Assembly (NCBI GenBank): GCA_021732045.1
Contig: JAKFWK010000002.1
Span: 434,001-498,000, forward strand
Direction of reading: 5' to 3'
DNA length: 64,000 nt
From: Sulfurimonas sp.
GTDB lineage: Bacteria > Campylobacterota > Campylobacteria > Campylobacterales > Sulfurimonadaceae
The position numbers and the translations under genes were made by a program. Of this stretch, positions 1-64,000 are shown piece by piece; position 1 is the stretch's first letter; each line of letters opens with the position of its first letter. The notes below the pieces were generated by a model, which was not told the DNA's origin, ran no database searches, and was given only the letters and a program-made list of their open reading frames with translations.

Positions 1-466
1 GAAAGAAATTGAAAAAGATTTTAATCTCGTATTAACTAGTCATTCTCCATTTATCCTTTCAGATTTACCAAAAGAAAATGTAATATTTTTAAAAAAAGAT
101 GAAAATGGAAATTGCAAAAATGTAACTAAAGAAACAAACATAGACACTTTCGGAGCAAATATCCATACTCTTCTCTCTCACGGTTTTTTTATGAATGGTG
201 GGCTTATGGGGGAGTTTGCGAAAGAGAAGATAAATGATGTTATCTCTACTATTAAAAAAGATACTTTATCAAAAGATGAAATAAATACATGTAAAAATAT
301 TATCTCTATTATAGGTGAGCCTATATTAAAAAAGACACTAGAGCATAAGCTTAATGAAAAGCTAAACTCTAATGAGAGTGAACTTGAAAGACTCGAAAGA
401 GAAAAAGAAGAAATTGAAAAAAAAATAAAAAAACTCACAGGTAAATCGAATAATGAAACAAATTGA
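1..466 (+). CDS. AAA ATPase, C-terminal part (PtuA-like, Septu defence), truncated by window start
   Basis: The reading frame is open from the window edge (frame 2) and ends at TGA 464-466, so only about 154 C-terminal residues are visible. It begins with the motif LTSHSPFILSDLP, the H-switch region after Walker B in SMC/RecF-like (AAA_15/AAA_21) ATPases. A segment containing DTFGANIHTLL and GEFAKEKI follows, typical of the ATPases that partner HNH nucleases. The tail (about the last 35 residues) is a charged coiled coil rich in Glu and Lys. The Walker A part lies outside the window. The next gene overlaps it by 14 nt and encodes an HNH nuclease, which points to the PtuA subunit of a Septu-type anti-phage system. 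The same ATPase/HNH pair also occurs with some retrons, so an upstream reverse transcriptase cannot be excluded. Confidence 0.75.
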   Translation, partial: KEIEKDFNLVLTSHSPFILSDLPKENVIFLKKDENGNCKNVTKETNIDTFGANIHTLLSHGFFMNGGLMGEFAKEKINDVISTIKKDTLSKDEINTCKNIISIIGEPILKKTLEHKLNEKLNSNESELERLEREKEEIEKKIKKLTGKSNNETN

Positions 467-1343
467 TTTATCAATAGTTAATGAAGCATTTTTTCAAAGT
501 TATTTAGAGTCTGTTGATATAGATAAAATCAAAATCTCTTTAAAAAAATTAAAACCTCAATCAAAATTTAAAAACCTTATTGACAACCTAGAAAATTTGA
601 TAAAAGCAGACATAAGTAATATTCAAACAAAATATTTAACTTTACTAAACCACTGTTCTCCAAAAGAAAAAAAGAAAATCGAAAATATATTTAATTACTC
701 AGCTAATAGACAAAAAGAAAATTTTATGGAACACTTCAAAAAACTAAATCTAAAAAGTTGCCCTTTTTGCAATAACAACTATGTTTATTTTTATAAAGTA
801 GGTGCAAAAAAGTTTAATACATTAGCCACATTAGAACACTATTACCCAAAAGTAAAATATCCTCACTTATCGTTATCTTTTTATAATCTCATACCCTCTT
901 GCGCTACATGTAACAGTAAGTTTAAAGGAAACGAAACTCAGGAGGGAAATATACTTCATCCTTATTATGAATGTTTTGATGAAAAAGCGAAATTTAGCGT
1001 AAGTGTAAACACGCTTGGTATCGAAAAAGATATAGAACTAGAAGTAAATATAAAATCTACCGATGAAAGATGCAAAAAAAGCATAGAGCGATTTCAGCTA
1101 GATAAGATATATAAAGAGCACAATGACATTGCAAAAGAGATATGGAACAAAGCACAACTTTACAATGAATCAAGAATAGACGAACTTTATAAGAGTTTTT
1201 ATAAAGAGTTAGGGTATTTAAAAGAGGATGTAAAAAACTTTGCTTTTTGCAGTTATTTAGACAAAAAAGATATTCATAAAAGAAATCATACGAAGTTAAC
1301 ACAAGACATTTTAAAACAGTTTAAAATAATAAAAAAAATATGA
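453..1343 (+). CDS. HNH endonuclease, PtuB-like (Septu defence)
   Basis: This 296-residue protein carries a zinc-type HNH nuclease core: C103-x2-C106, then E128-H129 followed by YPK (in place of the usual DHxxPK), N145, and C150-x2-C153-N154 with nearby lysines. The two CXXC pairs would bind structural zinc and the E-H/N residues form the beta-beta-alpha metal site. The order and spacing fit the HNH family found as PtuB in Septu systems. The N-terminal 100 residues are helical and charged with no domain I recognise. The ATG lies 14 nt inside the end of the ATPase gene, so the two are translationally coupled. In Septu, PtuA and PtuB form a complex that degrades DNA on phage infection. That role is inferred here from family and pairing. 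Confidence 0.8.
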   Translation: MKQIDLSIVNEAFFQSYLESVDIDKIKISLKKLKPQSKFKNLIDNLENLIKADISNIQTKYLTLLNHCSPKEKKKIENIFNYSANRQKENFMEHFKKLNLKSCPFCNNNYVYFYKVGAKKFNTLATLEHYYPKVKYPHLSLSFYNLIPSCATCNSKFKGNETQEGNILHPYYECFDEKAKFSVSVNTLGIEKDIELEVNIKSTDERCKKSIERFQLDKIYKEHNDIAKEIWNKAQLYNESRIDELYKSFYKELGYLKEDVKNFAFCSYLDKKDIHKRNHTKLTQDILKQFKIIKKI

Positions 1344-1397
1344 TAAAAATAATCATCCAAAAAAACATTAATAGAGAAAACCACAAAAAGACAATAG

Positions 1398-1436
1398 AAA
1401 TATTAGATATTAAATTTAACTAAATCTCTAATATTT
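1398..1436 (+). terminator. AT-rich inverted repeat after the HNH gene, possible terminator
   Basis: A perfect 10-bp inverted repeat (aaatattaga at 1398-1407, tctaatattt at 1427-1436) with a 19-nt loop lies 55 nt after the nuclease stop codon and is followed by a short T-rich stretch. It may end the defence operon, but it is weak because it contains almost no G or C. Confidence 0.35.
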
Positions 1437-1451
1437 TCTTTACAAAAATAG

Positions 1452-1485
1452 CGTAAAATTATATACTATCGTAAAGATAAAGGGG
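1452..1485 (+). promoter_or_regulatory. Candidate promoter/operator and RBS of the VapBC pair
   Basis: A TATACT element at 1462-1467 could serve as a -10 box. The hexamer cgtaaa occurs on both sides of it (1452-1457 and 1470-1475), 18 bp apart, and could be where the ribbon-helix-helix antitoxin binds to repress its own operon. AGGGG at 1481-1485 is a Shine-Dalgarno sequence for the ATG at 1492. The operator role is inferred. Confidence 0.35.
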
Positions 1486-1491
1486 TTTAAA

Positions 1492-1740
1492 ATGAGAAGA
1501 GCTGTTAATATAAGGTTGGATGAGAGGGTTATTATTACTCTAAATCAATTAAGTGGTGAGTTACACACTACAAAGACAGATGTAATAGAAAAAGCCATTG
1601 AATTTTTCTCTCAACAAAATTCTTTAAAGCAAAACAAATTACTATCTTTTGCAGGCAAGATAAAAAACAGTGATGCTGACGCTATGCTAGAGGCTATTTC
1701 AAGTGATAAAAATAGTAAAGATTTTGAGTTAGAGCTATAG
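1492..1740 (+). CDS. Ribbon-helix-helix antitoxin (VapB-like)
   Basis: This 82-residue protein begins with MRRAVNIRLDERVI, a beta strand typical of ribbon-helix-helix (CopG/MetJ-fold) regulators. Helices follow in which TKTDVIEKAIEFF fits the second helix of that fold. The C-terminal 35 residues are acidic and probably wrap the toxin. The gene stops 2 nt before the ATG of a PIN-domain toxin, the standard antitoxin-toxin order. It should neutralise the toxin and, with it, repress the operon promoter. The family assignment rests on the N-terminal pattern, size and partner. Confidence 0.78.
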   Translation: MRRAVNIRLDERVIITLNQLSGELHTTKTDVIEKAIEFFSQQNSLKQNKLLSFAGKIKNSDADAMLEAISSDKNSKDFELEL

Positions 1741-1742
1741 AG

Positions 1743-2135
1743 ATGAAAAAATATTTGATAGATAGCGATATATTGATATATTTTCTCAAAGGTAAACAAG
1801 AGGTAGTGCAAAAACTTGCCAAATTGCCTATGGACGAGCTTTATATCTCTAGGATAAACTATACAGAGCTTCTTTATGGAGCTTATAACTCAGCGAGAGT
1901 TGAAGAAAATTTAAAAATAATAGTACCTTTTTTAGAGAACTTTGAAATGCTAGAGTTTGATGAGCAATCAAGCGTTATATTTGCAAAAGAGAAAGCCAGA
2001 CTTAAAAAAAATGGAAATATTATCGCGGACATGGACTTGATGATTGCAAGTATCGCCATAAAAAATAGTTGCACTTTAGTAACTAATAATTTAAAGCATT
2101 TTGAGCGAATACAAAACTTGAGTATTGAAGCATAA
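1743..2135 (+). CDS. PIN-domain ribonuclease toxin (VapC-like)
   Basis: This 130-residue single PIN domain has the acidic metal-binding residues in the usual order: D7 in LIDSDILIYF, E42 in the TELLYG helix, D96 and D98 in IIADMDLMIA, and a late polar site near N115. VapC toxins cleave tRNA or rRNA when their antitoxin is degraded. It directly follows the ribbon-helix-helix antitoxin gene with a 2-nt gap, so the pair is co-transcribed. Length and motif spacing are normal and the gene appears intact. The RNA target cannot be read from the sequence. Confidence 0.85.
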   Translation: MKKYLIDSDILIYFLKGKQEVVQKLAKLPMDELYISRINYTELLYGAYNSARVEENLKIIVPFLENFEMLEFDEQSSVIFAKEKARLKKNGNIIADMDLMIASIAIKNSCTLVTNNLKHFERIQNLSIEA

Positions 2136-2144
2136 AGGAAAAAC

Positions 2145-3707
2145 ATGCAATATTTAATGGCAATAGACGCAGGAACTGGAAGCATTCGGGCTGTAATTTT
2201 TGATACTTTGGGCAACCAAATCAGCGTTGCTCAAAAAGAGTGGACGCATCTGGAGGAGGATGGAGTTGCTAACTCCATGAGCTTTGATTTTAATGCAAAT
2301 TGGGTTTTGGTTTGTGAGTGTATAAGAGAGGCGCTTGAAGTCGCAAACTTAAATGGCGAGGATATTTTAGCGCTTAGTGCTACGAGTATGCGTGAAGGAA
2401 TTGTGCTTTATGATAAAGATGGAAAAGAGCTTTGGGCGGTTGCAAATGTAGATGCAAGAGCTGGCGATGAAGTTAGATATCTAAAGGAAAATTTCGCTGG
2501 AATTGAAGAGGAGTTTTATGCGGAATCTGGTCAGACTTTTGCGCTTGGAGCAATTCCGCGTATTTTGTGGCTTAAAAACAATGCACCTGAACTTTATGAG
2601 AGAGTTGCAAAAATCTCTATGATTGGGGATTGGATTTTGTATAAGCTTTGTGGAGTAATCGCAACAGACCCAAGTAACGGCGGAACCACAGGGATATTTT
2701 CGCTAAAAAATCGTGGCTGGGTTAGTGAAATGGCAAATCAAGTTGGTTTAAAAAGCGATATATTTCCAAAAGTGCTAGAGACTGGAACTTTGATGGGAAC
2801 ACTTACAGAAAAAGCTTCTCAATCTACACTTTTATCGACCAATACAAAAGTAGTTATGGGTGGCGGAGATGTTCAGCTTGGATGCGCTGGCTTGGGTGTT
2901 GTTGATGTTGGGCAAGTGGCAATTCTTGGCGGTTCATTTTGGCAACAAGTTGTAAATATAGACAAAAACACGCCGCCGCCAAAAGATATAAGCATAAGAG
3001 TAAATCCGCATGTAATCTCAAATCAATCACAAGCAGAGGGGATAACATTTTTCAGCGGTCTTGTTATGAGATGGTTTAGAGATGCTTTTTGCGATATGGA
3101 AAAGCTGGAAGCAAAAGAGAGAAATTTGGATGTTTATAGCATCCTAGAAGAGAAGGCAAAAGCTGTTCCTGTTGGCTCTTATGGGATTTTGCCTATTTTT
3201 TCAGATAGTATGAAATATGGCAAATGGTACCATGCGGCTCCTAGTTTTTTAAATCTCTCTATAAATCCAGATATTTGTAATCGCGCCTCAATGTTTAGAA
3301 GTCTGCAAGAAAATGCCGCGATTGTCTCAAGTATAAATCTTGATAAGATAAGGGAGTTTACAGGCGTTAAGATTGAAGAGATTGTCTTTGCAGGAGGGGC
3401 AAGCAAGGGCGAACTTTGGTCGCAAATAGTTGCGGATGTGACTGGATACAGAGTAAAGATTCCAAAAGTTACAGAAGCTACAGCTCTTGGTGCTATGATG
3501 GCGGCTGGTGTTGGTGCTGGAGTGTATGAGAGTTTAGCTCTTGCTTCAAAAAAATTAGTTGTTTGGGATAAAATGTATGAACCGAATTTAGAAAATAAAA
3601 AGATCTACAATGAGATAAGAGTGAAATTTCAAAGGGCTTATGAAGTGCAGTTGGGACTAGTTGATGGTGGTGTTACGACTTCTATGTGGAGCGCCCCTGG
3701 GTTGTAA
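2145..3707 (+). CDS. lsrK: Autoinducer-2 kinase (LsrK-type FGGY kinase)
   Basis: This 520-residue FGGY-family sugar kinase has the N-terminal ATPase-fold phosphate loop DAGTGSIR (residues 8-15) and the catalytic-region motif GGGDVQLG near residue 240. Several stretches match my memory of Escherichia coli LsrK closely: SMREGIVLY, NVDARA, DPSN-GTTG, FWQQVVN, RVNPHVI, MRWFRDAFC, WYHAAPSF and the C-terminal W-APGL. LsrK phosphorylates the quorum signal DPD/AI-2 at C5, which traps it in the cytoplasm. AAGGA precedes the ATG. No lsr transporter, lsrF/lsrG or lsrR lies nearby. It sits 9 nt after the VapC gene in an accessory-looking region, which suggests acquisition by transfer (inference). Confidence 0.87.
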   Translation: MQYLMAIDAGTGSIRAVIFDTLGNQISVAQKEWTHLEEDGVANSMSFDFNANWVLVCECIREALEVANLNGEDILALSATSMREGIVLYDKDGKELWAVANVDARAGDEVRYLKENFAGIEEEFYAESGQTFALGAIPRILWLKNNAPELYERVAKISMIGDWILYKLCGVIATDPSNGGTTGIFSLKNRGWVSEMANQVGLKSDIFPKVLETGTLMGTLTEKASQSTLLSTNTKVVMGGGDVQLGCAGLGVVDVGQVAILGGSFWQQVVNIDKNTPPPKDISIRVNPHVISNQSQAEGITFFSGLVMRWFRDAFCDMEKLEAKERNLDVYSILEEKAKAVPVGSYGILPIFSDSMKYGKWYHAAPSFLNLSINPDICNRASMFRSLQENAAIVSSINLDKIREFTGVKIEEIVFAGGASKGELWSQIVADVTGYRVKIPKVTEATALGAMMAAGVGAGVYESLALASKKLVVWDKMYEPNLENKKIYNEIRVKFQRAYEVQLGLVDGGVTTSMWSAPGL

Positions 3708-3787
3708 AAACTTCAAATACTCTATCATTGGTAAACAAGCTAGAATTTTGAGCAAAAAAAACAACATGATAAAGAAGATACTAAATG

Positions 3788-4798
3788 TTAAATAACTGGA
3801 GTAATGAGAGTTCCGTTCTCAAGAAACGCATGGATATTTTCTACGCTCATAGCAAGTATTCGCTCTAATGCTTCAGTTGTATTATAGGCATTATGTGGCG
3901 AGAGAACAACATTGGATGAGCGCAGAATTGAAAAGGCGAGCATTGCTTTTTGAAGCTCTTGTGCTGAGAGTGTATCATTTTTTAGATATTTTTCCTCTAT
4001 CCAAATATCTTCTGACTCAAAAGTATCTAGTCCAACTCCACCTTGAAGATTACCTAGATGTAGTTGCTCCACAATCGCCTCAATCTCAACCACATTTCCG
4101 CGTGCCGTGTTGATGAGCATTGCAGAGGGTTTCATAAGTAAAATATTCTCTTTGTTTATAAGATGAAGTGTTGATGGATTGGCTGGAATATGCAGCGTGA
4201 CGATATCGCTTTGCAATAAGAGAGTCTCTAGTGGTACATAATTGACATGAGAGAGTTTAACTAGGTCTGCGTCTTCATGATGAGCATGACATAAAACCTC
4301 CATACCAAAACCTCTAGCAATAGAGACGACATGAGAGCCGATTTTACCAGTACCAATAACGCCAATCGTTTTACCAAAGAGATCAAATCCCTTTAGTCCA
4401 TCACGACAAAATTCTCCTCTTGAGAGTCGCTCTACCATAGGTTTTACTTGGCGAGCAAGAGTTAAGATAAGAGTAAAAGCATATTCAGCAACTGTATTTT
4501 GTCCGTAACTAGGAACATTTCCAACAGCAATTTTATGTTTTTTGCAAGTTTCTATATCGATATGATCGGTTCCAGTTGAACGAGTAACTACGGCTTTAAG
4601 GTGAGGAAGTTGGGCAAGAGTAGCACTATCGACACGCGAATGTATAAACACACAAAGCAGTGTTGCCTCAGAGAAAAGTCCAGCATTAAGAGCTGTTATA
4701 CTCTCTTCAAAAAAACAGAGATTAACGTGATACTTTTTATCAATTAAACCAAGTAGTGTCTCTTGCTCCTGTGGTAATGTCTCCGTAAAAATAATCAT
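3788..4798 (-). CDS. D-2-hydroxyacid dehydrogenase, NAD-dependent (D-lactate dehydrogenase-like)
   Basis: This 336-residue protein belongs to the D-isomer-specific 2-hydroxyacid dehydrogenase family. It has the NAD-binding GTGKIG loop near residue 147 after the helix motif TVAEYAFTLIL, the substrate-binding arginine in NTARG (about residue 229), the acidic GLDTFESED segment, and the catalytic histidine in SPHNAYNT (about residue 301). The length suits D-lactate or related dehydrogenases. It reduces a 2-keto acid to the D-hydroxyacid or the reverse. The exact substrate is not determined. The gene is convergent with the LsrK gene. Confidence 0.8.
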   Translation of the reverse strand: MIIFTETLPQEQETLLGLIDKKYHVNLCFFEESITALNAGLFSEATLLCVFIHSRVDSATLAQLPHLKAVVTRSTGTDHIDIETCKKHKIAVGNVPSYGQNTVAEYAFTLILTLARQVKPMVERLSRGEFCRDGLKGFDLFGKTIGVIGTGKIGSHVVSIARGFGMEVLCHAHHEDADLVKLSHVNYVPLETLLLQSDIVTLHIPANPSTLHLINKENILLMKPSAMLINTARGNVVEIEAIVEQLHLGNLQGGVGLDTFESEDIWIEEKYLKNDTLSAQELQKAMLAFSILRSSNVVLSPHNAYNTTEALERILAMSVENIHAFLENGTLITPVI

Positions 4799-5129
4799 TT
4801 AATCAACCTTGTGTAAGTTTATCACTTTTGGTTATTGTATCTACTTTTTTCTTTAGTACATAGCACTAGTGAACTGGTTTATAAATTTTTATTGTCAAAA
4901 AAACAGATACTATCATTCATGATTTTCATATCCAATGTATATTTAAAGTCAACAATACATCCTATTTTGTGAGCATAAAAACCTTGCTAATAAATCAAGC
5001 AACTTTTAAATCTATTTTTTAACTAATAATATATTTTAATATAACAAATAACATATTTTAATATAACTATAAAGATATATTAATAATTTTTTATATAAAA
5101 TAAAGGACAGATTATCTTAAGGAGATATT
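4799..5129. other. AT-rich non-coding region with a tandem 15-bp direct repeat
   Basis: I see no gene here. The right half is almost pure A/T and holds two exact copies of atattttaatataac at 5031-5045 and 5053-5067, spaced 22 bp start to start (about two helical turns). It should hold the divergent promoters of the dehydrogenase and the Sel1 gene. The repeats may be a regulator site. Confidence 0.6.
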
Positions 5130-5882
5130 ATGAAAAAGATTATTTTTGTTGCTATCATCAATACTGCTATATTGACTTCAACGGCAATATCGGCAGAATC
5201 ATCAATGGGAGATATGAAAGAAAAAGCTGTTAAAGCTGCAATAGAAAAAGCTGAAGGAGGAGATGCTAGTAGTCAGTTTGCCTTGGGTGGTTTTTACTAT
5301 CATGGAATAGTAACAAAACAGGACTACTCTAAAGCCATATTTTGGTTCGACAAAGCAGCCAAGCAGGGTCACGATAAAGCGGAGTTTAATCTGGGCTGTA
5401 TGTATTATGATGGAAAAGGAACACCAAAAGATTTTGTAAAGGCTTTTGATTTATTTAAAAAATCAGCGGAACAAGGCGATGCTAAAGCTCAACTCTATAT
5501 GGCAGACATGTATTACAACGGGAATGGCACAAAACAAGATTATCAAAAATCATTTTATTGGTATAAAAAAACAGCAGATAGTGGTTATCCAAAAGCACAG
5601 CATGAAGTTGCAAAAATGTACCGTGCTGGACTAGGAACAAACAAAGATATGGCTAAGGCAAAAGAGTATTTAAACAAAGCGTCTAAACAAAATTGCGGTG
5701 ATGCACAGTATGACCTCGGTAAAATGTATCTAGTTGGTGATGGAGTAGAAAAAAATGCTGAGGAAGCAAAAGTACTTATGCAAAACGCTTATCTAAATGG
5801 AAACAAAGATGCTAAAATAATTTTAGATGAGAACAAACAAGAGACACTTCCGACATACGAAATTAAACAGTTGCCACAGTGA
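5130..5882 (+). CDS. Periplasmic Sel1-repeat protein
   Basis: This 250-residue protein has a signal peptide (MKKIIFVAIINTAILTS, cleavage likely after AISA). It then has about five Sel1-like repeats of roughly 36 residues from residue 44 onward, recognisable by repeated A-x2-LG/Y-x-G-GT-K/QDY-KA patterns. Cysteines are few (CMYYDG and KQNCGD), whereas Helicobacter Hcp proteins have a disulfide in each repeat. Sel1 repeats form alpha-alpha superhelices that bind other proteins. The ATG is preceded by AAGGAG at 5119-5124. No partner is apparent, and the gene stands alone before a strong bidirectional terminator. Confidence 0.8.
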   Translation: MKKIIFVAIINTAILTSTAISAESSMGDMKEKAVKAAIEKAEGGDASSQFALGGFYYHGIVTKQDYSKAIFWFDKAAKQGHDKAEFNLGCMYYDGKGTPKDFVKAFDLFKKSAEQGDAKAQLYMADMYYNGNGTKQDYQKSFYWYKKTADSGYPKAQHEVAKMYRAGLGTNKDMAKAKEYLNKASKQNCGDAQYDLGKMYLVGDGVEKNAEEAKVLMQNAYLNGNKDAKIILDENKQETLPTYEIKQLPQ

Positions 5883-5904
5883 AGTTATAAATGAGAGGGA
5901 AGTT

Positions 5905-5931
5905 ATAAAAGAGGCTAAAAGCCTCTTTTAT
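5905..5931. terminator. Bidirectional intrinsic terminator
   Basis: A perfect 12-bp inverted repeat (5905-5916 and 5920-5931) with a 3-nt loop carries A-rich and T-rich arms, so it can end transcription in both directions. It lies between the convergent Sel1-repeat gene and cytochrome c553 gene. Confidence 0.85.
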
Positions 5932-5941
5932 AGAGATAAGA

Positions 5942-6229
5942 CTATTTTAAACCTGCAATATACTCAGAAACTGCTTTAACATCATCAGCTGAAAGAGATG
6001 CTACCTGTGGTGCCATCATACCTTTCTTAGCTCCACCAAAACTTCCATCTTTGTAACCATTCAATTTTTTCTCAATTGAAGCCGCATCTCCTGAAAGAGC
6101 AACACCTGATATCGCTGTATTTTTACCATCTTTACCATGACAACTACCACATTTTGCATAGATAGCTGCGCCATCAGCAGCAAATAGTGTAGCTGCAGCT
6201 ACAGCAACCCCAAGTATTATTTTTTTCAT
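5942..6229 (-). CDS. Monoheme cytochrome c553
   Basis: This 95-residue class I cytochrome c has a signal peptide (first ~19 residues, ending LFAADG), one heme site C27-GS-C30-H31 and a probable axial methionine at M71 or M72 in GMMAPQ. It ends with the ADDVKAVSEYIAGL helix usual for this fold. Small c553 proteins shuttle electrons in the periplasm between the bc1 complex and terminal oxidases or other enzymes. The gene is monocistronic, bounded by the terminator above, with a good Shine-Dalgarno AAGGAG upstream of the ATG on the minus strand. Confidence 0.92.
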   Translation of the reverse strand: MKKIILGVAVAAATLFAADGAAIYAKCGSCHGKDGKNTAISGVALSGDAASIEKKLNGYKDGSFGGAKKGMMAPQVASLSADDVKAVSEYIAGLK

Positions 6230-6491
6230 ATTTTCTATCTCCTTTGTGTTTTGTTAAAAATAATTGTATCAGATGAAAACTAATTTATTTCAAAGAATCT
6301 ATACTATCTTATGCAATATTTTCGTTCTGTTACTATATGTAACTATTTGAAATAGTTATAATATAAGCTTATTAAAACTATTAGAAAGTTACCATTTATA
6401 TGCGAAAATACCTTAAATATTGTGCATTATGATATAGTATGGTTTTAAAAAATCAAGGTTTAGTGCCTTATTATGATTGGAGTGATTAAAT

Positions 6492-6953
6492 ATGAAACTT
6501 AAAATATTATTAGTTATATTTACTAGTACAGCAACATTATCAATGGCAGATGGAGCATCTGTATTTAAGCGTTGTATGGTGTGTCACGGAGAACATGGAG
6601 AGAAAAAATCTCTTGGTGTAAGCGAGATTATTGCTGGATGGAAAGAGGAAAAAATTATTGAAAAACTAAAAGCATATAAAGCCAACAAACTAAATCAATA
6701 TGGCTTCAGTAGCATGATGAGTGGTCAAGCAGTAAAGCTAAGTGATGCTGATATAAAAGATGTTGCAAGCTATATCTCAACACTAACACCACCTCAACCA
6801 CCCGTAGATGAAAATGCGTATAGTGACGAAGTTTTAACACCTGAACAAATTGAGTATAAAAACTTTATGCGTGACTATTTTATTGCCAATCCACAGTATG
6901 GAACAATCATAGAAGCAACAAAACTGTGGGAAGAGAAGAAACTTAAAAAATAG
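6492..6953 (+). CDS. Monoheme cytochrome c with C-terminal extension
   Basis: This 153-residue protein has a signal peptide (cleavage after SMA), a heme site C28-MV-C31-H32 and a class I cytochrome c core. A methionine in FSSMMSGQ is the likely sixth ligand, followed by the ADIKDVASYIS helix. After a proline-rich linker (TPPQPPVDE) there is a charged helical tail of about 45 residues that is absent from the c553 next door. The tail may dock the protein to a partner. It is divergent from the c553 gene and convergent with the CcsBA gene. Its electron-transfer partner is unknown. Confidence 0.85.
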   Translation: MKLKILLVIFTSTATLSMADGASVFKRCMVCHGEHGEKKSLGVSEIIAGWKEEKIIEKLKAYKANKLNQYGFSSMMSGQAVKLSDADIKDVASYISTLTPPQPPVDENAYSDEVLTPEQIEYKNFMRDYFIANPQYGTIIEATKLWEEKKLKK

Positions 6954-7033
6954 ATAAACAAAAAAAGCTACTTATAGTTTTTTTACTATATATTTAAGAC
7001 AGTTATAAAAACTGCCGAAAACGAAGAGAATTT

Positions 7034-10000
7034 CTACCCTTCTGCTGTGTTTGGATTTTTCAGACTTCCCGAAACTGCTTTACGATTTCTAGAGGCTAAA
7101 AGAATCAACAACAGCACTGTAGCCACCGCATAATAAACCCAAGTCGGCATAGGCACTGGATCACCAGCCGCATAAGAGTGTAATCCAGATAGATAATAAT
7201 TAACCCCAAAATAAGTCATAATTACCGAACTATAAGCAACAACAGATGCCACCGTAAAGTTAAAGACTGAATTCAACTTCGGTATAAAACGCAAGTGAAC
7301 TACAGTAGCATAAACAAGAATCGTAACCAATGCCCATGTCTCTTTTGGATCCCATCCCCAATAACGACCCCATGACTCATTTGCCCATACTCCACCAATG
7401 AAATTCCCAAGAGTAACAAGCGAGAGCCCAATAATCATTGCCATTTCACTGATTCTTGTTGCCTCTCGGATACTGATAATGGTTTGTCGTTTTGTATTTT
7501 CATTTTTAACGCGGTCAATCATAATGAAAAGCACAAGCGATATAAGCCCAAGCAGTGCGCTTAGTCCCAAAAAGCCGTAACTAGCAGTAATAACAGACAC
7601 ATGGATTGATAGCCAGTATGATTTAAGTACCGGAACAAGATTTGTTATTTGTGGGTCTAACCATGTTAAATGAGCAACAAAAAGAGCAACTCCAGATAGA
7701 ATTCCTGTTGATGCAATTGCAAATTCTGATTGTCTTGCAAACATAATTCCCGCTAAAATAATTGTCCACGCAATATAAATCATTGACTCATATCCATCAC
7801 TCCACGGCGCATGCCCTGAAACATACCACCGTAAACCTAGATTTGCTGTGTGAGCAATAAACCCAATTATTAAAACTCCAAGAACAATCTTTTGCACTTT
7901 CTCTAAATTCAAAGTAGGCTTGAAAAGACGAACAAAAATAAGTATTAAAAGAGTTAGACCTGCAAAAAGATATACAGGAATCAATCTCTCAAAAATAGAT
8001 GCTTTGTTATAAAGCAACTCTGCATTAACTCGTAGCTCAGAAGGATAAATTGTCGCTCCATTTAACTTTTGAAAGCCGATTATCATCTTAGTTGCATCAC
8101 TAAAAGTTTTCCAATTCCCCTGCTCTATCCCTTCATTGATTCCAGTATAGTTTAGTTGGAGAATTTGTCTAATTTTTTGAGAATCCTCTGGGGAAAATGC
8201 TTTAAGTGCATTGCTAGGGCTATGCCATGTGTTTGCCTTATCTCCAGCGAGAGGGAAAATTCGCATAAAATCACCAGAATATACGCTATATGCAATATTT
8301 AACTTCTCATCTAGTTTAATCAGCTCTTTATCAAACTCATCTCGTTCAGCAGGTCGTTTTGTAATGGATGCCTGAACAGCATCTCCAAGCTTGTACACAC
8401 CAGCTGGATCTAAAACATCATTAAATGCGATATATTTTTTCTCATCTTCAATCCCAAGCATTGCTTTGATTTTTGAGTGTCTAACTTTAATCATTGCAAT
8501 TTTTTGCCAAAGCACTGGTTTAGATGCCATACCAAGGATTATCTGATTTGCAGATAATCCCATAATAGTTGTTTGTCCAGAGAGTTTATTTACTATGTCA
8601 ATAGCAATAGAGTCTATCGGCTTAATCCGTCCACCCATATCTTGCATTAAAATCGTACCAAACTCTTCAGCAGACGCATAATCTACTTTTTTTACTGTTT
8701 GTAAGGCAGTAGAGAGATCTGCTGCTTGTTCTTTTTGGTACTCAGCGTATGCAAATGCCGGTTGAGCCATAAACAATCCCGCCAAAAACACCAATCCTAT
8801 CATCACAGAAGGTGTAGACCGGTCATAACGAGTACGAGCTAATTTTCCAAATCTACTATTAGGGTTGAAAAAATTCATAAATAGTCCTAGTGCCAATAAT
8901 ATATATCCGACATAAGTTGGTATTTTTCCTGGGTCACGGTTTACAGAGAGAACTGTTCCCATCTCATCTTGATCAAACGATGATTGAAAAAATTTAAAAC
9001 CACCGTGCTCTAAAGGGTTATTCATAAAAATCCTAAAACTTTCGTTTATATTAGCTTTCTTATCAATCAAGTGAACATGACTCTCATATGATGATGGGCT
9101 CATTGATCCTGGATATTTGTCCATTATAAAATCATCAAGCTTAATAGAAAATGGTAGCTCTATCTGTTTAGCTCCCCACTCAAGAGAGACATCAACATCT
9201 CCTAAACGAAAATTCTCTGTAAATCCTTTAAAGCGTTTTCCTTGCCCCATTAGAGCAACTTCACGCTTCTGTCCATCTAACTCCGCCTCAACAATAAGAG
9301 CAGAGAGATTTTCACCGTTTGTATTCATATCCATCTTGAGCGAAGCGCGATACTCATCTTCAGACATAACCTTGATTGAACCATGAGAGAGAACTGATTT
9401 AGTTGCTATTTGAATACCATTAACGGTATATAAACGGCGCGCTTCAAATTCTCCTTCATTTCCAGCAATCACACTTCCAGAGAGCTTATCTTCCATTCTT
9501 AGCCAATCAACATTGCTGTTTGAGACAAATGAAAATTTACCATCTTTTTCAGAGATACTTATATAGAATCGCTCTACATCTGGGGCTTTATCAAAATAGA
9601 TAGCTATTGGTCCTACATCAACAAACTCGCCTTTAGATAAAAAGAACTTCTCAGGTCCGCTTGGAGCTGGAATCACAAACATTACAACCGCTTTTCCAGC
9701 AGGATCTTCAACTGCTGTTTTAGCTGCTTTTTTGATAAACTGCTTAAACTTAACTGTTATCGCCTTACCACCAACATCCAAATGTTCATTCAGCTCGCCA
9801 TCTTTTAACCCTGCCGCATAGACTGCTTTTTCAGCATGATATTTTTGTGTACCGTGAGTTGCGTCAATCTGTAAAAAAGCCTCGCTTGAGAGCATACGAT
9901 TTTCTGTATCTCCTTCACGAATATGCATAACTCCTTCGTATCCAAAATAGCGAGTTATACCAGAGCCAATTAAGATTATTAAAAATGCCACATGAAAAAT

Positions 10001-10249
10001 AAAAGTTGGTAGTTTTTTAAGTGTAAACATACGAAAGCGGATGATATTTGCAAAGATTCCAACTCCAAGCATAATTTGAAGAAGTTCAAACCATTTGGCA
10101 CCATAAACGAGAGCCCATGAAGTCTCTGTTCCATGGTCATTCTCTATAAATGTTGCAACACCGCTTGCAATACCAAATATTAGTAGCAGTGCCACCATAA
10201 ACGGCATTGATACCAAAAATGATCCTATTTTTTTAAGTTGATTCGCCAT
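7034..10249 (-). CDS. Fused cytochrome c maturation protein CcsBA (ResB-CcsA, System II heme lyase)
   Basis: This protein of about 1071 residues fuses ResB/CcsB (N-terminal membrane helices, then a large periplasmic domain) with CcsA (C-terminal helices). It contains the WWD heme-handling motif in the span WGRYWGWDPKETW near residues 956-975 and the flanking transmembrane helices. System II exports heme and attaches it to CXXCH sites in the periplasm. I chose the ATG at 10249 over the one 72 nt upstream because AGGGAA precedes it and the hydrophobic helix starts properly after MANQLKKIG. It is the last gene of the long minus-strand cytochrome cluster. In Wolinella, separate CcsBA isoenzymes serve particular heme motifs, so this copy may be specialised for the neighbouring cytochromes. 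Confidence 0.92.
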   Translation of the reverse strand: MANQLKKIGSFLVSMPFMVALLLIFGIASGVATFIENDHGTETSWALVYGAKWFELLQIMLGVGIFANIIRFRMFTLKKLPTFIFHVAFLIILIGSGITRYFGYEGVMHIREGDTENRMLSSEAFLQIDATHGTQKYHAEKAVYAAGLKDGELNEHLDVGGKAITVKFKQFIKKAAKTAVEDPAGKAVVMFVIPAPSGPEKFFLSKGEFVDVGPIAIYFDKAPDVERFYISISEKDGKFSFVSNSNVDWLRMEDKLSGSVIAGNEGEFEARRLYTVNGIQIATKSVLSHGSIKVMSEDEYRASLKMDMNTNGENLSALIVEAELDGQKREVALMGQGKRFKGFTENFRLGDVDVSLEWGAKQIELPFSIKLDDFIMDKYPGSMSPSSYESHVHLIDKKANINESFRIFMNNPLEHGGFKFFQSSFDQDEMGTVLSVNRDPGKIPTYVGYILLALGLFMNFFNPNSRFGKLARTRYDRSTPSVMIGLVFLAGLFMAQPAFAYAEYQKEQAADLSTALQTVKKVDYASAEEFGTILMQDMGGRIKPIDSIAIDIVNKLSGQTTIMGLSANQIILGMASKPVLWQKIAMIKVRHSKIKAMLGIEDEKKYIAFNDVLDPAGVYKLGDAVQASITKRPAERDEFDKELIKLDEKLNIAYSVYSGDFMRIFPLAGDKANTWHSPSNALKAFSPEDSQKIRQILQLNYTGINEGIEQGNWKTFSDATKMIIGFQKLNGATIYPSELRVNAELLYNKASIFERLIPVYLFAGLTLLILIFVRLFKPTLNLEKVQKIVLGVLIIGFIAHTANLGLRWYVSGHAPWSDGYESMIYIAWTIILAGIMFARQSEFAIASTGILSGVALFVAHLTWLDPQITNLVPVLKSYWLSIHVSVITASYGFLGLSALLGLISLVLFIMIDRVKNENTKRQTIISIREATRISEMAMIIGLSLVTLGNFIGGVWANESWGRYWGWDPKETWALVTILVYATVVHLRFIPKLNSVFNFTVASVVAYSSVIMTYFGVNYYLSGLHSYAAGDPVPMPTWVYYAVATVLLLILLASRNRKAVSGSLKNPNTAEG

Positions 10250-10368
10250 GAATTCCCTTTTGTAAATTTTAGTAAAAGATTTATACCACGAATGAAGTAA
10301 ACGCGTTATACAAACAGACAAGAATAGAAAAAAATTATAATTCTTGTCTCAAAAAGTGACGCCCTGAG

Positions 10369-10863
10369 TTATTTTTTGGCTTTTTCCAGAGGTGTACTTT
10401 TTTCGTTAATAACTTTAACATCATTAATAATCCATCGCTTTTGATGAGGGTACAATGTGTATTTCATCTGATATACAACCTGTGTTGTCGGCATTGCATC
10501 TTTTTTATTTTCTGCATCATAATAATCATAGCTCCACTCCTCATATGTTCTAACCATACTTGCATTATTATCAACTCGAATCTCTTCAAATTTAAGTTTA
10601 TTTAGTTTGGCGCGCATATAGAGATTACTATCTTGCCATGAGTGAATCCACGCATATGTTTTAGTAACAATTTTTTTAGTTGCTAAGGGTTCCAGTGTTG
10701 CAGTTTTTCCTGTTCTTGCTGATTCTATTAGCGCTTGGTTATACCGAACAACCGTCTCTTTTATTCCATCCTCTTTTTCTGCCCCAAGCATAACTGCTGG
10801 AGAGAAGAACACAAGAGCAACTACTACTAAATAACACTTCATGCGATTATGGATAGACATCAT
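10369..10863 (-). CDS. Exported protein of unknown function (possible NTF2-like/IMS-type fold)
   Basis: This 164-residue protein has an N-terminal signal sequence (hydrophobic stretch at about residues 10-25, ending LGAEK). The mature part has a helical start (IKETVVRYNQALIESAR) and a sheet-like second half with TYEEWSYDYYD and a conserved-looking RWIINDVKV end. This resembles small cone-shaped NTF2/IMS domains. It has no cysteine suited to heme binding. The start ATG at 10863 has an excellent AGGAGGAG site upstream and overlaps the end of the multiheme cytochrome gene by 17 nt, so the two are coupled. It is likely an accessory of the electron-transfer locus. Function unknown. Confidence 0.7.
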   Translation of the reverse strand: MMSIHNRMKCYLVVVALVFFSPAVMLGAEKEDGIKETVVRYNQALIESARTGKTATLEPLATKKIVTKTYAWIHSWQDSNLYMRAKLNKLKFEEIRVDNNASMVRTYEEWSYDYYDAENKKDAMPTTQVVYQMKYTLYPHQKRWIINDVKVINEKSTPLEKAKK

Positions 10864-12934
10864 ACGCTCCTCCTACTGCTGTTCCATGACAGCTACATGT
10901 GGTCGTGTCATTGGTCCAATGGTTTCCTTTTCCTCTATTTGTCGTTACATAATTAGCTGCCCCTAGAGCACGAAACCCTTTCATTTTTGCATTGCCGTTA
11001 AAATTATAGGGATGTGGCATCACAGCATAGGCCATCAGACGAGATATTTTTGAACCATGTGGAATACCTGCATGACAGTTAACACAAAGCATATTATTAA
11101 ATCTAGTACGATCAGATTTAAATACATGCACTTGAACAGCTTCAGTTCTATGACAATTTTGACAGAAAAGATCAGGATTATCTACTGTAGTATCATCAAT
11201 ACCCCATAGCTGACCGTTTGGTTTATATGGCCAGTAGTTACCGCGTCCCTTGAGCATATACTTGTAACTCGAACCGTGTGGGCCTCGTGGGTCGGATGTC
11301 TGCTCATCAGCTCCATGACAGTCGGAGCAGTACATTGTGTTATTTCCAGGATTATTTGACCATGGTGTTTTCAAATATGCACTTGTCAAAGAATCCGCAT
11401 ACCGCCCCTCGGCGGCAGGATTTTTTGCTGCATTTCCACCATAAATTTTCATCGCCTCATGTGACATAACTATCGGATGAGCCGATTTATTCTTCGGATT
11501 AAACTCCCATGCCTGATCAGTTGCTGGCTCTCCTGTTTTTGTTATGGTCTGAGAAGATACTGGTGTAGCAGAACTACCAAGTGCCCATTGAGAGTGACAT
11601 TTTAAACAGACTTGATACTCATAGGTTGCACTCTCTAGCGTAGTAAACGAAGTTGGTTGAGTCCATCCGGTAGCTGGCCATGTAGGTTCAACTCCAATCG
11701 CCCCTCTTAGTGGACCTGATTTGGATATAAGATTTGTTGGTGCTGATGGGTACATAGTGTTTACCCCATCCGGAGGATCAATATGACTTCCAGCTTTTGC
11801 CTGATGTGGGTTATGGCAATCTGTACACTCAGCATGTTTATTTGTATTCCAAGTTATAGCTCCTCCACCATCACTCACCACGCCAGTGCCATATAAAACA
11901 TCAAGATTACTGTGTTGTCCAGAAATCAAATCTGTAGGGTGCGAGTACATTCTTTGAAGTGATGTCTGAATATCTTTTGCTCCACCAGTTCCATGACACG
12001 GGACAGTTGAAGTTGTGCCACTACCTGCTCCTTGAAAACAGGTATTTTCTTCAACTTTGCGCAACAGATATGGCTTCCCTTCTCCATTGTGTGGTTTATG
12101 ACAGTTTACACACCCAAGTGAAGAAACAGTGCTTGTCTCATACGCTGCATTAACGGTTGCATCAGTATAACTATTTGTTACGGTAGCATGAGCCCCAGTT
12201 GCCCAGTTTGCTTTATCATGACATGAAGTACAAGTACCATATACATTAGCCCCATGACTTCCTCCAGCTGAGTAACGAAGAAACTTTTTAGTTTCTGTAT
12301 GAGGATCATGGCAAGAGGAACACTCTACATACTGCTTACCACTATAAGTGTATAGTTTAATCGCGGCTCCTGGCGTTACTAAAAGCTCTATTCCTCTAGT
12401 TCCACTGCCAAAGTTTTTAGTCACGGTGTGGTTATATTCAATTCCAACCGGATGGTGACCTCTTAAATCAGTCCCAACATAGCCAGCTGCCGATGAGAGC
12501 ATTGTTCCATCAGGGTTAACACCACTCATAGCTATTTGAGTACCTCCGAGTAGCGTACCACGAACCAAATAGACAGATCCAGCCGCAACAGTGCCATCGT
12601 GACAGCTCAAGCATTGACGAGAAAGTGTTCCTGGTGTTCCAACTGTATTTCCAAGTGATGCAGGAGTTGGATAGTTCATCCGTCTCATGTAGTCACTGTT
12701 ATACATAGTGTATGAAGATGCTGGCATACTACGATTCCAAAGTGGTGTTCCAGTCTGAGCACTATGTGGAATATGGCAAAAAACACAAACTTCCGGCTCG
12801 CTTGTTGCTTTGATTGTTCCAGGACCCGCAGTTGACATATTGTGCTTAGTGTTGACAACTCCTCCATTAGCATTGTCTAAAGATAGTAAGATGATGGCAA
12901 TAGTAAGTAGAGTGATATTAAATATATTCTTCAT
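10847..12934 (-). CDS. Large multiheme c-type cytochrome (10 CXXCH plus unusual heme sites)
   Basis: This 695-residue exported cytochrome has a signal peptide ending near residue 24. CXXCH sites begin at C50, 108, 205, 235, 275, 370, 443, 536, 591 and 617. A further candidate, C299-x13-C313-H314, has a 13-residue insertion, and the C-terminus has C680-S-C682-H683, one residue short of a normal site. The first ~240 residues parallel the separate tetraheme cytochrome downstream of 18.6 kb (CVFCHIPH, GTDLR-x-HP, CSSCHDPH-x-FLR). Many non-heme histidines (for example in IPH, DPH, KPH, NPH) suit bis-His ligation. There is no membrane anchor, so it is periplasmic or secreted. Its ATG overlaps the upstream NHL gene stop by 4 nt (ATGA). 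It probably forms part of an electron conduit across or beyond the outer membrane. Confidence 0.88.
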   Translation of the reverse strand: MKNIFNITLLTIAIILLSLDNANGGVVNTKHNMSTAGPGTIKATSEPEVCVFCHIPHSAQTGTPLWNRSMPASSYTMYNSDYMRRMNYPTPASLGNTVGTPGTLSRQCLSCHDGTVAAGSVYLVRGTLLGGTQIAMSGVNPDGTMLSSAAGYVGTDLRGHHPVGIEYNHTVTKNFGSGTRGIELLVTPGAAIKLYTYSGKQYVECSSCHDPHTETKKFLRYSAGGSHGANVYGTCTSCHDKANWATGAHATVTNSYTDATVNAAYETSTVSSLGCVNCHKPHNGEGKPYLLRKVEENTCFQGAGSGTTSTVPCHGTGGAKDIQTSLQRMYSHPTDLISGQHSNLDVLYGTGVVSDGGGAITWNTNKHAECTDCHNPHQAKAGSHIDPPDGVNTMYPSAPTNLISKSGPLRGAIGVEPTWPATGWTQPTSFTTLESATYEYQVCLKCHSQWALGSSATPVSSQTITKTGEPATDQAWEFNPKNKSAHPIVMSHEAMKIYGGNAAKNPAAEGRYADSLTSAYLKTPWSNNPGNNTMYCSDCHGADEQTSDPRGPHGSSYKYMLKGRGNYWPYKPNGQLWGIDDTTVDNPDLFCQNCHRTEAVQVHVFKSDRTRFNNMLCVNCHAGIPHGSKISRLMAYAVMPHPYNFNGNAKMKGFRALGAANYVTTNRGKGNHWTNDTTTCSCHGTAVGGAYDVYP

Positions 12935-13959
12935 GGTAACTCCACATTTTCAGGATTTGGAAGTTTTTTCAACTTCTGAACTCGCATATTATAAAAATCA
13001 GCTACATATAGGCTACCATTGGTGTCAAATGCGATATCTTTAGGCGAGGAAAACTCGCCTTTTTCTGCTCCAAAACTTCCTAAGGATAACAACAGTTCTC
13101 CTTTTTGATTAAAGATTTGAACAGCATGAAAAAGAGAATCAGCTACATAAATATTGAGGTCATCATCAAGAGCGATACCTCGTGGACTTCCAAAATTTCC
13201 GATATTATCGCCAAGCTTGCCAAATGTACGGATAAACTTTCCATCTTTATCTAAAATCACAACACGATGATTCATCGAATCGGAAACATACAGATTGTAA
13301 TTTTTATCTAAAGCCAAATATGTTGGGCGATTAAACTCTCCATCTCCAGAGCCTTCTGTACCAATCGATGTTATAAATTTTCCCTCAAGTGAAAAGACTA
13401 AAATAGTCCCAGCAACGGTGTCTGATATATAGATTCTGTTTAAGTTGTTATTTATTGCCATACCTGTTGGACGAGTAATTTTTACCTTATCTCCTCCAAT
13501 TGTGTATAAAAACTTACCTTTTTTATCAAAAACAATAACTCTCTCCAACACCGAATCAGAGAGATAAATATTTCCTTTGTTGTCAGTAATAACATCCACA
13601 GGGGAGACAAGTCTTGTATCATTAAACCCCTCAATCACCTTCATTTCATTTTCAATTGGGTCAAATATAAATAGAGCTTGATTCCCCCCATCAGCAACAT
13701 ACAGCTTGCCACTCTCATCAACATGAATCCCAAACGGGGCAGCTAAAATTTTTTGCTCATTACCAGCTAAAAAATCCCATATTTTTCCCCAAAATCCTCG
13801 TTTTATATTTAAATCTTCACTCTTTGTTATGCTACCTACATACTCAAATCTAGCTGGATCAGGTGCGGATGGCCAGACAATTCTCTCCTGCTCAACTGCA
13901 TACAACGAAGAAATTGTGAGACCAACCAATACCGTCTGTATAAAAAGTTTTTTTGTCAT
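12931..13959 (-). CDS. Exported NHL-repeat beta-propeller protein
   Basis: This protein has about 342 residues with a signal peptide MTKKLFIQTVLVGLTISSLYA. I chose this ATG at 13959 because AAGGAG precedes it, while an upstream in-frame ATG (14091) lies inside the barrel gene and has no signal sequence. The mature protein is a run of about six NHL blades, each with a pattern like P-x-G/D-I-A-D-x-x-G-N-I/L-Y-V-A/S-D. NHL propellers are protein-interaction platforms. A paralogue with a lipoprotein signal lies three genes upstream. NHL proteins, a prolyl isomerase and a barrel accompany multiheme cytochrome genes in Geobacter-type extracellular electron-transfer loci, so a structural or export role is likely. 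Confidence 0.87.
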   Translation of the reverse strand: MTKKLFIQTVLVGLTISSLYAVEQERIVWPSAPDPARFEYVGSITKSEDLNIKRGFWGKIWDFLAGNEQKILAAPFGIHVDESGKLYVADGGNQALFIFDPIENEMKVIEGFNDTRLVSPVDVITDNKGNIYLSDSVLERVIVFDKKGKFLYTIGGDKVKITRPTGMAINNNLNRIYISDTVAGTILVFSLEGKFITSIGTEGSGDGEFNRPTYLALDKNYNLYVSDSMNHRVVILDKDGKFIRTFGKLGDNIGNFGSPRGIALDDDLNIYVADSLFHAVQIFNQKGELLLSLGSFGAEKGEFSSPKDIAFDTNGSLYVADFYNMRVQKLKKLPNPENVELP

Positions 13960-13981
13960 TGACGCTCCTTTGCTTGATGTT

Positions 13982-15739
13982 TCAAAATGATCTAGATATC
14001 TTGAAAAAAACTGAACTTTGAGTACTTTCTTGATTGACTCCACTTGCGCCCGATGAGGCTCCACTAGTTTGATAAAAATATCTTGTTCCAAAAGACATTA
14101 TAATTTTTCTTAATGTATAATTTAAACCTATATAAGCTGAGTAATTTGTTAAGTCACTTACAGAGTCTTGTGATGCACTAAGGTTAGAGTTAAAAAGTAG
14201 TGTCCTAAAAAATTTATATGTAAAACTGCCCTCAGCATGAGGGAAAATACGAACTAGTTTCTCCTGCTGGTTATACTGTGACTCACTATAAGTTACTCCA
14301 CCACCAAGAGATATCTTTCCATCATATCCAACATCATACCAATATCTTAAGTTATTATCAACAGTAACTGACTCTAAATCCATCTGGATAGCGCCAGTTG
14401 TTGGATCTGTATAGTACCTACCAGTTTCACTGGTATAATATCCCGATAGTGTATTATAAAAATTATTACTTATCATGGTAGAGAGCATCATATTGGCCGA
14501 AATACGCTTCGTGCTATCATTGAGAGTTGATTCAGAATTATAATATGATAAATTCCCAGAGAGGCTTGAGCTGATTGCCTCAACTCTTTTTGAGGCACCA
14601 AAACTGGCAGTATAGGAGTAACTATTTCTATCTGGGGCTGTTATATTTATATCAGAGACAGCTTTGTTTTTCTCAACTTTACCTATAACATCAAGACCAG
14701 CAGTCAACACAAGATTATCCTCTAGGGCCTTAGTATAATGCCCACCCAACATCGCCGTTCCCATAGTCATATCAGAATAATCACCAGCAACACGATAAAG
14801 CGATACATTTTGAGTTGTTGTAAACTCCGGAGTTACCATATATGAAGAGTTTCCAAAAAGCATAACGGTATCACTGCTCTTACCGCCAGAAGATATTGTA
14901 CTAGCTGTTGCACCAACACTTGCCATATACTTGGCAGTTGGATTCCAGTTTATATTTACACTTCCCATCATATTTTTCATGTCACTATAACTACTATCCA
15001 TATAGGTAAGATATGAGTCAATGCGGAGTGTTTTATCTACATTCCAAGAGCCATTTATTCTTATATCTTGTGCTTGATCACTCCACTCTTGTTTGGATTG
15101 AAAATAGCGATCATCTCGTAAATAGTCACGAGTTCGATTACTATAAACAGCAGAGAATGTGCCATCATTAAATCTTTTATCAACAGAAAGTGTATAATTT
15201 TTGTTTTTACGAGTCTCATCTGCATTAGTCTCATCTCGTTGCATATCAGACGACTCGCCACTATACCTAAGATTGAAATATGGAAGTTCAACTGAACCAT
15301 TAACACCATATCTATCATCTGTTTGGTTATAGCTCATAGATGAACCAGCTTGAATGCTAGAATATGGATTTGATGTTTTTTCACCATAAAGTGAAAAAGG
15401 ATATTTTGTCGAGCGGATAAAATCAGTACTAACACGATAATTCATACTCTTATTTTTAGAATCATAAGATTGATCATTTGTTTTATTTGTGGTATCTGTC
15501 ACCATTAGTGATCCTTGCACCAAATAGCTCATCAAATTAGGATTATAAACATATCCTGTTTTTCCAAGAGTATAGTTTTGAATCATAGCCTCTTGTGATG
15601 ACTTATTGTTTACATCACTAGCTCTATTTTCTGTATATCCATACTCTAAATTTCCATAAAATCCATTTGACTCCGCTTGAAGTATAGTAAAAGAGGAGAT
15701 TAAAGCGATAATAGCCCGAGCAACCATATGTTTTTTCAT
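13982..15739 (-). CDS. Outer-membrane beta-barrel protein of the cytochrome cluster
   Basis: This 585-residue protein has a signal peptide (ending LQAES). The rest is alternating aromatic/hydrophobic and polar residues typical of amphipathic strands throughout, and it ends in KISRSF, where the terminal phenylalanine is the BAM recognition signature. Turns are rich in Asp, Asn and Ser. There is no cysteine at all, unlike MtrB-type sheaths with an N-terminal CXXC. It could be the pore through which a multiheme cytochrome or filament passes, comparable to the barrels in porin-cytochrome conduits. I recognise no specific family by sequence. The strand number was not counted. Confidence 0.8.
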   Translation of the reverse strand: MKKHMVARAIIALISSFTILQAESNGFYGNLEYGYTENRASDVNNKSSQEAMIQNYTLGKTGYVYNPNLMSYLVQGSLMVTDTTNKTNDQSYDSKNKSMNYRVSTDFIRSTKYPFSLYGEKTSNPYSSIQAGSSMSYNQTDDRYGVNGSVELPYFNLRYSGESSDMQRDETNADETRKNKNYTLSVDKRFNDGTFSAVYSNRTRDYLRDDRYFQSKQEWSDQAQDIRINGSWNVDKTLRIDSYLTYMDSSYSDMKNMMGSVNINWNPTAKYMASVGATASTISSGGKSSDTVMLFGNSSYMVTPEFTTTQNVSLYRVAGDYSDMTMGTAMLGGHYTKALEDNLVLTAGLDVIGKVEKNKAVSDINITAPDRNSYSYTASFGASKRVEAISSSLSGNLSYYNSESTLNDSTKRISANMMLSTMISNNFYNTLSGYYTSETGRYYTDPTTGAIQMDLESVTVDNNLRYWYDVGYDGKISLGGGVTYSESQYNQQEKLVRIFPHAEGSFTYKFFRTLLFNSNLSASQDSVSDLTNYSAYIGLNYTLRKIIMSFGTRYFYQTSGASSGASGVNQESTQSSVFFKISRSF

Positions 15740-15758
15740 AAATTGTTGCTCACATCAA

Positions 15759-16703
15759 CTATCTTTTAATCTTTGCCTGTTTTTTTAGAGACTCCAAAAG
15801 AGAGTCCATCTTCTCTTTCTCACGACTTGCAGTTAGCTCACCTCTAAGACTCTCTTTGACTTTTTCAAATGAAAGCTGAGCAGCTTCTTGTCGTCCGTTA
15901 AGATGAAAAATAAAACATCCCACATCAGTTTCAACAACAGTGCTCGTTTCTCCTTTTTTAAGAGCAAAAGCAACTTTTTCTGCCATAGCATTTTCTATTC
16001 TGCCCTTATGTATCATTCCCAAATTTCCGCCCTTAATACGGGTCATATCATTGGAGTATTTAGATGCAACAGTTGCAAAATTTTCACCTTTTTTAATACT
16101 TGCCATTGCCTCATCTATTCGCTTTTTGGCAATCTGACCTCCATTTTTTACCTCTGGATTATTACGAGTATAAATCATCTGAACATCAATCTTTTCAGGC
16201 TCTTTAAACTTATATTTATTTTTTTCATAATAGGCTTTAAGATCATCATCTGAAAAAGTTAGTTTAATTTTTTGCTCATAAAGCTTTCGGATAGACTCCT
16301 CTGTCTTTAACTCATTTTGAAACTCACTTAGTGGTATTTTAGCCTGAGCTAGAGCTTGTTGAAAATTTTTACGCCCTGAAAATCCACGAACAACCGCCTC
16401 TTCTGCCTCTGAAAGTTCTTTATCAGACACTAAGATTTGCTGTTTTTTAGCGTACTGAAAAAGTAGTTCTTTGTTTATAAGACTATCAACTGCTTTTTTT
16501 TCTAGCTCTTTGATTTTTTCATCATCAACATTAGCATGATAACTCGCCTGAGGAATCAAAGCGGTAACTTCACGATCAACTCGTTTTTTTAAAATTGGTA
16601 CACCATTTACTGTTGCAACTACATTATCAACTACTGCAAACAACTCTGAAGAAGTAAGCACAAACAACAAAGTAACAACAATTTTTTTAGCTAATCTATT
16701 CAT
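15759..16703 (-). CDS. Periplasmic parvulin-type peptidyl-prolyl isomerase (SurA/PpiC-like)
   Basis: This 314-residue protein has a signal peptide (ending ELFAV), a SurA-N-like chaperone domain (VVATVNGVPILKKRVDRE, residues ~30-160) and a single rotamase domain. The rotamase spans about residues 170-270, with the markers KKGENFATVASKYSND and GGNLGMIHKG and the later GETSTVVETDVGCFIFHL. A helical tail returns to the chaperone domain. It should assist folding of outer-membrane or secreted proteins. The ATG overlaps the stop of the upstream NHL lipoprotein gene by 4 nt. Its place between two NHL genes and a barrel gene suggests a dedicated folding factor for this locus. Confidence 0.88.
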   Translation of the reverse strand: MNRLAKKIVVTLLFVLTSSELFAVVDNVVATVNGVPILKKRVDREVTALIPQASYHANVDDEKIKELEKKAVDSLINKELLFQYAKKQQILVSDKELSEAEEAVVRGFSGRKNFQQALAQAKIPLSEFQNELKTEESIRKLYEQKIKLTFSDDDLKAYYEKNKYKFKEPEKIDVQMIYTRNNPEVKNGGQIAKKRIDEAMASIKKGENFATVASKYSNDMTRIKGGNLGMIHKGRIENAMAEKVAFALKKGETSTVVETDVGCFIFHLNGRQEAAQLSFEKVKESLRGELTASREKEKMDSLLESLKKQAKIKR

Positions 16704-17767
16704 CTTGGCTCCAAAAGTTTTTTATATTCATTTGGATGATTTTTCTTCCAAACTTCACTTATATATTGAAAGACTTGAACTTTTGAGTTAAATCCTTCTG
16801 TCGTATAGAGCCTATCCTCTTCATCACAATAAAGAGATGACGGTAGATGGAATGTTCCAGGGGTAGTACCGGCACCGCCAAAATAGAGGAGAAGCTCTCC
16901 TTTATCATTAAAAATTTGAACATTATTAAAAGCAGCATCTGCTGCATAAATATGACCCTCACTATCTACTGCAACGCCTTTTGGACGAGCAAACATGCCA
17001 GGCTTATCTCCAACTTTTCCGAACTTTGATAAAAATTTACCATTTTTATCAAAAATCTGAATTCTAAAATTCTGTGTATCCCCAACTATAAGATTCCCAT
17101 TTCGGCGGTCAATGCTAAGGTTTGTGGGATAGTTGAACTCACCATCTTCTATTCCCCGTTTTCCAATAGTCTGAACCATCACTCCATCTAAAGTATAAAC
17201 TTTAATATTATGTTGGAGTGTATCAGTTATATAAAGTAATCCAAGATCTCTATTTATAGCAATTCCAGTTGGCCGAGTAAATTCATCCTTTACACCAAAA
17301 ATTTTCTGAACAGAACCATTATCATCGTATGCGTAAACTTTTTTTAACTTCGCATCGGATACATAAGTAAGTCCCTTACCATCAAAAGCGATACTTACTG
17401 GTAGCCCTAGTTTACCTGATGGCTTATCTCCCAAAAAAGATACTTTTTTAGTAGCTCGATCAATAACAAAAACAACACCTTGCGCGGTATCAGTTGTAAA
17501 GATTTTTTCCTTATATGCAGCTACGCCGTAAGGTTTCACCATGCTCTTGGCCACTTTAGCGTCCTCAACACCTATAAAAGTATCAAGCGTGCTCTCTTGC
17601 TCAAAATCACGCTCTCCAGTATAAGTAGCAATATAAAAAAGTCTTGGTTCTTCCGGAAGCACCGGAACAACAAAGCCCTCTGTAATTTTCTCTTTTTGGG
17701 CAACACATCCAGTTGCTAAAATCAATGCCAAAAAAAGCATTGAATTATAAACCACCAACTTAATCAT
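16700..17767 (-). CDS. NHL-repeat beta-propeller lipoprotein
   Basis: This 355-residue protein has a lipoprotein signal: a hydrophobic segment ending LATGC, with C21 as the lipidated cysteine. Roughly six NHL blades follow, for example RPTGIAINRDLGLLYITDT and RPKGVAVDSEGHIYAADA. It is a clear paralogue of the NHL protein encoded at 12.9-14.0 kb, blade for blade. As a lipoprotein it is anchored to a membrane, probably the outer one. It may tether or assemble cytochromes or the barrel. It starts a tightly coupled set (NHL lipoprotein, isomerase, barrel, NHL protein, multiheme cytochrome) in which most junctions overlap or nearly touch. Confidence 0.87.
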   Translation of the reverse strand: MIKLVVYNSMLFLALILATGCVAQKEKITEGFVVPVLPEEPRLFYIATYTGERDFEQESTLDTFIGVEDAKVAKSMVKPYGVAAYKEKIFTTDTAQGVVFVIDRATKKVSFLGDKPSGKLGLPVSIAFDGKGLTYVSDAKLKKVYAYDDNGSVQKIFGVKDEFTRPTGIAINRDLGLLYITDTLQHNIKVYTLDGVMVQTIGKRGIEDGEFNYPTNLSIDRRNGNLIVGDTQNFRIQIFDKNGKFLSKFGKVGDKPGMFARPKGVAVDSEGHIYAADAAFNNVQIFNDKGELLLYFGGAGTTPGTFHLPSSLYCDEEDRLYTTEGFNSKVQVFQYISEVWKKNHPNEYKKLLEPR

Positions 17768-17868
17768 CTTTATCTCCTTACATTAATTTTCATAATAAAT
17801 AGAGTATACACAATTTCATAAGATAATGCCAATGATGTTTTACAATATAAGTATTATGGATAATTTTA

Positions 17869-17900
17869 GCAAACCCACCTCGGAAGAGGTGGATATTTGC
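17869..17900 (-). terminator. Hairpin after the tetraheme cytochrome gene
   Basis: A 7-bp GC-rich stem (17875-17881 with 17886-17892) and a 4-nt loop is extended by outer pairs gcaaa/tttgc. It lies 14 nt downstream of the tetraheme stop on the minus strand. The following sequence is only moderately T-rich, so it may be a terminator or an mRNA-stabilising 3' end. Confidence 0.6.
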
Positions 17901-17913
17901 TAGATGAAGAAGA

Positions 17914-18615
17914 TTATTTTGCGTGACAGCCTATACATAAAGCACTTCCTGTATTTGCAACACGAAGGAATGTTCCATTTGTTGCTTCATGGGGATCATG
18001 ACAACTACCGCACTCCACTTTGCTGTTTCTAAGAAGATTGGCGATAGTCGTTGCTCCAGCCCAACCAGTTAATGCTGTTGCAGTAGCTTTTAGCCCTGCT
18101 TTACTTGGATCATAAGTAATTGATACTGGATGATCATTTCTCAAATCTGTACCGATTGCTGTTACTCCAGCAGGCATTACAAACGCACTCCCAGCAGCCG
18201 TAGCACCAAACTTAACATTAGCTCCAAGAGCAACATACCCACCTGAGCCTGGTGCATTAACCATAGAGTTAATTGCACTAACACCATCGTGACAACTTAA
18301 ACATGCCATAGACGGGCTGTTTGGCGTTGCATCAGTTGCTGTTCCACCAATAGTAGTACCATACATTGTAAATACACCAGATGGAGTTGCTTTATTCCAT
18401 AATGGTGCGCCAACAAAAGCCGTGTTTGCGGCGTGAGGAGTATGACAATAAACACAAATCTCGTCATTATTATCCCCAGCATCAGACTTAATTGTTCCCG
18501 TACTAGTACCTGAAAGATTATGTTTTGTTGCCGTAATATTTGATGTTGCAAAAGCACTCGAACCCAATGCTACTATCACTGCGATAGATTGCACCACCCT
18601 TTTAAAGGTTACCAT
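17914..18615 (-). CDS. Secreted tetraheme c-type cytochrome, OmcE-like
   Basis: This 233-residue protein has a signal peptide (cleavage near AFA-TS) and four CXXCH sites starting at C54, C105, C202 and C227. The whole chain has exactly eight histidines: four proximal (H58, H109, H206, H231) and four others (H32, H61, H162, H209), just enough for bis-His ligation of four hemes. Size, heme number and the pattern KHN-L, CxxCHTPH, CLSCHDG, GTDL-NDHP, ECxSCHDPH, LCxxCH resemble Geobacter OmcE as I remember it, which polymerises into extracellular filaments. A strong AAGGGAGGTG ribosome site precedes the ATG, and hairpins flank the gene. Filament formation is inferred, not shown. Confidence 0.85.
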   Translation of the reverse strand: MVTFKRVVQSIAVIVALGSSAFATSNITATKHNLSGTSTGTIKSDAGDNNDEICVYCHTPHAANTAFVGAPLWNKATPSGVFTMYGTTIGGTATDATPNSPSMACLSCHDGVSAINSMVNAPGSGGYVALGANVKFGATAAGSAFVMPAGVTAIGTDLRNDHPVSITYDPSKAGLKATATALTGWAGATTIANLLRNSKVECGSCHDPHEATNGTFLRVANTGSALCIGCHAK

Positions 18616-18650
18616 AGTACACCTCCCTTAAACTTTGTGTACTTAAATTG
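18616..18650 (-). promoter_or_regulatory. Very strong ribosome binding site of the tetraheme cytochrome gene
   Basis: On the minus strand AAGGGAGGTG lies a few bases before the ATG at 18615, the most complete Shine-Dalgarno match among the cytochrome genes here. A TATACT hexamer at 18679-18684 (minus strand) could be the -10 box of a separate promoter in the 260-nt gap. Together these suggest the tetraheme protein is made in larger amounts than its neighbours (inference). Confidence 0.5.
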
Positions 18651-18756
18651 CAGTAGTGATATGCTTAATGTTTTATTAAGTATACAACTTTTTTTGTTAT
18701 AGGAGATATTAGTTTTTATAATAAAATATAAAAATATATAGTGTTGTTTTAGCACG

Positions 18757-18774
18757 CTCCCGTGGGAAAGGGAG
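18757..18774. repeat. Small GC-rich hairpin in the gap after the octaheme gene
   Basis: ctccc at 18757-18761 pairs with gggag at 18770-18774 in an otherwise A/T-rich gap. It lies about 100 nt after the octaheme cytochrome stop on the minus strand. There is no T-run after it, so it is at best a weak terminator or an RNA processing stem. Confidence 0.3.
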
Positions 18775-18875
18775 TTCTATTTATGAATGTAAATCAATGT
18801 GATAAATTAATTATAAAAAAAATAATGTTTTATTAGAAAATATTTTCTTTATATTATTACAATTATTACAATTAT

Positions 18876-19907
18876 TTATTTTTTGTGACAACGAACGCAT
18901 ACACTAAAAGCAGTTTTACCTTTTGAGCGTAGCAAAAATATCCCCTCCGACCCATGAGGATCATGACAACCTGAGCAAACTAACTCTCTTCCAGGACGAG
19001 CAGGATCTTGCACGCCTTTTGTTGGATGAGTGCTTCCTCTAACAAAACTACTTATAACATGAGCTCCAGTTGCTTTTTCAGAGTGACAAGTGGTGCACAG
19101 ATCCCAAATCGACTTGCGCAAAAAGAACTCTTGATTTGAGCCATGGGGATTATGGCATCTATTACATCTACTATCACGAACAGGTCCATGTTCTGATTTT
19201 TTTGCAAACCAAACATTTTTGATATTTTCATGGCAGCCAAAACAGCGATCCATAATTGGATCTGGAGTTGTATATTTTGATTTATCTTCTTTTGCATTAC
19301 TATACTCTCCCTTTTCTCCCGTATGGCACTCTGTACACATCCAGTTTAGAGCAGGAGCATGTCCTTTAGTTTGTGATACTAAATTTTTATGGCACTGATA
19401 GCAAGAGGAGTCTTCTGGATTCTCAACAATTTCACCTTTTTTACGCGGCTTGTCGCTCATAACATGGCAAGTTTTACAAAGTTGTTCATTTTTATCATTA
19501 TGAAGAAGATTTTTTTTAAATCCCGAAGGTTCATCTTGAAATCCAGGAGAAATCTCAGAGCGAAAATAGACAGAAATTGTTTTACTCTCTTTAACTTCCT
19601 TCTCTTTGTATGAAACAACGCTAAGAGGATTATCACCAAGATTTGCTTTTAGTGATTGACAATAGACCTGTTTGTTTGCTTTTATCTCGCGTTCAAACTG
19701 ATTTCCCTGCGCATCAGTGAAGACAACTCTGCTAATCTGAGGATCTGTAACTTTAACTACAATAGTTATTTCGCTCTCATCTATAACAGTTTTAGCAAGA
19801 GGACGGATAATTTCAAGTGTAGTAGCAGAAAGCGTAAGTGAGGTTAAATAAAAAAGTGAAAAAAATGTAAGAGGCACAAGCCTCTTACGGGTAGATAAGA
19901 GTTTCAT
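18876..19907 (-). CDS. Octaheme c-type cytochrome with N-terminal beta domain
   Basis: This 343-residue exported protein has a signal peptide (to about residue 28) and an N-terminal domain of about 110 residues without heme sites. That domain's strands (EITIVVKVTDPQISRVVF) suggest an immunoglobulin-like fold. Eight CXXCH sites follow, starting at C144, 169, 191, 222, 248, 271, 311 and 337, with several in the doubled CXXCH-NPHGS/DPHGS style. Its ATG immediately follows the TAG of the 12-heme gene with no gap, so the two are coupled. It is probably a periplasmic or outer-membrane-facing electron carrier of this locus. The first codons contain a terminator-like hairpin. Confidence 0.88.
   Translation of the reverse strand: MKLLSTRKRLVPLTFFSLFYLTSLTLSATTLEIIRPLAKTVIDESEITIVVKVTDPQISRVVFTDAQGNQFEREIKANKQVYCQSLKANLGDNPLSVVSYKEKEVKESKTISVYFRSEISPGFQDEPSGFKKNLLHNDKNEQLCKTCHVMSDKPRKKGEIVENPEDSSCYQCHKNLVSQTKGHAPALNWMCTECHTGEKGEYSNAKEDKSKYTTPDPIMDRCFGCHENIKNVWFAKKSEHGPVRDSRCNRCHNPHGSNQEFFLRKSIWDLCTTCHSEKATGAHVISSFVRGSTHPTKGVQDPARPGRELVCSGCHDPHGSEGIFLLRSKGKTAFSVCVRCHKK
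19859..19888 (-). terminator. Intrinsic-terminator-like hairpin inside the start of the octaheme gene
   Basis: On the minus strand a perfect 9-bp stem (19867-19875 with 19880-19888) and a 4-nt loop is followed directly by ATTTTTTTC. It covers about codons 7-17 of the octaheme cytochrome. It has every hallmark of a Rho-independent terminator yet lies in coding sequence, so it could give partial termination when translation is slow. Function inferred. Confidence 0.55.
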
Positions 19908-21128
19908 CTACTTGAGATTTTCTATAGGTTTTTTACGATCGTAATGGCGTCGTGCATGACACGCTGGAGCACACGATCCTCCAGTAGGAGTTTCAATGTA
20001 ACGAATTGGAAAATTAATCGCACCAAAACTTGTTTTTGTTCGCAAGTGGTGTGGATACTCTTTTGTTCCATGAAAATCATGACACGCTCTACAAGTACGA
20101 CCTTTATCTTTATTAACATGAATAAAGTGCATATTTTTATCTCCATTACGGAAATTTGTTGCCGTTGTTGTCATCTCATCTTGAATCTTTGCAGGCTCAT
20201 GACACTCAAAACAGATATAGTTTTTTTCATCAAACTTAGCATAGAATGTTTCTGGAAACGGTTTTTTTAACATTCTAAGATTATCTGAACCATGAGGATT
20301 GTGACACACAGCACAATCTCCCCACAAAATAGGTCCATGATGATCAGGATTGTCTTTTAAATGCTGATCCATATTTGTCAGCTTACTACCATCAGTTGTC
20401 ATTTTGCTGTTGTGGCATGATAAACATAGGTCTTTGCCTGTATCTTTAACCAACATTTTAGGAGTGTTTGTTCCATGAGGGTTGTGACACTCTAGACATT
20501 TCTTAGGTCGGTCTAATGCACCATGTTTATGCGTTACTTTTGCCAAATGCTCTTTCTTCTCTACATGGCACATAAGACACAAATCCTTATTGCCATCCGC
20601 TTTAAGTTGAAATTTAAAATTCTCTGTATGAGGATCATGACAGTTTGTGCACTGATCTTGCACTGGAGGATGAATATGCTTTGTTGTTTTCAAAAATACA
20701 CCTTTGTCTGCATGACAAGATGTGCAGAGTTGATTTATATTTGAGAAGCGAAGTAGCTTCATATTGTTAGATTCGTGTGGATCATGACAAGCAGTACAAG
20801 CACCTGCACCAACTGGACCATGTATAAATTTTTTGCTATCTTTTGCTTCATGGCACTGACTACAAAGGTCAGGCATATCCATCTTTAAGGCACCGCTTTT
20901 ACCATCTTTTTCTGTATGACAAAATGAGCAATCTTTATCTGCTTTTGCCATCTCATATGGTGGATGAACTACCTTTTTGGCACTTTTAAGATTTGGCTCA
21001 AAATCTGGGCGCTCTATTGGAGCAGCAACAACCTTAACTGGTTCACTTCCAGCTACTGCAAGTTCCGTAAACACAAACCCACTTGCTATCATAAGAACTA
21101 CTGCCAATTTTGTAATTTTTTTATACAT
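19908..21128 (-). CDS. Multiheme c-type cytochrome (11 CXXCH plus CX3CH)
   Basis: This 406-residue exported cytochrome has a signal peptide (ending AVAGS) and regular doubled CXXCH motifs. Sites start at C67, 89, 111, 135, 160, 184, 211, 235, 272, 306 and 346. The last candidate is C386-APA-C390-H391, with three rather than two residues between cysteines. Many sites are followed by DPH or NPH, giving distal histidine candidates. The hemes are about 25 residues apart throughout, as in elongated wire-like cytochromes. It has no anchor, so it is likely periplasmic and may pass electrons from the inner membrane to the outer-membrane part of the locus. It is the first large gene of the cluster. 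Confidence 0.9.
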   Translation of the reverse strand: MYKKITKLAVVLMIASGFVFTELAVAGSEPVKVVAAPIERPDFEPNLKSAKKVVHPPYEMAKADKDCSFCHTEKDGKSGALKMDMPDLCSQCHEAKDSKKFIHGPVGAGACTACHDPHESNNMKLLRFSNINQLCTSCHADKGVFLKTTKHIHPPVQDQCTNCHDPHTENFKFQLKADGNKDLCLMCHVEKKEHLAKVTHKHGALDRPKKCLECHNPHGTNTPKMLVKDTGKDLCLSCHNSKMTTDGSKLTNMDQHLKDNPDHHGPILWGDCAVCHNPHGSDNLRMLKKPFPETFYAKFDEKNYICFECHEPAKIQDEMTTTATNFRNGDKNMHFIHVNKDKGRTCRACHDFHGTKEYPHHLRTKTSFGAINFPIRYIETPTGGSCAPACHARRHYDRKKPIENLK

Positions 21129-21166
21129 ATCTCATGTTTTCCTTAATCTAAATTCTATCTAATCTA

Positions 21167-21514
21167 CTAAAAATCTGTACGCATAAATGCTTGGATCATA
21201 TATCGTGCCAATGAACGATACTCATCCTCATAAAGATTTCCTATCTTCATAAGCTGAGGGCGCATCATCCCATCTCTCTCTGGATAAACAATCGGCTGAC
21301 TTTGACCTTTTAGGTATGCAACAAGTTTATTTTCATTACCGCTATAACGAATCCCAATCATTCGAATAGATGGTCCAACAGTATCATTATCTTTTGCATG
21401 ACACATAGCGCAACCACGCTCACTAAAAATAGCGGAACCAGACTCACTGTTCACTCCTGCAAAAAGTGCAGTTCCATATACAAAAACAACTAATACAATA
21501 AATTTGTTAATCAT
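21167..21514 (-). CDS. Monoheme cytochrome c
   Basis: This 115-residue protein has a signal peptide (ending LFAGV) and one heme site, C35-AM-C38-H39. It has a GP-x-I segment after the heme (VGPSIRMIG) and a probable methionine ligand in DGMMRPQ. It ends in a helix (EYRSLARYMIQAF). It belongs to the class I family and lies just upstream of the multiheme cluster on the same strand, so it may be the first gene of the operon and donate electrons to it. A divergent promoter region separates it from the lipoprotein gene on the plus strand. Confidence 0.85.
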   Translation of the reverse strand: MINKFIVLVVFVYGTALFAGVNSESGSAIFSERGCAMCHAKDNDTVGPSIRMIGIRYSGNENKLVAYLKGQSQPIVYPERDGMMRPQLMKIGNLYEDEYRSLARYMIQAFMRTDF

Positions 21515-21704
21515 ACTTAAACTCCAAATTGATGAATTATAAAAAATAATAATCCAGCACGATTATTCTTTAATAATAATATCTTATCACAATTAAATAA
21601 ATAATGTCAACAAATCTTAACAAATATACCATTTCAGCAAGGTTTCTATGAAAAGTTTAAGTCATAAATGTTAATATGTTGCAATAAAATTAAAAGGAAA
21701 AAAA

Positions 21705-22205
21705 ATGATTCAAAGTCGTATTATTGCACTAAGTTTAGTTGCGTGTTTTGCTCTCAGCGGATGTAACGATAAAATTGAAGAGGCAAATAAGACATCTCAA
21801 AAACCAGCTACAGAAGCTCAAGCACCTCTACAACAATTACAATTAAATCAGCCTGCAAATCAGCCTGAGCAAGGACACGAGGGTCATCAACACGAAAAAG
21901 CACAGGCTAGCGGAGGACTTACTATTGCTGATCTTTATGCAAAAAAAAGTGAGTTAAGCGGAAAAGTTATCTCTATTCATGGAAATGTTGTTAAAGTTTC
22001 AGAAGCAATTATGGGCAAAAATTGGATTCATATCCAAGATGGCAGTGGTACAAAAGAGACTAGTGATATAGTTTTTACATCAGATACTCAATCGGCAAAA
22101 GTGGGTGATCATATTACTGCTAAAGGAAAAGTAGCTATTGATAAAGATTTTGGTTATGGCTATTTCTACTCAGTAATCGTTGAAGAAGCAACTTTTTCAA
22201 ACTAA
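21705..22205 (+). CDS. OB-fold lipoprotein, His-rich linker
   Basis: This 166-residue protein has a lipobox (ALSGC, lipidated C20), a Gln/Pro-rich linker containing GHEGHQHEK, and a compact beta-rich domain (residues ~75-166). That domain includes GKVISIHGNVVKVSEAIMGKNWIHIQDG, split here by function: a strand, then the W-x-H/V-QDG pattern usual in small OB-fold proteins annotated as NrfJ-like or nucleic-acid-binding-like. The histidine cluster could bind metal or heme. AAAAGGA precedes the ATG. It is divergent from the cytochrome cluster and may be an accessory of it. A precise function is not known. Confidence 0.7.
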   Translation: MIQSRIIALSLVACFALSGCNDKIEEANKTSQKPATEAQAPLQQLQLNQPANQPEQGHEGHQHEKAQASGGLTIADLYAKKSELSGKVISIHGNVVKVSEAIMGKNWIHIQDGSGTKETSDIVFTSDTQSAKVGDHITAKGKVAIDKDFGYGYFYSVIVEEATFSN

Positions 22206-22308
22206 TAAATTTTAACTAAAAAAAGATAGATTGTTATAAAATTTAAATTGGTATTTTATTCCAATAGATAAATTCAATCCATCTTAAAAAAATTTTCTAC
22301 TCTTGACT

Positions 22309-22355
22309 ACAGTGAATTTTTCTTATGGTTTTTAATCTTTGAAAATTTTCACTGT
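22309..22355. repeat. Inverted repeat between convergent genes
   Basis: acagtgaa at 22309-22316 is the reverse complement of ttcactgt at 22348-22355, with T-rich and A-rich inner arms. It lies between the convergent OB-fold lipoprotein and glutathionylspermidine-synthase-like genes and may help end both transcripts. The long inner region makes it weak. Confidence 0.35.
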
Positions 22356-22408
22356 GATAAAGATATAAACATTCTCAAATACATCTAATTTAATCTTGTG
22401 GTCATATT

Positions 22409-23584
22409 TTATACTATAGCGTGACCGACAAACTTACTCATATTATTCATAATTTCTGAGCCTTTTCTAAAACTAACCCCACAAGCTTCATAGGCAAAAA
22501 ATACTCCCGCTTGATACTTAGCACCTTTTTCATCTCTGTTGAACTCAACATACTCTTGATAAACTTTTTTGTAGTTTCCATAAGGTCCATCATTTTCTTC
22601 CAACACGGCTCCATCTCTGTCGACTATCTTTACATTCGCACCTTCTCTACCAAAAACACTCTTTTCAACATACTTAATACCTTTAAGTGGCTCAAATGAT
22701 GTCTTTAAGAGATATGGTGAGTCAGGAAACAAGTCACAAAGGATCTTTAACATTCCTTTTGATTGAAACAACAGCGTGTATGCTGGGTTTAAAATTATTG
22801 CTTGTTGGTTGTTCATGATATTTGTTAGCATAGTCGCCAACTCTGGCTCATCAATAGCTATATCTTCCCAAGGATATAGTTTAAACCAGTACTCGTACTG
22901 ATTGTTGTCTCTATCAAAAATTCCATTTTCATCAAATTTAACATCTTGCAGATACTCAAAACCTGTATTAAAACCTGCATCTGTTGCTATTTGCTGAAGT
23001 AGTCTTGTTGTAGTCTCTTCCTCTTCATTTCCTCTAACAGACGAGAAAAGTATCTTCCATCCATCATATCTCTCATTAAAGAGTTCGATATCATCAAAAA
23101 GTGTGATTAATCTTTTAAAATTTTCGCCAATAGCATCGTAAACATTGTTAAACTGCTTATCTTCATCCATGCTATTATACTTTAAAAGCGCCCACTGAAG
23201 CAGTGCTGTCTCAAAAAGAGCAGTTGGAGTGTCTGCGTTGAACTCTATTAGTTTTATAGGTTTACCATCCATGCCGCCAGCCACATCAAATCTACCATAA
23301 ATATGCCAATGAACATCATTTTCCCAACTTTTTTTAATTGCATCTATAAGATTAAAAGGTATTCCAAGCTCAAAAAAAAGATTATTATCTATAACATGTT
23401 GAGCCGCCTCGGCATACATATCATAAATCTCATTTATAGCCTCATAGTAAGCTTCTGCTTCATTTTGGGATATCTTTATAATCTCATCACTAACATATCT
23501 ACTACCATCTTCATCTGTATGCCACGCAAATCCTAGCTCTTCAAGTATCTCTGGAGTAAGTGATTTTATCTTTTGCAAGTTCAT
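22409..23584 (-). CDS. Glutathionylspermidine synthase-like ATP-grasp protein
   Basis: This 391-residue protein matches the GSP_synth (YgiC/YjfC) family. It has an N-terminal EELGFAWHTDEDGSRY segment, the core YGRFDVAGGMDGKPIKLIEFNADTPT, then the ATP-grasp half with YPWEDI, SKGMLKILCDLFP and the late SVFGREGANVKI loop. Members ligate an amine or amino group to a carboxylate with ATP. True glutathionylspermidine synthesis is established only for a few, so the substrate here is open. It starts 3 nt after the UPF0323 lipoprotein gene, a pairing like E. coli ygiB-ygiC, so the lipoprotein and the ligase probably act together. Confidence 0.82.
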   Translation of the reverse strand: MNLQKIKSLTPEILEELGFAWHTDEDGSRYVSDEIIKISQNEAEAYYEAINEIYDMYAEAAQHVIDNNLFFELGIPFNLIDAIKKSWENDVHWHIYGRFDVAGGMDGKPIKLIEFNADTPTALFETALLQWALLKYNSMDEDKQFNNVYDAIGENFKRLITLFDDIELFNERYDGWKILFSSVRGNEEEETTTRLLQQIATDAGFNTGFEYLQDVKFDENGIFDRDNNQYEYWFKLYPWEDIAIDEPELATMLTNIMNNQQAIILNPAYTLLFQSKGMLKILCDLFPDSPYLLKTSFEPLKGIKYVEKSVFGREGANVKIVDRDGAVLEENDGPYGNYKKVYQEYVEFNRDEKGAKYQAGVFFAYEACGVSFRKGSEIMNNMSKFVGHAIV

Positions 23585-23587
23585 ATA

Positions 23588-24169
23588 TCACCCTCCATAG
23601 CTGCTAGAGCCACCAGACGATGAAGCTCCGCTAGAACCACCAAAAAAGCTTTTTTTCGCACCGCTACTACTTGATGATGAAGCACCAGATGCGCTTCTGC
23701 TGTATGCGCTTCTATTTGAGGCCGTGGAGTTACTCGCAAAACTTTTGTTTTTCATAAGAGCATTGCCAATCATATTTCCCATAAGTGAGCCAGCTGCAAC
23801 CGCTAAAATAGTTCCAGCTAGACCCATCCCAGCATTTCCTTCACCACTTTTAAGTGTTTCAGAAGAGCCACTTTGAACTTTTTGATACTCCTCTTCTGCT
23901 AGTTTTTTCATCTCACCTTCGCTCATAATTCTCTCAGTGATATTACCATCACTGCCTTTTTCACGAATTATTGCCCTGCTTGGACCACTTGTTGGAGTTT
24001 CTTCAACTACAATATACTTTCCGTTTGTAAGCTGTTCAATAACTAAAAATTTATTTTGTTGTTGTTTTTCTTCCTTCTGCTCTGATTGACAACCGCTCAA
24101 TACGCTCATCATTATCAAACCAGCACTTCCTAATGCTACACCACTCGCTATTGAAGAGATATGTTTCAT
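23588..24169 (-). CDS. UPF0323-type lipoprotein
   Basis: This 193-residue protein has a lipobox (VLSGC, lipidated C27), a charged segment with FLVIEQLTNGKYIVVEETP, and a Gly/Ala helix (GMGLAGTILAVAAGSLMGNMIGNAL). A low-complexity tail of Ser and Gly closes it (GASSSSSSG, ending SSSYGG). This layout is that of the UPF0323 lipoproteins of Campylobacterota. The function is unknown. The ATG overlaps the stop of the TsaC-like gene by 4 nt, and the ligase-like gene follows directly, so all three are co-transcribed. Confidence 0.8.
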   Translation of the reverse strand: MKHISSIASGVALGSAGLIMMSVLSGCQSEQKEEKQQQNKFLVIEQLTNGKYIVVEETPTSGPSRAIIREKGSDGNITERIMSEGEMKKLAEEEYQKVQSGSSETLKSGEGNAGMGLAGTILAVAAGSLMGNMIGNALMKNKSFASNSTASNRSAYSRSASGASSSSSSGAKKSFFGGSSGASSSGGSSSYGG

Positions 24170-24597
24170 CTTGTTTTCCTCGCTTTAATGTTATTTATTT
24201 TAATCAATTTAGAAGATTCTCTCTCACATAAACCGTTTATATCTTCTATAATTATATCGGATTTAGTTTCACAAAAATCTCTACTAAAGCTCTCGCTACT
24301 TTTGTTTGCAGAAGTTGAATAGCACCATGATAGCTTTCTTACAATCTGTGAACTCTGCTTAAGTGCCGAAATCCTAAATGCTCTATTTTTTACAATAAAT
24401 GTTGTTTTTTTAGCATAACGGATAGCTCGTCTTTTGCTTACTGGAACTCTGTTTCCAGTTTCAACAAAACTTTTAAAACTACTATAAACTTTTATAAATG
24501 GTTTTGTGTTTGAGCGAGATTTTATCTCATAAAGTTTTTGTGAACTTTGAGATAAAAAACCGACAGTAGTATCGGTTTGAATGAGTATGGTGGGCAT
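24166..24597 (-). CDS. Short YrdC/TsaC/Sua5-like protein
   Basis: This 143-residue protein has the family marks of threonylcarbamoyl-AMP synthases: an initial TDTTVGFLS (compare PTDTVYGL), KSRSNTKPF (the KxR and KP residues that bind ATP), and STSANKSSESFS (the SAN motif). It is shorter than typical TsaC (about 180-190 residues), and the middle section is reduced. It may be the functional t6A37 tRNA modification enzyme of this group, as in other Campylobacterota with short versions, or a paralogue. It begins 2 nt after the carB stop, so it is in the carB transcript. Confidence 0.72.
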   Translation of the reverse strand: MPTILIQTDTTVGFLSQSSQKLYEIKSRSNTKPFIKVYSSFKSFVETGNRVPVSKRRAIRYAKKTTFIVKNRAFRISALKQSSQIVRKLSWCYSTSANKSSESFSRDFCETKSDIIIEDINGLCERESSKLIKINNIKARKTR

Positions 24598-24599
24598 TT

Positions 24600-27500
24600 T
24601 TAAGCTAGAAAATCTTGTAGTGCTTTAGCGTCCGACCAAGAGTCATCTTTCATCTCTTCAAGCGCTAAAATTAACGCTCTTGCTGCGCTAAGCGTTGTAA
24701 AGTATGGGATTTTTCTTTTTAGGACTTCTTGTCTAATAACAATTGCATCTTTTTTAGATGTATTGTTATCAGATGTATTTATCGCCATTGAGATAGCGTC
24801 ATTTTTCATACTATCTTCAATATTTGGACGACCTTCAGAAATTTTTAGAACTATCTCGCAAGGGATTCCAGCTTTTTCGATGATAGTTTGAGTTCCTCTT
24901 GTTGCAACTAGCTTAAAGCCATGCTTGTGAAGTCCTCTTGCAATCTCAGGAGCGTGCTCTTTATCGACATCTACAAAAGACAAAAAGCAGGTTCCCTCAG
25001 TTGCTATTTTGTTTCCAGCTGCGAGTTGAGCTTTTGCAAAACTGATACCAAAGTTAGAGCTAATTCCCATAACTTCACCAGTTGATTTCATTTCAGGTCC
25101 AAGAACCAAATCTGCACCATAGAGTTTATTGAAAGGGAAAACAGCTTCCTTAACAGATATGTAATCTTTTAAGCGAGGCTTCAATAAACCATTAACTTCT
25201 TGAACAACACTGTATTTGTCATAGTACTCTAACGAGCTTCTAAGAGTCTCACCTACCATAACACGAGTCGCAACTTTAGCAAGTGGCATACCTGTTGCCT
25301 TGCTTACAAAAGGAACAGTTCTTGATGCTCTAGGATTTACCTCAATTAGGTAAATTTCATCCTTATAAATTGCGTATTGAACATTCATGAGACCAACCAC
25401 GCCAAGTCCAAGAGCGATTACTTTTGTCTGTTGCTCAACTTTTTCAATCATCTCAGCTGAGAGATTTACAGGAGGAAGAGAGCAAGCGCTATCTCCAGAG
25501 TGGATTCCAGCTTCTTCAATATGTTGCATAACTGAGCCAATGTAAACATCTGTACCATCGCAAATAGCATCTACATCAAGCTCTATTGCTTGATCTAAAA
25601 ATTTGTCTATTAGAACTGGAGCGTTATTTGAAACTGAAACAGCTAAATCCATATATTGTCTTAACTCATCTTCGCTGTAAACAATTCTCATCCCACGACC
25701 GCCAAGTACGAATGATGGACGGACAAGAACAGGATAGCCCAATTTTTCTGCTATTGGATAGGATTCCTCTTTCGAGCGAGCGAGTCCATTTGCCGGTTGT
25801 TTTAGACCATGCTTAGTAACAAAATTTGAGAATTGCTCTCTGTCTTCAGCTAGATCAATAACAGCAGATGGAGTTCCTGAAATCTTAGCCCCAATTTTTG
25901 TTAGACCGTCTGCTAGTTTAAGTGGAGTTTGACCGCCAAAGTGAACTATTACACCATCTGGATTTTCTGTTTCAATTACAGCTCTTACATGTTCAAAATC
26001 AATTGGTTCAAAATATAAAACATCAGAAGTGTCATAGTCAGTTGAAACCGTTTCGGGATTACAGTTATACATGATAGTCTCGATGCCCATCTCTTTAAGA
26101 GCAAATGCTGCATGTACACAGCAGTAATCAAACTCGATACCCTGCCCGATTCTGTTTGGACCACCACCCAAAATAAGAACTTTTTTCCTATCGCTCTCTC
26201 TTTTTTGAACATTTGGTAATTTTGTGATATTTGTTGTTGAATAAAGATATGGGGTAAGCGCTTCAAACTCCGCTCCACAAGTATCAACTTCATTATATTC
26301 AGAATTTACACCAAGAGCTTTTCTTGCACTATAAACATCTTCTTCGTTTACTTTTTTACCGCTATTTTTAGTGATTAGTTGTGAGATTCTTTTGTCTGAA
26401 AAACCATCAACTTTGGCATTTCTCATAAACTCTGCATCACTTAAAATAGAGTCGTTAATCTCGCTCTCTGTTTTTAAAATTTCTTCTAATTGATACAAAA
26501 ACCATGGGTCAATCTGGCAAGTGTTAAACATATCTTCAATGCTCATACCACGACGAAAACCCTCTGCAACATATAAAACTCTGTCCGCATTTGGACGACG
26601 AATCTCATGCTTGATAAAATCAAAATCAGCATCAATTGGGTCAAATCCACAAAGACCAGTTTCAAGCGAGCACAGAGCTTTTTGGATAGACTCTTTAAAA
26701 GTTCTACCAATTGCCATAACTTCGCCAACACTTTTCATACTCGTACTTAGCGTATTTTGTGCTTCTGGGAATTTTTCAAATGTAAATCGTGGGATTTTTG
26801 TAACAACATAATCAATTACTGGCTCAAAAGATGCAGGAGTTCCTGTAATATCATTTGTAATCTCATCAAGAGTAAAGCCAACAGCTAAAAGCGTTGCAAC
26901 CTTTGCTATCGGATAACCTGTCGCTTTACTTGCAAGCGCAGACGAGCGACTAACACGAGGATTCATCTCGATTACAATCATCCTTCCGGTTTTAGGGTCA
27001 ATTGAGAACTGAACATTACTTCCACCAGTATCAACACCAATCTCTCGTAAAATATCAAAAGAAGCATTACGCATTCTTTGATACTCTTTGTCTGTTAAAG
27101 TAAGTGCAGGTGCTACCGTAATACTATCTCCGGTATGAACACCCATTGGGTCAAAATTCTCGATAGAACATACGATAATACAGTTGTCAGCTTTATCGCG
27201 GATAACTTCCATCTCGTACTCTTTCCAGCCTAAAAGAGACTCTTCGACCAATATTTCTGTAACAGGAGACTCATCAAGACCGCGAGCTGCTAGTTCTTTA
27301 AACTCATCCATATTGTATGCAACACCACTACCACCGCCAGCTAGGGTGAAAGAGGCACGGATTATTATAGGAAAACCTATCGCATCCGCAGCTTTTAACG
27401 CATCTTCCATGTTGTATGCGTACATAGAAAATGGCAAATCCATTCCGATTTTGATCATAGCTTCTTTAAATGCAGAACGATCTTCACCCTTATGGATAGC

Positions 27501-27857
27501 TTCAGGGGATGCGCCTAAAAATTCAATTCCTTTTAACATTCCTTTTTCATACATACTTGTAGCAACATTTAACGCTGTTTGTCCACCCATTGTAGGAAGA
27601 ATAGCATCGACACTCTCATCTTTTATAATCTTAGCAATTATCTCTTCTTTGATTGGTTCAATATAAGTTCTGTCAGCGAATTCTGGGTCTGTCATAATTG
27701 TTGCAGGATTTGAGTTAATGAGAACAACGCGGTAACCTAACTCTTTTAAAGTTTTAACAGCTTGCGTTCCAGAGTAGTCAAATTCACAAGCTTGACCAAT
27801 GATGATTGGACCAGATCCAATCAATAAAATAGTTTTAATATCAGTGCGTTTTGGCAT
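24600..27857 (-). CDS. carB: Carbamoyl-phosphate synthase large subunit
   Basis: This 1085-residue protein has the full CarB layout. Two ATP-grasp halves have the starts [22 protein letters not shown] and [19 protein letters not shown] (trimmed motifs), each with [10 protein letters not shown] or [10 protein letters not shown] metal-binding loops. A C-terminal MGS-like allosteric domain (about 940-1085) contains [10 protein letters not shown] and [14 protein letters not shown]. It makes carbamoyl phosphate from bicarbonate, ammonia (from glutamine via CarA) and two ATP for arginine and pyrimidine synthesis. The length is normal. carA is not in the window. It lies downstream of mreC with a 70-nt gap. 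Confidence 0.97.
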
Positions 27858-27926
27858 TTTTCACCTTTAATTTATTCATAAAAAAATCTGTTAATTATAG
27901 GCAAAAAGCACTTAATATTTGATGAG

Positions 27927-28688
27927 TTACCTAACTTTTTTGATTATATGAAAGTAGTTTGGATTGTTTGATTTGTAGTATGGTACAACTTCGGCCGTTT
28001 GAAAACCCTGAGCTTTTGTGATTGAGAGTATTGTTCCAACCTTAAGTCCACTAAAAAATATTCCATCAAGTCCAGAGGTCGTAACTAAGTCTCCTTTTTT
28101 AACTGGATACCAAGCTGGGATAAATGTTACAACTAAATTTTTAGAGTTATTTCCATGAGCAATTCCAGGTGCACTTTCATCACCCACATAAACAGAATAT
28201 GAGCTTTTTATATCACTATTTAAGATACCAAGAGCCCTTCCGCCGTCTGAGACAACTATACCAGCAACAACTTCTTTGTTGATTAATCCATATATTTTTG
28301 AAGAGTTATAATCCTTAATCTCCAACCAAACTCTATTAAAATCTCCAAATCTTTGATAAGAGATTGCTCTTACTAGCTGTACTTCTGGCTCACTTTTTAA
28401 GCGTGAGCTATTTTGTGAAAGTAGTCCATTTACTTCAGAAGCTAATTGTTGCATTAAAAGATGATTTTCTTCATATTTGCTTAATTGTTTTTTGAGTTGC
28501 AGTATCTGCTGTGCTTGAAAAAAGTGGCTATCTATTTTACTGTCAATAAATTCTACGGAGTTGTGATAGTCTATTTTTATACTATTTAGGAGTGATATGA
28601 TTGGCGATTGAATAACGCCCGTGAAGTAAAGTGCACCTACTAGAAGTGCAATAAACAGAGATAAGGAGCCTATTAGCTTCTTAGTCAT
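27927..28688 (-). CDS. mreC: Rod shape-determining protein MreC
   Basis: This 253-residue protein has a short cytoplasmic start, one transmembrane helix (LIGSLSLFIALLVGALYF), and a coiled coil (residues ~55-95, FQAQQILQLKKQL). The periplasmic beta domain contains VVAGIVVSDGGRALGI and GDLVTTSGLDGIFFSGLKVG, typical of MreC. It links cytoplasmic MreB to the peptidoglycan synthases PBP2/RodA. The ATG overlaps the mreB stop by 8 nt. No mreD follows, as is usual in Campylobacterota. Confidence 0.92.
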   Translation of the reverse strand: MTKKLIGSLSLFIALLVGALYFTGVIQSPIISLLNSIKIDYHNSVEFIDSKIDSHFFQAQQILQLKKQLSKYEENHLLMQQLASEVNGLLSQNSSRLKSEPEVQLVRAISYQRFGDFNRVWLEIKDYNSSKIYGLINKEVVAGIVVSDGGRALGILNSDIKSSYSVYVGDESAPGIAHGNNSKNLVVTFIPAWYPVKKGDLVTTSGLDGIFFSGLKVGTILSITKAQGFQTAEVVPYYKSNNPNYFHIIKKVR

Positions 28689-29718
28689 TATCGAAAAGTT
28701 CTTGTAGTAAATCTATCTCCTCTAAAGCCCTGCCTGTTCCTCTTGCAACCGCCAATAAAGGCTCATCTGCCACATAAACTGGAATTTTTACAATATCAGA
28801 AAGATATTTATCAAGCTGGCGAATCAAAGCTCCACCACCTGTTAAAATAATACCGTGATTTACAATATCGCCAGCCAAGTCAGGAGGCATCTGTTCCAAC
28901 ACATCTCTAAGGGCTTCTGCAATCTCTTTGAGAGGATCTCTCATAGCCTCTTTTGCATCTTCACTTGTAAGTTCAACTGAGCTAAGTAGTCCCTCAACTT
29001 GATCTCTTCCTGTAATAATCATCTTTAGCTCAGTTTCAAGTGTTGTAGCAGTTCCTATGTCAATCTTTATCTCCTCAGCAACTCTCTCGCCTATAAGAAG
29101 ATTGTATTTTTTTCTAACATAGTTCACTATTGATTGATCTATTTTATCACCGGCAGTACGAATTGATTTTGAAAGTACGAGTCCACCGAGAGAGACAACA
29201 CCGATTTCAGTTGTACCACCACCAATATCTACAACAAAATTTCCTTTTGGCTCTCTTATTTCAATTCCAGCTCCAATAGCCGCAGCCATCGGCTCTTCGA
29301 TTAGAAAAACTTGTCTAGCACCAGCGCTAAGAGCTGATTCGCGAACAGCTTTTCTTTCAACCTGAGTTAGTCCATAAGGAACACAAATGATGATTCTAGG
29401 ACTAATAAGACTTGTTCTTCCGTGAGCTTTTTCTATAAATTTTCTTATCATCTTCTCAGTCATATCAAAGTCAGCAATAACGCCATCGCGCATCGGGCGG
29501 ATAGCTTTGATATTTCCAGGAGTTTTGCCAACCATCTCTTTAGCTTCATGCCCAACTGCCAAAACTCTTTGTTGCCCATATCTCTCAGTCTTCACTGCTA
29601 CAACAGATGGCTCATTTATTATAATACCTCTGCCTTTTGCTATTACTATGGTGTTTGCTGTTCCTAAATCTATGGATAGATCATTTGAAAAAAGTCCTAT
29701 TAATTTACTAAATATCAT
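28681..29718 (-). CDS. mreB: Rod shape-determining protein MreB (actin homologue)
   Basis: This 345-residue protein has the actin-fold motifs: phosphate 1 DLGTANT, DIGGGTTEIG (phosphate 2), and GIILTGGGALI (adenosine). The central segment has FLIEEPMAAAIGAG. The hydrophobic membrane-targeting start (MIFSKLIGLF) suits this family. It polymerises on the membrane to guide lateral wall synthesis. The gene starts 9 nt after the clpX stop. Confidence 0.97.
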   Translation of the reverse strand: MIFSKLIGLFSNDLSIDLGTANTIVIAKGRGIIINEPSVVAVKTERYGQQRVLAVGHEAKEMVGKTPGNIKAIRPMRDGVIADFDMTEKMIRKFIEKAHGRTSLISPRIIICVPYGLTQVERKAVRESALSAGARQVFLIEEPMAAAIGAGIEIREPKGNFVVDIGGGTTEIGVVSLGGLVLSKSIRTAGDKIDQSIVNYVRKKYNLLIGERVAEEIKIDIGTATTLETELKMIITGRDQVEGLLSSVELTSEDAKEAMRDPLKEIAEALRDVLEQMPPDLAGDIVNHGIILTGGGALIRQLDKYLSDIVKIPVYVADEPLLAVARGTGRALEEIDLLQELFDND

Positions 29719-29727
29719 TATTTTGCC

Positions 29728-30972
29728 TTATACTATTTTTTTAAGTTGTTTTTTTATATACACAGGTGCCTCGCCATCATCAATCACGGCCTTTGTGATC
29801 AAGACTTCATAACCGCTATATTCCGGAAGTTCATACATAATATCTATCATATTTTCCTCTAGAATTGCGCGAAGCCCACGAGCACCAGTTTTTCGTTTGA
29901 TAGATTTTTTTGCTATAGCTTTTAGAGCATCATCTTCAAAATTTAGCTCTACTCCGTCTATTGAGAAAAGTTTCTTATACTGTTTTATTACAGAATTTTT
30001 TGGCTCAGTCAGAATGCGAACCATATCCTCTTCTGTAATCTCATTCAGCGAAGCAATAATAGGAAGTCTTCCAACTAGCTCAGGAATAAGTCCATAACTA
30101 ACTAAATCATCAGGCTCAACCATAGCATAAGTTGTTTTTTGCTCATTTTTAGTTTTCTTTTCTTGGTTAAAACCTAAAACATTTTCACCCTGTTTCTTTT
30201 TTAAAATCTCATCAAGCCCATCAAATGCACCGCCACAGATAAAAAGAATTCCTGTAGTATCTATCGCAATAAAATCTTGATTTGGGTGTTTTCTCCCACC
30301 TTTTGGCGGAATATTTACGATTGAACCCTCTATAATCTTAAGAAGTGCCTGCTGAACACCCTCTCCTGATACATCGCGAGTAATAGAACGATTTTCGCTC
30401 ATACGAGAAATTTTATCAATCTCATCAATAAACACTATCCCTTTTTGAGCTTTATCTACATCCCCATCAGCCGCTTGAAGAAGCTTGGTTAAAATATTTT
30501 CAACATCTTCTCCAACATAACCAGCTTCGGTAAGACTTGTGGCATCTGCAATTGCTATTGGTACATTTAAAACTCTAGCAATAGTTTGAGCCATAAGAGT
30601 TTTTCCGCTTCCAGTAGGTCCTATAAGGAGCACATTTGACTTTGCAATCTCTGTCTCATTATCACTTAAATTATCTGCTCTAAATATTCTTTTATAGTGG
30701 TTATAAACAGCAACACTTACGAGTTTTCTAGCTCTCTCTTGTCCAATTACATAGTCACTTAAAAACTCATTCAGCTCTTTTGGAGTCATAAGTTTTGTCA
30801 CTGCATCAACAAGTTTATTTTTTTTTGAACCTAGCTGCTCAACTTCATCGCCAAACATTATTTTATAAGCAGATGTAACACAATTTCTGCATATATAAAC
30901 GCCATTACCAGCAATTAGAGGATTTGCGTCACTCTCTAGCGCATCACAAAAACTACAAGATCTACTAATCAT
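29728..30972 (-). CDS. clpX: ATP-dependent Clp protease ATP-binding subunit ClpX
   Basis: This 414-residue protein has an N-terminal zinc finger (C6, C9, C28, C31), Walker A in GPTGSGKTL, the pore loop GYVG, Walker B in IVFIDEIDK, and the sensor-2 segment [11 protein letters not shown]. The ClpP-docking loop is the expected IGF-type region near the middle (GENVLGF-like stretch). It unfolds substrates for ClpP. The ATG overlaps the lpxA stop by 4 nt. The order lpxA-clpX-mreB is conserved in Campylobacter. Confidence 0.97.
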
Positions 30973-31754
30973 ATATTTTTTCTCTCAAATGGAATTCCTC
31001 GTTTTGTTTTTAATATAAAATTACAAAGATTATGAATATTGTAGCTGTTACTACTTTCTAAGAGTTCGTTAGCAACATCTTTTAACGCTTTTCCTGACTC
31101 AAAGAGATCTCTGTAAGCAGATTTAAGCTCATCAATTTCTTCTCTCTCCATATGTCTTCTTAGCCCAGTTAGATTTAGCCCTCTTATATATGCACGATTT
31201 CCCTCCGCCATACAAAATGGTGGTATATCTTGTGCGAGTGCGGAAGCTCCAGCTATCATCGCATAATCGCCAATATGAACAAACTGATGAATAGGAGTCA
31301 TACCTCCAATAACGGCATAATCCCCCATCTCAACATGCCCTGCAAGAGTTGCACCATTTGCAAGAACACAATGATTTCCAATAATTACATCATGACCTAT
31401 ATGAACATAACCCATAAAAAGATTATGAGAACCGATGATAGTTTTTCCACCACCACCTTTTGTTCCAGGGTTAAAAAGAGTAAACTCTCTGATTTTGTTA
31501 TTGTCACCAATAATTAGCTCTACATCTTCCCCGTCAAACTTCAAATCTTGTGGAGCCGAACCAATTACAGCATGTGAAAATATATGATTATTTTTACCTA
31601 TAGTTGTTTTTCCATAGATAAGTGAGTTTTGGTCTATTTTTGTTCCATTACCAATGGTTGTATTTGCTGAGATAAAACAATAAGCTCCAATCTCAACATC
31701 TTGCCCGATAGTTGCGCCGTTTTCTATGATAGCTAGAGGGGAAATTTTATTCAT
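30969..31754 (-). CDS. lpxA: UDP-N-acetylglucosamine acyltransferase
   Basis: This 261-residue protein has a left-handed beta helix of hexapeptide repeats ([27 protein letters not shown] and so on). The region around [10 protein letters not shown] supplies the catalytic histidine, and the C-terminus is helical. It catalyses the first step of lipid A synthesis, 3-O-acylation of UDP-GlcNAc. It lies 2 nt after fabZ, the enzyme that competes for the same hydroxyacyl-ACP, a classic pairing. Confidence 0.96.
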
Positions 31755-31756
31755 AT

Positions 31757-32206
31757 TTATTTATCAACAATCATAGCTTTTAGCTCAGCTTGTGAAACCA
31801 AAACATCATCAACAAAGGCTTTTCCATCAAGTATCCAAATAGTGCCTTTGTTTTTAATTACGCTGATTCTGTACTCTAGTCTATCACCTGGCTTAACGGG
31901 AACACGGAATTTTGCGTTGTCTATGCTCATAAAGTAAACAACTTTTGTTGCCGCCTCTTCTTCTGTCATATCACCCATACTTTTAAATGCTAAGATACCA
32001 CCAGCTTGTGCCATACCTTCAAGTATCATAACTCCTGGATAGATTGGATGACCTGGAAAGTGACCTTGAAATACATTATCACCGATTGTTACATTTTTAA
32101 ATCCTATCAAAGACTCTTTTGGCTCAATATGAGTAACTCTATCTAAAAGTAAAAAAGGGTAACGGTGAGGAATAATTTTTTGAATTTCAACAACATCCAT
32201 AGTCAT
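31757..32206 (-). CDS. fabZ: 3-hydroxyacyl-[ACP] dehydratase FabZ
   Basis: This 149-residue hotdog-fold protein has [13 protein letters not shown] at the start and the active-site motif [20 protein letters not shown]. The catalytic histidine lies in the former part of that motif and the glutamate in LEGMAQ. It dehydrates 3-hydroxyacyl-ACP in fatty acid elongation. Two ATGs lie 6 nt apart, and the first is used here. It precedes lpxA in the same operon. Confidence 0.96.
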
Positions 32207-32252
32207 GGGTAGCCTTAAGTATAAATTTTTGATGATTTTAGCTAAAAAAAGA

Positions 32253-33335
32253 TTATAAAATGATTAGTTTTTCTCCACTATCTTCATATATTTTTGAATC
32301 TAGCTCTACCAATAACTTAGAGTTTAAAATATTTTTAACAACAATTATAGGTGTTAAATCATAACCAGAATCAAGCAAAATATCTCTAATTTTTGTCTCT
32401 TCATGGAAATTTGGAGGATTAAAAATAAGCTCATTTATACTCTCATAACAGCCACCACAAAGCTCGTTAAAAAAATCCAAAGTTATAAATTTTATCTCAT
32501 CTCGATTAAAATAGTGGATATTTTTAGCTTCAAAATCTACACGACCAGATGCCGTTTTTCTCGGCAGAGTTGAGTAAGATAGAGCATAAGCGGGAATCAC
32601 ATCATTTCTGTTTTCAACCACCCTAAAACTAAATTGACGGTAATTTAAAAACTTATATTTCACTATTTTATACTCAACTCCACTATCTTCAAGCTCTACT
32701 CTTTTTTTATACATCTGAATTCTCTCCTCAATTGAAGAGGGGAGAGTTTGATTTGAGATTGGTGAAAACATCTCATCCATAAGCCTATTTTGCTGCTCTC
32801 TTTGCATGGTTAACCCATAGATACATCCGCAATAATCTTGTCTGTAGAGCTGCTCCTCTTTTGTGATGCGACTCTGCTCTTGCGTCCCACCATTTGTACG
32901 ATAGTCAAAAGCAATAAACTCAACCCCATACTTTTTATAAAAAATATCACCGCTTTTTTTTAATTGCTCTTGTGATTTTAATGGGCTTACTAAAAGCGTC
33001 GTAGTTATCTTTGTCTCTCCAAGCTCAAGCGCTTTTTTGACACTTATTTCAAAACGCCTATCAAAACAGACTTCGCACCTTTTTCCTTTTTCAGGTTCGT
33101 TCTCTAATCCTTTAACTGCCTCCATCCATGCTTCAAAATCGTACTCTCCTTCAAGTAGTTCGATACCTAGTTTTTTACATGAACGCTCTACATCTAAAAG
33201 GCGCAGTTGATATTCGGAGTATGGATGGATATTTGGGTCATAAAAGAAGCCAATTAGCTTCTCATGAGGAAAATCGCGTTGGAGTTTTTCTAAGAAAAAG
33301 TGTGAGTCAACACTACAGCAGATATGTACGAGCAT
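32253..33335 (-). CDS. queH: Epoxyqueuosine reductase QueH
   Basis: This 360-residue protein carries the QueH (DUF208) signature: HICCSVDS at the start, RCEVCFDRR (about residue 86), [12 protein letters not shown], and [12 protein letters not shown]. The cysteine pairs bind the metal cluster. It reduces epoxyqueuosine to queuosine in tRNA, the role of the unrelated QueG elsewhere. A C-terminal part of about 165 residues beyond the core is also seen in long QueH proteins of this group. Its start abuts the kdsB stop. Confidence 0.88.
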
Positions 33336-34052
33336 CTACAAAAAAATCTCTATTGCTCGTTTTAAATCTTCTTCTGTATCTATCCCAAAGCCAGTGCTTG
33401 CGACTTTTACCATTTGAATTTTTTTTTGATGATAGATTGCACGGAGTTGCTCTAACTTTTCAATATCTTCTAACGGAGCATCTTTAAGATTACAAAATTC
33501 GCTTAGGCTTTTTTTACTAAACCCATAAATACCAATATGCCCAAAATAGCTAGCATCTCCACTTCTGTTATATGGGATTGGCGAACGAGAGAAGTATATT
33601 GCGTTATCTCTATCGTCAAGTACTACTTTTACAAGATTTGGATCTTTTGCAGACTCTTCATTTATGGAGTTGTAGCAACTTCCCATGATAAACTCCTCGC
33701 CACTTTTTTGAAGCTCTGTAAGTTTTAAAAGTAGTGAGTTTACAACCTCAGGCTCAATAAATGGCTCGTCTGCTTGAACATTTATGATAAGCTCATCATC
33801 ATGAAGATTTAAAATATTTGCACACTCATTGATGCGATCAGTTCCACTTTTGTGAGTTGTTGAAGTCAGCATAGCTTCCACACCGTGTTCTTTGCATATT
33901 GAGATTATCAACTCATTATCTGCGGCAACCACAACTCTACCTAGGTGTGCTACTCTTTTTGCAGTTCTTACAACCATTGGCAACCCGCCAATATCTGCCA
34001 ATACCTTTTGCGGAAATCTTGTTGATGCCAATCTTGCCGGAATAATTATCAT
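33336..34052 (-). CDS. kdsB: CMP-KDO synthetase
   Basis: This 238-residue nucleotidyltransferase begins MIIIPARLASTRFPQKVLADI, with the family motif PARLxSTRxPxK, followed by ADEPFIEP and YFSRSPIPYNR. It activates 3-deoxy-manno-octulosonate with CTP for lipopolysaccharide core synthesis. The length is usual. It lies directly upstream of queH and is divergent from the methyltransferase gene. Confidence 0.95.
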   Translation of the reverse strand: MIIIPARLASTRFPQKVLADIGGLPMVVRTAKRVAHLGRVVVAADNELIISICKEHGVEAMLTSTTHKSGTDRINECANILNLHDDELIINVQADEPFIEPEVVNSLLLKLTELQKSGEEFIMGSCYNSINEESAKDPNLVKVVLDDRDNAIYFSRSPIPYNRSGDASYFGHIGIYGFSKKSLSEFCNLKDAPLEDIEKLEQLRAIYHQKKIQMVKVASTGFGIDTEEDLKRAIEIFL

Positions 34053-34104
34053 TTAGTCCCTTTTTATCAGTATAATTACGAAATTATACTAAAAAAGGGT
34101 GTAG

Positions 34105-34800
34105 ATGCTTCTTTACCAACCAGATTCTGGTTACTGCTATAATAGCGACTCTATTTTTCTTTATGATTTTATAAGCTTCTTTAAGCCAAAAGGTAGAGTT
34201 TTAGATGTTGGCGCAGGGTGTGGTGTGATAGGACTTTTAGTAGCAAGAGATAATGAAAAAGTTGAGCTAGAAGCGGTTGAAAAACAGGATATTTTTGTAG
34301 AATACGCAAGAGTAAACGCAAGAGTAAACAGTATAAAGTATAAAATTCATAACAGTGATTTTTTAGAGCTAGATGAAGGGCTAAAATATGACTATATTAT
34401 CTCAAATCCGCCTTTTTATCATAATGGTGTAACTAAAAGCGAGAATAAGATGCTTTTTGCTGCGAGATACAGTATAAACTTGCCCTTAGATAAGTTTTTT
34501 AAGAAGGTCTCAAGAATCTTAAAGCCAAACTCGCATTTTATATTTTGCTATGATGCTTCGCAGTTTGGGCTGATTTGTGCTGAGCTTGAGAAAGTGAAAA
34601 TGAGAGCAGTTGATGTGCAGTTTATTCATCCAAAAAAAGATAAAGTAGCATCATTAGTTATGATACATGCAAAAAATGGTTCAAAATCGCTTATGAAAAT
34701 CTGGGAGCCATTTTTTAACTTTGAAGATAGTGATATTTCCGATAAAGCAAAAGAGATATATAAAAAAGCAAAAACACAGAGTATAAAATGTCAAATTTAA
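34105..34800 (+). CDS. N6-adenine methyltransferase, TrmN6/YfiC-like
   Basis: This 231-residue Rossmann methyltransferase has the SAM-binding motif VLDVGAGCGVIGLL near residue 35 and the adenine-N6 motif NPPFYHNG near residue 100. This is the pattern of TrmN6 (tRNA1Val A37) and PrmC-like enzymes. It starts the operon methyltransferase-YkgJ-TPR lipoprotein-trpC. The exact substrate is inferred from family resemblance. Confidence 0.8.
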   Translation: MLLYQPDSGYCYNSDSIFLYDFISFFKPKGRVLDVGAGCGVIGLLVARDNEKVELEAVEKQDIFVEYARVNARVNSIKYKIHNSDFLELDEGLKYDYIISNPPFYHNGVTKSENKMLFAARYSINLPLDKFFKKVSRILKPNSHFIFCYDASQFGLICAELEKVKMRAVDVQFIHPKKDKVASLVMIHAKNGSKSLMKIWEPFFNFEDSDISDKAKEIYKKAKTQSIKCQI

Positions 34801-35171
34801 TCAAAAAAGATGGATATAGTTACACCTTTGATGCCTCAGCTTGCTCTACTTGTCAGGCTAGATGCTGCACCGGAGAGAGTGGCTACATCTTTGTTACAAA
34901 AGAGGAGATTAAAAATATCTCAAAACTCCTTGATATGAAAAAAGATGATTTTATAAAAAAATATCTTTTTAAAGAGGGATTTAAACACTCGATAAAAGAG
35001 AGAAAAGTAGGCGAGAGCTATGAGTGCGCTTTTTACAATAGTGAGTCAAATGGCTGCAGTATCTACGAAGCCAGACCTTTGCAATGTATAACATTCCCTT
35101 TTTGGGACTATTTTAAAAATAGAGTTGATGAGTTAAAATTAGAGTGTCCAGGAGTTGTTGATGTCAAATAA
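34788..35171 (+). CDS. YkgJ-family cysteine cluster protein
   Basis: This 127-residue protein has a CxxCxxxCC cluster (ACSTCQARCC), later CAFYNSESNGCSIYEARPLQC and an FPFWD tail, the signature of the YkgJ/UPF0153 zinc- or iron-binding family. The function of the family is not established. It overlaps the preceding methyltransferase gene by 13 nt and the region before the next gene by 11 nt. Confidence 0.85.
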   Translation: MSNLIKKDGYSYTFDASACSTCQARCCTGESGYIFVTKEEIKNISKLLDMKKDDFIKKYLFKEGFKHSIKERKVGESYECAFYNSESNGCSIYEARPLQCITFPFWDYFKNRVDELKLECPGVVDVK

Positions 35172-36441
35172 AATAGTTTTATTTATGCTACTTATCTTAT
35201 CGGTCGCATTCAGTGGCTGCGTAGGGAAATACGGCAAAGATGTAAAAGCAAATCAAAAAATGTTTAACGAAGAGGATATTTATATATTTGCTGGACTTAA
35301 CTCAGAGCAGGCAAAAGAGAACAATGCATCATCTGTGATATTTAACTCATTATATGAAAAAACTGGCAGAAGAGAGTATTTTATTCGCTCTATAAAAAAT
35401 GATATTGAAGCCAGCGAGAATGAAAGAGCTATTTGGCGAATAGATGAAATTATTGGCAAAAAGATTAATGATTTTGAACTTGTACGATTTAAGATTGTTG
35501 CTCTAATGAACCTAGATAGGCTAGATGAGGCAAAAGAACTGGTGTTAAAACTTGTTGCTAATTCTGGCACAGTTGATGATTATCTCTTGAGCGCTGATAT
35601 ATATATAAAACTAAAAGAGTTTGATACTTGTGTTAAATATTTAGAGAGTGCTTACTTAAAAGAGCATGATGAAAAACTACTAGATAAAATTTCAGTAATC
35701 CTATATGTGAACCTTCAAAGAAAGACAGATGCCATTGCTCAACTTGAAACACACTCAAGAGTTCTTGGTTGTTCAAAAATAATATGTATGAGACTTGCTA
35801 GTTTTTATAGTAATGATAACAATATAGACGGGCTGCTCTCGGTTTATCTTAGACTCTACAAGATCGAACAACATAAAGAAATAGGCGAAAAAATTCTTCA
35901 AATATATGGATATAAAAAAGATTTCTTGAAGATGATGATGTTTTTGGAGGAGAGTAAGATAAATGATGAAGCCCTACTGCAACTCTACATCCAACAAAAA
36001 AATTATAAAAAAGCATCGCTACTAGCAAATGAACTCTATAAAAAAATCGGCGACATTAACTTTCTTGGACAAAGTGCTATTTTTGAGTACGAGAGTAGTG
36101 ATGACAAAAAAGATAAAGTTATGGTAAAAAGCATAATTGAAAAACTAGAATCTGTTGTGGCCATAAAAAAAGATGGATTGTACCTCAACTATCTTGGATA
36201 TGTTTTAATTGATTATGAACTGGACATAAAAAAAGGAATACAATATATAGAGGAAGCGCTAAAAATGGAGCCAGATTCTATCTACTATCTGGATTCTTTG
36301 GCGTGGGGTTATTATAAACTTAATGATTGCAAAAAAGCTGGTGAGCTTATGGATAGAGTAATAAAAGACGACAACACTAACAATGAAGAGATTAAAATTC
36401 ATCTAGATGCAATAAACAAATGTAAAAAAGGTAAAAAATGA
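35161..36441 (+). CDS. TPR-like lipoprotein
   Basis: This protein has about 426 residues and a lipobox (VAFSGC). I start it at ATG 35161, preceded by GGAG at 35151-35154, rather than at the TTG codons just before. The mature part is helical with tetratricopeptide-like units (for example [26 protein letters not shown], and near the end [28 protein letters not shown]). It is probably an envelope scaffold or assembly factor. It overlaps the YkgJ gene by 11 nt and trpC by 4 nt. Confidence 0.8.
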
Positions 36442-37223
36442 TTTTAGACGAAATAATTAAAAAAACAAGAGAAGATGTTATTAAAAGAGAAAAAGAGTTT
36501 TCACTAGATTGGCTTGGTCGCTCATTAGCCTTCAATGCAAGAGCGCCGCGAGATGTGTTTCCATACTTAACTGCAACAGAAAATGACCCTTTTAGAATTA
36601 TTGCAGAGGTAAAAAAAGCTTCTCCATCAAAAGGTGTTATCAGAGAAAATTTTGACCCGATTGCGATTGCTCAGAGTTACGAAAGAGGCGGTGCTAGTGC
36701 AATTTCAATCCTCACGGAACCTCACTTTTTTCAAGGTAGTTTAGATTATCTAGGGCAAATCAGAAGATATGTTGGAATTCCACTTTTGAGAAAAGATTTT
36801 ATAGTTACAAAGTACCAGATTTTAGAGGCTATGGTTCATGGCGCTGATTTTATACTTCTCATTGCCGCTGCACTTAGCAAGAGCGAACTAAAGGAGCTTT
36901 TGGGATACACCAGACATCTAGGCATGGAAGCTTTGGTTGAAGTTCATGATAAAACAGACTTAGTAAAAGCCATCTATGCAGGAAGCGACATCATAGGGAT
37001 AAATCATAGAAACTTACAAACTTTCGAGATGAATATGAACCTATCTTACGAGTTGATTCCAATGATACCTAATGGTAAAGTTATAGTAGCAGAGAGTGGA
37101 ATTTATGAGCATGGACAACTTGAAGATCTATCTAAAGCCGGTGTGGATGCATTTTTAGTTGGAGAATCTCTGATGCGTCAAGAAAATGAAGAAGAGGCAC
37201 TTAAAAAGTTAAAATTTGGGTGA
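36438..37223 (+). CDS. trpC: Indole-3-glycerol phosphate synthase
   Basis: This 261-residue TIM barrel has [33 protein letters not shown], and the phosphate-binding end VAESGIY and FLVGESLM, all typical of TrpC. It closes the indole ring precursor in tryptophan synthesis. The ATGA overlap with the TPR lipoprotein gene shows coupling, although the functions look unrelated. No other trp genes are in the window. Confidence 0.96.
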
Positions 37224-37240
37224 GTAAATTCTGATAAATC

Positions 37241-37258
37241 TTTCGCATTAATGCGAAA
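37241..37258. repeat. 18-bp perfect palindrome after trpC
   Basis: tttcgcatt at 37241-37249 is followed directly by its reverse complement (37250-37258). It lies 17 nt after the trpC stop and could be a protein site or part of the 3' end of the transcript. A loopless stem is less likely as a terminator. Confidence 0.6.
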
Positions 37259-37260
37259 AG

Positions 37261-37303
37261 CTTTAGGGAGTTGGAAGGGACAAGTAGTCCCCTCCCCCTA
37301 AAG
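37261..37303. terminator. Nested hairpin between convergent trpC and mrp
   Basis: ctttaggg (37261-37268) pairs with ccctaaag (37296-37303), and inside it gggac (37277-37281) pairs with gtccc (37287-37291). A G/C-rich nested stem of this size between convergent genes probably stops transcription, but it lacks a clear T-run on either side. Confidence 0.55.
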
Positions 37304-37334
37304 AGAACTTGTTCACTTTAGAGTGTAGCGACAG

Positions 37335-38444
37335 CTATTTAGATGAACAAGCGCTTACGCCTGGAGGTGTAGTTGGCTGAACGCTCTCGTTACTAGCCCC
37401 ACCGCTCGCATTTACAGCTTCAATTGTAGCCCAAATAGACTCAGCAGCAACCATGTATCGTTTTGCACTCTCGCTAGTTGGATTTACAAAAGTTATTGGT
37501 TTTCCTTCATCTCCACCCGTTCTTATTGATTGTTCTATCGGTATTTCTGCAATTATTCTTGTATCAAACTCTTTTGCCATCGGCCCAGAAGTTCCTTTAC
37601 CAAAAATATCATACTCAACACCAGTATCTGGAGCAATAAAACCGCTCATATTTTCAACTATTCCCGCTATTGGGATGTTTAATTTTTTAAACATATCCAA
37701 TGAGCGACGAGAGTCATCAAGAGAAACACTCTGAGGAGTTGTAACAGTTAAACCTGCTGTCACTGGAACGCTTTGAGCTAAAGTAAGTTGAGCATCACCA
37801 GTTCCCGGAGGCATATCGATAACTAAAACATCTAAATCGCTCCACATAATATCTCTTAAAAATTGCTCGATTGCTTTCATAATCATAGCTCCACGCCACA
37901 TAAGTGACTGACCATCTTCCATAAGTGAACCCATTGACATCATCTCTAATCCGTAAGCCTTGATTGGAAGAACTTTGTTTCCGATTACTTCGGGCTTGAT
38001 GTTTGCAACACCTAACATACGAGGAATATTTGGACCATAGATATCAGCATCCAAAAGACCTACTTTTTTACCTTGCGCTGCAAGTGCGATAGCGATATTT
38101 ACTGATGTAGTTGATTTACCGACCCCGCCCTTACCTGAACTTACCATCAAAAAGTTTTTAATATGTGGAGCTATATTTTTACTCTTTGGCTTTGACGCCT
38201 CTGGCATTTTTGGTGCTTTTACATTTACACTAACCGCTCCTGCTCCAACAGCTTTTAGCTCTTTTATTGCATCATCTGTAATCTGTTGTGCTACTTCTGG
38301 AGCGCTTGATGTAATCTCTACATTGAAACTAACATCATTTCCATCTATCTCTATACTATTTACAAAACCAAAAGTTACGATATCTTTGGTAAAACCAGGA
38401 TATAGAACTTTTGAGAGTGCTGAATTTACAATATCTTTAGTCAT
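37335..38444 (-). CDS. mrp: Mrp/ApbC-type iron-sulfur carrier ATPase, lacking CXXC
   Basis: This 369-residue protein has an N-terminal MIP18/DUF59 domain (residues 1-85) and a ParA-like P-loop domain with the deviant Walker A GKGGVGKST, DADIYGPNIPRMLG, and IDMPPGTGDAQLT. Most family members then carry ENMS-x-F-x-CPxC, but here the segment reads ENMSGFIAPDTG with no cysteine. The only cysteine in the protein is four residues from the C-terminus. It probably still binds ATP. Whether it carries Fe-S clusters is uncertain. Confidence 0.9.
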   Translation of the reverse strand: MTKDIVNSALSKVLYPGFTKDIVTFGFVNSIEIDGNDVSFNVEITSSAPEVAQQITDDAIKELKAVGAGAVSVNVKAPKMPEASKPKSKNIAPHIKNFLMVSSGKGGVGKSTTSVNIAIALAAQGKKVGLLDADIYGPNIPRMLGVANIKPEVIGNKVLPIKAYGLEMMSMGSLMEDGQSLMWRGAMIMKAIEQFLRDIMWSDLDVLVIDMPPGTGDAQLTLAQSVPVTAGLTVTTPQSVSLDDSRRSLDMFKKLNIPIAGIVENMSGFIAPDTGVEYDIFGKGTSGPMAKEFDTRIIAEIPIEQSIRTGGDEGKPITFVNPTSESAKRYMVAAESIWATIEAVNASGGASNESVQPTTPPGVSACSSK

Positions 38445-38533
38445 ATCTCATATTTTCCTTATATTTTTAATTTTTAAAACTCTACCATAATTAAATAAGA
38501 CAAAAATTATCCTATATCAATTAATTGCTCTTT

Positions 38534-39976
<1,443 letters not shown>

Positions 39977-40140
39977 TTATTAAAAATATTAAGTCGTGAA
40001 AATATAGTCAAAAATTATTAAAGTTATATTAATCAATGATTCTCTTGTTGCTAATATACTGCCTTAATATACAAAAAATTAAGAAAAAAAAAGTTTTTAT
40101 GTGTATAATTTCGTAACACTTCTGTATATAAGGAATCAAT

Positions 40141-41262
40141 TTGCCTGATATAACTATTATACTGCTTGCAGCTGGTAGTTCTAGCCGTTTTGAGCTAGAT
40201 GTAAAAAAACAGTGGCTCAGGATTGGACATAAACCACTGTGGCAATTTGTAGCAGATAGACTAAACGAAACAGTCCAATTTCAAAAAATAATTATAACTT
40301 CTTCAAAAGATGATATCTCCTTTATGAAAAATTACGCTTCTTACACTTTTGTGCAGGGTGGCGCAACCAGACAGGAGTCGCTAAAAAATGCACTTTTGGA
40401 AGTTGAGAGTGAATTTGTTTTAGTTAGCGACATTGCTCGCTCTTGTATAAGTGAGGAGTTTTTAGAGTCGATAATCTCTAAAAAAGGCGATGCAGACTGC
40501 ATAGTCCCATATCTTAAGGCAAATGATACCATCGTTTACGAAAATAAAACCATTGACAGAGACAAGGTGAAGAGAGTTCAAACACCGCAACTCTCAAGAA
40601 CTTCTGCACTAAGAAGTGCACTTGAGACAAAAGTAGAATTCACCGATGAGAGCAGTGCAATTGTTTCAAATGGTGGCACACGAGAGTTTATACTTGGGGA
40701 AGATAGTGCGCATAAGATTACACATATTTCAGACTTAAACCATCTCTCATGTTTAAAATCACCATCAAACGACACGCTTAGCGGCACAGGATTTGATGTT
40801 CATGCTTTTGATAATAAAGGTGATATGTATCTTGGTGGAGTAAAAATAGAGTCGGATTATGGTTTTATTGCCCATAGCGATGGTGATGTGGCGATTCACG
40901 CACTCATAGACGCACTTTTGGGTGCTGGTGGAATGGGTGATATTGGGATGATGTTTCCAGATAATGATGACTCATTTAAAAAAATAGACTCAAAAGAGCT
41001 ACTAAAAATGGTTGTTACAAAAATAAACAATCTAGGATTTGTTATAGTAAATGTAGACATAACAATAGCTGCCGAGAGACCTAGGATTGCAGACTATAAA
41101 CTACCAATGAGAAAAGCACTTAGCGCAATTCTAAACATAGATACAAGCAGAGTAAACATAAAAGCTACAACAACCGAGAAGCTCGGCTTTATAGGCAGAG
41201 GCGAAGGCGTTGGAGTTATTGCAAATGCAAATTTAAAATATTTTGATTGGACAAAAATTTGA
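40141..41262 (+). CDS. ispDF: Bifunctional IspD/IspF (MEP pathway)
   Basis: This 373-residue fusion has an N-terminal CDP-ME synthase (IspD, LLAAGSSSRFELDVKKQW, residues 1-205) and a C-terminal MECDP synthase (IspF, GTGFDVHAF to AEGVGVI region, residues ~215-373) with HSDGDVAIHALIDALLGA. The fusion is typical of Campylobacterota. It starts at TTG with AAGGA 6 nt upstream (40130-40134). The IspD half has SDIARSC where many enzymes have DAARP. It makes isoprenoid precursors and is followed by the regulator gene with a 4-nt overlap. Confidence 0.95.
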   Translation: MPDITIILLAAGSSSRFELDVKKQWLRIGHKPLWQFVADRLNETVQFQKIIITSSKDDISFMKNYASYTFVQGGATRQESLKNALLEVESEFVLVSDIARSCISEEFLESIISKKGDADCIVPYLKANDTIVYENKTIDRDKVKRVQTPQLSRTSALRSALETKVEFTDESSAIVSNGGTREFILGEDSAHKITHISDLNHLSCLKSPSNDTLSGTGFDVHAFDNKGDMYLGGVKIESDYGFIAHSDGDVAIHALIDALLGAGGMGDIGMMFPDNDDSFKKIDSKELLKMVVTKINNLGFVIVNVDITIAAERPRIADYKLPMRKALSAILNIDTSRVNIKATTTEKLGFIGRGEGVGVIANANLKYFDWTKI

Positions 41263-42146
41263 AGATATTAATTATAGAAAATGAAATTTATTTAGCGCAG
41301 AGTATTGCCGCTAAGCTTAGTGAACTCGGTCACATTTGTGAAATGTGTACATCAACAAGAGATGCGATAAAAAGTAGCACATATGATGTTGTTTTACTCT
41401 CAACAAATATTAATGGACAAGATTTTAGTCCAATTATCGAGACATTTCAAAAGTCTATTATTATCCTGATGGTTTCATATATCAGCAATGATACGGTTTC
41501 AAAACCGCTCTCTATCGGTGCAAAAGATTATATACTTAAACCTTTTATGATAGAAGAGCTTATTAGAAAAATAAATCACTATCAAGATTATGATAGACTA
41601 AAAAAGAACAATGAAACATACGACAACTATCTCGCCCATATCTTCTCTTCAGTAACACAAACACACAACCTAAGCAACTTAGAGCTTCCATTTATGATAT
41701 CTTCATCTTTTCAAAAAAACGCAGACTCTTTTGCCTTTGAGTATGTAAAAAAGAAAAATTTTTCAATGTGTTTTGTATCTCTTAGTAACCCAAAAGCTAT
41801 GATGGAGATTGAAGCTGCACCTCTTAGCTCTTTAATCTACATCGTTGATTTTCAAACACTTAAAAAAGTTGATCGAAAAAACTTTTATACACTTATTCAA
41901 GACAGAAGAGCGATTGTCTCAAGCACTGACATAATAGACGATTCTGAGTTTAAAGTTATGGAAATAAAGTGTGAAGAGAATATCTTTGCACAGGGCGAAA
42001 TTCTCCCAATAGAAGAGTATGTTAAATTTATGATTTTAAACTACCAACACAAACTCCCAGACACAAAACTTTCAAAAAAACTAGGAATTAGTCGCAAAAG
42101 CTTATGGGAAAAAAGAAAGAAATATGAAATCATCAAGAAAAAATAA
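41259..42146 (+). CDS. Atypical orphan response regulator, HP1021/Cj1608-like
   Basis: This protein has about 295 residues. I start it at TTG 41259, which overlaps the ispDF stop as TTGA and gives the usual MKILIIENE beginning. A TTG at 41247 is the alternative. The receiver fold is present, but the phosphoacceptor position after VVLL is serine (S48) instead of aspartate, so phosphorylation is unlikely. The C-terminus has a FIS-like helix-turn-helix (SKKLGISRKSLWEKRKKY). Position after ispDF and layout match HP1021 of Helicobacter pylori, known as a global redox-responsive regulator that also acts at the replication origin. Confidence 0.85.
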   Translation: MKILIIENEIYLAQSIAAKLSELGHICEMCTSTRDAIKSSTYDVVLLSTNINGQDFSPIIETFQKSIIILMVSYISNDTVSKPLSIGAKDYILKPFMIEELIRKINHYQDYDRLKKNNETYDNYLAHIFSSVTQTHNLSNLELPFMISSSFQKNADSFAFEYVKKKNFSMCFVSLSNPKAMMEIEAAPLSSLIYIVDFQTLKKVDRKNFYTLIQDRRAIVSSTDIIDDSEFKVMEIKCEENIFAQGEILPIEEYVKFMILNYQHKLPDTKLSKKLGISRKSLWEKRKKYEIIKKK

Positions 42147-43314
42147 AACTCTTCTAATAGACTCAGAAGCAGCTTCTGCACTTGAACTCTTAAGTGATGG
42201 CTTGCTATCTCCTATCACAAAATTAATGAACTCAAAAGAGAGTAAAGAGGTTTTAACAACAGCTCTTTTTGATGGGAAATCTTTTCCTTTTCCTTTTATT
42301 TTGGCTCCATCAGGAAGACTAAACGAAGAAGTTTTGAGTTCTCTTGTAGCTGGGGAAGAGGTTACTATCCTTCTTGGGGATGAGCCGTTTGCTACTTTGG
42401 TTGTAGAGGAAGTTTTTAAGATAAATCCAAAGGATAGAATCAAGCAAATATATGGCACCGACGACCTAAGTCACCCCGGCGTATCAGCTACAATAAACAG
42501 AATTGGTTCTTTGGCTGTCTGTGGAGAATACAAACTTATAAACGAGTCTAAAAACAAAAATAAACAGAAAATTCAAGAAGCAAAAAAGCTAATTGACGCC
42601 AAGCACACAACAGCAATTGTTATGGCAGCAAATCCACTACATAGAGCCCACGAGAGGCTAATCCGTCAAGTTCTTGACACAACAGACTTACTTGTCATCT
42701 TTTTGCTAAAACCATATACAGAATCAAATCTTTCATATGAGATAAGAAGAGACTCCCTTGATTATTTCATAAACAACTTTTTAACCAAAAATCATGTTGT
42801 TGTGGTTCCTCTTGAAAACAGTTACATTTTTGCTGGATACAATGAGATAATAATTGATGCCATTGTTGCTAAAAATTATGGTTGTGACAGACTAACAATA
42901 GGCACAAATCACGCTGGTCTTGGGATGTTTTATGATTGTAATTCAAACAAATCCATAATTGATAAAGTAATCGGAATAGATATAGAGATAACAGTAGCGA
43001 GTGAGTATGTTTACTGTAACAAATGCACAACACTAGTTAGTAAAGGCAGATGTCCACATGGGCAACACCATCATATTTCGTATAAAGCAGATTCAATTCT
43101 AGAGCTTTTAGAACTTGGGATTTTACCGCCAAGTATTTTACTAAGAAAAGAGATTTCAGCCGCGATTTTATCAAAACTCTTTCCAAACAGATTTAAAAAC
43201 TTAGGAAAAATTTACTATGACATATTCCCAGTAGAGGGGCTTTTGCAAGAGCATACAGAAAAAGATTTTTATCTAGAGTTAGTTAAACTATATCAGACAA
43301 CTTCACTTACTTAA
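42124..43314 (+). CDS. Divergent ATP-sulfurylase-like protein
   Basis: This 396-residue protein aligns with ATP sulfurylase: a PUA-like N-terminal domain, a catalytic domain with NPLHRAHE (residues ~170-177) and HAG (about 263-265), and a zinc-like C-terminal set (YCNKC, then CPHGQHHH). The residues just before NPLHRAHE are MAA, where active enzymes have Q-T/x-R that bind sulfate, and GRDHAG is GTNHAG. It may not make APS. The same gene lies after the HP1021-like regulator in Campylobacter (Cj1609, as I recall). It overlaps the regulator gene by 23 nt. Confidence 0.8.
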   Translation: MKSSRKNKTLLIDSEAASALELLSDGLLSPITKLMNSKESKEVLTTALFDGKSFPFPFILAPSGRLNEEVLSSLVAGEEVTILLGDEPFATLVVEEVFKINPKDRIKQIYGTDDLSHPGVSATINRIGSLAVCGEYKLINESKNKNKQKIQEAKKLIDAKHTTAIVMAANPLHRAHERLIRQVLDTTDLLVIFLLKPYTESNLSYEIRRDSLDYFINNFLTKNHVVVVPLENSYIFAGYNEIIIDAIVAKNYGCDRLTIGTNHAGLGMFYDCNSNKSIIDKVIGIDIEITVASEYVYCNKCTTLVSKGRCPHGQHHHISYKADSILELLELGILPPSILLRKEISAAILSKLFPNRFKNLGKIYYDIFPVEGLLQEHTEKDFYLELVKLYQTTSLT

Positions 43315-43359
43315 AATTATGCAAAAATTTACAAATCTAACAACTGGCTTGGTCTGTTT

Positions 43360-43836
43360 ATGAAAGATAAAACGGACTACTTCATCCGTATAATCAACTC
43401 TCCAATAGGTAAAATAATTGCTACTGCCGAGCATGACAGCATTACAAATTTAGATTTTATTGATGATACAGAGGCGTATATCAGCTCAGATAATCCACTT
43501 CTACTCCAACTAGAAAAAGAGCTGTTTGAGTATTTTGAGAAAAAACGAAAAATCTTTACACTTCCGCTAAACCCAAAAGGCACCCAATTTCAGCAAGGAG
43601 TTTGGGAAACGCTAAAAACCATTCCTTATGGTCAAACACTCTCATATGCCGCAGAAGCACAAAGATTTGGCAGTCCGAAAGCAGTCCGAGCAGTAGCAAA
43701 TGCAAATGGTAAAAATCCTATATCGATTTTAATCCCATGTCATCGCGTAATTAGCTCAAGCGGTAAGATTGGCGGATACAGTGGGGGAATTTATAAAAAA
43801 GAGTTTTTGTTGGCTTTGGAAAAAGAAAACGAGTAG
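43360..43836 (+). CDS. ogt: Methylated-DNA-[protein]-cysteine S-methyltransferase
   Basis: This 158-residue protein has the active-site motif PCHRVI, the helix-turn-helix KAVRAVANANGKNP, and GTQFQQGVWETLKTIPYGQT, all usual in Ogt/AGT. It removes O6-alkyl groups from guanine by transfer to its own cysteine. There is no Ada domain. It is separated from the preceding gene by 45 nt. Confidence 0.95.
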   Translation: MKDKTDYFIRIINSPIGKIIATAEHDSITNLDFIDDTEAYISSDNPLLLQLEKELFEYFEKKRKIFTLPLNPKGTQFQQGVWETLKTIPYGQTLSYAAEAQRFGSPKAVRAVANANGKNPISILIPCHRVISSSGKIGGYSGGIYKKEFLLALEKENE

Positions 43837-43905
43837 AGCTAGTGTGTTAAAAAAGTGATTGTTTGGCTTGATTTGAAGTTTTATAAAGTCCCTAAGTGGG
43901 CTCTA

Positions 43906-43995
43906 TGGTGGACGAGGAGGGATTTGAACCCTCGGTACAGTTACCCATACGCATCCTTAGCAGGGATGTGGTTTCAACCGCTCACCCACTCGTCC
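43906..43995 (-). tRNA. tRNA-Ser (anticodon GCU)
   Basis: On the minus strand the sequence folds as a class II tRNA: acceptor GGACGAG/CTCGTCC, D stem GGT/ACC, and anticodon stem CATCC/GGATG with loop CTGCTAA (anticodon GCT). It has a long variable arm, T stem GAGGG/CCCTC, and encoded CCA at 43906-43908. The discriminator base reads A rather than the G usual for serine tRNAs. It decodes AGU/AGC. Confidence 0.95.
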
Positions 43996-44065
43996 TTTTG
44001 AAGATGGAAATTATACTTTTTTATATATAACATATAGCTTAAAAGTGCCTTTAGCACTTTAGTTT

Positions 44066-44749
44066 CTAAATTATCTCCAATATTTTTTTTATAACCTCTA
44101 CAGGATTCTCAGCTTTATAGATTGGACGACCGACAACTATAAAATCTACTCGTGCATTTTTTGCAAAAGCAACATCTGCGACCCTCTGCTGATCTCCTGC
44201 ATCTTCGCCAAATGGACGGATTCCTGGAGTTAGTGTCATAAAATTTTTATCTGTTATATTTTTTATAGACTCGCTCTCATACGCGGAACAGACAACACCA
44301 TCAAGCCCGCTCTCATAGGCATCTCTTGCAAACTGATCTGCTTTTGTAGCAATTTTACTTCCATAAACATCGCTAAACTCATCTTCATTAAACGATGTAA
44401 GGGCAGTTACAGCCAAAACAATTGGGCGGTTGTCATATTTTTCAAGCCTGCTCATAACTTCACTCATCGCTCGTTTTCCAGCGCTTGCATGAACATTAAA
44501 CATATCAACATTAAGTCCCATGATAGACTCAGCGGCATCTGCCATAGTGTTTGGAATATCGTAAAGTTTCAAATCTAGAAATATTTTAAAATCAGGGTTT
44601 ATCTTTTTTATATCTTTTAAAAACTCTTCCCCATCTCTTATATAGGAACGAAGTCCTACTTTTAACCAGAGATCATAATCTTTTATTTTATGAATCAGTT
44701 CTAAATTTTCTTCTTTTGTTGGCAAATCAAGGGCTACGCAAAGTTGCAT
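44066..44749 (-). CDS. pyrF: Orotidine 5'-phosphate decarboxylase
   Basis: This 227-residue TIM barrel has the catalytic DLKLYDIPNT (DxKxxD), VHASAGK, LTPGIRP and the final VVGRPI phosphate loop. It makes UMP from OMP. The length is normal. It follows the methyltransferase gene on the same strand with a 40-nt gap. Confidence 0.96.
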   Translation of the reverse strand: MQLCVALDLPTKEENLELIHKIKDYDLWLKVGLRSYIRDGEEFLKDIKKINPDFKIFLDLKLYDIPNTMADAAESIMGLNVDMFNVHASAGKRAMSEVMSRLEKYDNRPIVLAVTALTSFNEDEFSDVYGSKIATKADQFARDAYESGLDGVVCSAYESESIKNITDKNFMTLTPGIRPFGEDAGDQQRVADVAFAKNARVDFIVVGRPIYKAENPVEVIKKILEII

Positions 44750-44789
44750 TACTTCTCTTTTTTATTATATTTTGGCTGAAATTGTAACA

Positions 44790-45383
44790 TTATTTTGTTG
44801 CAGTAAGTAAAAAGACTCCATACTCTTTCTCTGGTTTTTTAATAGTATTTACTTGTATGCACTCTACATCTTTAAAACCGCAACTCCTTGCTATATCACA
44901 AAGTTCATCCGTATTAAAACCATAGTGAAATACTCCGCTGTTATCCGAGTGAAAACTTCCATCTTCAAGCTCAAGATCTGCTATCGCTATAAACCCACCA
45001 TCTTGTATGTTTGTGTATATTGTAGAGAAAAAGCGCTCTAAATCCTCTATATGATGCAGAGTCATAGAGCTTATGAGTCCATCAAAGCTTCTCTTCAAAG
45101 GTGAAGCAATTATATCTTGATGGAGTGGTTCGATGCTTAGTTCAGGGGTATTTTTAGCGCGTAATTCTTCTAGCATGCTGTGTGAAGTATCAACTCCAAA
45201 AACTTTTTTAACATGCTGTGCTATCTCAAACCCCAAAAGTCCTGTTCCGGTGCCAAAGTCTAGAAGCTCCATTTCACTCTTTAGAGCAATCTTCTCTAAA
45301 ATTGCTTCGCCGATTGTTTTTGTGTTGGTATTGCTATTTTTATCCCAATTTTTTGCTTTGTCTTTGAAGTTATCATGTAGCAT
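44790..45383 (-). CDS. SAM-dependent methyltransferase, small-molecule type
   Basis: This 197-residue class I methyltransferase has the motif LLDFGTGTGLLGFEIA (about residue 40), the acidic loop VFGVDTSHSML and SMTLHHIEDL. There is no substrate-specific feature that I recognise. It is transcribed toward pyrF. Function beyond methyl transfer is unknown. Confidence 0.8.
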   Translation of the reverse strand: MLHDNFKDKAKNWDKNSNTNTKTIGEAILEKIALKSEMELLDFGTGTGLLGFEIAQHVKKVFGVDTSHSMLEELRAKNTPELSIEPLHQDIIASPLKRSFDGLISSMTLHHIEDLERFFSTIYTNIQDGGFIAIADLELEDGSFHSDNSGVFHYGFNTDELCDIARSCGFKDVECIQVNTIKKPEKEYGVFLLTATK

Positions 45384-45439
45384 TTTCTCATCCTAGCTTA
45401 AATTTTCAATCTGATACTAAAAAGGGAAACTAATACTCT

Positions 45440-45473
45440 TTTTGAAAAAAAACTTACCTCTATAAAAGAGGTA
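45440..45473 (-). terminator. Intrinsic terminator of acs
   Basis: A 7-bp stem (45455-45461 with 45467-45473) has a 5-nt loop and is followed on the minus strand by AAGTTTTTTTTC. It lies 6 nt after the acs stop and has the form of a Rho-independent terminator. Confidence 0.8.
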
Positions 45474-45478
45474 GAGAT

Positions 45479-47425
45479 CTAAATTTGAACTGCTGATGCG
45501 ATTATAGCCACAATAGAAGGGTCCTCAAGAGTTGAGATATCTTGTGTAATCTCTTCGCCTTTTGCAATTGAGCGAAGGATTCTTCTCATGATTTTTCCTG
45601 AACGAGTTTTTGGCAATCCTAAAGTAAATAAAATGTCATCGCAGATAGCAATATTTCCTATCTCTTTTTTTATAACATCATTAATGGCTCTCATCTCTTC
45701 AAGTTCGTCAGCTATGCCGTTATCTGATTTTAAAACAACATAGGCAAAAATACCCTCCCCTTTTATCTCATGAGGCTTTCCTACAACTGCAACCTCTGCT
45801 ACATTTGGATGTTTTTTAATAGCCGCTTCAACCTCTGCAGTGCCCATTCTGTGACCTGAGACATTTATAACATCATCTGTTCTACCTGTAATTGTTATAT
45901 ATCCATCCTCATCATAGACAGCACCATCACCTGTGAAGTAGACTGATTTGCCATCTTTTTTTATATCACTAAAGTAAGATTTAACAAATCTCTCTTCATC
46001 TCCCCAAATACCTCTTATCATGGATGGCCAAGGACGGGTTACGCACATTAATCCCTTCTCGCCAACCTCAGCTCTAACTCCATTTTCATCTAAAATTTCG
46101 GCAATTATTCCAGGAAGAGCGAATGTTGCACATGCGGGTTTGATTGGCGTTGCTCCTGGAAGTGGAGATATTATATGTCCTCCTGTTTCAGTTTGCCAAT
46201 AAGTATCAACAATTGGGCATCTGCTTCCACCGACCGCTTCATAGTACCATTTCCACGCCGGAGGGTCAATCGGCTCGCCAACTGTTCCAAGAACTTTTAA
46301 AGATGAGAGATCGTACTTAGTAGGCTCGTCCTCACCAGACTTATGTAATACCCTGATAGCTGTTGGAGCGGTGTAGAACTGGTTAATTTTATACTCTTCA
46401 ACCATCTTCCAAGGTCGTCCAGCGTCTGGGTATGTTGGCACTCCCTCAAACATTACAGTTGTGGCGCCCATCGCCAGTGGTCCATAAACTATGTAGGTAT
46501 GTCCTGTAATCCAGCCAACATCTGCTGTACACCAATAAGTGTCATTCTCTTTAACATCAAACACCCACTCCATAGTCATCTGTGCCCACAAAATATAACC
46601 TGCTTGATTATGTTGAACACCCTTTGGTTTGCCTGTGCTTCCTGAAGTGTAGAGTAAAAAGAGTGGGTCTTCCGCATCCATAACTTCTGGTTCACACTTC
46701 ACGCTCTGATGCTTTATTATCTCATTGTATGAGTAGTCTCTTCCTGCTACCCAAGTTATATCTTCAAAGTTTCTCTCAACAACCAAAACTTTTCTCACAG
46801 GGGTCTCCCCAGCGAGAGCCTCATCTACAACCGGTTTTAACATATATGGAATACCTTTTCTAAAAGCACCATCAGCAGTGATTACCACTTTTGCATCAGC
46901 ATCAATTATCCTATCTTTAAGCGCTTCTGCTGAAAATCCACCAAACACTATTGAGTGAATTGCCCCTATTCTAGCACAAGCAAGCATCGCATAAGCCGCC
47001 TCTGGAATCATTGGCATATAGATAACAACTCTATCACCCTTTTTAACATCAAACTCATTTTTAAGCAGATTTGCGAACCTGTTTACATTGTAGGAGAGCT
47101 CCAGATATGTAATAATCTGTTTGTCTCCTCTGTCGCCCTCGAAGATAATAGCTGCTTTATTTTTACGACTGCCTAGATGACGGTCAATACACTGTGCGGA
47201 AACATTTAATTTTCCACCAATAAACCATTTTACAAATGGGAAATTACTCTCGTCCAAAACATTATCAAACGGTTTTATCCAATCAATCTTCTCTTTTGCA
47301 TAACTTCCCCAAAAACCCTCATAATCAGTTGTTGCCCAATCTTGAAGTTCATGATATTCACACATGTTTTTAATTCTTGCATTTTTACTAAATTCTTTAT
47401 TTGGTCTGAAAATCTCTCTATTCAT
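45479..47425 (-). CDS. acs: Acetyl-CoA synthetase
   Basis: This 648-residue enzyme of the adenylate-forming family has [11 protein letters not shown] (P-loop), [27 protein letters not shown] and the C-terminal SGKIMRR containing the regulatory/catalytic lysine. It activates acetate to acetyl-CoA. It is monocistronic with the terminator above. The 160-nt upstream gap has a 9-bp A/T-rich dyad at 47508-47528. Confidence 0.96.
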
Positions 47426-47507
47426 CTACATTTTCCTCTATTTTATTGGATAATTTCTTAAATTGTATCGAAGCAGAAATCAATATTTCCTTGAAAAATA
47501 ATTATAA

Positions 47508-47528
47508 TCTTTAAATTATATTTAAAGA
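47508..47528. repeat. 9-bp A/T-rich dyad upstream of acs
   Basis: tctttaaat (47508-47516) and atttaaaga (47520-47528) form a perfect dyad with a 3-nt centre. It lies about 85 nt before the acs start and about 60 nt after the end of the ParB-like gene. It could be a regulator site for acs or the terminator of the upstream gene, because a T-rich stretch follows on the minus strand. Confidence 0.35.
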
Positions 47529-47586
47529 AATAATATCTTTATCTCATAATCAGAAATAGCATTTAAACATAAGTTCAATCTTGCCT

Positions 47587-47958
47587 CTAAGCAATCTTGC
47601 AAGGGATTACGGCATCCTCATCGGCTGCATAGATAGCGCATAGGCGGTGGTATCCATCAGCAATTATAACCTTGCCATTAGTTTTGTCTCTAATCAACAG
47701 AAGTGGTGAAAGCACAATTCTTGCGTAAATCTTTTGACGATCTTTATTTACATGATGATTACTAACTCCAAGCAGTGAGAGACCTGATGCTCGAAAGATA
47801 TCTTTAGAATTAAAATGAGAAATTTGTGCTTGTTTAAGATTGGTAACCAATTCGATTACCGACTCGTTATCATAGATTAAACTCAGATAGGATTCTGCGG
47901 CAGCATAATCACTCTCTTGTGGAGTATCTAACCATTTAGCTATTGTTTCTTTACTCAT
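47587..47958 (-). CDS. Small ParB/sulfiredoxin-fold protein
   Basis: This 123-residue protein has a core VLSPLLLIRDKTNGKVIIADGYHRLCAIYAADED that matches the ParB/Srx-like nuclease or ATPase fold, with the key DGYHRL motif. The N-terminal half is helical. It has no ParA partner and no DNA-binding helix-turn-helix of the chromosome-partition kind. It follows the MFS transporter gene on the same strand. Function unknown. Confidence 0.65.
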   Translation of the reverse strand: MSKETIAKWLDTPQESDYAAAESYLSLIYDNESVIELVTNLKQAQISHFNSKDIFRASGLSLLGVSNHHVNKDRQKIYARIVLSPLLLIRDKTNGKVIIADGYHRLCAIYAADEDAVIPCKIA

Positions 47959-48015
47959 ATCTATCTCCTTGTTTGTTTTATTTTTTAAAATCTGTATTAC
48001 TTTTTGCTTTATCTT

Positions 48016-49248
48016 TTATGTCTCAATATAGTCCAAATCTTTATGGAAAGTGTCCTGCGTTAAGACCAGAGCAACTATTCCCAAAAAAAATGAGACAACA
48101 CCCACAATAGCTCCAGCACTTAGCACTCCCACACTCTCTTTTAGTAAAATAAAAGAGGAGGTAATGGGAACAACGGCACCACGGACAAAATTTGGAGCCG
48201 TTGTTGCAACTGTGGCACGAATATTTGTTCCAAACTGCTCTGCTGCCATCGTGATAAATAACGCCCAGTATCCACAAAAAACACCCATTATAAACGCTGC
48301 AACATAAAACTGCTGAGCTGTTGCACCATTTAGTGTGTAATAGTATAAAACACTAGCAACTGAAAAGAGTAGAAAAATAGCAAATGCTTTTTTACGGCTT
48401 TTCATCATTTGAGAGAGGTATCCGCTAGCAAAGTCGCCAATTGCTAAACCAATATAGCAGTACATAAGCGCTGTACCAGCACTCACATTCCCCACAATAA
48501 AGAGAGCTTTTGCAAACTCTGGAGAGAACATTACCAAGACTCCCACTACATACCACAACGGAATACCAATCGCAATGGCTTTAATATACTTTGTAAAGAG
48601 TTTTTTATTACGAAAGAGTGAGAGAAAATCTCCTCTTTTTACATCATCACTCAGGTTATGTTTAAACATCCCAGATTCAGCTACTTTAAATCGCAACAAA
48701 AGAAGCAAAAAGCCTAAAACTCCACCAAAAATATAAGCATTTCTCCATGCAAAATGCTCTGTCACAAGGTTTGCTGCGACAACACCTAAAACGCCAAAAC
48801 TAGCAATTGTCATGATTCCATACCCTCTAAGATGTTTAGGAAGAATCTCAGCAACCAGCGTTACCCCAGCTCCAAGCTCTCCAGCTAAACCGATACCAGC
48901 GATAAAGCGAAGTGCTGCGTACTGCTCAACATTTATAACAAATGCGTTAAGTAGATTTGCTACAGAATAGAGAGTAATTGAAGCAAATAGCACTGACAAT
49001 CGCCCTTTTTTATCTCCGAGCATACCCCACAAAATTCCGCCTATCAGCATTCCACCCATCTGCATATTAAGAATAATCGAGCCCCAAGAGGTGATTGCTT
49101 CACCACTGAGACCAAGCTCAGAAAGGCTTGCAACTCGAACAACACCGAACAAAATCAGATCATAAATATCCACAAAATAGCCCATTGCGATGACAATAAC
49201 AGGAAGCACAAGAACCTGACGCATAACAGACAAGCGAGGGTCATTCAT
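48016..49248 (-). CDS. Major facilitator superfamily transporter
   Basis: This 410-residue protein has twelve likely transmembrane helices and the inter-helix loop GMLGDKKGRLSVL (motif A) after the second. The next conserved stretch is ELGAGVTLVAEILPKHLRGYG. It resembles the metabolite:H+ symporter branch (sugar or organic acid porters). The substrate is not deducible. It is upstream of the ParB-like gene and divergent from ppsA. Confidence 0.85.
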   Translation of the reverse strand: MNDPRLSVMRQVLVLPVIVIAMGYFVDIYDLILFGVVRVASLSELGLSGEAITSWGSIILNMQMGGMLIGGILWGMLGDKKGRLSVLFASITLYSVANLLNAFVINVEQYAALRFIAGIGLAGELGAGVTLVAEILPKHLRGYGIMTIASFGVLGVVAANLVTEHFAWRNAYIFGGVLGFLLLLLRFKVAESGMFKHNLSDDVKRGDFLSLFRNKKLFTKYIKAIAIGIPLWYVVGVLVMFSPEFAKALFIVGNVSAGTALMYCYIGLAIGDFASGYLSQMMKSRKKAFAIFLLFSVASVLYYYTLNGATAQQFYVAAFIMGVFCGYWALFITMAAEQFGTNIRATVATTAPNFVRGAVVPITSSFILLKESVGVLSAGAIVGVVSFFLGIVALVLTQDTFHKDLDYIET

Positions 49249-49419
49249 TAAAATACCTCGTTTTGTTTGGCGTTATTTAAAATTAATTTTTGAAATATAT
49301 ACAATTTGGCGCCTTTTTGGGTTGATTATATCAAAAAAGCTCTTTTATTTTAGCTAAAATAAAAACTTATCAGCTTTATGATAATATGTAACATTAACTA
49401 CTTTTTAGGAGATTACTTT

Positions 49420-51798
49420 ATGAAATATATTCGTTTTTTTAAAGAACTAAACATCCATGATGTTCCAACTGTAGGCGGTAAAAATGCCTCGCTTGGTGAG
49501 ATGTATCAAGCCCTTACTCCAAAGGGCGTAAATATACCTAACGGCTTCGCAACAACGAGCAGTGCGTATTGGTTGTTTTTAAAAGAAAATGACATAAAAG
49601 AGAAGATGCAGGAGATACTTCAAGACCTAAATATTTCAGATACTGATAATCTACAAAAGCGGGGAGCTGCCCTTCGTAAACTTCTTCTAAACTCAAAACT
49701 TCCAAAAATTCTTGAAACTGAACTGCTTGAGGCATATAAAATCCTCTCAAGTGAATATAAAACCCAGAGTGTTGATGTCGCAGTACGCTCTTCAGGAACA
49801 GCAGAGGATCTGCCAGATGCTAGTTTTGCTGGACAACAGGAGACTTTTTTAAACATAAGCTCTACAGAAGCGTTGTTAAAAAGTGTTGTACTTTGTTTTG
49901 CTTCTCTTTTTACAGATCGTGCCATAAGCTATCGTACAAGTCGTGGATATGATCATTTTAAAGTTGCTCTCTCTGTTGGAGTACAAAAAATGGTGCGAAG
50001 CGATATCTCCTCAAGCGGAATCATGTTTACCATAGATACAGAGAGCGGTTCGCAGAATCTAGTGCTCATAAACTCAATCTGGGGTTTAGGCGAGAATGTA
50101 GTTAGCGGCAGAGTAAATGCTGATGAGTTTTTTATCTTTAAACCTACATTAAAAACTGGGGCGAATGCCATCTTGAGGCGCTCTCTTGGTAGCAAAAAAG
50201 AGAAGATGCTCTACAGCGACAAAGAGACAAGCACTATCAATGTGCAAACATTAAAAAAAGAGCAACAAACATTTTCTATAAATGACAATGAAGTCATAGA
50301 ACTCGCAAGACAGGCGCTCATAATAGAAGATCACTACAAGCGTCCAATGGACATAGAGTGGGCAAAAGATGGACATGATGAAAAACTCTACATCGTTCAA
50401 GCTCGTCCAGAGACAGTTCAAAATAACATTAACAAAAACATAAGCATTGAAAAATATTCACTTACTCTACCAGATGGCGCAAAAATATTGACATCTGGAC
50501 GAGCAGTTGGTGAGAAAGTTGGTATTGGAAAAGTAAATATTATAAAAAATATATCAGAGTTTGCGCACTTTGAAGATGGAGATATTTTAGTTGCAGATGT
50601 AACCAATCCCGATTGGGAACCCATCATGAAAAAGGCATCAGCCGTTGTAACTAACCGCGGAAGCAGAACTTGTCATGCAGCAATTGTTGCTCGTGAAATA
50701 GGAGTACCTGCTGTTGTTGGATGTACAAATGCAACTGATGTGCTAAGAAATGGTGTTAATGTTACTGTTAGTTGTGCCGAGGGGGATGAGGGATATGTTT
50801 ATGAGGGTAAAATACCTTTTGAAATAATCACAACCGACATAAGCAAACTAAAACCTACTAAAACAAAACTCTACATGAATATTGGTAATCCAGCAGAAGC
50901 CTTTAAATTTGCAAAAATGCCAAACGATGGGGTTGGACTAGCTAGAATGGAGTTTATAATAAACAACCTAATCAACGCTCACCCTATGGCTCTTGTTGAT
51001 ATACATTCTGGAAACAGAGTCAAAGACGAGGATGAAATTCGCTCTTTTATGGTCCCACACACCGATGCAAAAGAGTTTTTTTTACAAAAACTAAGTGAGG
51101 GCATTGGCATGATAGCGGCTGCTTTTTACCCAAAACCTGTAATCATAAGAACGAGCGACTTCAAGAGTAATGAGTACAGAAATATGCTCGGCGGTGCTAG
51201 TTATGAAGCAGTGGAAGAGAATCCAATGATTGGTTTTAGAGGAGCGAGCAGATACTATAATGAGAGTTATAAAAAAGCGTTTGAGTGGGAGTGCGAGGCG
51301 CTAAAAAGAGTGAGAGATGATATGGGGCTGACGAATATAAAAATAATGCTTCCTTTTGTTCGTACACCAGATGAAGGAGGGAAAGTTATAGAGATTATGA
51401 ACTCACAAGGACTTATCCAAGGTGAAAACTCCCTTGAAATTTATGCGATGTGTGAAATACCAGCTAATGTTATTTTGGCTGATAAATTTCTTGAAATCTT
51501 TGATGGATACAGCATTGGCTCAAACGATTTAACACAATTAACTCTTGGAGTAGATAGAGAGAGTGCAAAAATAGCACATATTTTTGATGAGAGAAATGAG
51601 GCGGTAAAACGGATGATAAAAATGGCAATAATATCATGCAAAGAGAGAGGCAAATATATAGGTATTTGTGGGCAAGCGCCATCTGATTATCCAGAAATTA
51701 CTGAGTTTTTAGTTGAAAATGAGATTGACTCAATATCTCTTAATCCAGACTCTTTATATAAAATGCATAAAGTCGTAACTGATTTGGAAAACAGATAA
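49420..51798 (+). CDS. ppsA: Phosphoenolpyruvate synthase
   Basis: This protein of about 792 residues has an N-terminal ATP-grasp domain (VGGKNASLGEM, RSSGTAEDLPDASFAGQQET), the swivelling phosphohistidine domain (NRGSRTCHAAIVARE, catalytic His), and a C-terminal PEP barrel (GFRGASRY, SIGSNDLTQLTLG, GICGQAPSDYPE). I start it at ATG 49420 with AGGAG upstream. It makes PEP from pyruvate and ATP for gluconeogenesis. Confidence 0.95.
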   Translation: MKYIRFFKELNIHDVPTVGGKNASLGEMYQALTPKGVNIPNGFATTSSAYWLFLKENDIKEKMQEILQDLNISDTDNLQKRGAALRKLLLNSKLPKILETELLEAYKILSSEYKTQSVDVAVRSSGTAEDLPDASFAGQQETFLNISSTEALLKSVVLCFASLFTDRAISYRTSRGYDHFKVALSVGVQKMVRSDISSSGIMFTIDTESGSQNLVLINSIWGLGENVVSGRVNADEFFIFKPTLKTGANAILRRSLGSKKEKMLYSDKETSTINVQTLKKEQQTFSINDNEVIELARQALIIEDHYKRPMDIEWAKDGHDEKLYIVQARPETVQNNINKNISIEKYSLTLPDGAKILTSGRAVGEKVGIGKVNIIKNISEFAHFEDGDILVADVTNPDWEPIMKKASAVVTNRGSRTCHAAIVAREIGVPAVVGCTNATDVLRNGVNVTVSCAEGDEGYVYEGKIPFEIITTDISKLKPTKTKLYMNIGNPAEAFKFAKMPNDGVGLARMEFIINNLINAHPMALVDIHSGNRVKDEDEIRSFMVPHTDAKEFFLQKLSEGIGMIAAAFYPKPVIIRTSDFKSNEYRNMLGGASYEAVEENPMIGFRGASRYYNESYKKAFEWECEALKRVRDDMGLTNIKIMLPFVRTPDEGGKVIEIMNSQGLIQGENSLEIYAMCEIPANVILADKFLEIFDGYSIGSNDLTQLTLGVDRESAKIAHIFDERNEAVKRMIKMAIISCKERGKYIGICGQAPSDYPEITEFLVENEIDSISLNPDSLYKMHKVVTDLENR

Positions 51799-51889
51799 AA
51801 AGTGTGAATATATTGCATCTGATTATCCACTACAAAAAAGAATTTTAGTTTTTACACTATAATTGTGGAAATTATTTAAAAGGAATAGT

Positions 51890-52393
51890 ATGTTTGGTAG
51901 AACTAAATTAAAAACTTATGATTTAAGTGCGGAGGAGTTAAGCAAACTTCAATGGGCAAAAATCTCAACAGAAAAAGGCATTATTTGGATAAAACTATTT
52001 CCAGATGAGGCACCACAGGCAGTATCAAACTTTGCACATCTAGCAAACAGTGGTTTTTACAATGGTCTTGATTTCCACCGCGTAATACCTGGATTTATGG
52101 CTCAAGGCGGTTGTCCTAGTGGAACTGGAACTGGCGGACCTGATTGGGCTATTGCTTGTGAAACTAAAAATAATAACTTAATTCACACAAGAGGAGCTCT
52201 ATCTATGGCTCACGCAGGAAAAGACACAGGCGGAAGTCAATTTTTCATCACTTTTGTTGCTACTCCACATTTAGATGGCGTTCATACTGTTTTTGGTGCT
52301 ATTGAGAAAGATGATAATGATAGTTTTGATGTTCTTGATAGTATTAAGGGCAGAGACACAATTAACTCTATTGAAGTGTTGGAAAATAGATAA
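51890..52393 (+). CDS. Cyclophilin-type peptidyl-prolyl isomerase
   Basis: This 167-residue protein (ATG 51890, AAAGGA upstream) has the cyclophilin motifs [22 protein letters not shown], and [10 protein letters not shown]. There is no signal peptide, so it is cytoplasmic. It speeds proline isomerisation in folding. It is convergent with rpsO. Confidence 0.92.
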
Positions 52394-52401
52394 ATTTTCA
52401 A

Positions 52402-52426
52402 AGCTCTTTGGATAATCCAAAGAGCT
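52402..52426. terminator. Terminator between cyclophilin gene and rpsO
   Basis: A perfect 11-bp inverted repeat (52402-52412 and 52416-52426) with a 3-nt loop lies between two convergent genes. T-runs are modest on both sides, but the stem is strong. Confidence 0.75.
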
Positions 52427-52444
52427 AAGTAAAAAAACTAGAAC

Positions 52445-52720
52445 TTAGATGTTATCACGGATACTTAAATCTTGAATAAGAGTCATGTAACCAGCTCTAT
52501 TTGTTCTTTTTAGGTATTTCATCAAACGACGGCGTTGTCCTACTAGTTTAAGCAGTCCTAATCTTGAAGCGTGATCTTTTGAGAATGTTTTTAAGTGTTC
52601 AGTTAAGTCACTAATTCTTTGTGTTAAAAGCGCAATTTGAACTTCACTTGAACCAGTGTCATTCTCTTTACGACCATATTTTGCAACAATTTCTTGTATT
52701 TTAGCCGAATCTAAAGCCAT
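52445..52720 (-). CDS. rpsO: 30S ribosomal protein S15
   Basis: This 91-residue protein starts [12 protein letters not shown] at ATG 52720, with GGAGG upstream. An earlier in-frame ATG at 52732 is unlikely. It has the S15 features [17 protein letters not shown], and [12 protein letters not shown] for 16S rRNA binding. It is divergent from the Rrf2-type gene. Confidence 0.97.
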
Positions 52721-52857
52721 AATAGCCTCCAAATGGTATGTAATCTAACATTTTATTGCATATGCCATAAAAGTTGAAGTGAAACGATACCTAATTTTTC
52801 TTTTAATTCAACTTCATTGGATATAATCTAAAAAAATAATAATATAAAAGTAGCAAA

Positions 52858-53259
52858 ATGTTAATAACTCGTGCAAGTGAATATGCCATACTCTCACTCA
52901 TAGTTCTGTCTAAAACAAACTCGCCAATGGACAGCGAAACACTATCAAACCAGCTCTCTATTCCTAAGAGTTTTTTAGCAAAAATTTTGCAATCTTTAGC
53001 AAAACAAGGGATACTAAAGTCATACAAAGGCGTCAACGGTGGCTTTGCTCTTTTGCTTGATCCAAAAAGCATAAATATGCTGCAGATTATGCTCTCTGTT
53101 GAAGGAAAAGCGCCCGCTGTTTTTGATTGTGCCGCATCTATACATGATTGTCCATCAAGCAAAGCCGAGCTATGCTCTATCTGGCCATTTTTTAATAAAC
53201 TTCAAGGCAGAATAGATCATTTCCTTGAAAAACTAACTTTGGCAGATATATTAGAGTAA
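52858..53259 (+). CDS. Rrf2-family transcription regulator with three cysteines
   Basis: This 133-residue protein starts MLITRASEYAILSL, has the winged helix of Rrf2 (IPKSFLAKILQSLAKQGI, GVNGGF), and C91, C98 and C106 spaced CX6CX7C, close to the cluster-binding cysteines of IscR/NsrR. It may sense iron-sulfur status or nitric oxide. It precedes flhA by 4 nt, and the two are co-transcribed, as in Campylobacter. This suggests a link to motility or simply old gene order. Confidence 0.88.
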   Translation: MLITRASEYAILSLIVLSKTNSPMDSETLSNQLSIPKSFLAKILQSLAKQGILKSYKGVNGGFALLLDPKSINMLQIMLSVEGKAPAVFDCAASIHDCPSSKAELCSIWPFFNKLQGRIDHFLEKLTLADILE

Positions 53260-53263
53260 TAAA

Positions 53264-55435
53264 TTGGCAAAAAAACTCACAACCAAACAGCAAGTCGGAA
53301 CAGCCTTAAACTTTCTACTTGGGCAAAAAGATTTAAGTGTAGTTGCTTTCGTAATGGCTATTTTAGCCATTATTATTGTCCCTCTACCATCTTGGATGCT
53401 AGATTTTCTTCTTACTATTTCTATCGCCGTAGCTGTTTTAGTTCTTCTTATTTCACTATATATTCCAAAACCAACTGACTTAACAACATTTCCAACTCTC
53501 ATCCTTATCATAACGCTCTTTAGGCTCTCGTTAAATGTTGCTACAACAAGATTGATATTAAGCAAAGGAAGTGAAGGACCTGAAGCCGTTAGTGATATTA
53601 TTAGCAGTTTTGGTAACTTTGTTGTTGGTGGAAATTTTGTAATTGGTATTATTATCTTCTCCATATTAGTCCTTATTAATTTTATGGTTATCACAAAGGG
53701 CTCAACAAGGGTTGCGGAAGTTGCTGCTCGTTTTACACTTGACTCGATGCCTGGTAAACAAATGGCTGTTGATGCCGATTTAAATGCTGGACTTATTGAT
53801 GACGCAACAGCAAAAAAAAGAAGAGCTGAAATCCTTCAAGATGCCAACTTCTACGGAGCAATGGATGGATCTAGTAAGTTTGTAAAAGGTGATGCAGTTG
53901 CTGGCATTATCATTACTCTTATCAATATTATTGGTGGATTTTTAGTTGGTGTCTTTCAACACAATATGAGCATGGCTGATAGCGCATCCACATTTACACT
54001 TCTAACTATCGGTGATGGTTTGGTTGCACAAATCCCTGCGCTAATCATCTCTACTGCAACTGGTATTATGATTACTCGCTCATCTGGTGAGGGCGACAAC
54101 TTCGCTGAGGGTGCAATCAACCAGATAATGGGTAACGCAAAAACCATGATGATTGTTGGTTTCATTATGATTTTGTTCGCACTAGTTCCTGGACTCCCTA
54201 CTATATCTATGGGTCTTGTCGGTATCATCTTTGCTGGTCTTGGCTGGTCTTTATATAAATTTGAAAAAGGCGAGTTTGGCATACTTGATACTGCTAACAA
54301 GATGTCCTCAAAATCAAAAGATCAACAATCAGGCGAACAGGCTCCTCAAAAGTTCAAAAGAACAAACGAAGAGATTGCACAAGATGAACAAAATGCACTT
54401 GAAGATATACTTAAAGTTGAGATGCTTGAATTAACCCTTGGTTACCAACTCATTCGTTTAGCTGATGAGCATCAAGGTGGCGATTTATTAGAGAGAATTC
54501 GCTCTATGAGAAGAAAGATAGCTTCAGATTTTGGTTTCTTAATGCCACAAGTACGCATAAGAGACAACCTCCATCTAAAACCACAACAGTATCAAATACT
54601 CTTAAAGGGTATCTCTATCGGTGAGGGAGAGATAAAACCAGATAAGTTTTTAGCGATGGACAGTGGTATGGCAACTGGGGAGATTAATGGAGAGCCAACA
54701 AAAGAACCAGCTTTTGGACTTGATGCATTCTGGATAAATCCTGAGCAAAAAGAGGATGCCATCATAAATGGATATACAGTTGTTGACCCCGCAACTGTTA
54801 TCTCAACACATATGAGCGAGCTTGTCAAAAGAAATGCGGAAGATCTACTTACTCGTCAAGAGATTCAGACTATCATCAATAAAATCAAAGTTGACTTTCC
54901 TGTTATTGTTGATGACTTACTAAAAGTGGCTTCTATTGGGCTAATTCAAAGAGTTCTAAAAGCTCTTTTACATGAGAAAATTCCGCTTAAAGATATGCTA
55001 AGCATACTTGAAACCATAGCAGACATAGCAGAGTACACAAAAAATGTAGATATTATCACAGAACAAGTACGAGCAAAACTCTCTCGCATTATTACAAAAC
55101 TCTACACCGGTGAAGATAAAATCGTACGACTTCTCACATTTGACACGGCATCAGAACAACTTATGCTTGAAAAATCCAAAGAGATAGATGGAAGAAGAAC
55201 CCTCATGCTTAATGTTGCAGAGATTAACGCCCTCATACAAGCAACAAGTGCAAAAGCAGCAGAGCTTCTACAAAAAGGAATCTCTCCAGTTATAGTTATT
55301 GTTGATCCACAACTACGCAGAGGAATTGCTGAGATTTTTGAAAGATTTTCTCTTGATATCGTAACACTTTCGCATGCAGAGATAGACTCAAGCGCCTCTT
55401 TTGAGGTTATGGGTTCAATCTCTATAAAAATTTAA
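53264..55435 (+). CDS. flhA: Flagellar export protein FlhA
   Basis: This 723-residue protein begins at TTG 53264 (no nearby ATG in frame gives the full N-terminus). It has about eight membrane helices (residues ~25-330), the conserved FHIPEP-type loop region ARFTLDSMPGKQMAVDADLNAG, and a large cytoplasmic domain (residues ~360-723). It is the central gate of the flagellar type III export apparatus. Confidence 0.95.
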   Translation: MAKKLTTKQQVGTALNFLLGQKDLSVVAFVMAILAIIIVPLPSWMLDFLLTISIAVAVLVLLISLYIPKPTDLTTFPTLILIITLFRLSLNVATTRLILSKGSEGPEAVSDIISSFGNFVVGGNFVIGIIIFSILVLINFMVITKGSTRVAEVAARFTLDSMPGKQMAVDADLNAGLIDDATAKKRRAEILQDANFYGAMDGSSKFVKGDAVAGIIITLINIIGGFLVGVFQHNMSMADSASTFTLLTIGDGLVAQIPALIISTATGIMITRSSGEGDNFAEGAINQIMGNAKTMMIVGFIMILFALVPGLPTISMGLVGIIFAGLGWSLYKFEKGEFGILDTANKMSSKSKDQQSGEQAPQKFKRTNEEIAQDEQNALEDILKVEMLELTLGYQLIRLADEHQGGDLLERIRSMRRKIASDFGFLMPQVRIRDNLHLKPQQYQILLKGISIGEGEIKPDKFLAMDSGMATGEINGEPTKEPAFGLDAFWINPEQKEDAIINGYTVVDPATVISTHMSELVKRNAEDLLTRQEIQTIINKIKVDFPVIVDDLLKVASIGLIQRVLKALLHEKIPLKDMLSILETIADIAEYTKNVDIITEQVRAKLSRIITKLYTGEDKIVRLLTFDTASEQLMLEKSKEIDGRRTLMLNVAEINALIQATSAKAAELLQKGISPVIVIVDPQLRRGIAEIFERFSLDIVTLSHAEIDSSASFEVMGSISIKI

Positions 55436-55443
55436 GGAAAAAA

Positions 55444-56523
55444 ATGAACACTAAAACCATCCACCATCTATCACATACCGATCTTGACGGCTACAGTTGT
55501 CAACTGGTTATGAAACAGACTCCATATAAATTGTTTAATTACAATGCAAACTATGGTGCGGAAGTGAAACAGACACTTGAATTAATCGTAGAAAATATTA
55601 CAAAAAGTACCGTAGATGCAACTATCCTTATAACTGATTTAAATCTCACTGCGGATGAGTCAAGATGGCTTGACAATGAAGTAAATAAGCTAAAAGAGAA
55701 TAAAAGAGATATTACACTTCTGCTTCTTGATCACCATGGAAGCGGCGAGGATAGTGCAAAAAAATACAGTTGGTACAACCTTGATACATCAAGATGTGCT
55801 ACAAAAATGACATATGATTATGCAAAAGAGAATTTTGAATTTAATGAGCCCACTTGGATGGAAAAGTTTGTAAATATCGTAAATGCTGTTGACTTATGGA
55901 AAATGGAGGAGACGGAGAACTTTGAATATGGAAAAGTTTGTATGCGTCTTATATCTGAAGCCAGAGAGCTCAATAAAATTATGTTTGCAGATGACGACAA
56001 CAACTATAAAATCTCGCTTCTTATGGCATCAACAAAATATATTGATAATGAAAATGCAAACATTACTTTGGATGAAAATATTCACAATCTTAAAAAAGGA
56101 TTTTTTAGAGATGGGAACAATGACACACTGGATAATCTTGCAACAAAATATATTGTTAAACTTCTAGGTGAGGCAAGAAGTGAAAAAACAATCTACTATA
56201 AAGGCTATAGAGGCTTTTTAAGCTACGGTGTTGGAAATACATCAATAGTTGGAAATGGTTTTTTACTTGGGTATCCAGAGTATGATTTCATAGTAGATGT
56301 AAGCTACCGTGGAACTATGAGTTTTAGAGCAAACAACAAAGTAAGCGTTTCACAAATATCAAAAGAGTGGGTAGATGGAGGAGGACATCCAAATGCTTCT
56401 GGAGGGCGAATTATAGGCTTTAAAGAGCAGTATCGCTACGATAAAGTAAAGAAGCAGATTGAGAGTCTTATAAATGAAAAAGAGGCTGTTGCAGGGGATT
56501 TGGAGTATAAAAAAGAGGCTTAA
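55444..56523 (+). CDS. DHH-family phosphoesterase
   Basis: This 359-residue protein has DLDGYSCQ (first metal motif), DLNLT, and LLLDHHGSG (the DHH motif), then a C-terminal DHHA1-like part with GGGHPNASGG for substrate binding. Such enzymes cleave short RNA, cyclic dinucleotides or pApA. It lies 8 nt after flhA. The substrate is not known. Confidence 0.85.
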   Translation: MNTKTIHHLSHTDLDGYSCQLVMKQTPYKLFNYNANYGAEVKQTLELIVENITKSTVDATILITDLNLTADESRWLDNEVNKLKENKRDITLLLLDHHGSGEDSAKKYSWYNLDTSRCATKMTYDYAKENFEFNEPTWMEKFVNIVNAVDLWKMEETENFEYGKVCMRLISEARELNKIMFADDDNNYKISLLMASTKYIDNENANITLDENIHNLKKGFFRDGNNDTLDNLATKYIVKLLGEARSEKTIYYKGYRGFLSYGVGNTSIVGNGFLLGYPEYDFIVDVSYRGTMSFRANNKVSVSQISKEWVDGGGHPNASGGRIIGFKEQYRYDKVKKQIESLINEKEAVAGDLEYKKEA

Positions 56524-56576
56524 GCTTCATTTTTATACTCTACACAAAGGGGAATTGTCAGTTTAAATGCACAACA

Positions 56577-57980
56577 TCAGTTATTGGCGAAATACCTCTC
56601 AACCCCATCTGCCATACCTTTTGCCATTGTTTGCTGGTATTTCAAATCAACCAATCTTGTTGCCTCCGTTGGATTTGTTATAAAACCAACCTCTATTAGA
56701 ACCGATGGCATAGATGCTCCAACCAAAACCCAAAATGGTCCCTCTCTAACTCCACCATCAACTACACCATCGTATTTTGATTTAAGAGCGCCGAGCATTC
56801 CTCTTTGCAGGTCGATTGCTAGTTTATTTGAAGCCAAAATATTATGATGGTTAACTAGGCTTAAAATACTATCTTTTGCATACATATTCATATCACTAAT
56901 ATCTGCCGAGTTCTCCTTGGAGGCAATTCTCTTAGCTCTGTCTGAGCGAGATGGAGAGAGGAAAAAACACTCTATTCCATTCACTGATTCAGAACTCTCT
57001 TTACCGACAGCATTTGCATGCACACTGATAAAAAGGTCTGCTCCCTTATCATTTGCCAATCTAGTTCTACCACTTAATTTTACAAAAACATCACTGTCTC
57101 TCGTCATATACACCGTGTATCCACGAGATTTTAGAATTTTATTTAACTCTTGAGCAATACTAAAAACAACATCTTTTTCTCTATATTTATTATATCCAAT
57201 AGCCCCCGGATCTGTACCGCCATGACCAGCATCAATCATTATGGTTTTTGTTCTATCAGTTCTTTTTGGTGGCAAACTAGCGTTTCTCGCCTCTTCGACT
57301 GAGTTTGCTTGCAGATTAATGATAAGTTTTTCGGATTCAAGAGAGTGTTCTATCTCTATTTTTGTACTATTTTCTATCACTATCCTTATAGAGTCAGAGC
57401 CATTTTGTGCAAACTTAATCTTATCTATGCCATTTTTTTTGATAATTTGTGACTTTATTAAAGCCGATGAAGATATATCAAAAACATATTTATATAGATT
57501 TTTCTTTGGGTTGTGAAGTGTAAAATAGTGAACTTCATTCTCTTTGAGCTCTCTATCAAATGTTAAAATAAGTTTAGACTCCACCCATTCGGTGCCAACC
57601 AAGCTGTTTAATGATCTGTTCCAAATATCATCTTGCTTTTTAGTTTTAGTTTCATCGAACGCTGCTGTTGCTATCTCTTTTGATTGTTTAAAATTTACCT
57701 GTTTTGGTGTTTTGTTTTTTAACTCATCTGAATATTGTGAAACATCTATATCTAAAAGGGTTCCACTTTTGACTATCCCTTTTAGTGAACTACTCTCTAG
57801 CTTTGAATCGCCAGACATAACGGCACGAAGATACATATCTTTATAGCTATCATATGCTCTAAATTGATCACTCTTACTTGTACTTCTTAAAAGTCTATCT
57901 GCTTTTTTTAGTGACGCTTCATCACTAAGAGCATAAAGGGCTATATAGAAAATAAAAAAAATAGAGAGTAAACGAATCAT
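56577..57980 (-). CDS. N-acetylmuramoyl-L-alanine amidase
   Basis: This 467-residue exported protein (signal peptide to about residue 17) has an AMIN-like middle domain and a C-terminal amidase_3 domain with IDAGHGGTDPGA, REKDVVFSIA (zinc residues His and Glu), SVHANA, and VLIEVGFITNPTEA. It cleaves peptidoglycan stem peptides, mainly in cell separation. In Campylobacter the amidase gene also lies next to the NMO-like and tyrS genes. Confidence 0.93.
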   Translation of the reverse strand: MIRLLSIFFIFYIALYALSDEASLKKADRLLRSTSKSDQFRAYDSYKDMYLRAVMSGDSKLESSSLKGIVKSGTLLDIDVSQYSDELKNKTPKQVNFKQSKEIATAAFDETKTKKQDDIWNRSLNSLVGTEWVESKLILTFDRELKENEVHYFTLHNPKKNLYKYVFDISSSALIKSQIIKKNGIDKIKFAQNGSDSIRIVIENSTKIEIEHSLESEKLIINLQANSVEEARNASLPPKRTDRTKTIMIDAGHGGTDPGAIGYNKYREKDVVFSIAQELNKILKSRGYTVYMTRDSDVFVKLSGRTRLANDKGADLFISVHANAVGKESSESVNGIECFFLSPSRSDRAKRIASKENSADISDMNMYAKDSILSLVNHHNILASNKLAIDLQRGMLGALKSKYDGVVDGGVREGPFWVLVGASMPSVLIEVGFITNPTEATRLVDLKYQQTMAKGMADGVERYFANN

Positions 57981-57986
57981 ATTGAA

Positions 57987-59078
57987 TTATTCACCATCTA
58001 TAAGTTTATCCATCAGCTCTTTTACTGAAATAATTTTGTCAATTTTGTATCCGTTTGTGCCAGAGAAAAAGAGTCCTGTTTCAAGATTCCCTTCAAAGGC
58101 ATCGCTTAGCCTATCTGCTATACAAAAACCAACCTCTTTTGCTTCTACTCCACGATTACAAGGAGCAACGCAATTTGATATACATTTTATCGCTGGACCT
58201 TCTCGCTTTTCTACTAGTCTTGTGAGATTAGTTCTAACACCCTGTGCCGGATAGCCAACAGGTGAAGCCATAAGCACAATGTCCTCTTTTTTTGCATCTA
58301 TTAGAACCTGCTTCATATTTTCATGAGCATCGCACTCGTGAGTTGCAATAAAGCGAGTCCCCATCTGAACGCCTTTTGCACCTAGTGAGAGCATCTCTTC
58401 TATATCTTTTTTATCCCAAATTCCACCAGCTGCAATAACTGGGATATTTCCCCATAGTGCAGCCTCTGCAACAACAGGTGCAACAAGATTTTCTAATTGA
58501 TTTTCAGGCATTGAGCACTGTTCATAGGTAAATCCCTGATGTCCGCCGCTCTTTGGACCTTCAAGAACTACTGCATCTGGAAGCCTGCCATATCTCATCT
58601 GCCATCTTTTGCAGATAATCTTAAGCGCTTTCGCAGACGAAACAATAGGAACAAGTGCTACATCTGGGTAACCTTCCGTAAACTCTGGCATATTTGTAGG
58701 AAGTCCTGCTCCAGTTATGATAATATCAATCCCAGATTCACAAGCATCTCTAACAACGCGCCCATAATCAGTTATAGCATATAAAATATTTGCTGCTAGT
58801 GGTTTATCATCACAAACTTTTCTTGCATTTTTTATAATAGCATCAAAACCCTCTCTTGAGTAAAAACCGAGCGAATCAAGAGGTCTTCCCGATACTAATT
58901 TTGAAGCATGTATTTTGTTTTCATAATAGCCGGTTCCAACAGCGCTAATAACGCCAAGACCACCCTCTTTTGAAACATTTCCGGCAAGTTTATCCCAACT
59001 AATGCCAACACCCATACCACCTTGAACAATCGGTTTCTGTATAGTGTGCTTACCTATTTTTAATGGTTCAAAACTCAT
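57987..59078 (-). CDS. Nitronate monooxygenase-like FMN protein
   Basis: This 363-residue TIM-barrel protein of the NMO/FabK-like family begins PIVQGGMGVGISWDKLAG, with GGHQGFTYEQ and IPVIAAGGIWDKKDIEEMLSLGAKGVQMGTRF for FMN and phosphate binding. Typical members oxidise alkyl nitronates or act as enoyl reductases. The role here is uncertain. The start overlaps the tyrS end by 1 nt. Confidence 0.85.
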   Translation of the reverse strand: MSFEPLKIGKHTIQKPIVQGGMGVGISWDKLAGNVSKEGGLGVISAVGTGYYENKIHASKLVSGRPLDSLGFYSREGFDAIIKNARKVCDDKPLAANILYAITDYGRVVRDACESGIDIIITGAGLPTNMPEFTEGYPDVALVPIVSSAKALKIICKRWQMRYGRLPDAVVLEGPKSGGHQGFTYEQCSMPENQLENLVAPVVAEAALWGNIPVIAAGGIWDKKDIEEMLSLGAKGVQMGTRFIATHECDAHENMKQVLIDAKKEDIVLMASPVGYPAQGVRTNLTRLVEKREGPAIKCISNCVAPCNRGVEAKEVGFCIADRLSDAFEGNLETGLFFSGTNGYKIDKIISVKELMDKLIDGE

Positions 59079-60277
59079 TAATCTACCTTCAATTTTGCAA
59101 ATTTTCTTTTTCCAACTTGAAGAATATACTCTCCAGCCACCAATTGTAACTGTTCGTCTAATATCTTCTCTTGATTTATTTTAACAGCACCTTGCTTAAT
59201 ATCTCTTCTTGCTTGTGAAGTAGATGGTTCCATACCACAATCTACTAAGGCTTTAGCTACCCAAACTTCACCCTTACAACTAAACTCTTCTATATCTGTT
59301 GGAACTTCATGATTTGAGTGCACTTTTTCAAATTCAGCTTTTGCACTGTTGGCTAACTCTTGTGAGTGAAATCTAGCAGTTATCTCTAGAGCTAAATTCT
59401 CTTTAACTGTTTTTGGATGCAGAGTTGTATCTTCTACACCTTTTTTTAAGAGCTCAATCTCTTGCAATGTTTTTGCACTAAGAAGCTCATAATATCTCCA
59501 CATTAACTCATCAGATATACTTAAAATCTTCCCAAACATATCATTTGGCTCATCAGCAACTCCAATATAGTTATTTAAAGATTTACTCATCTTTTGAACG
59601 CCATCTAAACCCTCTAAAATAGGCATCATAAGCACGGCTTGCTCTTTACCTATCTCATAAGCCCTTTGAAGATGACGACCCATTAAAAGATTAAATTTCT
59701 GGTCTGTTCCGCCTATCTCGATATCGCTCGCCAGATGCACACTATCATAGCCCTGCAAAAGCGGATATATGAACTCGCTTATAGCGATAGAAGTACCGCT
59801 TTTATATCTTTTATCAAAATCATCTCTCTCTAACATTCTCGCTACATTAAAAGTAGTTGTTAGAGACAACATTCCAGTTGCTCCAAGAGCATTTATCCAC
59901 TGAGAGTTAAAAACAATCTCCGTCTTAGAAGCATCAAGAATTTTAAAAACTTGATCCTTATAACTCTTTGCATTCTCTTGTATTTGAGAGGCACTTAGTG
60001 TTTTTCTTGTTACGTTTTTTCCTGTTGGATCACCAATTTGTGCTGTAAAATCACCTATTAAAAACTGAATCTTTGCTCCATACTTCTGAAAAGCTGCTAG
60101 TTTTTGCAAAAGAACCGTGTGACCTAAATGCAAATCTGGCGCAGTTGGATCAAACCCAGCCTTAACAGTGTAGCTTTTACCATCTTTAAAATATGCTTCT
60201 AGCAACTTTTCAATCCTAGCATCATCAATGATTTCGGCACTTCCTCTTCGTATCTCTTTTAGGGCAACTTGTAACAT
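59078..60277 (-). CDS. tyrS: Tyrosyl-tRNA synthetase
   Basis: This 399-residue class I synthetase has HLGHT (HIGH), KMSKS, GGTDQKFNLL and a C-terminal S4-like RNA-binding domain (QARRDIKQGAVKINQEK). It charges tRNA-Tyr. It lies 24 nt after spoT. Confidence 0.97.
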   Translation of the reverse strand: MLQVALKEIRRGSAEIIDDARIEKLLEAYFKDGKSYTVKAGFDPTAPDLHLGHTVLLQKLAAFQKYGAKIQFLIGDFTAQIGDPTGKNVTRKTLSASQIQENAKSYKDQVFKILDASKTEIVFNSQWINALGATGMLSLTTTFNVARMLERDDFDKRYKSGTSIAISEFIYPLLQGYDSVHLASDIEIGGTDQKFNLLMGRHLQRAYEIGKEQAVLMMPILEGLDGVQKMSKSLNNYIGVADEPNDMFGKILSISDELMWRYYELLSAKTLQEIELLKKGVEDTTLHPKTVKENLALEITARFHSQELANSAKAEFEKVHSNHEVPTDIEEFSCKGEVWVAKALVDCGMEPSTSQARRDIKQGAVKINQEKILDEQLQLVAGEYILQVGKRKFAKLKVD

Positions 60278-60301
60278 ATTCTATATTTTCCTATTTTAAT
60301 T

Positions 60302-62449
60302 TTATTTATAAGCATCATCAGTTCTGATAAGATGTATAACTTTTATTTTTTGCTCAATCTTAACACGCAGCGCGTTAATATCCGCTTCTTTTGACTCAAA
60401 GCCTATCTCACAAAATTTTGTTGACTCACTTTTGTTTTTACCAAGTTCTATTAAATTTATATCTATTTTTAGTTTTGCTAAAAAATTTAGAAATTCAGCT
60501 AAAGTCCCTACTCCACTATGAAGCGAAACTATCATATTATAGTTATATGTATTTGTCTTTTCCCATCTCACAAAAACCATTGGCTCTTTTGCTTCAACTT
60601 TTTTTATTGCTGTTTTACACATTTTATGATGAACATGCGCTTTTCCTTTCTCTAAAAAAGCCATTACTTCATCTCCGTTCTTTGGATGGCAACAGTAGTC
60701 AAAAACAACATCGCTTATATGCGAAGTGCTGTATATTTCTAAATCTCTAAGATTGAATTGTCTTAGTTTAAATCTATGTTTAGACAAGAACCCCTTAAAG
60801 CGACTATTTTGCCTTATTTCTGAAATATACTTGTTAATAACCTCATGAAAGTGGTCAATATCCACAGGAATCATTGCTCTTTTTTCGCAATTGCTCTCTT
60901 CAAACCACTCTTCAACTCTTGAGTTATTTAGATTCATGGCCGTTGCTAAAATATTTACACTAGATTTTAAATCTATATCCTTAACCCTAGCATTACACAT
61001 ATGCTTCATATTTGTTTTTGCTTTAGATGTCTTGACTGCATCAATCCAACTACATCTTGTTATTGGTTTATCTGAGAGCTCTATTTTTACAATGTCTCCA
61101 TTTTGCAACTCTGCAAGAAGTGATGTTTTAGTTTTATTTACTAATGCAGCTTTTGCATTGTCTCCAACTTCCGTATGAACCGCATATGCAAAATCGAGAA
61201 CGACAGCACCACGAGGCAGTGTATAAACCTTACCCTTAGGAGAGAAAACAGATATATCTTCACTGTAGAGATCATTTTTGATAAGATCATAAAAATCTTC
61301 GACGGACTCATTTTGATATCCTAGATTATTAAGCCAATCTAGTTTTATATTATTATTTCCACCATTTTTATATTTCCAGTGAGCAGCAACGCCAAGTTCT
61401 GCAGTATTGTGCATCTCATAGGTTCGTATTTGAACTTCAATAATCGCTGCATTATAAAAGACCGTCGTATGAATTGTTTTATAGCCATTATCTTTTGGAA
61501 CTGCTATATAATCTTTAAATCTTGAGGAGAGTGGTTGGAAGTTTAGATGAATCAAGCCTAGAATGTTATAGCATTTAACTGCGTCTGTTGTTAAGATTCT
61601 AACAGCTAAGAGATCTAAAACCTCCTCTATTCCAACACCTTTTCTTTGCATTTTCAGATAGATAGAGTATTTATGTTTTACACGCGAGAGTATTTCGAAA
61701 TCTTCCTCGCAAAAACCATTTTGAATAAGGATTTTGTTAATCAACTCCTTAAATTCACTTAGTCTCATCTCAATAGCGTGGTAATGTGACTCAAAATAGT
61801 TATCAATATTTTGCTTTTCTTCTTTAAAAAGGTATGAAAAACTCAAATCTTCTAATATATTTTTTAAAAAAGAGATACCCAATCTATGAGCTATTGGAGC
61901 ATAAACCACAAGTGTTTCTTCTGCTATTCGTTGCTGTTTTTGCTCAGAGAGAGCGTCTAGAGTTAACATATTGTGAAGTCTGTCACAAAGCTTCACGACC
62001 AGAACTCTTACATCCTCGGTACTAGCAAGAAGCATTTTTCTAAAAGAGAGCGCTGAGACAACTAGCTTTTCGTTAGAGCTAGATGAGATTAACTCTATAT
62101 CTCTTATGCTATCTATTTTTGTAAGCCCCTCAACCAGGTGAGCAACATCGCTTCCAAAAACAGAATTTACTTCGTCTATGGATATCTCTGTATCTTCTAC
62201 TACATCATGAAGGAGAGCAGCAATAGCCATAGCTTCATCATTTGTAATTGATGCAACAATACTTGCCACCAGTATTGGATGAACAATATATGGCTGACCA
62301 CTTTTGCGAAACTGATTTTGATGAGCTTTTTTTGAGTACTCTAAAGCATTTTTAAGAGCATCACTTTGTGGAATCTGTAAAAAAAGATAGTTGATTGCTG
62401 AGTCAACATCTTGGAGATGCTTGACCGTCTCTATATCAATTTGACTCAG
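60302..62449 (-). CDS. spoT: Bifunctional (p)ppGpp synthetase/hydrolase SpoT, probable CTG start
   Basis: This protein has about 715 residues when started at CTG 62449, which has AAGGA 6 nt upstream (62460-62456). The first in-frame ATG or GTG lies at 62269 (GTG), and starting there would cut off the segment FRKSGQPYIVHPILVA of the hydrolase fold. It has the HD hydrolase (LLHDVVED), the synthetase region (YKTIHTTVF, QIRTYEMH), a TGS domain (VFSPKGKVYTLPRGAVVLDFAYAVHT) and a C-terminal ACT-like domain. It sets the stringent response. It is in the same frame as rpoZ, with only TAA-GGA-TCT-ACC between them. Confidence 0.88.
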   Translation of the reverse strand: MSQIDIETVKHLQDVDSAINYLFLQIPQSDALKNALEYSKKAHQNQFRKSGQPYIVHPILVASIVASITNDEAMAIAALLHDVVEDTEISIDEVNSVFGSDVAHLVEGLTKIDSIRDIELISSSSNEKLVVSALSFRKMLLASTEDVRVLVVKLCDRLHNMLTLDALSEQKQQRIAEETLVVYAPIAHRLGISFLKNILEDLSFSYLFKEEKQNIDNYFESHYHAIEMRLSEFKELINKILIQNGFCEEDFEILSRVKHKYSIYLKMQRKGVGIEEVLDLLAVRILTTDAVKCYNILGLIHLNFQPLSSRFKDYIAVPKDNGYKTIHTTVFYNAAIIEVQIRTYEMHNTAELGVAAHWKYKNGGNNNIKLDWLNNLGYQNESVEDFYDLIKNDLYSEDISVFSPKGKVYTLPRGAVVLDFAYAVHTEVGDNAKAALVNKTKTSLLAELQNGDIVKIELSDKPITRCSWIDAVKTSKAKTNMKHMCNARVKDIDLKSSVNILATAMNLNNSRVEEWFEESNCEKRAMIPVDIDHFHEVINKYISEIRQNSRFKGFLSKHRFKLRQFNLRDLEIYSTSHISDVVFDYCCHPKNGDEVMAFLEKGKAHVHHKMCKTAIKKVEAKEPMVFVRWEKTNTYNYNMIVSLHSGVGTLAEFLNFLAKLKIDINLIELGKNKSESTKFCEIGFESKEADINALRVKIEQKIKVIHLIRTDDAYK

Positions 62450-62458
62450 GGTAGATCC

Positions 62459-62677
62459 TTATTCAGATATATTTATAAAACCTTTGACTTTTACAAGACC
62501 TTCCGCCATTTCCATTAAAGCCAAATCTGATGCCTTTATATTTTTTGAAGCACTAAGCTTACTTATTGCACCATTTAAAAGTTCATCCGTTCTCTTTGCT
62601 ATTGCGATTGCCAACTGGTATCTATCTATGTTTGGATTATCATTTAAAATCTTTGCTGTTAATACTTCTACTTTCAT
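62459..62677 (-). CDS. rpoZ: RNA polymerase omega subunit
   Basis: This 72-residue protein (ATG 62677) has IDRYQLAIAIAKRTDELLNG and a helix ending MEMAEGLVKVKG, the omega pattern of Campylobacterota. It helps RNA polymerase assembly and ppGpp binding. A farther upstream ATG (62725) lies in hairpin-rich leader DNA and is unlikely. It lies in the same operon as spoT. Confidence 0.9.
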   Translation of the reverse strand: MKVEVLTAKILNDNPNIDRYQLAIAIAKRTDELLNGAISKLSASKNIKASDLALMEMAEGLVKVKGFINISE

Positions 62678-62704
62678 ACTGTTTTCCCTTAATTTTATTT
62701 TATA

Positions 62705-62727
62705 AAATGAAGGGAATCCCCTCATTT
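62705..62727 (-). repeat. Leader hairpin upstream of rpoZ
   Basis: aaatgaaggg (62705-62714) pairs with cccctcattt (62718-62727) with one mismatch and a 3-nt loop, 28 nt upstream of the rpoZ start. A T/A-rich stretch follows on the minus strand. It may be a terminator of pyrH or part of the rpoZ leader. Confidence 0.5.
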
Positions 62728-62736
62728 GATTTGAAC

Positions 62737-62762
62737 GCTCAAAGGAACTCGTCCTTTTGAGC
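62737..62762 (-). terminator. Hairpin after pyrH
   Basis: gctcaaagg (62737-62745) pairs with ccttttgagc (62753-62762, one bulged T) across a 7-nt loop, 27 nt after the pyrH stop on the minus strand. It is the first of two tandem hairpins and could attenuate transcription into rpoZ. Confidence 0.55.
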
Positions 62763-62788
62763 TACTTAAATAACTTTATTTTTAATCT

Positions 62789-63517
<729 letters not shown>

Positions 63518-63606
63518 TTACGCGAATGATACTTAAAACTCTCTTTGATATTGCTTTGAAGAAATCTCCTGACTTGCGAGTAGCACTAAAAAATAAAAAA
63601 GAAGTT

Positions 63607-64000
63607 CTAATCCAGTGATATAAAAGAGACAATTTCCGAGAAAACAACCGCTCTATTGGACTCTTTAGTGTCTAAGATTCTCTCACAAAGCAGAGCAAGA
63701 TTTTCATCTATATTTGGTGCTAAGGAGCGAATATTTTGAAGTTTCTCATTTTTAAGAGTGTTTGTAAATCTATCATATGCCGAGTAAGCCTCTTGTTGTG
63801 AGAGTTTATAGTAAAGCTTTCTGCCTATCTCAAAGAGTTCAAACTCCTCATTTTTTCCGCTGTTTACTCTCTCGCTAAAACCTATCTCTATATCTATTTT
63901 TCGCTCTCTCAAATAAGCACCAAGTTTCATTAAAAAGCCTATTGCAGAGGGTGTGTAGAGTTTTAGAACTCTCTCATTAAATAGTTCAAAACTCTCATCT
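63607..64000 (-). CDS. Unidentified protein, 5' end outside the window
   Basis: The frame is open through the window edge, so the gene starts beyond position 64000. The visible 131 residues are charged and mostly helical, with LYTPSAIGFLMKLGAYLRERK, KLYYKLSQQEAYSAYDRF and a C-terminal IVSFISLD. I do not recognise the family. It lies upstream of pyrH on the same strand with a 107-nt gap. Confidence 0.7.
   Translation of the reverse strand, partial: DESFELFNERVLKLYTPSAIGFLMKLGAYLRERKIDIEIGFSERVNSGKNEEFELFEIGRKLYYKLSQQEAYSAYDRFTNTLKNEKLQNIRSLAPNIDENLALLCERILDTKESNRAVVFSEIVSFISLD

What the first reader, a model, noticed from the sequence alone, without database searches (positions are those of the whole stretch)
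10369..21514. Complete candidate extracellular electron-transfer or cytochrome-filament locus in a Campylobacterota genome
Eleven kilobases on one strand hold four multiheme cytochromes (12, 8, 4 and 10-12 heme sites), two NHL propellers (one a lipoprotein), a SurA/PpiC-type isomerase, a cysteine-free outer-membrane barrel, a monoheme cytochrome and a small exported unknown protein, followed by a heme lyase. Thirty-six canonical CXXCH sites occur between 5.9 and 21.5 kb. Loci joining multiheme cytochromes with NHL propellers, a prolyl isomerase and a barrel are known around Geobacter filament cytochromes. Such a set here would suggest Sulfurimonas-like bacteria can move electrons outside the cell, for example to minerals or partner cells. 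The parts are seen in the sequence; the shared function is inferred.
Basis: partly seen in the sequence, partly recalled or inferred. Interest (0 to 1): 0.86.

Follow-up and report, generated by a model that had tools for sequence, protein, structure and literature searches.

The report
OmcE-type cytochrome nanowire locus in Campylobacterota
A sulfur-bacterium genome carries a gene set that looks made for OmcE-like cytochrome filaments, the proposed protein wires known from Geobacter, including a conserved fused cytochrome that could cap or anchor such a wire.

Summary
In detail: 11 genes on one strand and 36 CXXCH sites between 5.9 and 21.5 kb. The tetraheme protein is a full-length homologue of the Geobacter nanowire subunit OmcE (7tfs, E 1.6e-27). 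It has exactly eight histidines, all aligned with OmcE histidines. The 695-aa cytochrome begins with a second OmcE domain (3e-25) fused to about eight more hemes. In a 63-row tree the fused domains from five sampled groups of bacteria lie on one side of a branch (95/94), so subunit and fused partner are an old pair. Two Geobacter-like loci share the core: heme lyase, MtrA-like cytochrome, octaheme, NHL protein, OmcE, then a large Cys-poor protein. The window's barrel is predicted with 28 strands. A hairpin follows the subunit gene in 12 of 12 tested gaps. A NapC-type cytochrome cluster elsewhere in the genome could feed it.

Best reading: an OmcE-type filament plus outer-membrane electron conduit, a new variant of a known kind. 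Polymerisation, conductivity and function are not shown, and Geobacter OmcE mutants argue for caution (PMC11077965). The fused cytochrome is a candidate filament-end protein.

The parts
21167..21514 (-). monoheme cytochrome c, 115 aa, signal peptide by eye
   Evidence: ORF, one CXXCH, Pfam Cytochrom_C 3e-7; first gene of the order in the window and several relatives
19908..21128 (-). 12-site (11 CXXCH + CX3CH) cytochrome, 406 aa, DmsE/MtrA-like
   Evidence: TIGR03508 8e-41, 140 bits, below its cut-off of 192; MtrA chain 6r2q_A 5e-18; 62-83% identical in the Campylobacterota loci
18876..19907 (-). octaheme cytochrome, 343 aa, heme-free N-terminal part then eight CXXCH
   Evidence: near full-length homologue in Geobacter-like loci L136/L141 (28-29% identity)
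17914..18615 (-). tetraheme cytochrome, OmcE homologue, proposed filament subunit, 233 aa
   Evidence: 7tfs (OmcE) E 1.6e-27 over residues 12-233; 9yuq 1.4e-25; 8 His, all aligned to OmcE, each kept in 119 or 120 of the 120 best homologues
17868..17901 (-). RNA hairpin just after the tetraheme gene
   Evidence: first 90 nt of the gap fold at -21.1 kcal/mol, z -4.3; stable structure at this place in 12 of 12 tested loci, window included
16700..17767 (-). NHL propeller lipoprotein, 355 aa
   Evidence: NHL 1.5e-21; lipobox LATGC read by eye
15759..16703 (-). SurA/PpiC-type prolyl isomerase, 314 aa
   Evidence: Rotamase_3 2e-17, SurA_N_3 1.5e-14
13982..15739 (-). cysteine-free outer-membrane barrel, 585 aa, 28 strands predicted
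   Evidence: AlphaFold2 pLDDT 85.6, pTM 0.63; first Foldseek hit MtrB 6r2q_B, E 8.7e-10, TM 0.49/0.45
12931..13959 (-). second NHL propeller, 342 aa, signal peptide by eye
   Evidence: NHL 1.9e-32
10847..12934 (-). 695-aa cytochrome: N-terminal OmcE domain fused to about eight further hemes; proposed filament-end adaptor
   Evidence: 7tfs 3e-25 over residues 13-239; 10 CXXCH; columns C299, C313, H314 invariant in 61 of 61 aligned rows; fused domains on one side of a branch
10369..10863 (-). small protein, 164 aa, weak NTF2-like match
   Evidence: PF25155 0.0034, below cut-off; next to the 695-aa gene in related loci
7034..10249 (-). CcsBA (ResB+CcsA) heme lyase; one of two matches in the genome
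   Evidence: Cytochrom_C_asm 4e-39, ResB 2e-24; second copy 46% identical at G000:C1:500166-503270

Best explanation
The locus encodes an OmcE-type extracellular cytochrome filament with its own export, heme-loading and outer-membrane electron-conduit parts. Proposed working: CcsBA loads heme. PpiC and the two NHL propellers act in the periplasm and at the outer membrane in folding, export or assembly of the OmcE-like tetraheme. The 28-stranded barrel spans the outer membrane, either sheathing the MtrA-like 12-site cytochrome as an electron conduit or letting the cytochromes out. The tetraheme, made in excess from its own hairpin-flanked cistron, polymerises outside, each subunit lending a histidine to a heme of its neighbour as in OmcE. 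The 695-aa cytochrome joins one end of the filament through its own OmcE domain and carries the electron path on through its extra hemes to the conduit or to the target. Electrons come from the quinone pool through the NapC-type cytochrome cluster elsewhere in the genome and the octaheme. Shown by sequence: homologies, ligand conservation, gene order, predicted hairpins. Inferred: filament formation, positions, every electron step and its direction.
For: OmcE homology over the full length, in a protein with exactly the eight histidines needed for four bis-His hemes, so the ligand that OmcE shares between subunits should be among them (inter-subunit ligation from passages of PMC9473688 and PMC12954529). 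Shared neighbours (ResB and CcsA, MtrA-like, octaheme, NHL protein, OmcE, then a 796-806-aa Cys-poor protein) in two loci whose OmcE is 60-65% identical to 7tfs. Order conserved in Campylobacterota. The OmcE domain of the 695-aa protein keeps the N-terminal His in 61 of 61 aligned rows, and fused versus stand-alone OmcE domains separate on one branch. Stable structure after the subunit gene in 12 of 12 tested gaps, while the genes from NHL lipoprotein to fusion lie -20 to 63 nt apart. 28-strand barrel. NapC-type cytochrome beside paralogues of the 12-site and octaheme proteins in the same genome. In Geobacter an omcE mutant reduced U(VI) 45% less, and OmcE was earlier reported as needed for insoluble Fe(III) (PMC1829397, passages).
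Against: No filament, conductivity or phenotype has been observed here. PMC11077965 (abstract and passages) reports that OmcE is dispensable for Fe(III) oxide reduction and current and that its filaments were not recovered from wild type; a gsu0616 mutant reduced acceptors better (PMC1829397). The barrel has no sequence family, so its role is open. The two Geobacter-like OmcE loci show no 695-aa type, PpiC or second NHL in the 20 kb read. The fusion's AlphaFold model is middling (pLDDT 73.5, OmcE domain the weakest part) and found no fold match. The set is patchy: 6 of 37 genomes of the genus, own included, have the barrel. G397 has a second fusion copy without the rest of the set. Manganese-reducing S. 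marisnigri did not grow on Fe oxides (PMC6589767, passages), and whether it carries the locus is unknown.
Confidence: 0.72

Rival explanations
1. A porin-cytochrome conduit (Mtr/Oet type) whose surface cytochromes, including the OmcE homologue, hand electrons to minerals or soluble acceptors without forming long filaments.
For: 12-site cytochrome resembles the DmsE/MtrA family; first Foldseek hit of the barrel is MtrB; the 12-site and 695-aa cytochromes exceed Pfam's cut-off for the MtrC/MtrF domain II/IV model, PF22113; OetABI-type conduits are described in syntrophic sulfate reducers (PMC10553843, passages).
Against: The tetraheme is OmcE-like over its whole length with all ligands kept, and its gene is set apart by gaps and hairpins as expected for a major subunit. 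The barrel has no Pfam, NCBIfam or PDB-sequence match; Oet barrels were not compared.
Confidence: 0.18
2. Filaments form but serve attachment, structure or electron storage rather than long-range respiration.
For: [quoted passage not shown]
Against: A heme lyase beside the genes, an MtrA-like and an octaheme cytochrome, and a NapC-type cytochrome cluster in the same genome make an electron path the economical reading.
Confidence: 0.07
3. Soluble periplasmic enzymes for sulfur or nitrogen oxides (octaheme tetrathionate/nitrite reductase type).
For: Campylobacterota have many such enzymes (established knowledge); sub-threshold matches to NrfH and NapC-type models exist.
Against: No multiheme cytochrome of the locus reached an enzyme family's cut-off in Pfam or NCBIfam, and the best PDB matches were OmcE and MtrA. 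In the 5 congeners with the barrel, the tetraheme is present too.
Confidence: 0.03

Closest known systems
Geobacter omcE locus (gsu0615-0617 and omcE = GSU0618; represented here by Geobacter-like L136 and L141)
   Same: ResB and CcsA, MtrA-like cytochrome, octaheme, NHL protein, OmcE tetraheme and then a 796-806-aa Cys-poor protein in one run (ResB/CcsA of L136 by Pfam); gsu0615-0617 are a predicted operon (PMC1829397)
   Different: Window adds PpiC, a second NHL protein, an OmcE-domain fusion cytochrome, a small protein and a monoheme; ResB and CcsA are fused; the barrel is 585 aa and finds no BLAST match to the 796-806-aa proteins, whose own fold was not tested. G. sulfurreducens itself was not among the genomes found; the GSU numbers are matched by order.
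osc (omcS-companion) operon of G. sulfurreducens
   Same: According to passages of PMC13194489 it combines OmcS-type cytochromes, folding protein OscH, secretion proteins OscEFG and morphology protein OscD; from recall OscH has a prolyl isomerase domain and OscD is propeller-like
   Different: Subunit is OmcE-like, not the hexaheme OmcS (no shared sequence, PMC9473688). The primary paper (Shen et al. 2025) was not seen, so no protein-by-protein comparison.
Loci with OmcE plus fused OmcE cytochrome in the class of a Desulfuromonadales MAG (L137-L140), Nitrospirota (L131-L133) and Bacteroidota (L130)
   Same: tetraheme, NHL protein, large Cys-poor protein, second NHL, fusion cytochrome in one run; an MtrA-like cytochrome nearby in L137-L140 and L130
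   Different: Extra pentaheme in L132, L133, L137, L138 and L140; in L130 the first NHL gene precedes the tetraheme; fusion cytochromes shorter (559-643 aa); proteins at the barrel's place 590-682 aa, fold not tested; no CcsBA match in the stretches read
OetABI conduit and the Skennerton operon of ANME partner bacteria
   Same: beta propeller, PPIase, cytochromes; porin conduit (passages of PMC10553843 and PMC5539420)
   Different: 16- and 26-heme cytochromes and OmcX/OmcS-type partners; the word OmcE occurs 0 times in the main text of PMC10553843
MtrABC of Shewanella (6r2q)
   Same: DmsE/MtrA-type cytochrome with a large barrel; first Foldseek hit
   Different: no MtrB sequence match; OmcE-type tetraheme and OmcE-fusion cytochrome instead of a plain MtrC; weak overall superposition (TM 0.49/0.45)

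Membership tests
OmcE filament-cytochrome family | full-length sequence homology to OmcE with four CXXCH | tested here: met
   7tfs E 1.6e-27, residues 12-233 to 13-232
OmcE filament-cytochrome family | the eight histidines of OmcE, among which the one shared between subunits | tested here: met
   8 of 8 aligned; each kept in 119 or 120 of the 120 best homologues, out of 6116 matches
OmcE filament-cytochrome family | forms a helical polymer outside the cell | not testable with these tools
   needs cryo-EM
OmcE-type gene locus | OmcE with MtrA-like cytochrome, octaheme, NHL protein and heme lyase as neighbours | tested here: met
   window order against L136 and L141; that the large Cys-poor protein there is a barrel was not tested
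osc (omcS-companion) operon | sequence orthology of OscD, OscEFG and OscH | not tested
   G. sulfurreducens and the primary paper were not available; only analogous protein types seen
Mtr-type porin-cytochrome complex | MtrA/DmsE-family periplasmic decaheme | tested here: inconclusive
   TIGR03508 E 8e-41 but 140 bits, cut-off 192.2
Mtr-type porin-cytochrome complex | MtrB-family barrel | tested here: inconclusive
   no Pfam/NCBIfam match; Foldseek ranks MtrB first, TM 0.49/0.45
Mtr-type porin-cytochrome complex | MtrC/OmcA surface decaheme | tested here: inconclusive
   NCBIfam's OmcA/MtrC model is not listed for the 695-aa protein, but Pfam PF22113 (MtrC/MtrF domains II/IV) exceeds its cut-off there and in the 12-site cytochrome
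CcsBA cytochrome c synthase | ResB and CcsA domains in one protein | tested here: met

The most novel reading that the evidence does not exclude
The 695-aa cytochrome is a dedicated terminal protein of OmcE-type nanowires. Its N-terminal OmcE domain joins the last filament subunit by swapping a heme ligand, and its C-terminal hemes form the electrical junction between filament and outer-membrane conduit (or the tip contact with the target). It would be a general, old component of OmcE-type wires in several phyla, including sulfur- and hydrogen-oxidising autotrophs (Sulfurimonas, Nitrosophilus, probably Persephonella) not usually counted as nanowire makers.
Probability: 0.38. Interest if true: 0.78.

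Novelty: new variant of a known kind. Interest (0 to 1): 0.62.

Why it matters
It gives a gene-level candidate for extracellular electron transfer in Campylobacterota, where a Sulfurimonas grows by reducing solid MnO2 by an unexplained route (PMC6589767, passages) and a Sulfurimonas MAG had no complete known conduit (PMC11748539, passages). [quoted passage not shown] PMC9473688). Named relatives carry the locus (Nitrosophilus alvini and N. labii), and Persephonella carries at least the fused cytochrome, so both ideas can be tested.
Full report
WHAT IS THERE. CXXCH sites in the genes between 5.9 and 21.5 kb number 36, as claimed; as a DNA pattern, shuffles give 1.4 on average on both strands, at most 5 in 100, against 39 seen. 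Pfam and NCBIfam give paired-CXXCH cytochromes, two NHL propellers, a SurA/PpiC isomerase and CcsBA; the barrel has no family. The window lies in a 2.0-Mb genome. The closest named homologue of the tetraheme (83%) is from a Sulfuricurvum MAG, so I leave the genus name open.

THE FILAMENT SUBUNIT. The tetraheme protein matches OmcE (7tfs) over its whole length, E 1.6e-27, and a second solved protein with 16 chains (9yuq, 'putative multiheme cytochrome c'), E 1.4e-25. It has eight histidines: four in CXXCH and H32, H61, H162, H209. All align with OmcE histidines and each is kept in 119 or 120 of the 120 best homologues, out of 6116 matches. OmcE filaments share a histidine ligand between neighbouring subunits (PMC9473688 and PMC12954529, passages). 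As only eight histidines exist, the shared ligand should be among them.

THE FUSED PARTNER. The 695-aa cytochrome has an OmcE domain at residues 13-239 (E 3e-25), then further hemes. In 61 aligned rows (60 of the 119 other listed matches plus the window) the OmcE-domain ligands, including H31, are invariant; so are columns C299, C313 and H314, a CX13CH in the window; a last CH near the C-terminus has variable spacing and is lost in a few rows. 1241 proteins matched, among the named ones Nitrosophilus alvini, Persephonella and Sulfurimonas. In the tree of 63 OmcE domains, 27 fused and 36 stand-alone ones fall on two sides of one branch (95/94 support, 94% of 200 bootstrap trees). The fused side holds Campylobacterota, Persephonella, Nitrospirota, genomes of the class of a Desulfuromonadales MAG, and a Bacteroidota MAG. 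The pair is thus old. That the fused protein sits at a filament end is my inference from its make-up: one OmcE domain with extra hemes in series behind it.

THE REST OF THE MACHINE. The barrel is predicted with good confidence (pLDDT 85.6, pTM 0.63) as 28 strands, about 49-52 A across between backbones by standard barrel geometry. Foldseek ranks MtrB first (E 8.7e-10, TM 0.49/0.45), followed by many unrelated barrels. The 12-site cytochrome resembles DmsE/MtrA (E 8e-41, below cut-off). A second cytochrome cluster in the genome (C1, about 758.1-762.8 kb, L074) has a NapC/NirT-type tetraheme (1e-29) followed by a triheme and paralogues of the 12-site and octaheme proteins; in G425 a similar set lies next to the OmcE locus (L134). 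That gives a candidate route from quinones to the surface.

GENE ORDER AND EXPRESSION. Across 14 loci examined the order monoheme to CcsBA was seen in the window, L015 (Sulfuricurvum MAG), L077, L080 (CcsBA in two frames) and L128; L018-L021 and L078 are cut by contig ends; L125, L126 and L135 have other genes between octaheme and tetraheme (a two-component system in L125); L127 shows no 12-site or octaheme gene in the stretch read. Genes from NHL lipoprotein to the fusion lie -20 to 63 nt apart, while the tetraheme next to the lipoprotein has gaps of 96-394 nt behind it (787 as called in L080). In 12 of 12 tested gaps between tetraheme and NHL lipoprotein the first 90 nt fold more stably than shuffles (z -2.7 to -8.1); with two further gaps after extra tetrahemes it is 13 of 14 (the first tetraheme of L126, z -0.1, is the exception). 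L018 and L080 and the short gaps behind the third paralogues were not tested. Such hairpins would suit a subunit made in excess (inference).

DISTRIBUTION. Barrel: 6 of 60 searched genomes, own included, all in the genus. Tetraheme: 8 of 60, own included, one of them marginal and outside the genus. All 5 congeners with the barrel have the tetraheme. Fusion: 11 of 397 Campylobacterota genomes in 6 of 68 genera, own included; of these G024 gives only fragments, G245 only OmcE-domain matches, and G293 is cut by a contig end. G397 has a second fusion copy without the rest of the set (L129), an exception. OmcE itself: 161 of 277 genomes of the class of G445, a Desulfuromonadales MAG. N. alvini and N. 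labii were recognised by equal contig lengths (1807889 and 1990315).

COMPARISON. Two Geobacter-like loci (OmcE 65% and 60% identical to 7tfs) show ResB, CcsA, a 10-heme MtrA-like cytochrome, octaheme, NHL protein, OmcE and a 796-806-aa Cys-poor protein in one run. This fits the G. sulfurreducens predicted operon gsu0615-0617 and omcE (PMC1829397, passages). So the window is an OmcE-type locus with additions. The osc operon work (Shen et al. 2025) was seen only as cited in PMC13194489 (passages).

LITERATURE. In searches (open-licence PMC only) no title, abstract start or passage that I saw describes an OmcE-type locus in Campylobacterota or a fused OmcE cytochrome; most subscription papers are not held, so this is not proof of absence. 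PMC6589767 (passages) shows MnO2-dependent growth of a Sulfurimonas, no growth on Fe oxides, and no genetic mechanism; PMC11748539 (passages) reports a Sulfurimonas MAG with incomplete known conduits, expressed mostly when cable bacteria were abundant. Against an electron-transport role: PMC11077965 (abstract and passages) reports OmcE as dispensable for Fe(III) oxide reduction and suggests its filaments are a mutant artefact; PMC1829397 (passages) reports that a gsu0616 mutant reduced acceptors faster, but also that an omcE mutant reduced U(VI) 45% less.

VERDICT. OmcE-type locus by homology: near certain (0.95). Filament formation: likely (0.75). Barrel plus 12-site cytochrome as conduit: about even (0.55). 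Fused cytochrome as filament-end adaptor: plausible (0.38).

Noticed in passing
G000:C1, about 758100-762850 (L074:6127-10839): Second multiheme cluster: NapC/NirT-type tetraheme, triheme, 507-aa MtrA-like 11-site cytochrome, two octaheme paralogues; similar 12-site/octaheme pairs occur in loci L022-L026 (Nitrospirota) and L027 (Deferribacteres MAG).
   Followed up: partly
L075:3937-5287 (G000:C2, about 148 kb): Four-heme cytochrome with an OmcE-like C-terminal stretch, next to a DUF481 protein.
   Followed up: partly
window 5942-6229 (-) and 6492-6953 (+): Two small monoheme cytochromes c on opposite strands beside a Sel1-repeat protein (5130-5882).
   Followed up: no
L125:8179-8943, L127:8992-9681, L134:1623-2288: A further, divergent OmcE paralogue between NHL lipoprotein and PpiC in Nitrosophilus alvini and two relatives, possibly a minor subunit; own well-supported branch.
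   Followed up: partly
L125:2211-5147 (similar-sized genes at L126:15604-18558 and L135:9097-12036): Sensor, response-regulator and kinase genes (Pfam in L125 only) between octaheme and tetraheme: likely regulation of the locus.
   Followed up: partly
window against L015 (Sulfuricurvum MAG STC_37): Identity differs strongly between genes of the same two loci: 12-site cytochrome 83%, octaheme 67%, tetraheme 49%, barrel 33%; in the tree the window tetraheme also lies close to Nitrospirota rows such as Dissulfurispira. Suggests gene exchange and fast barrel evolution.
   Followed up: partly
L129:10594-12657: A second fused OmcE cytochrome in G397 without the rest of the gene set, near a divergent PPIase and an 8-heme cytochrome.
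   Followed up: no
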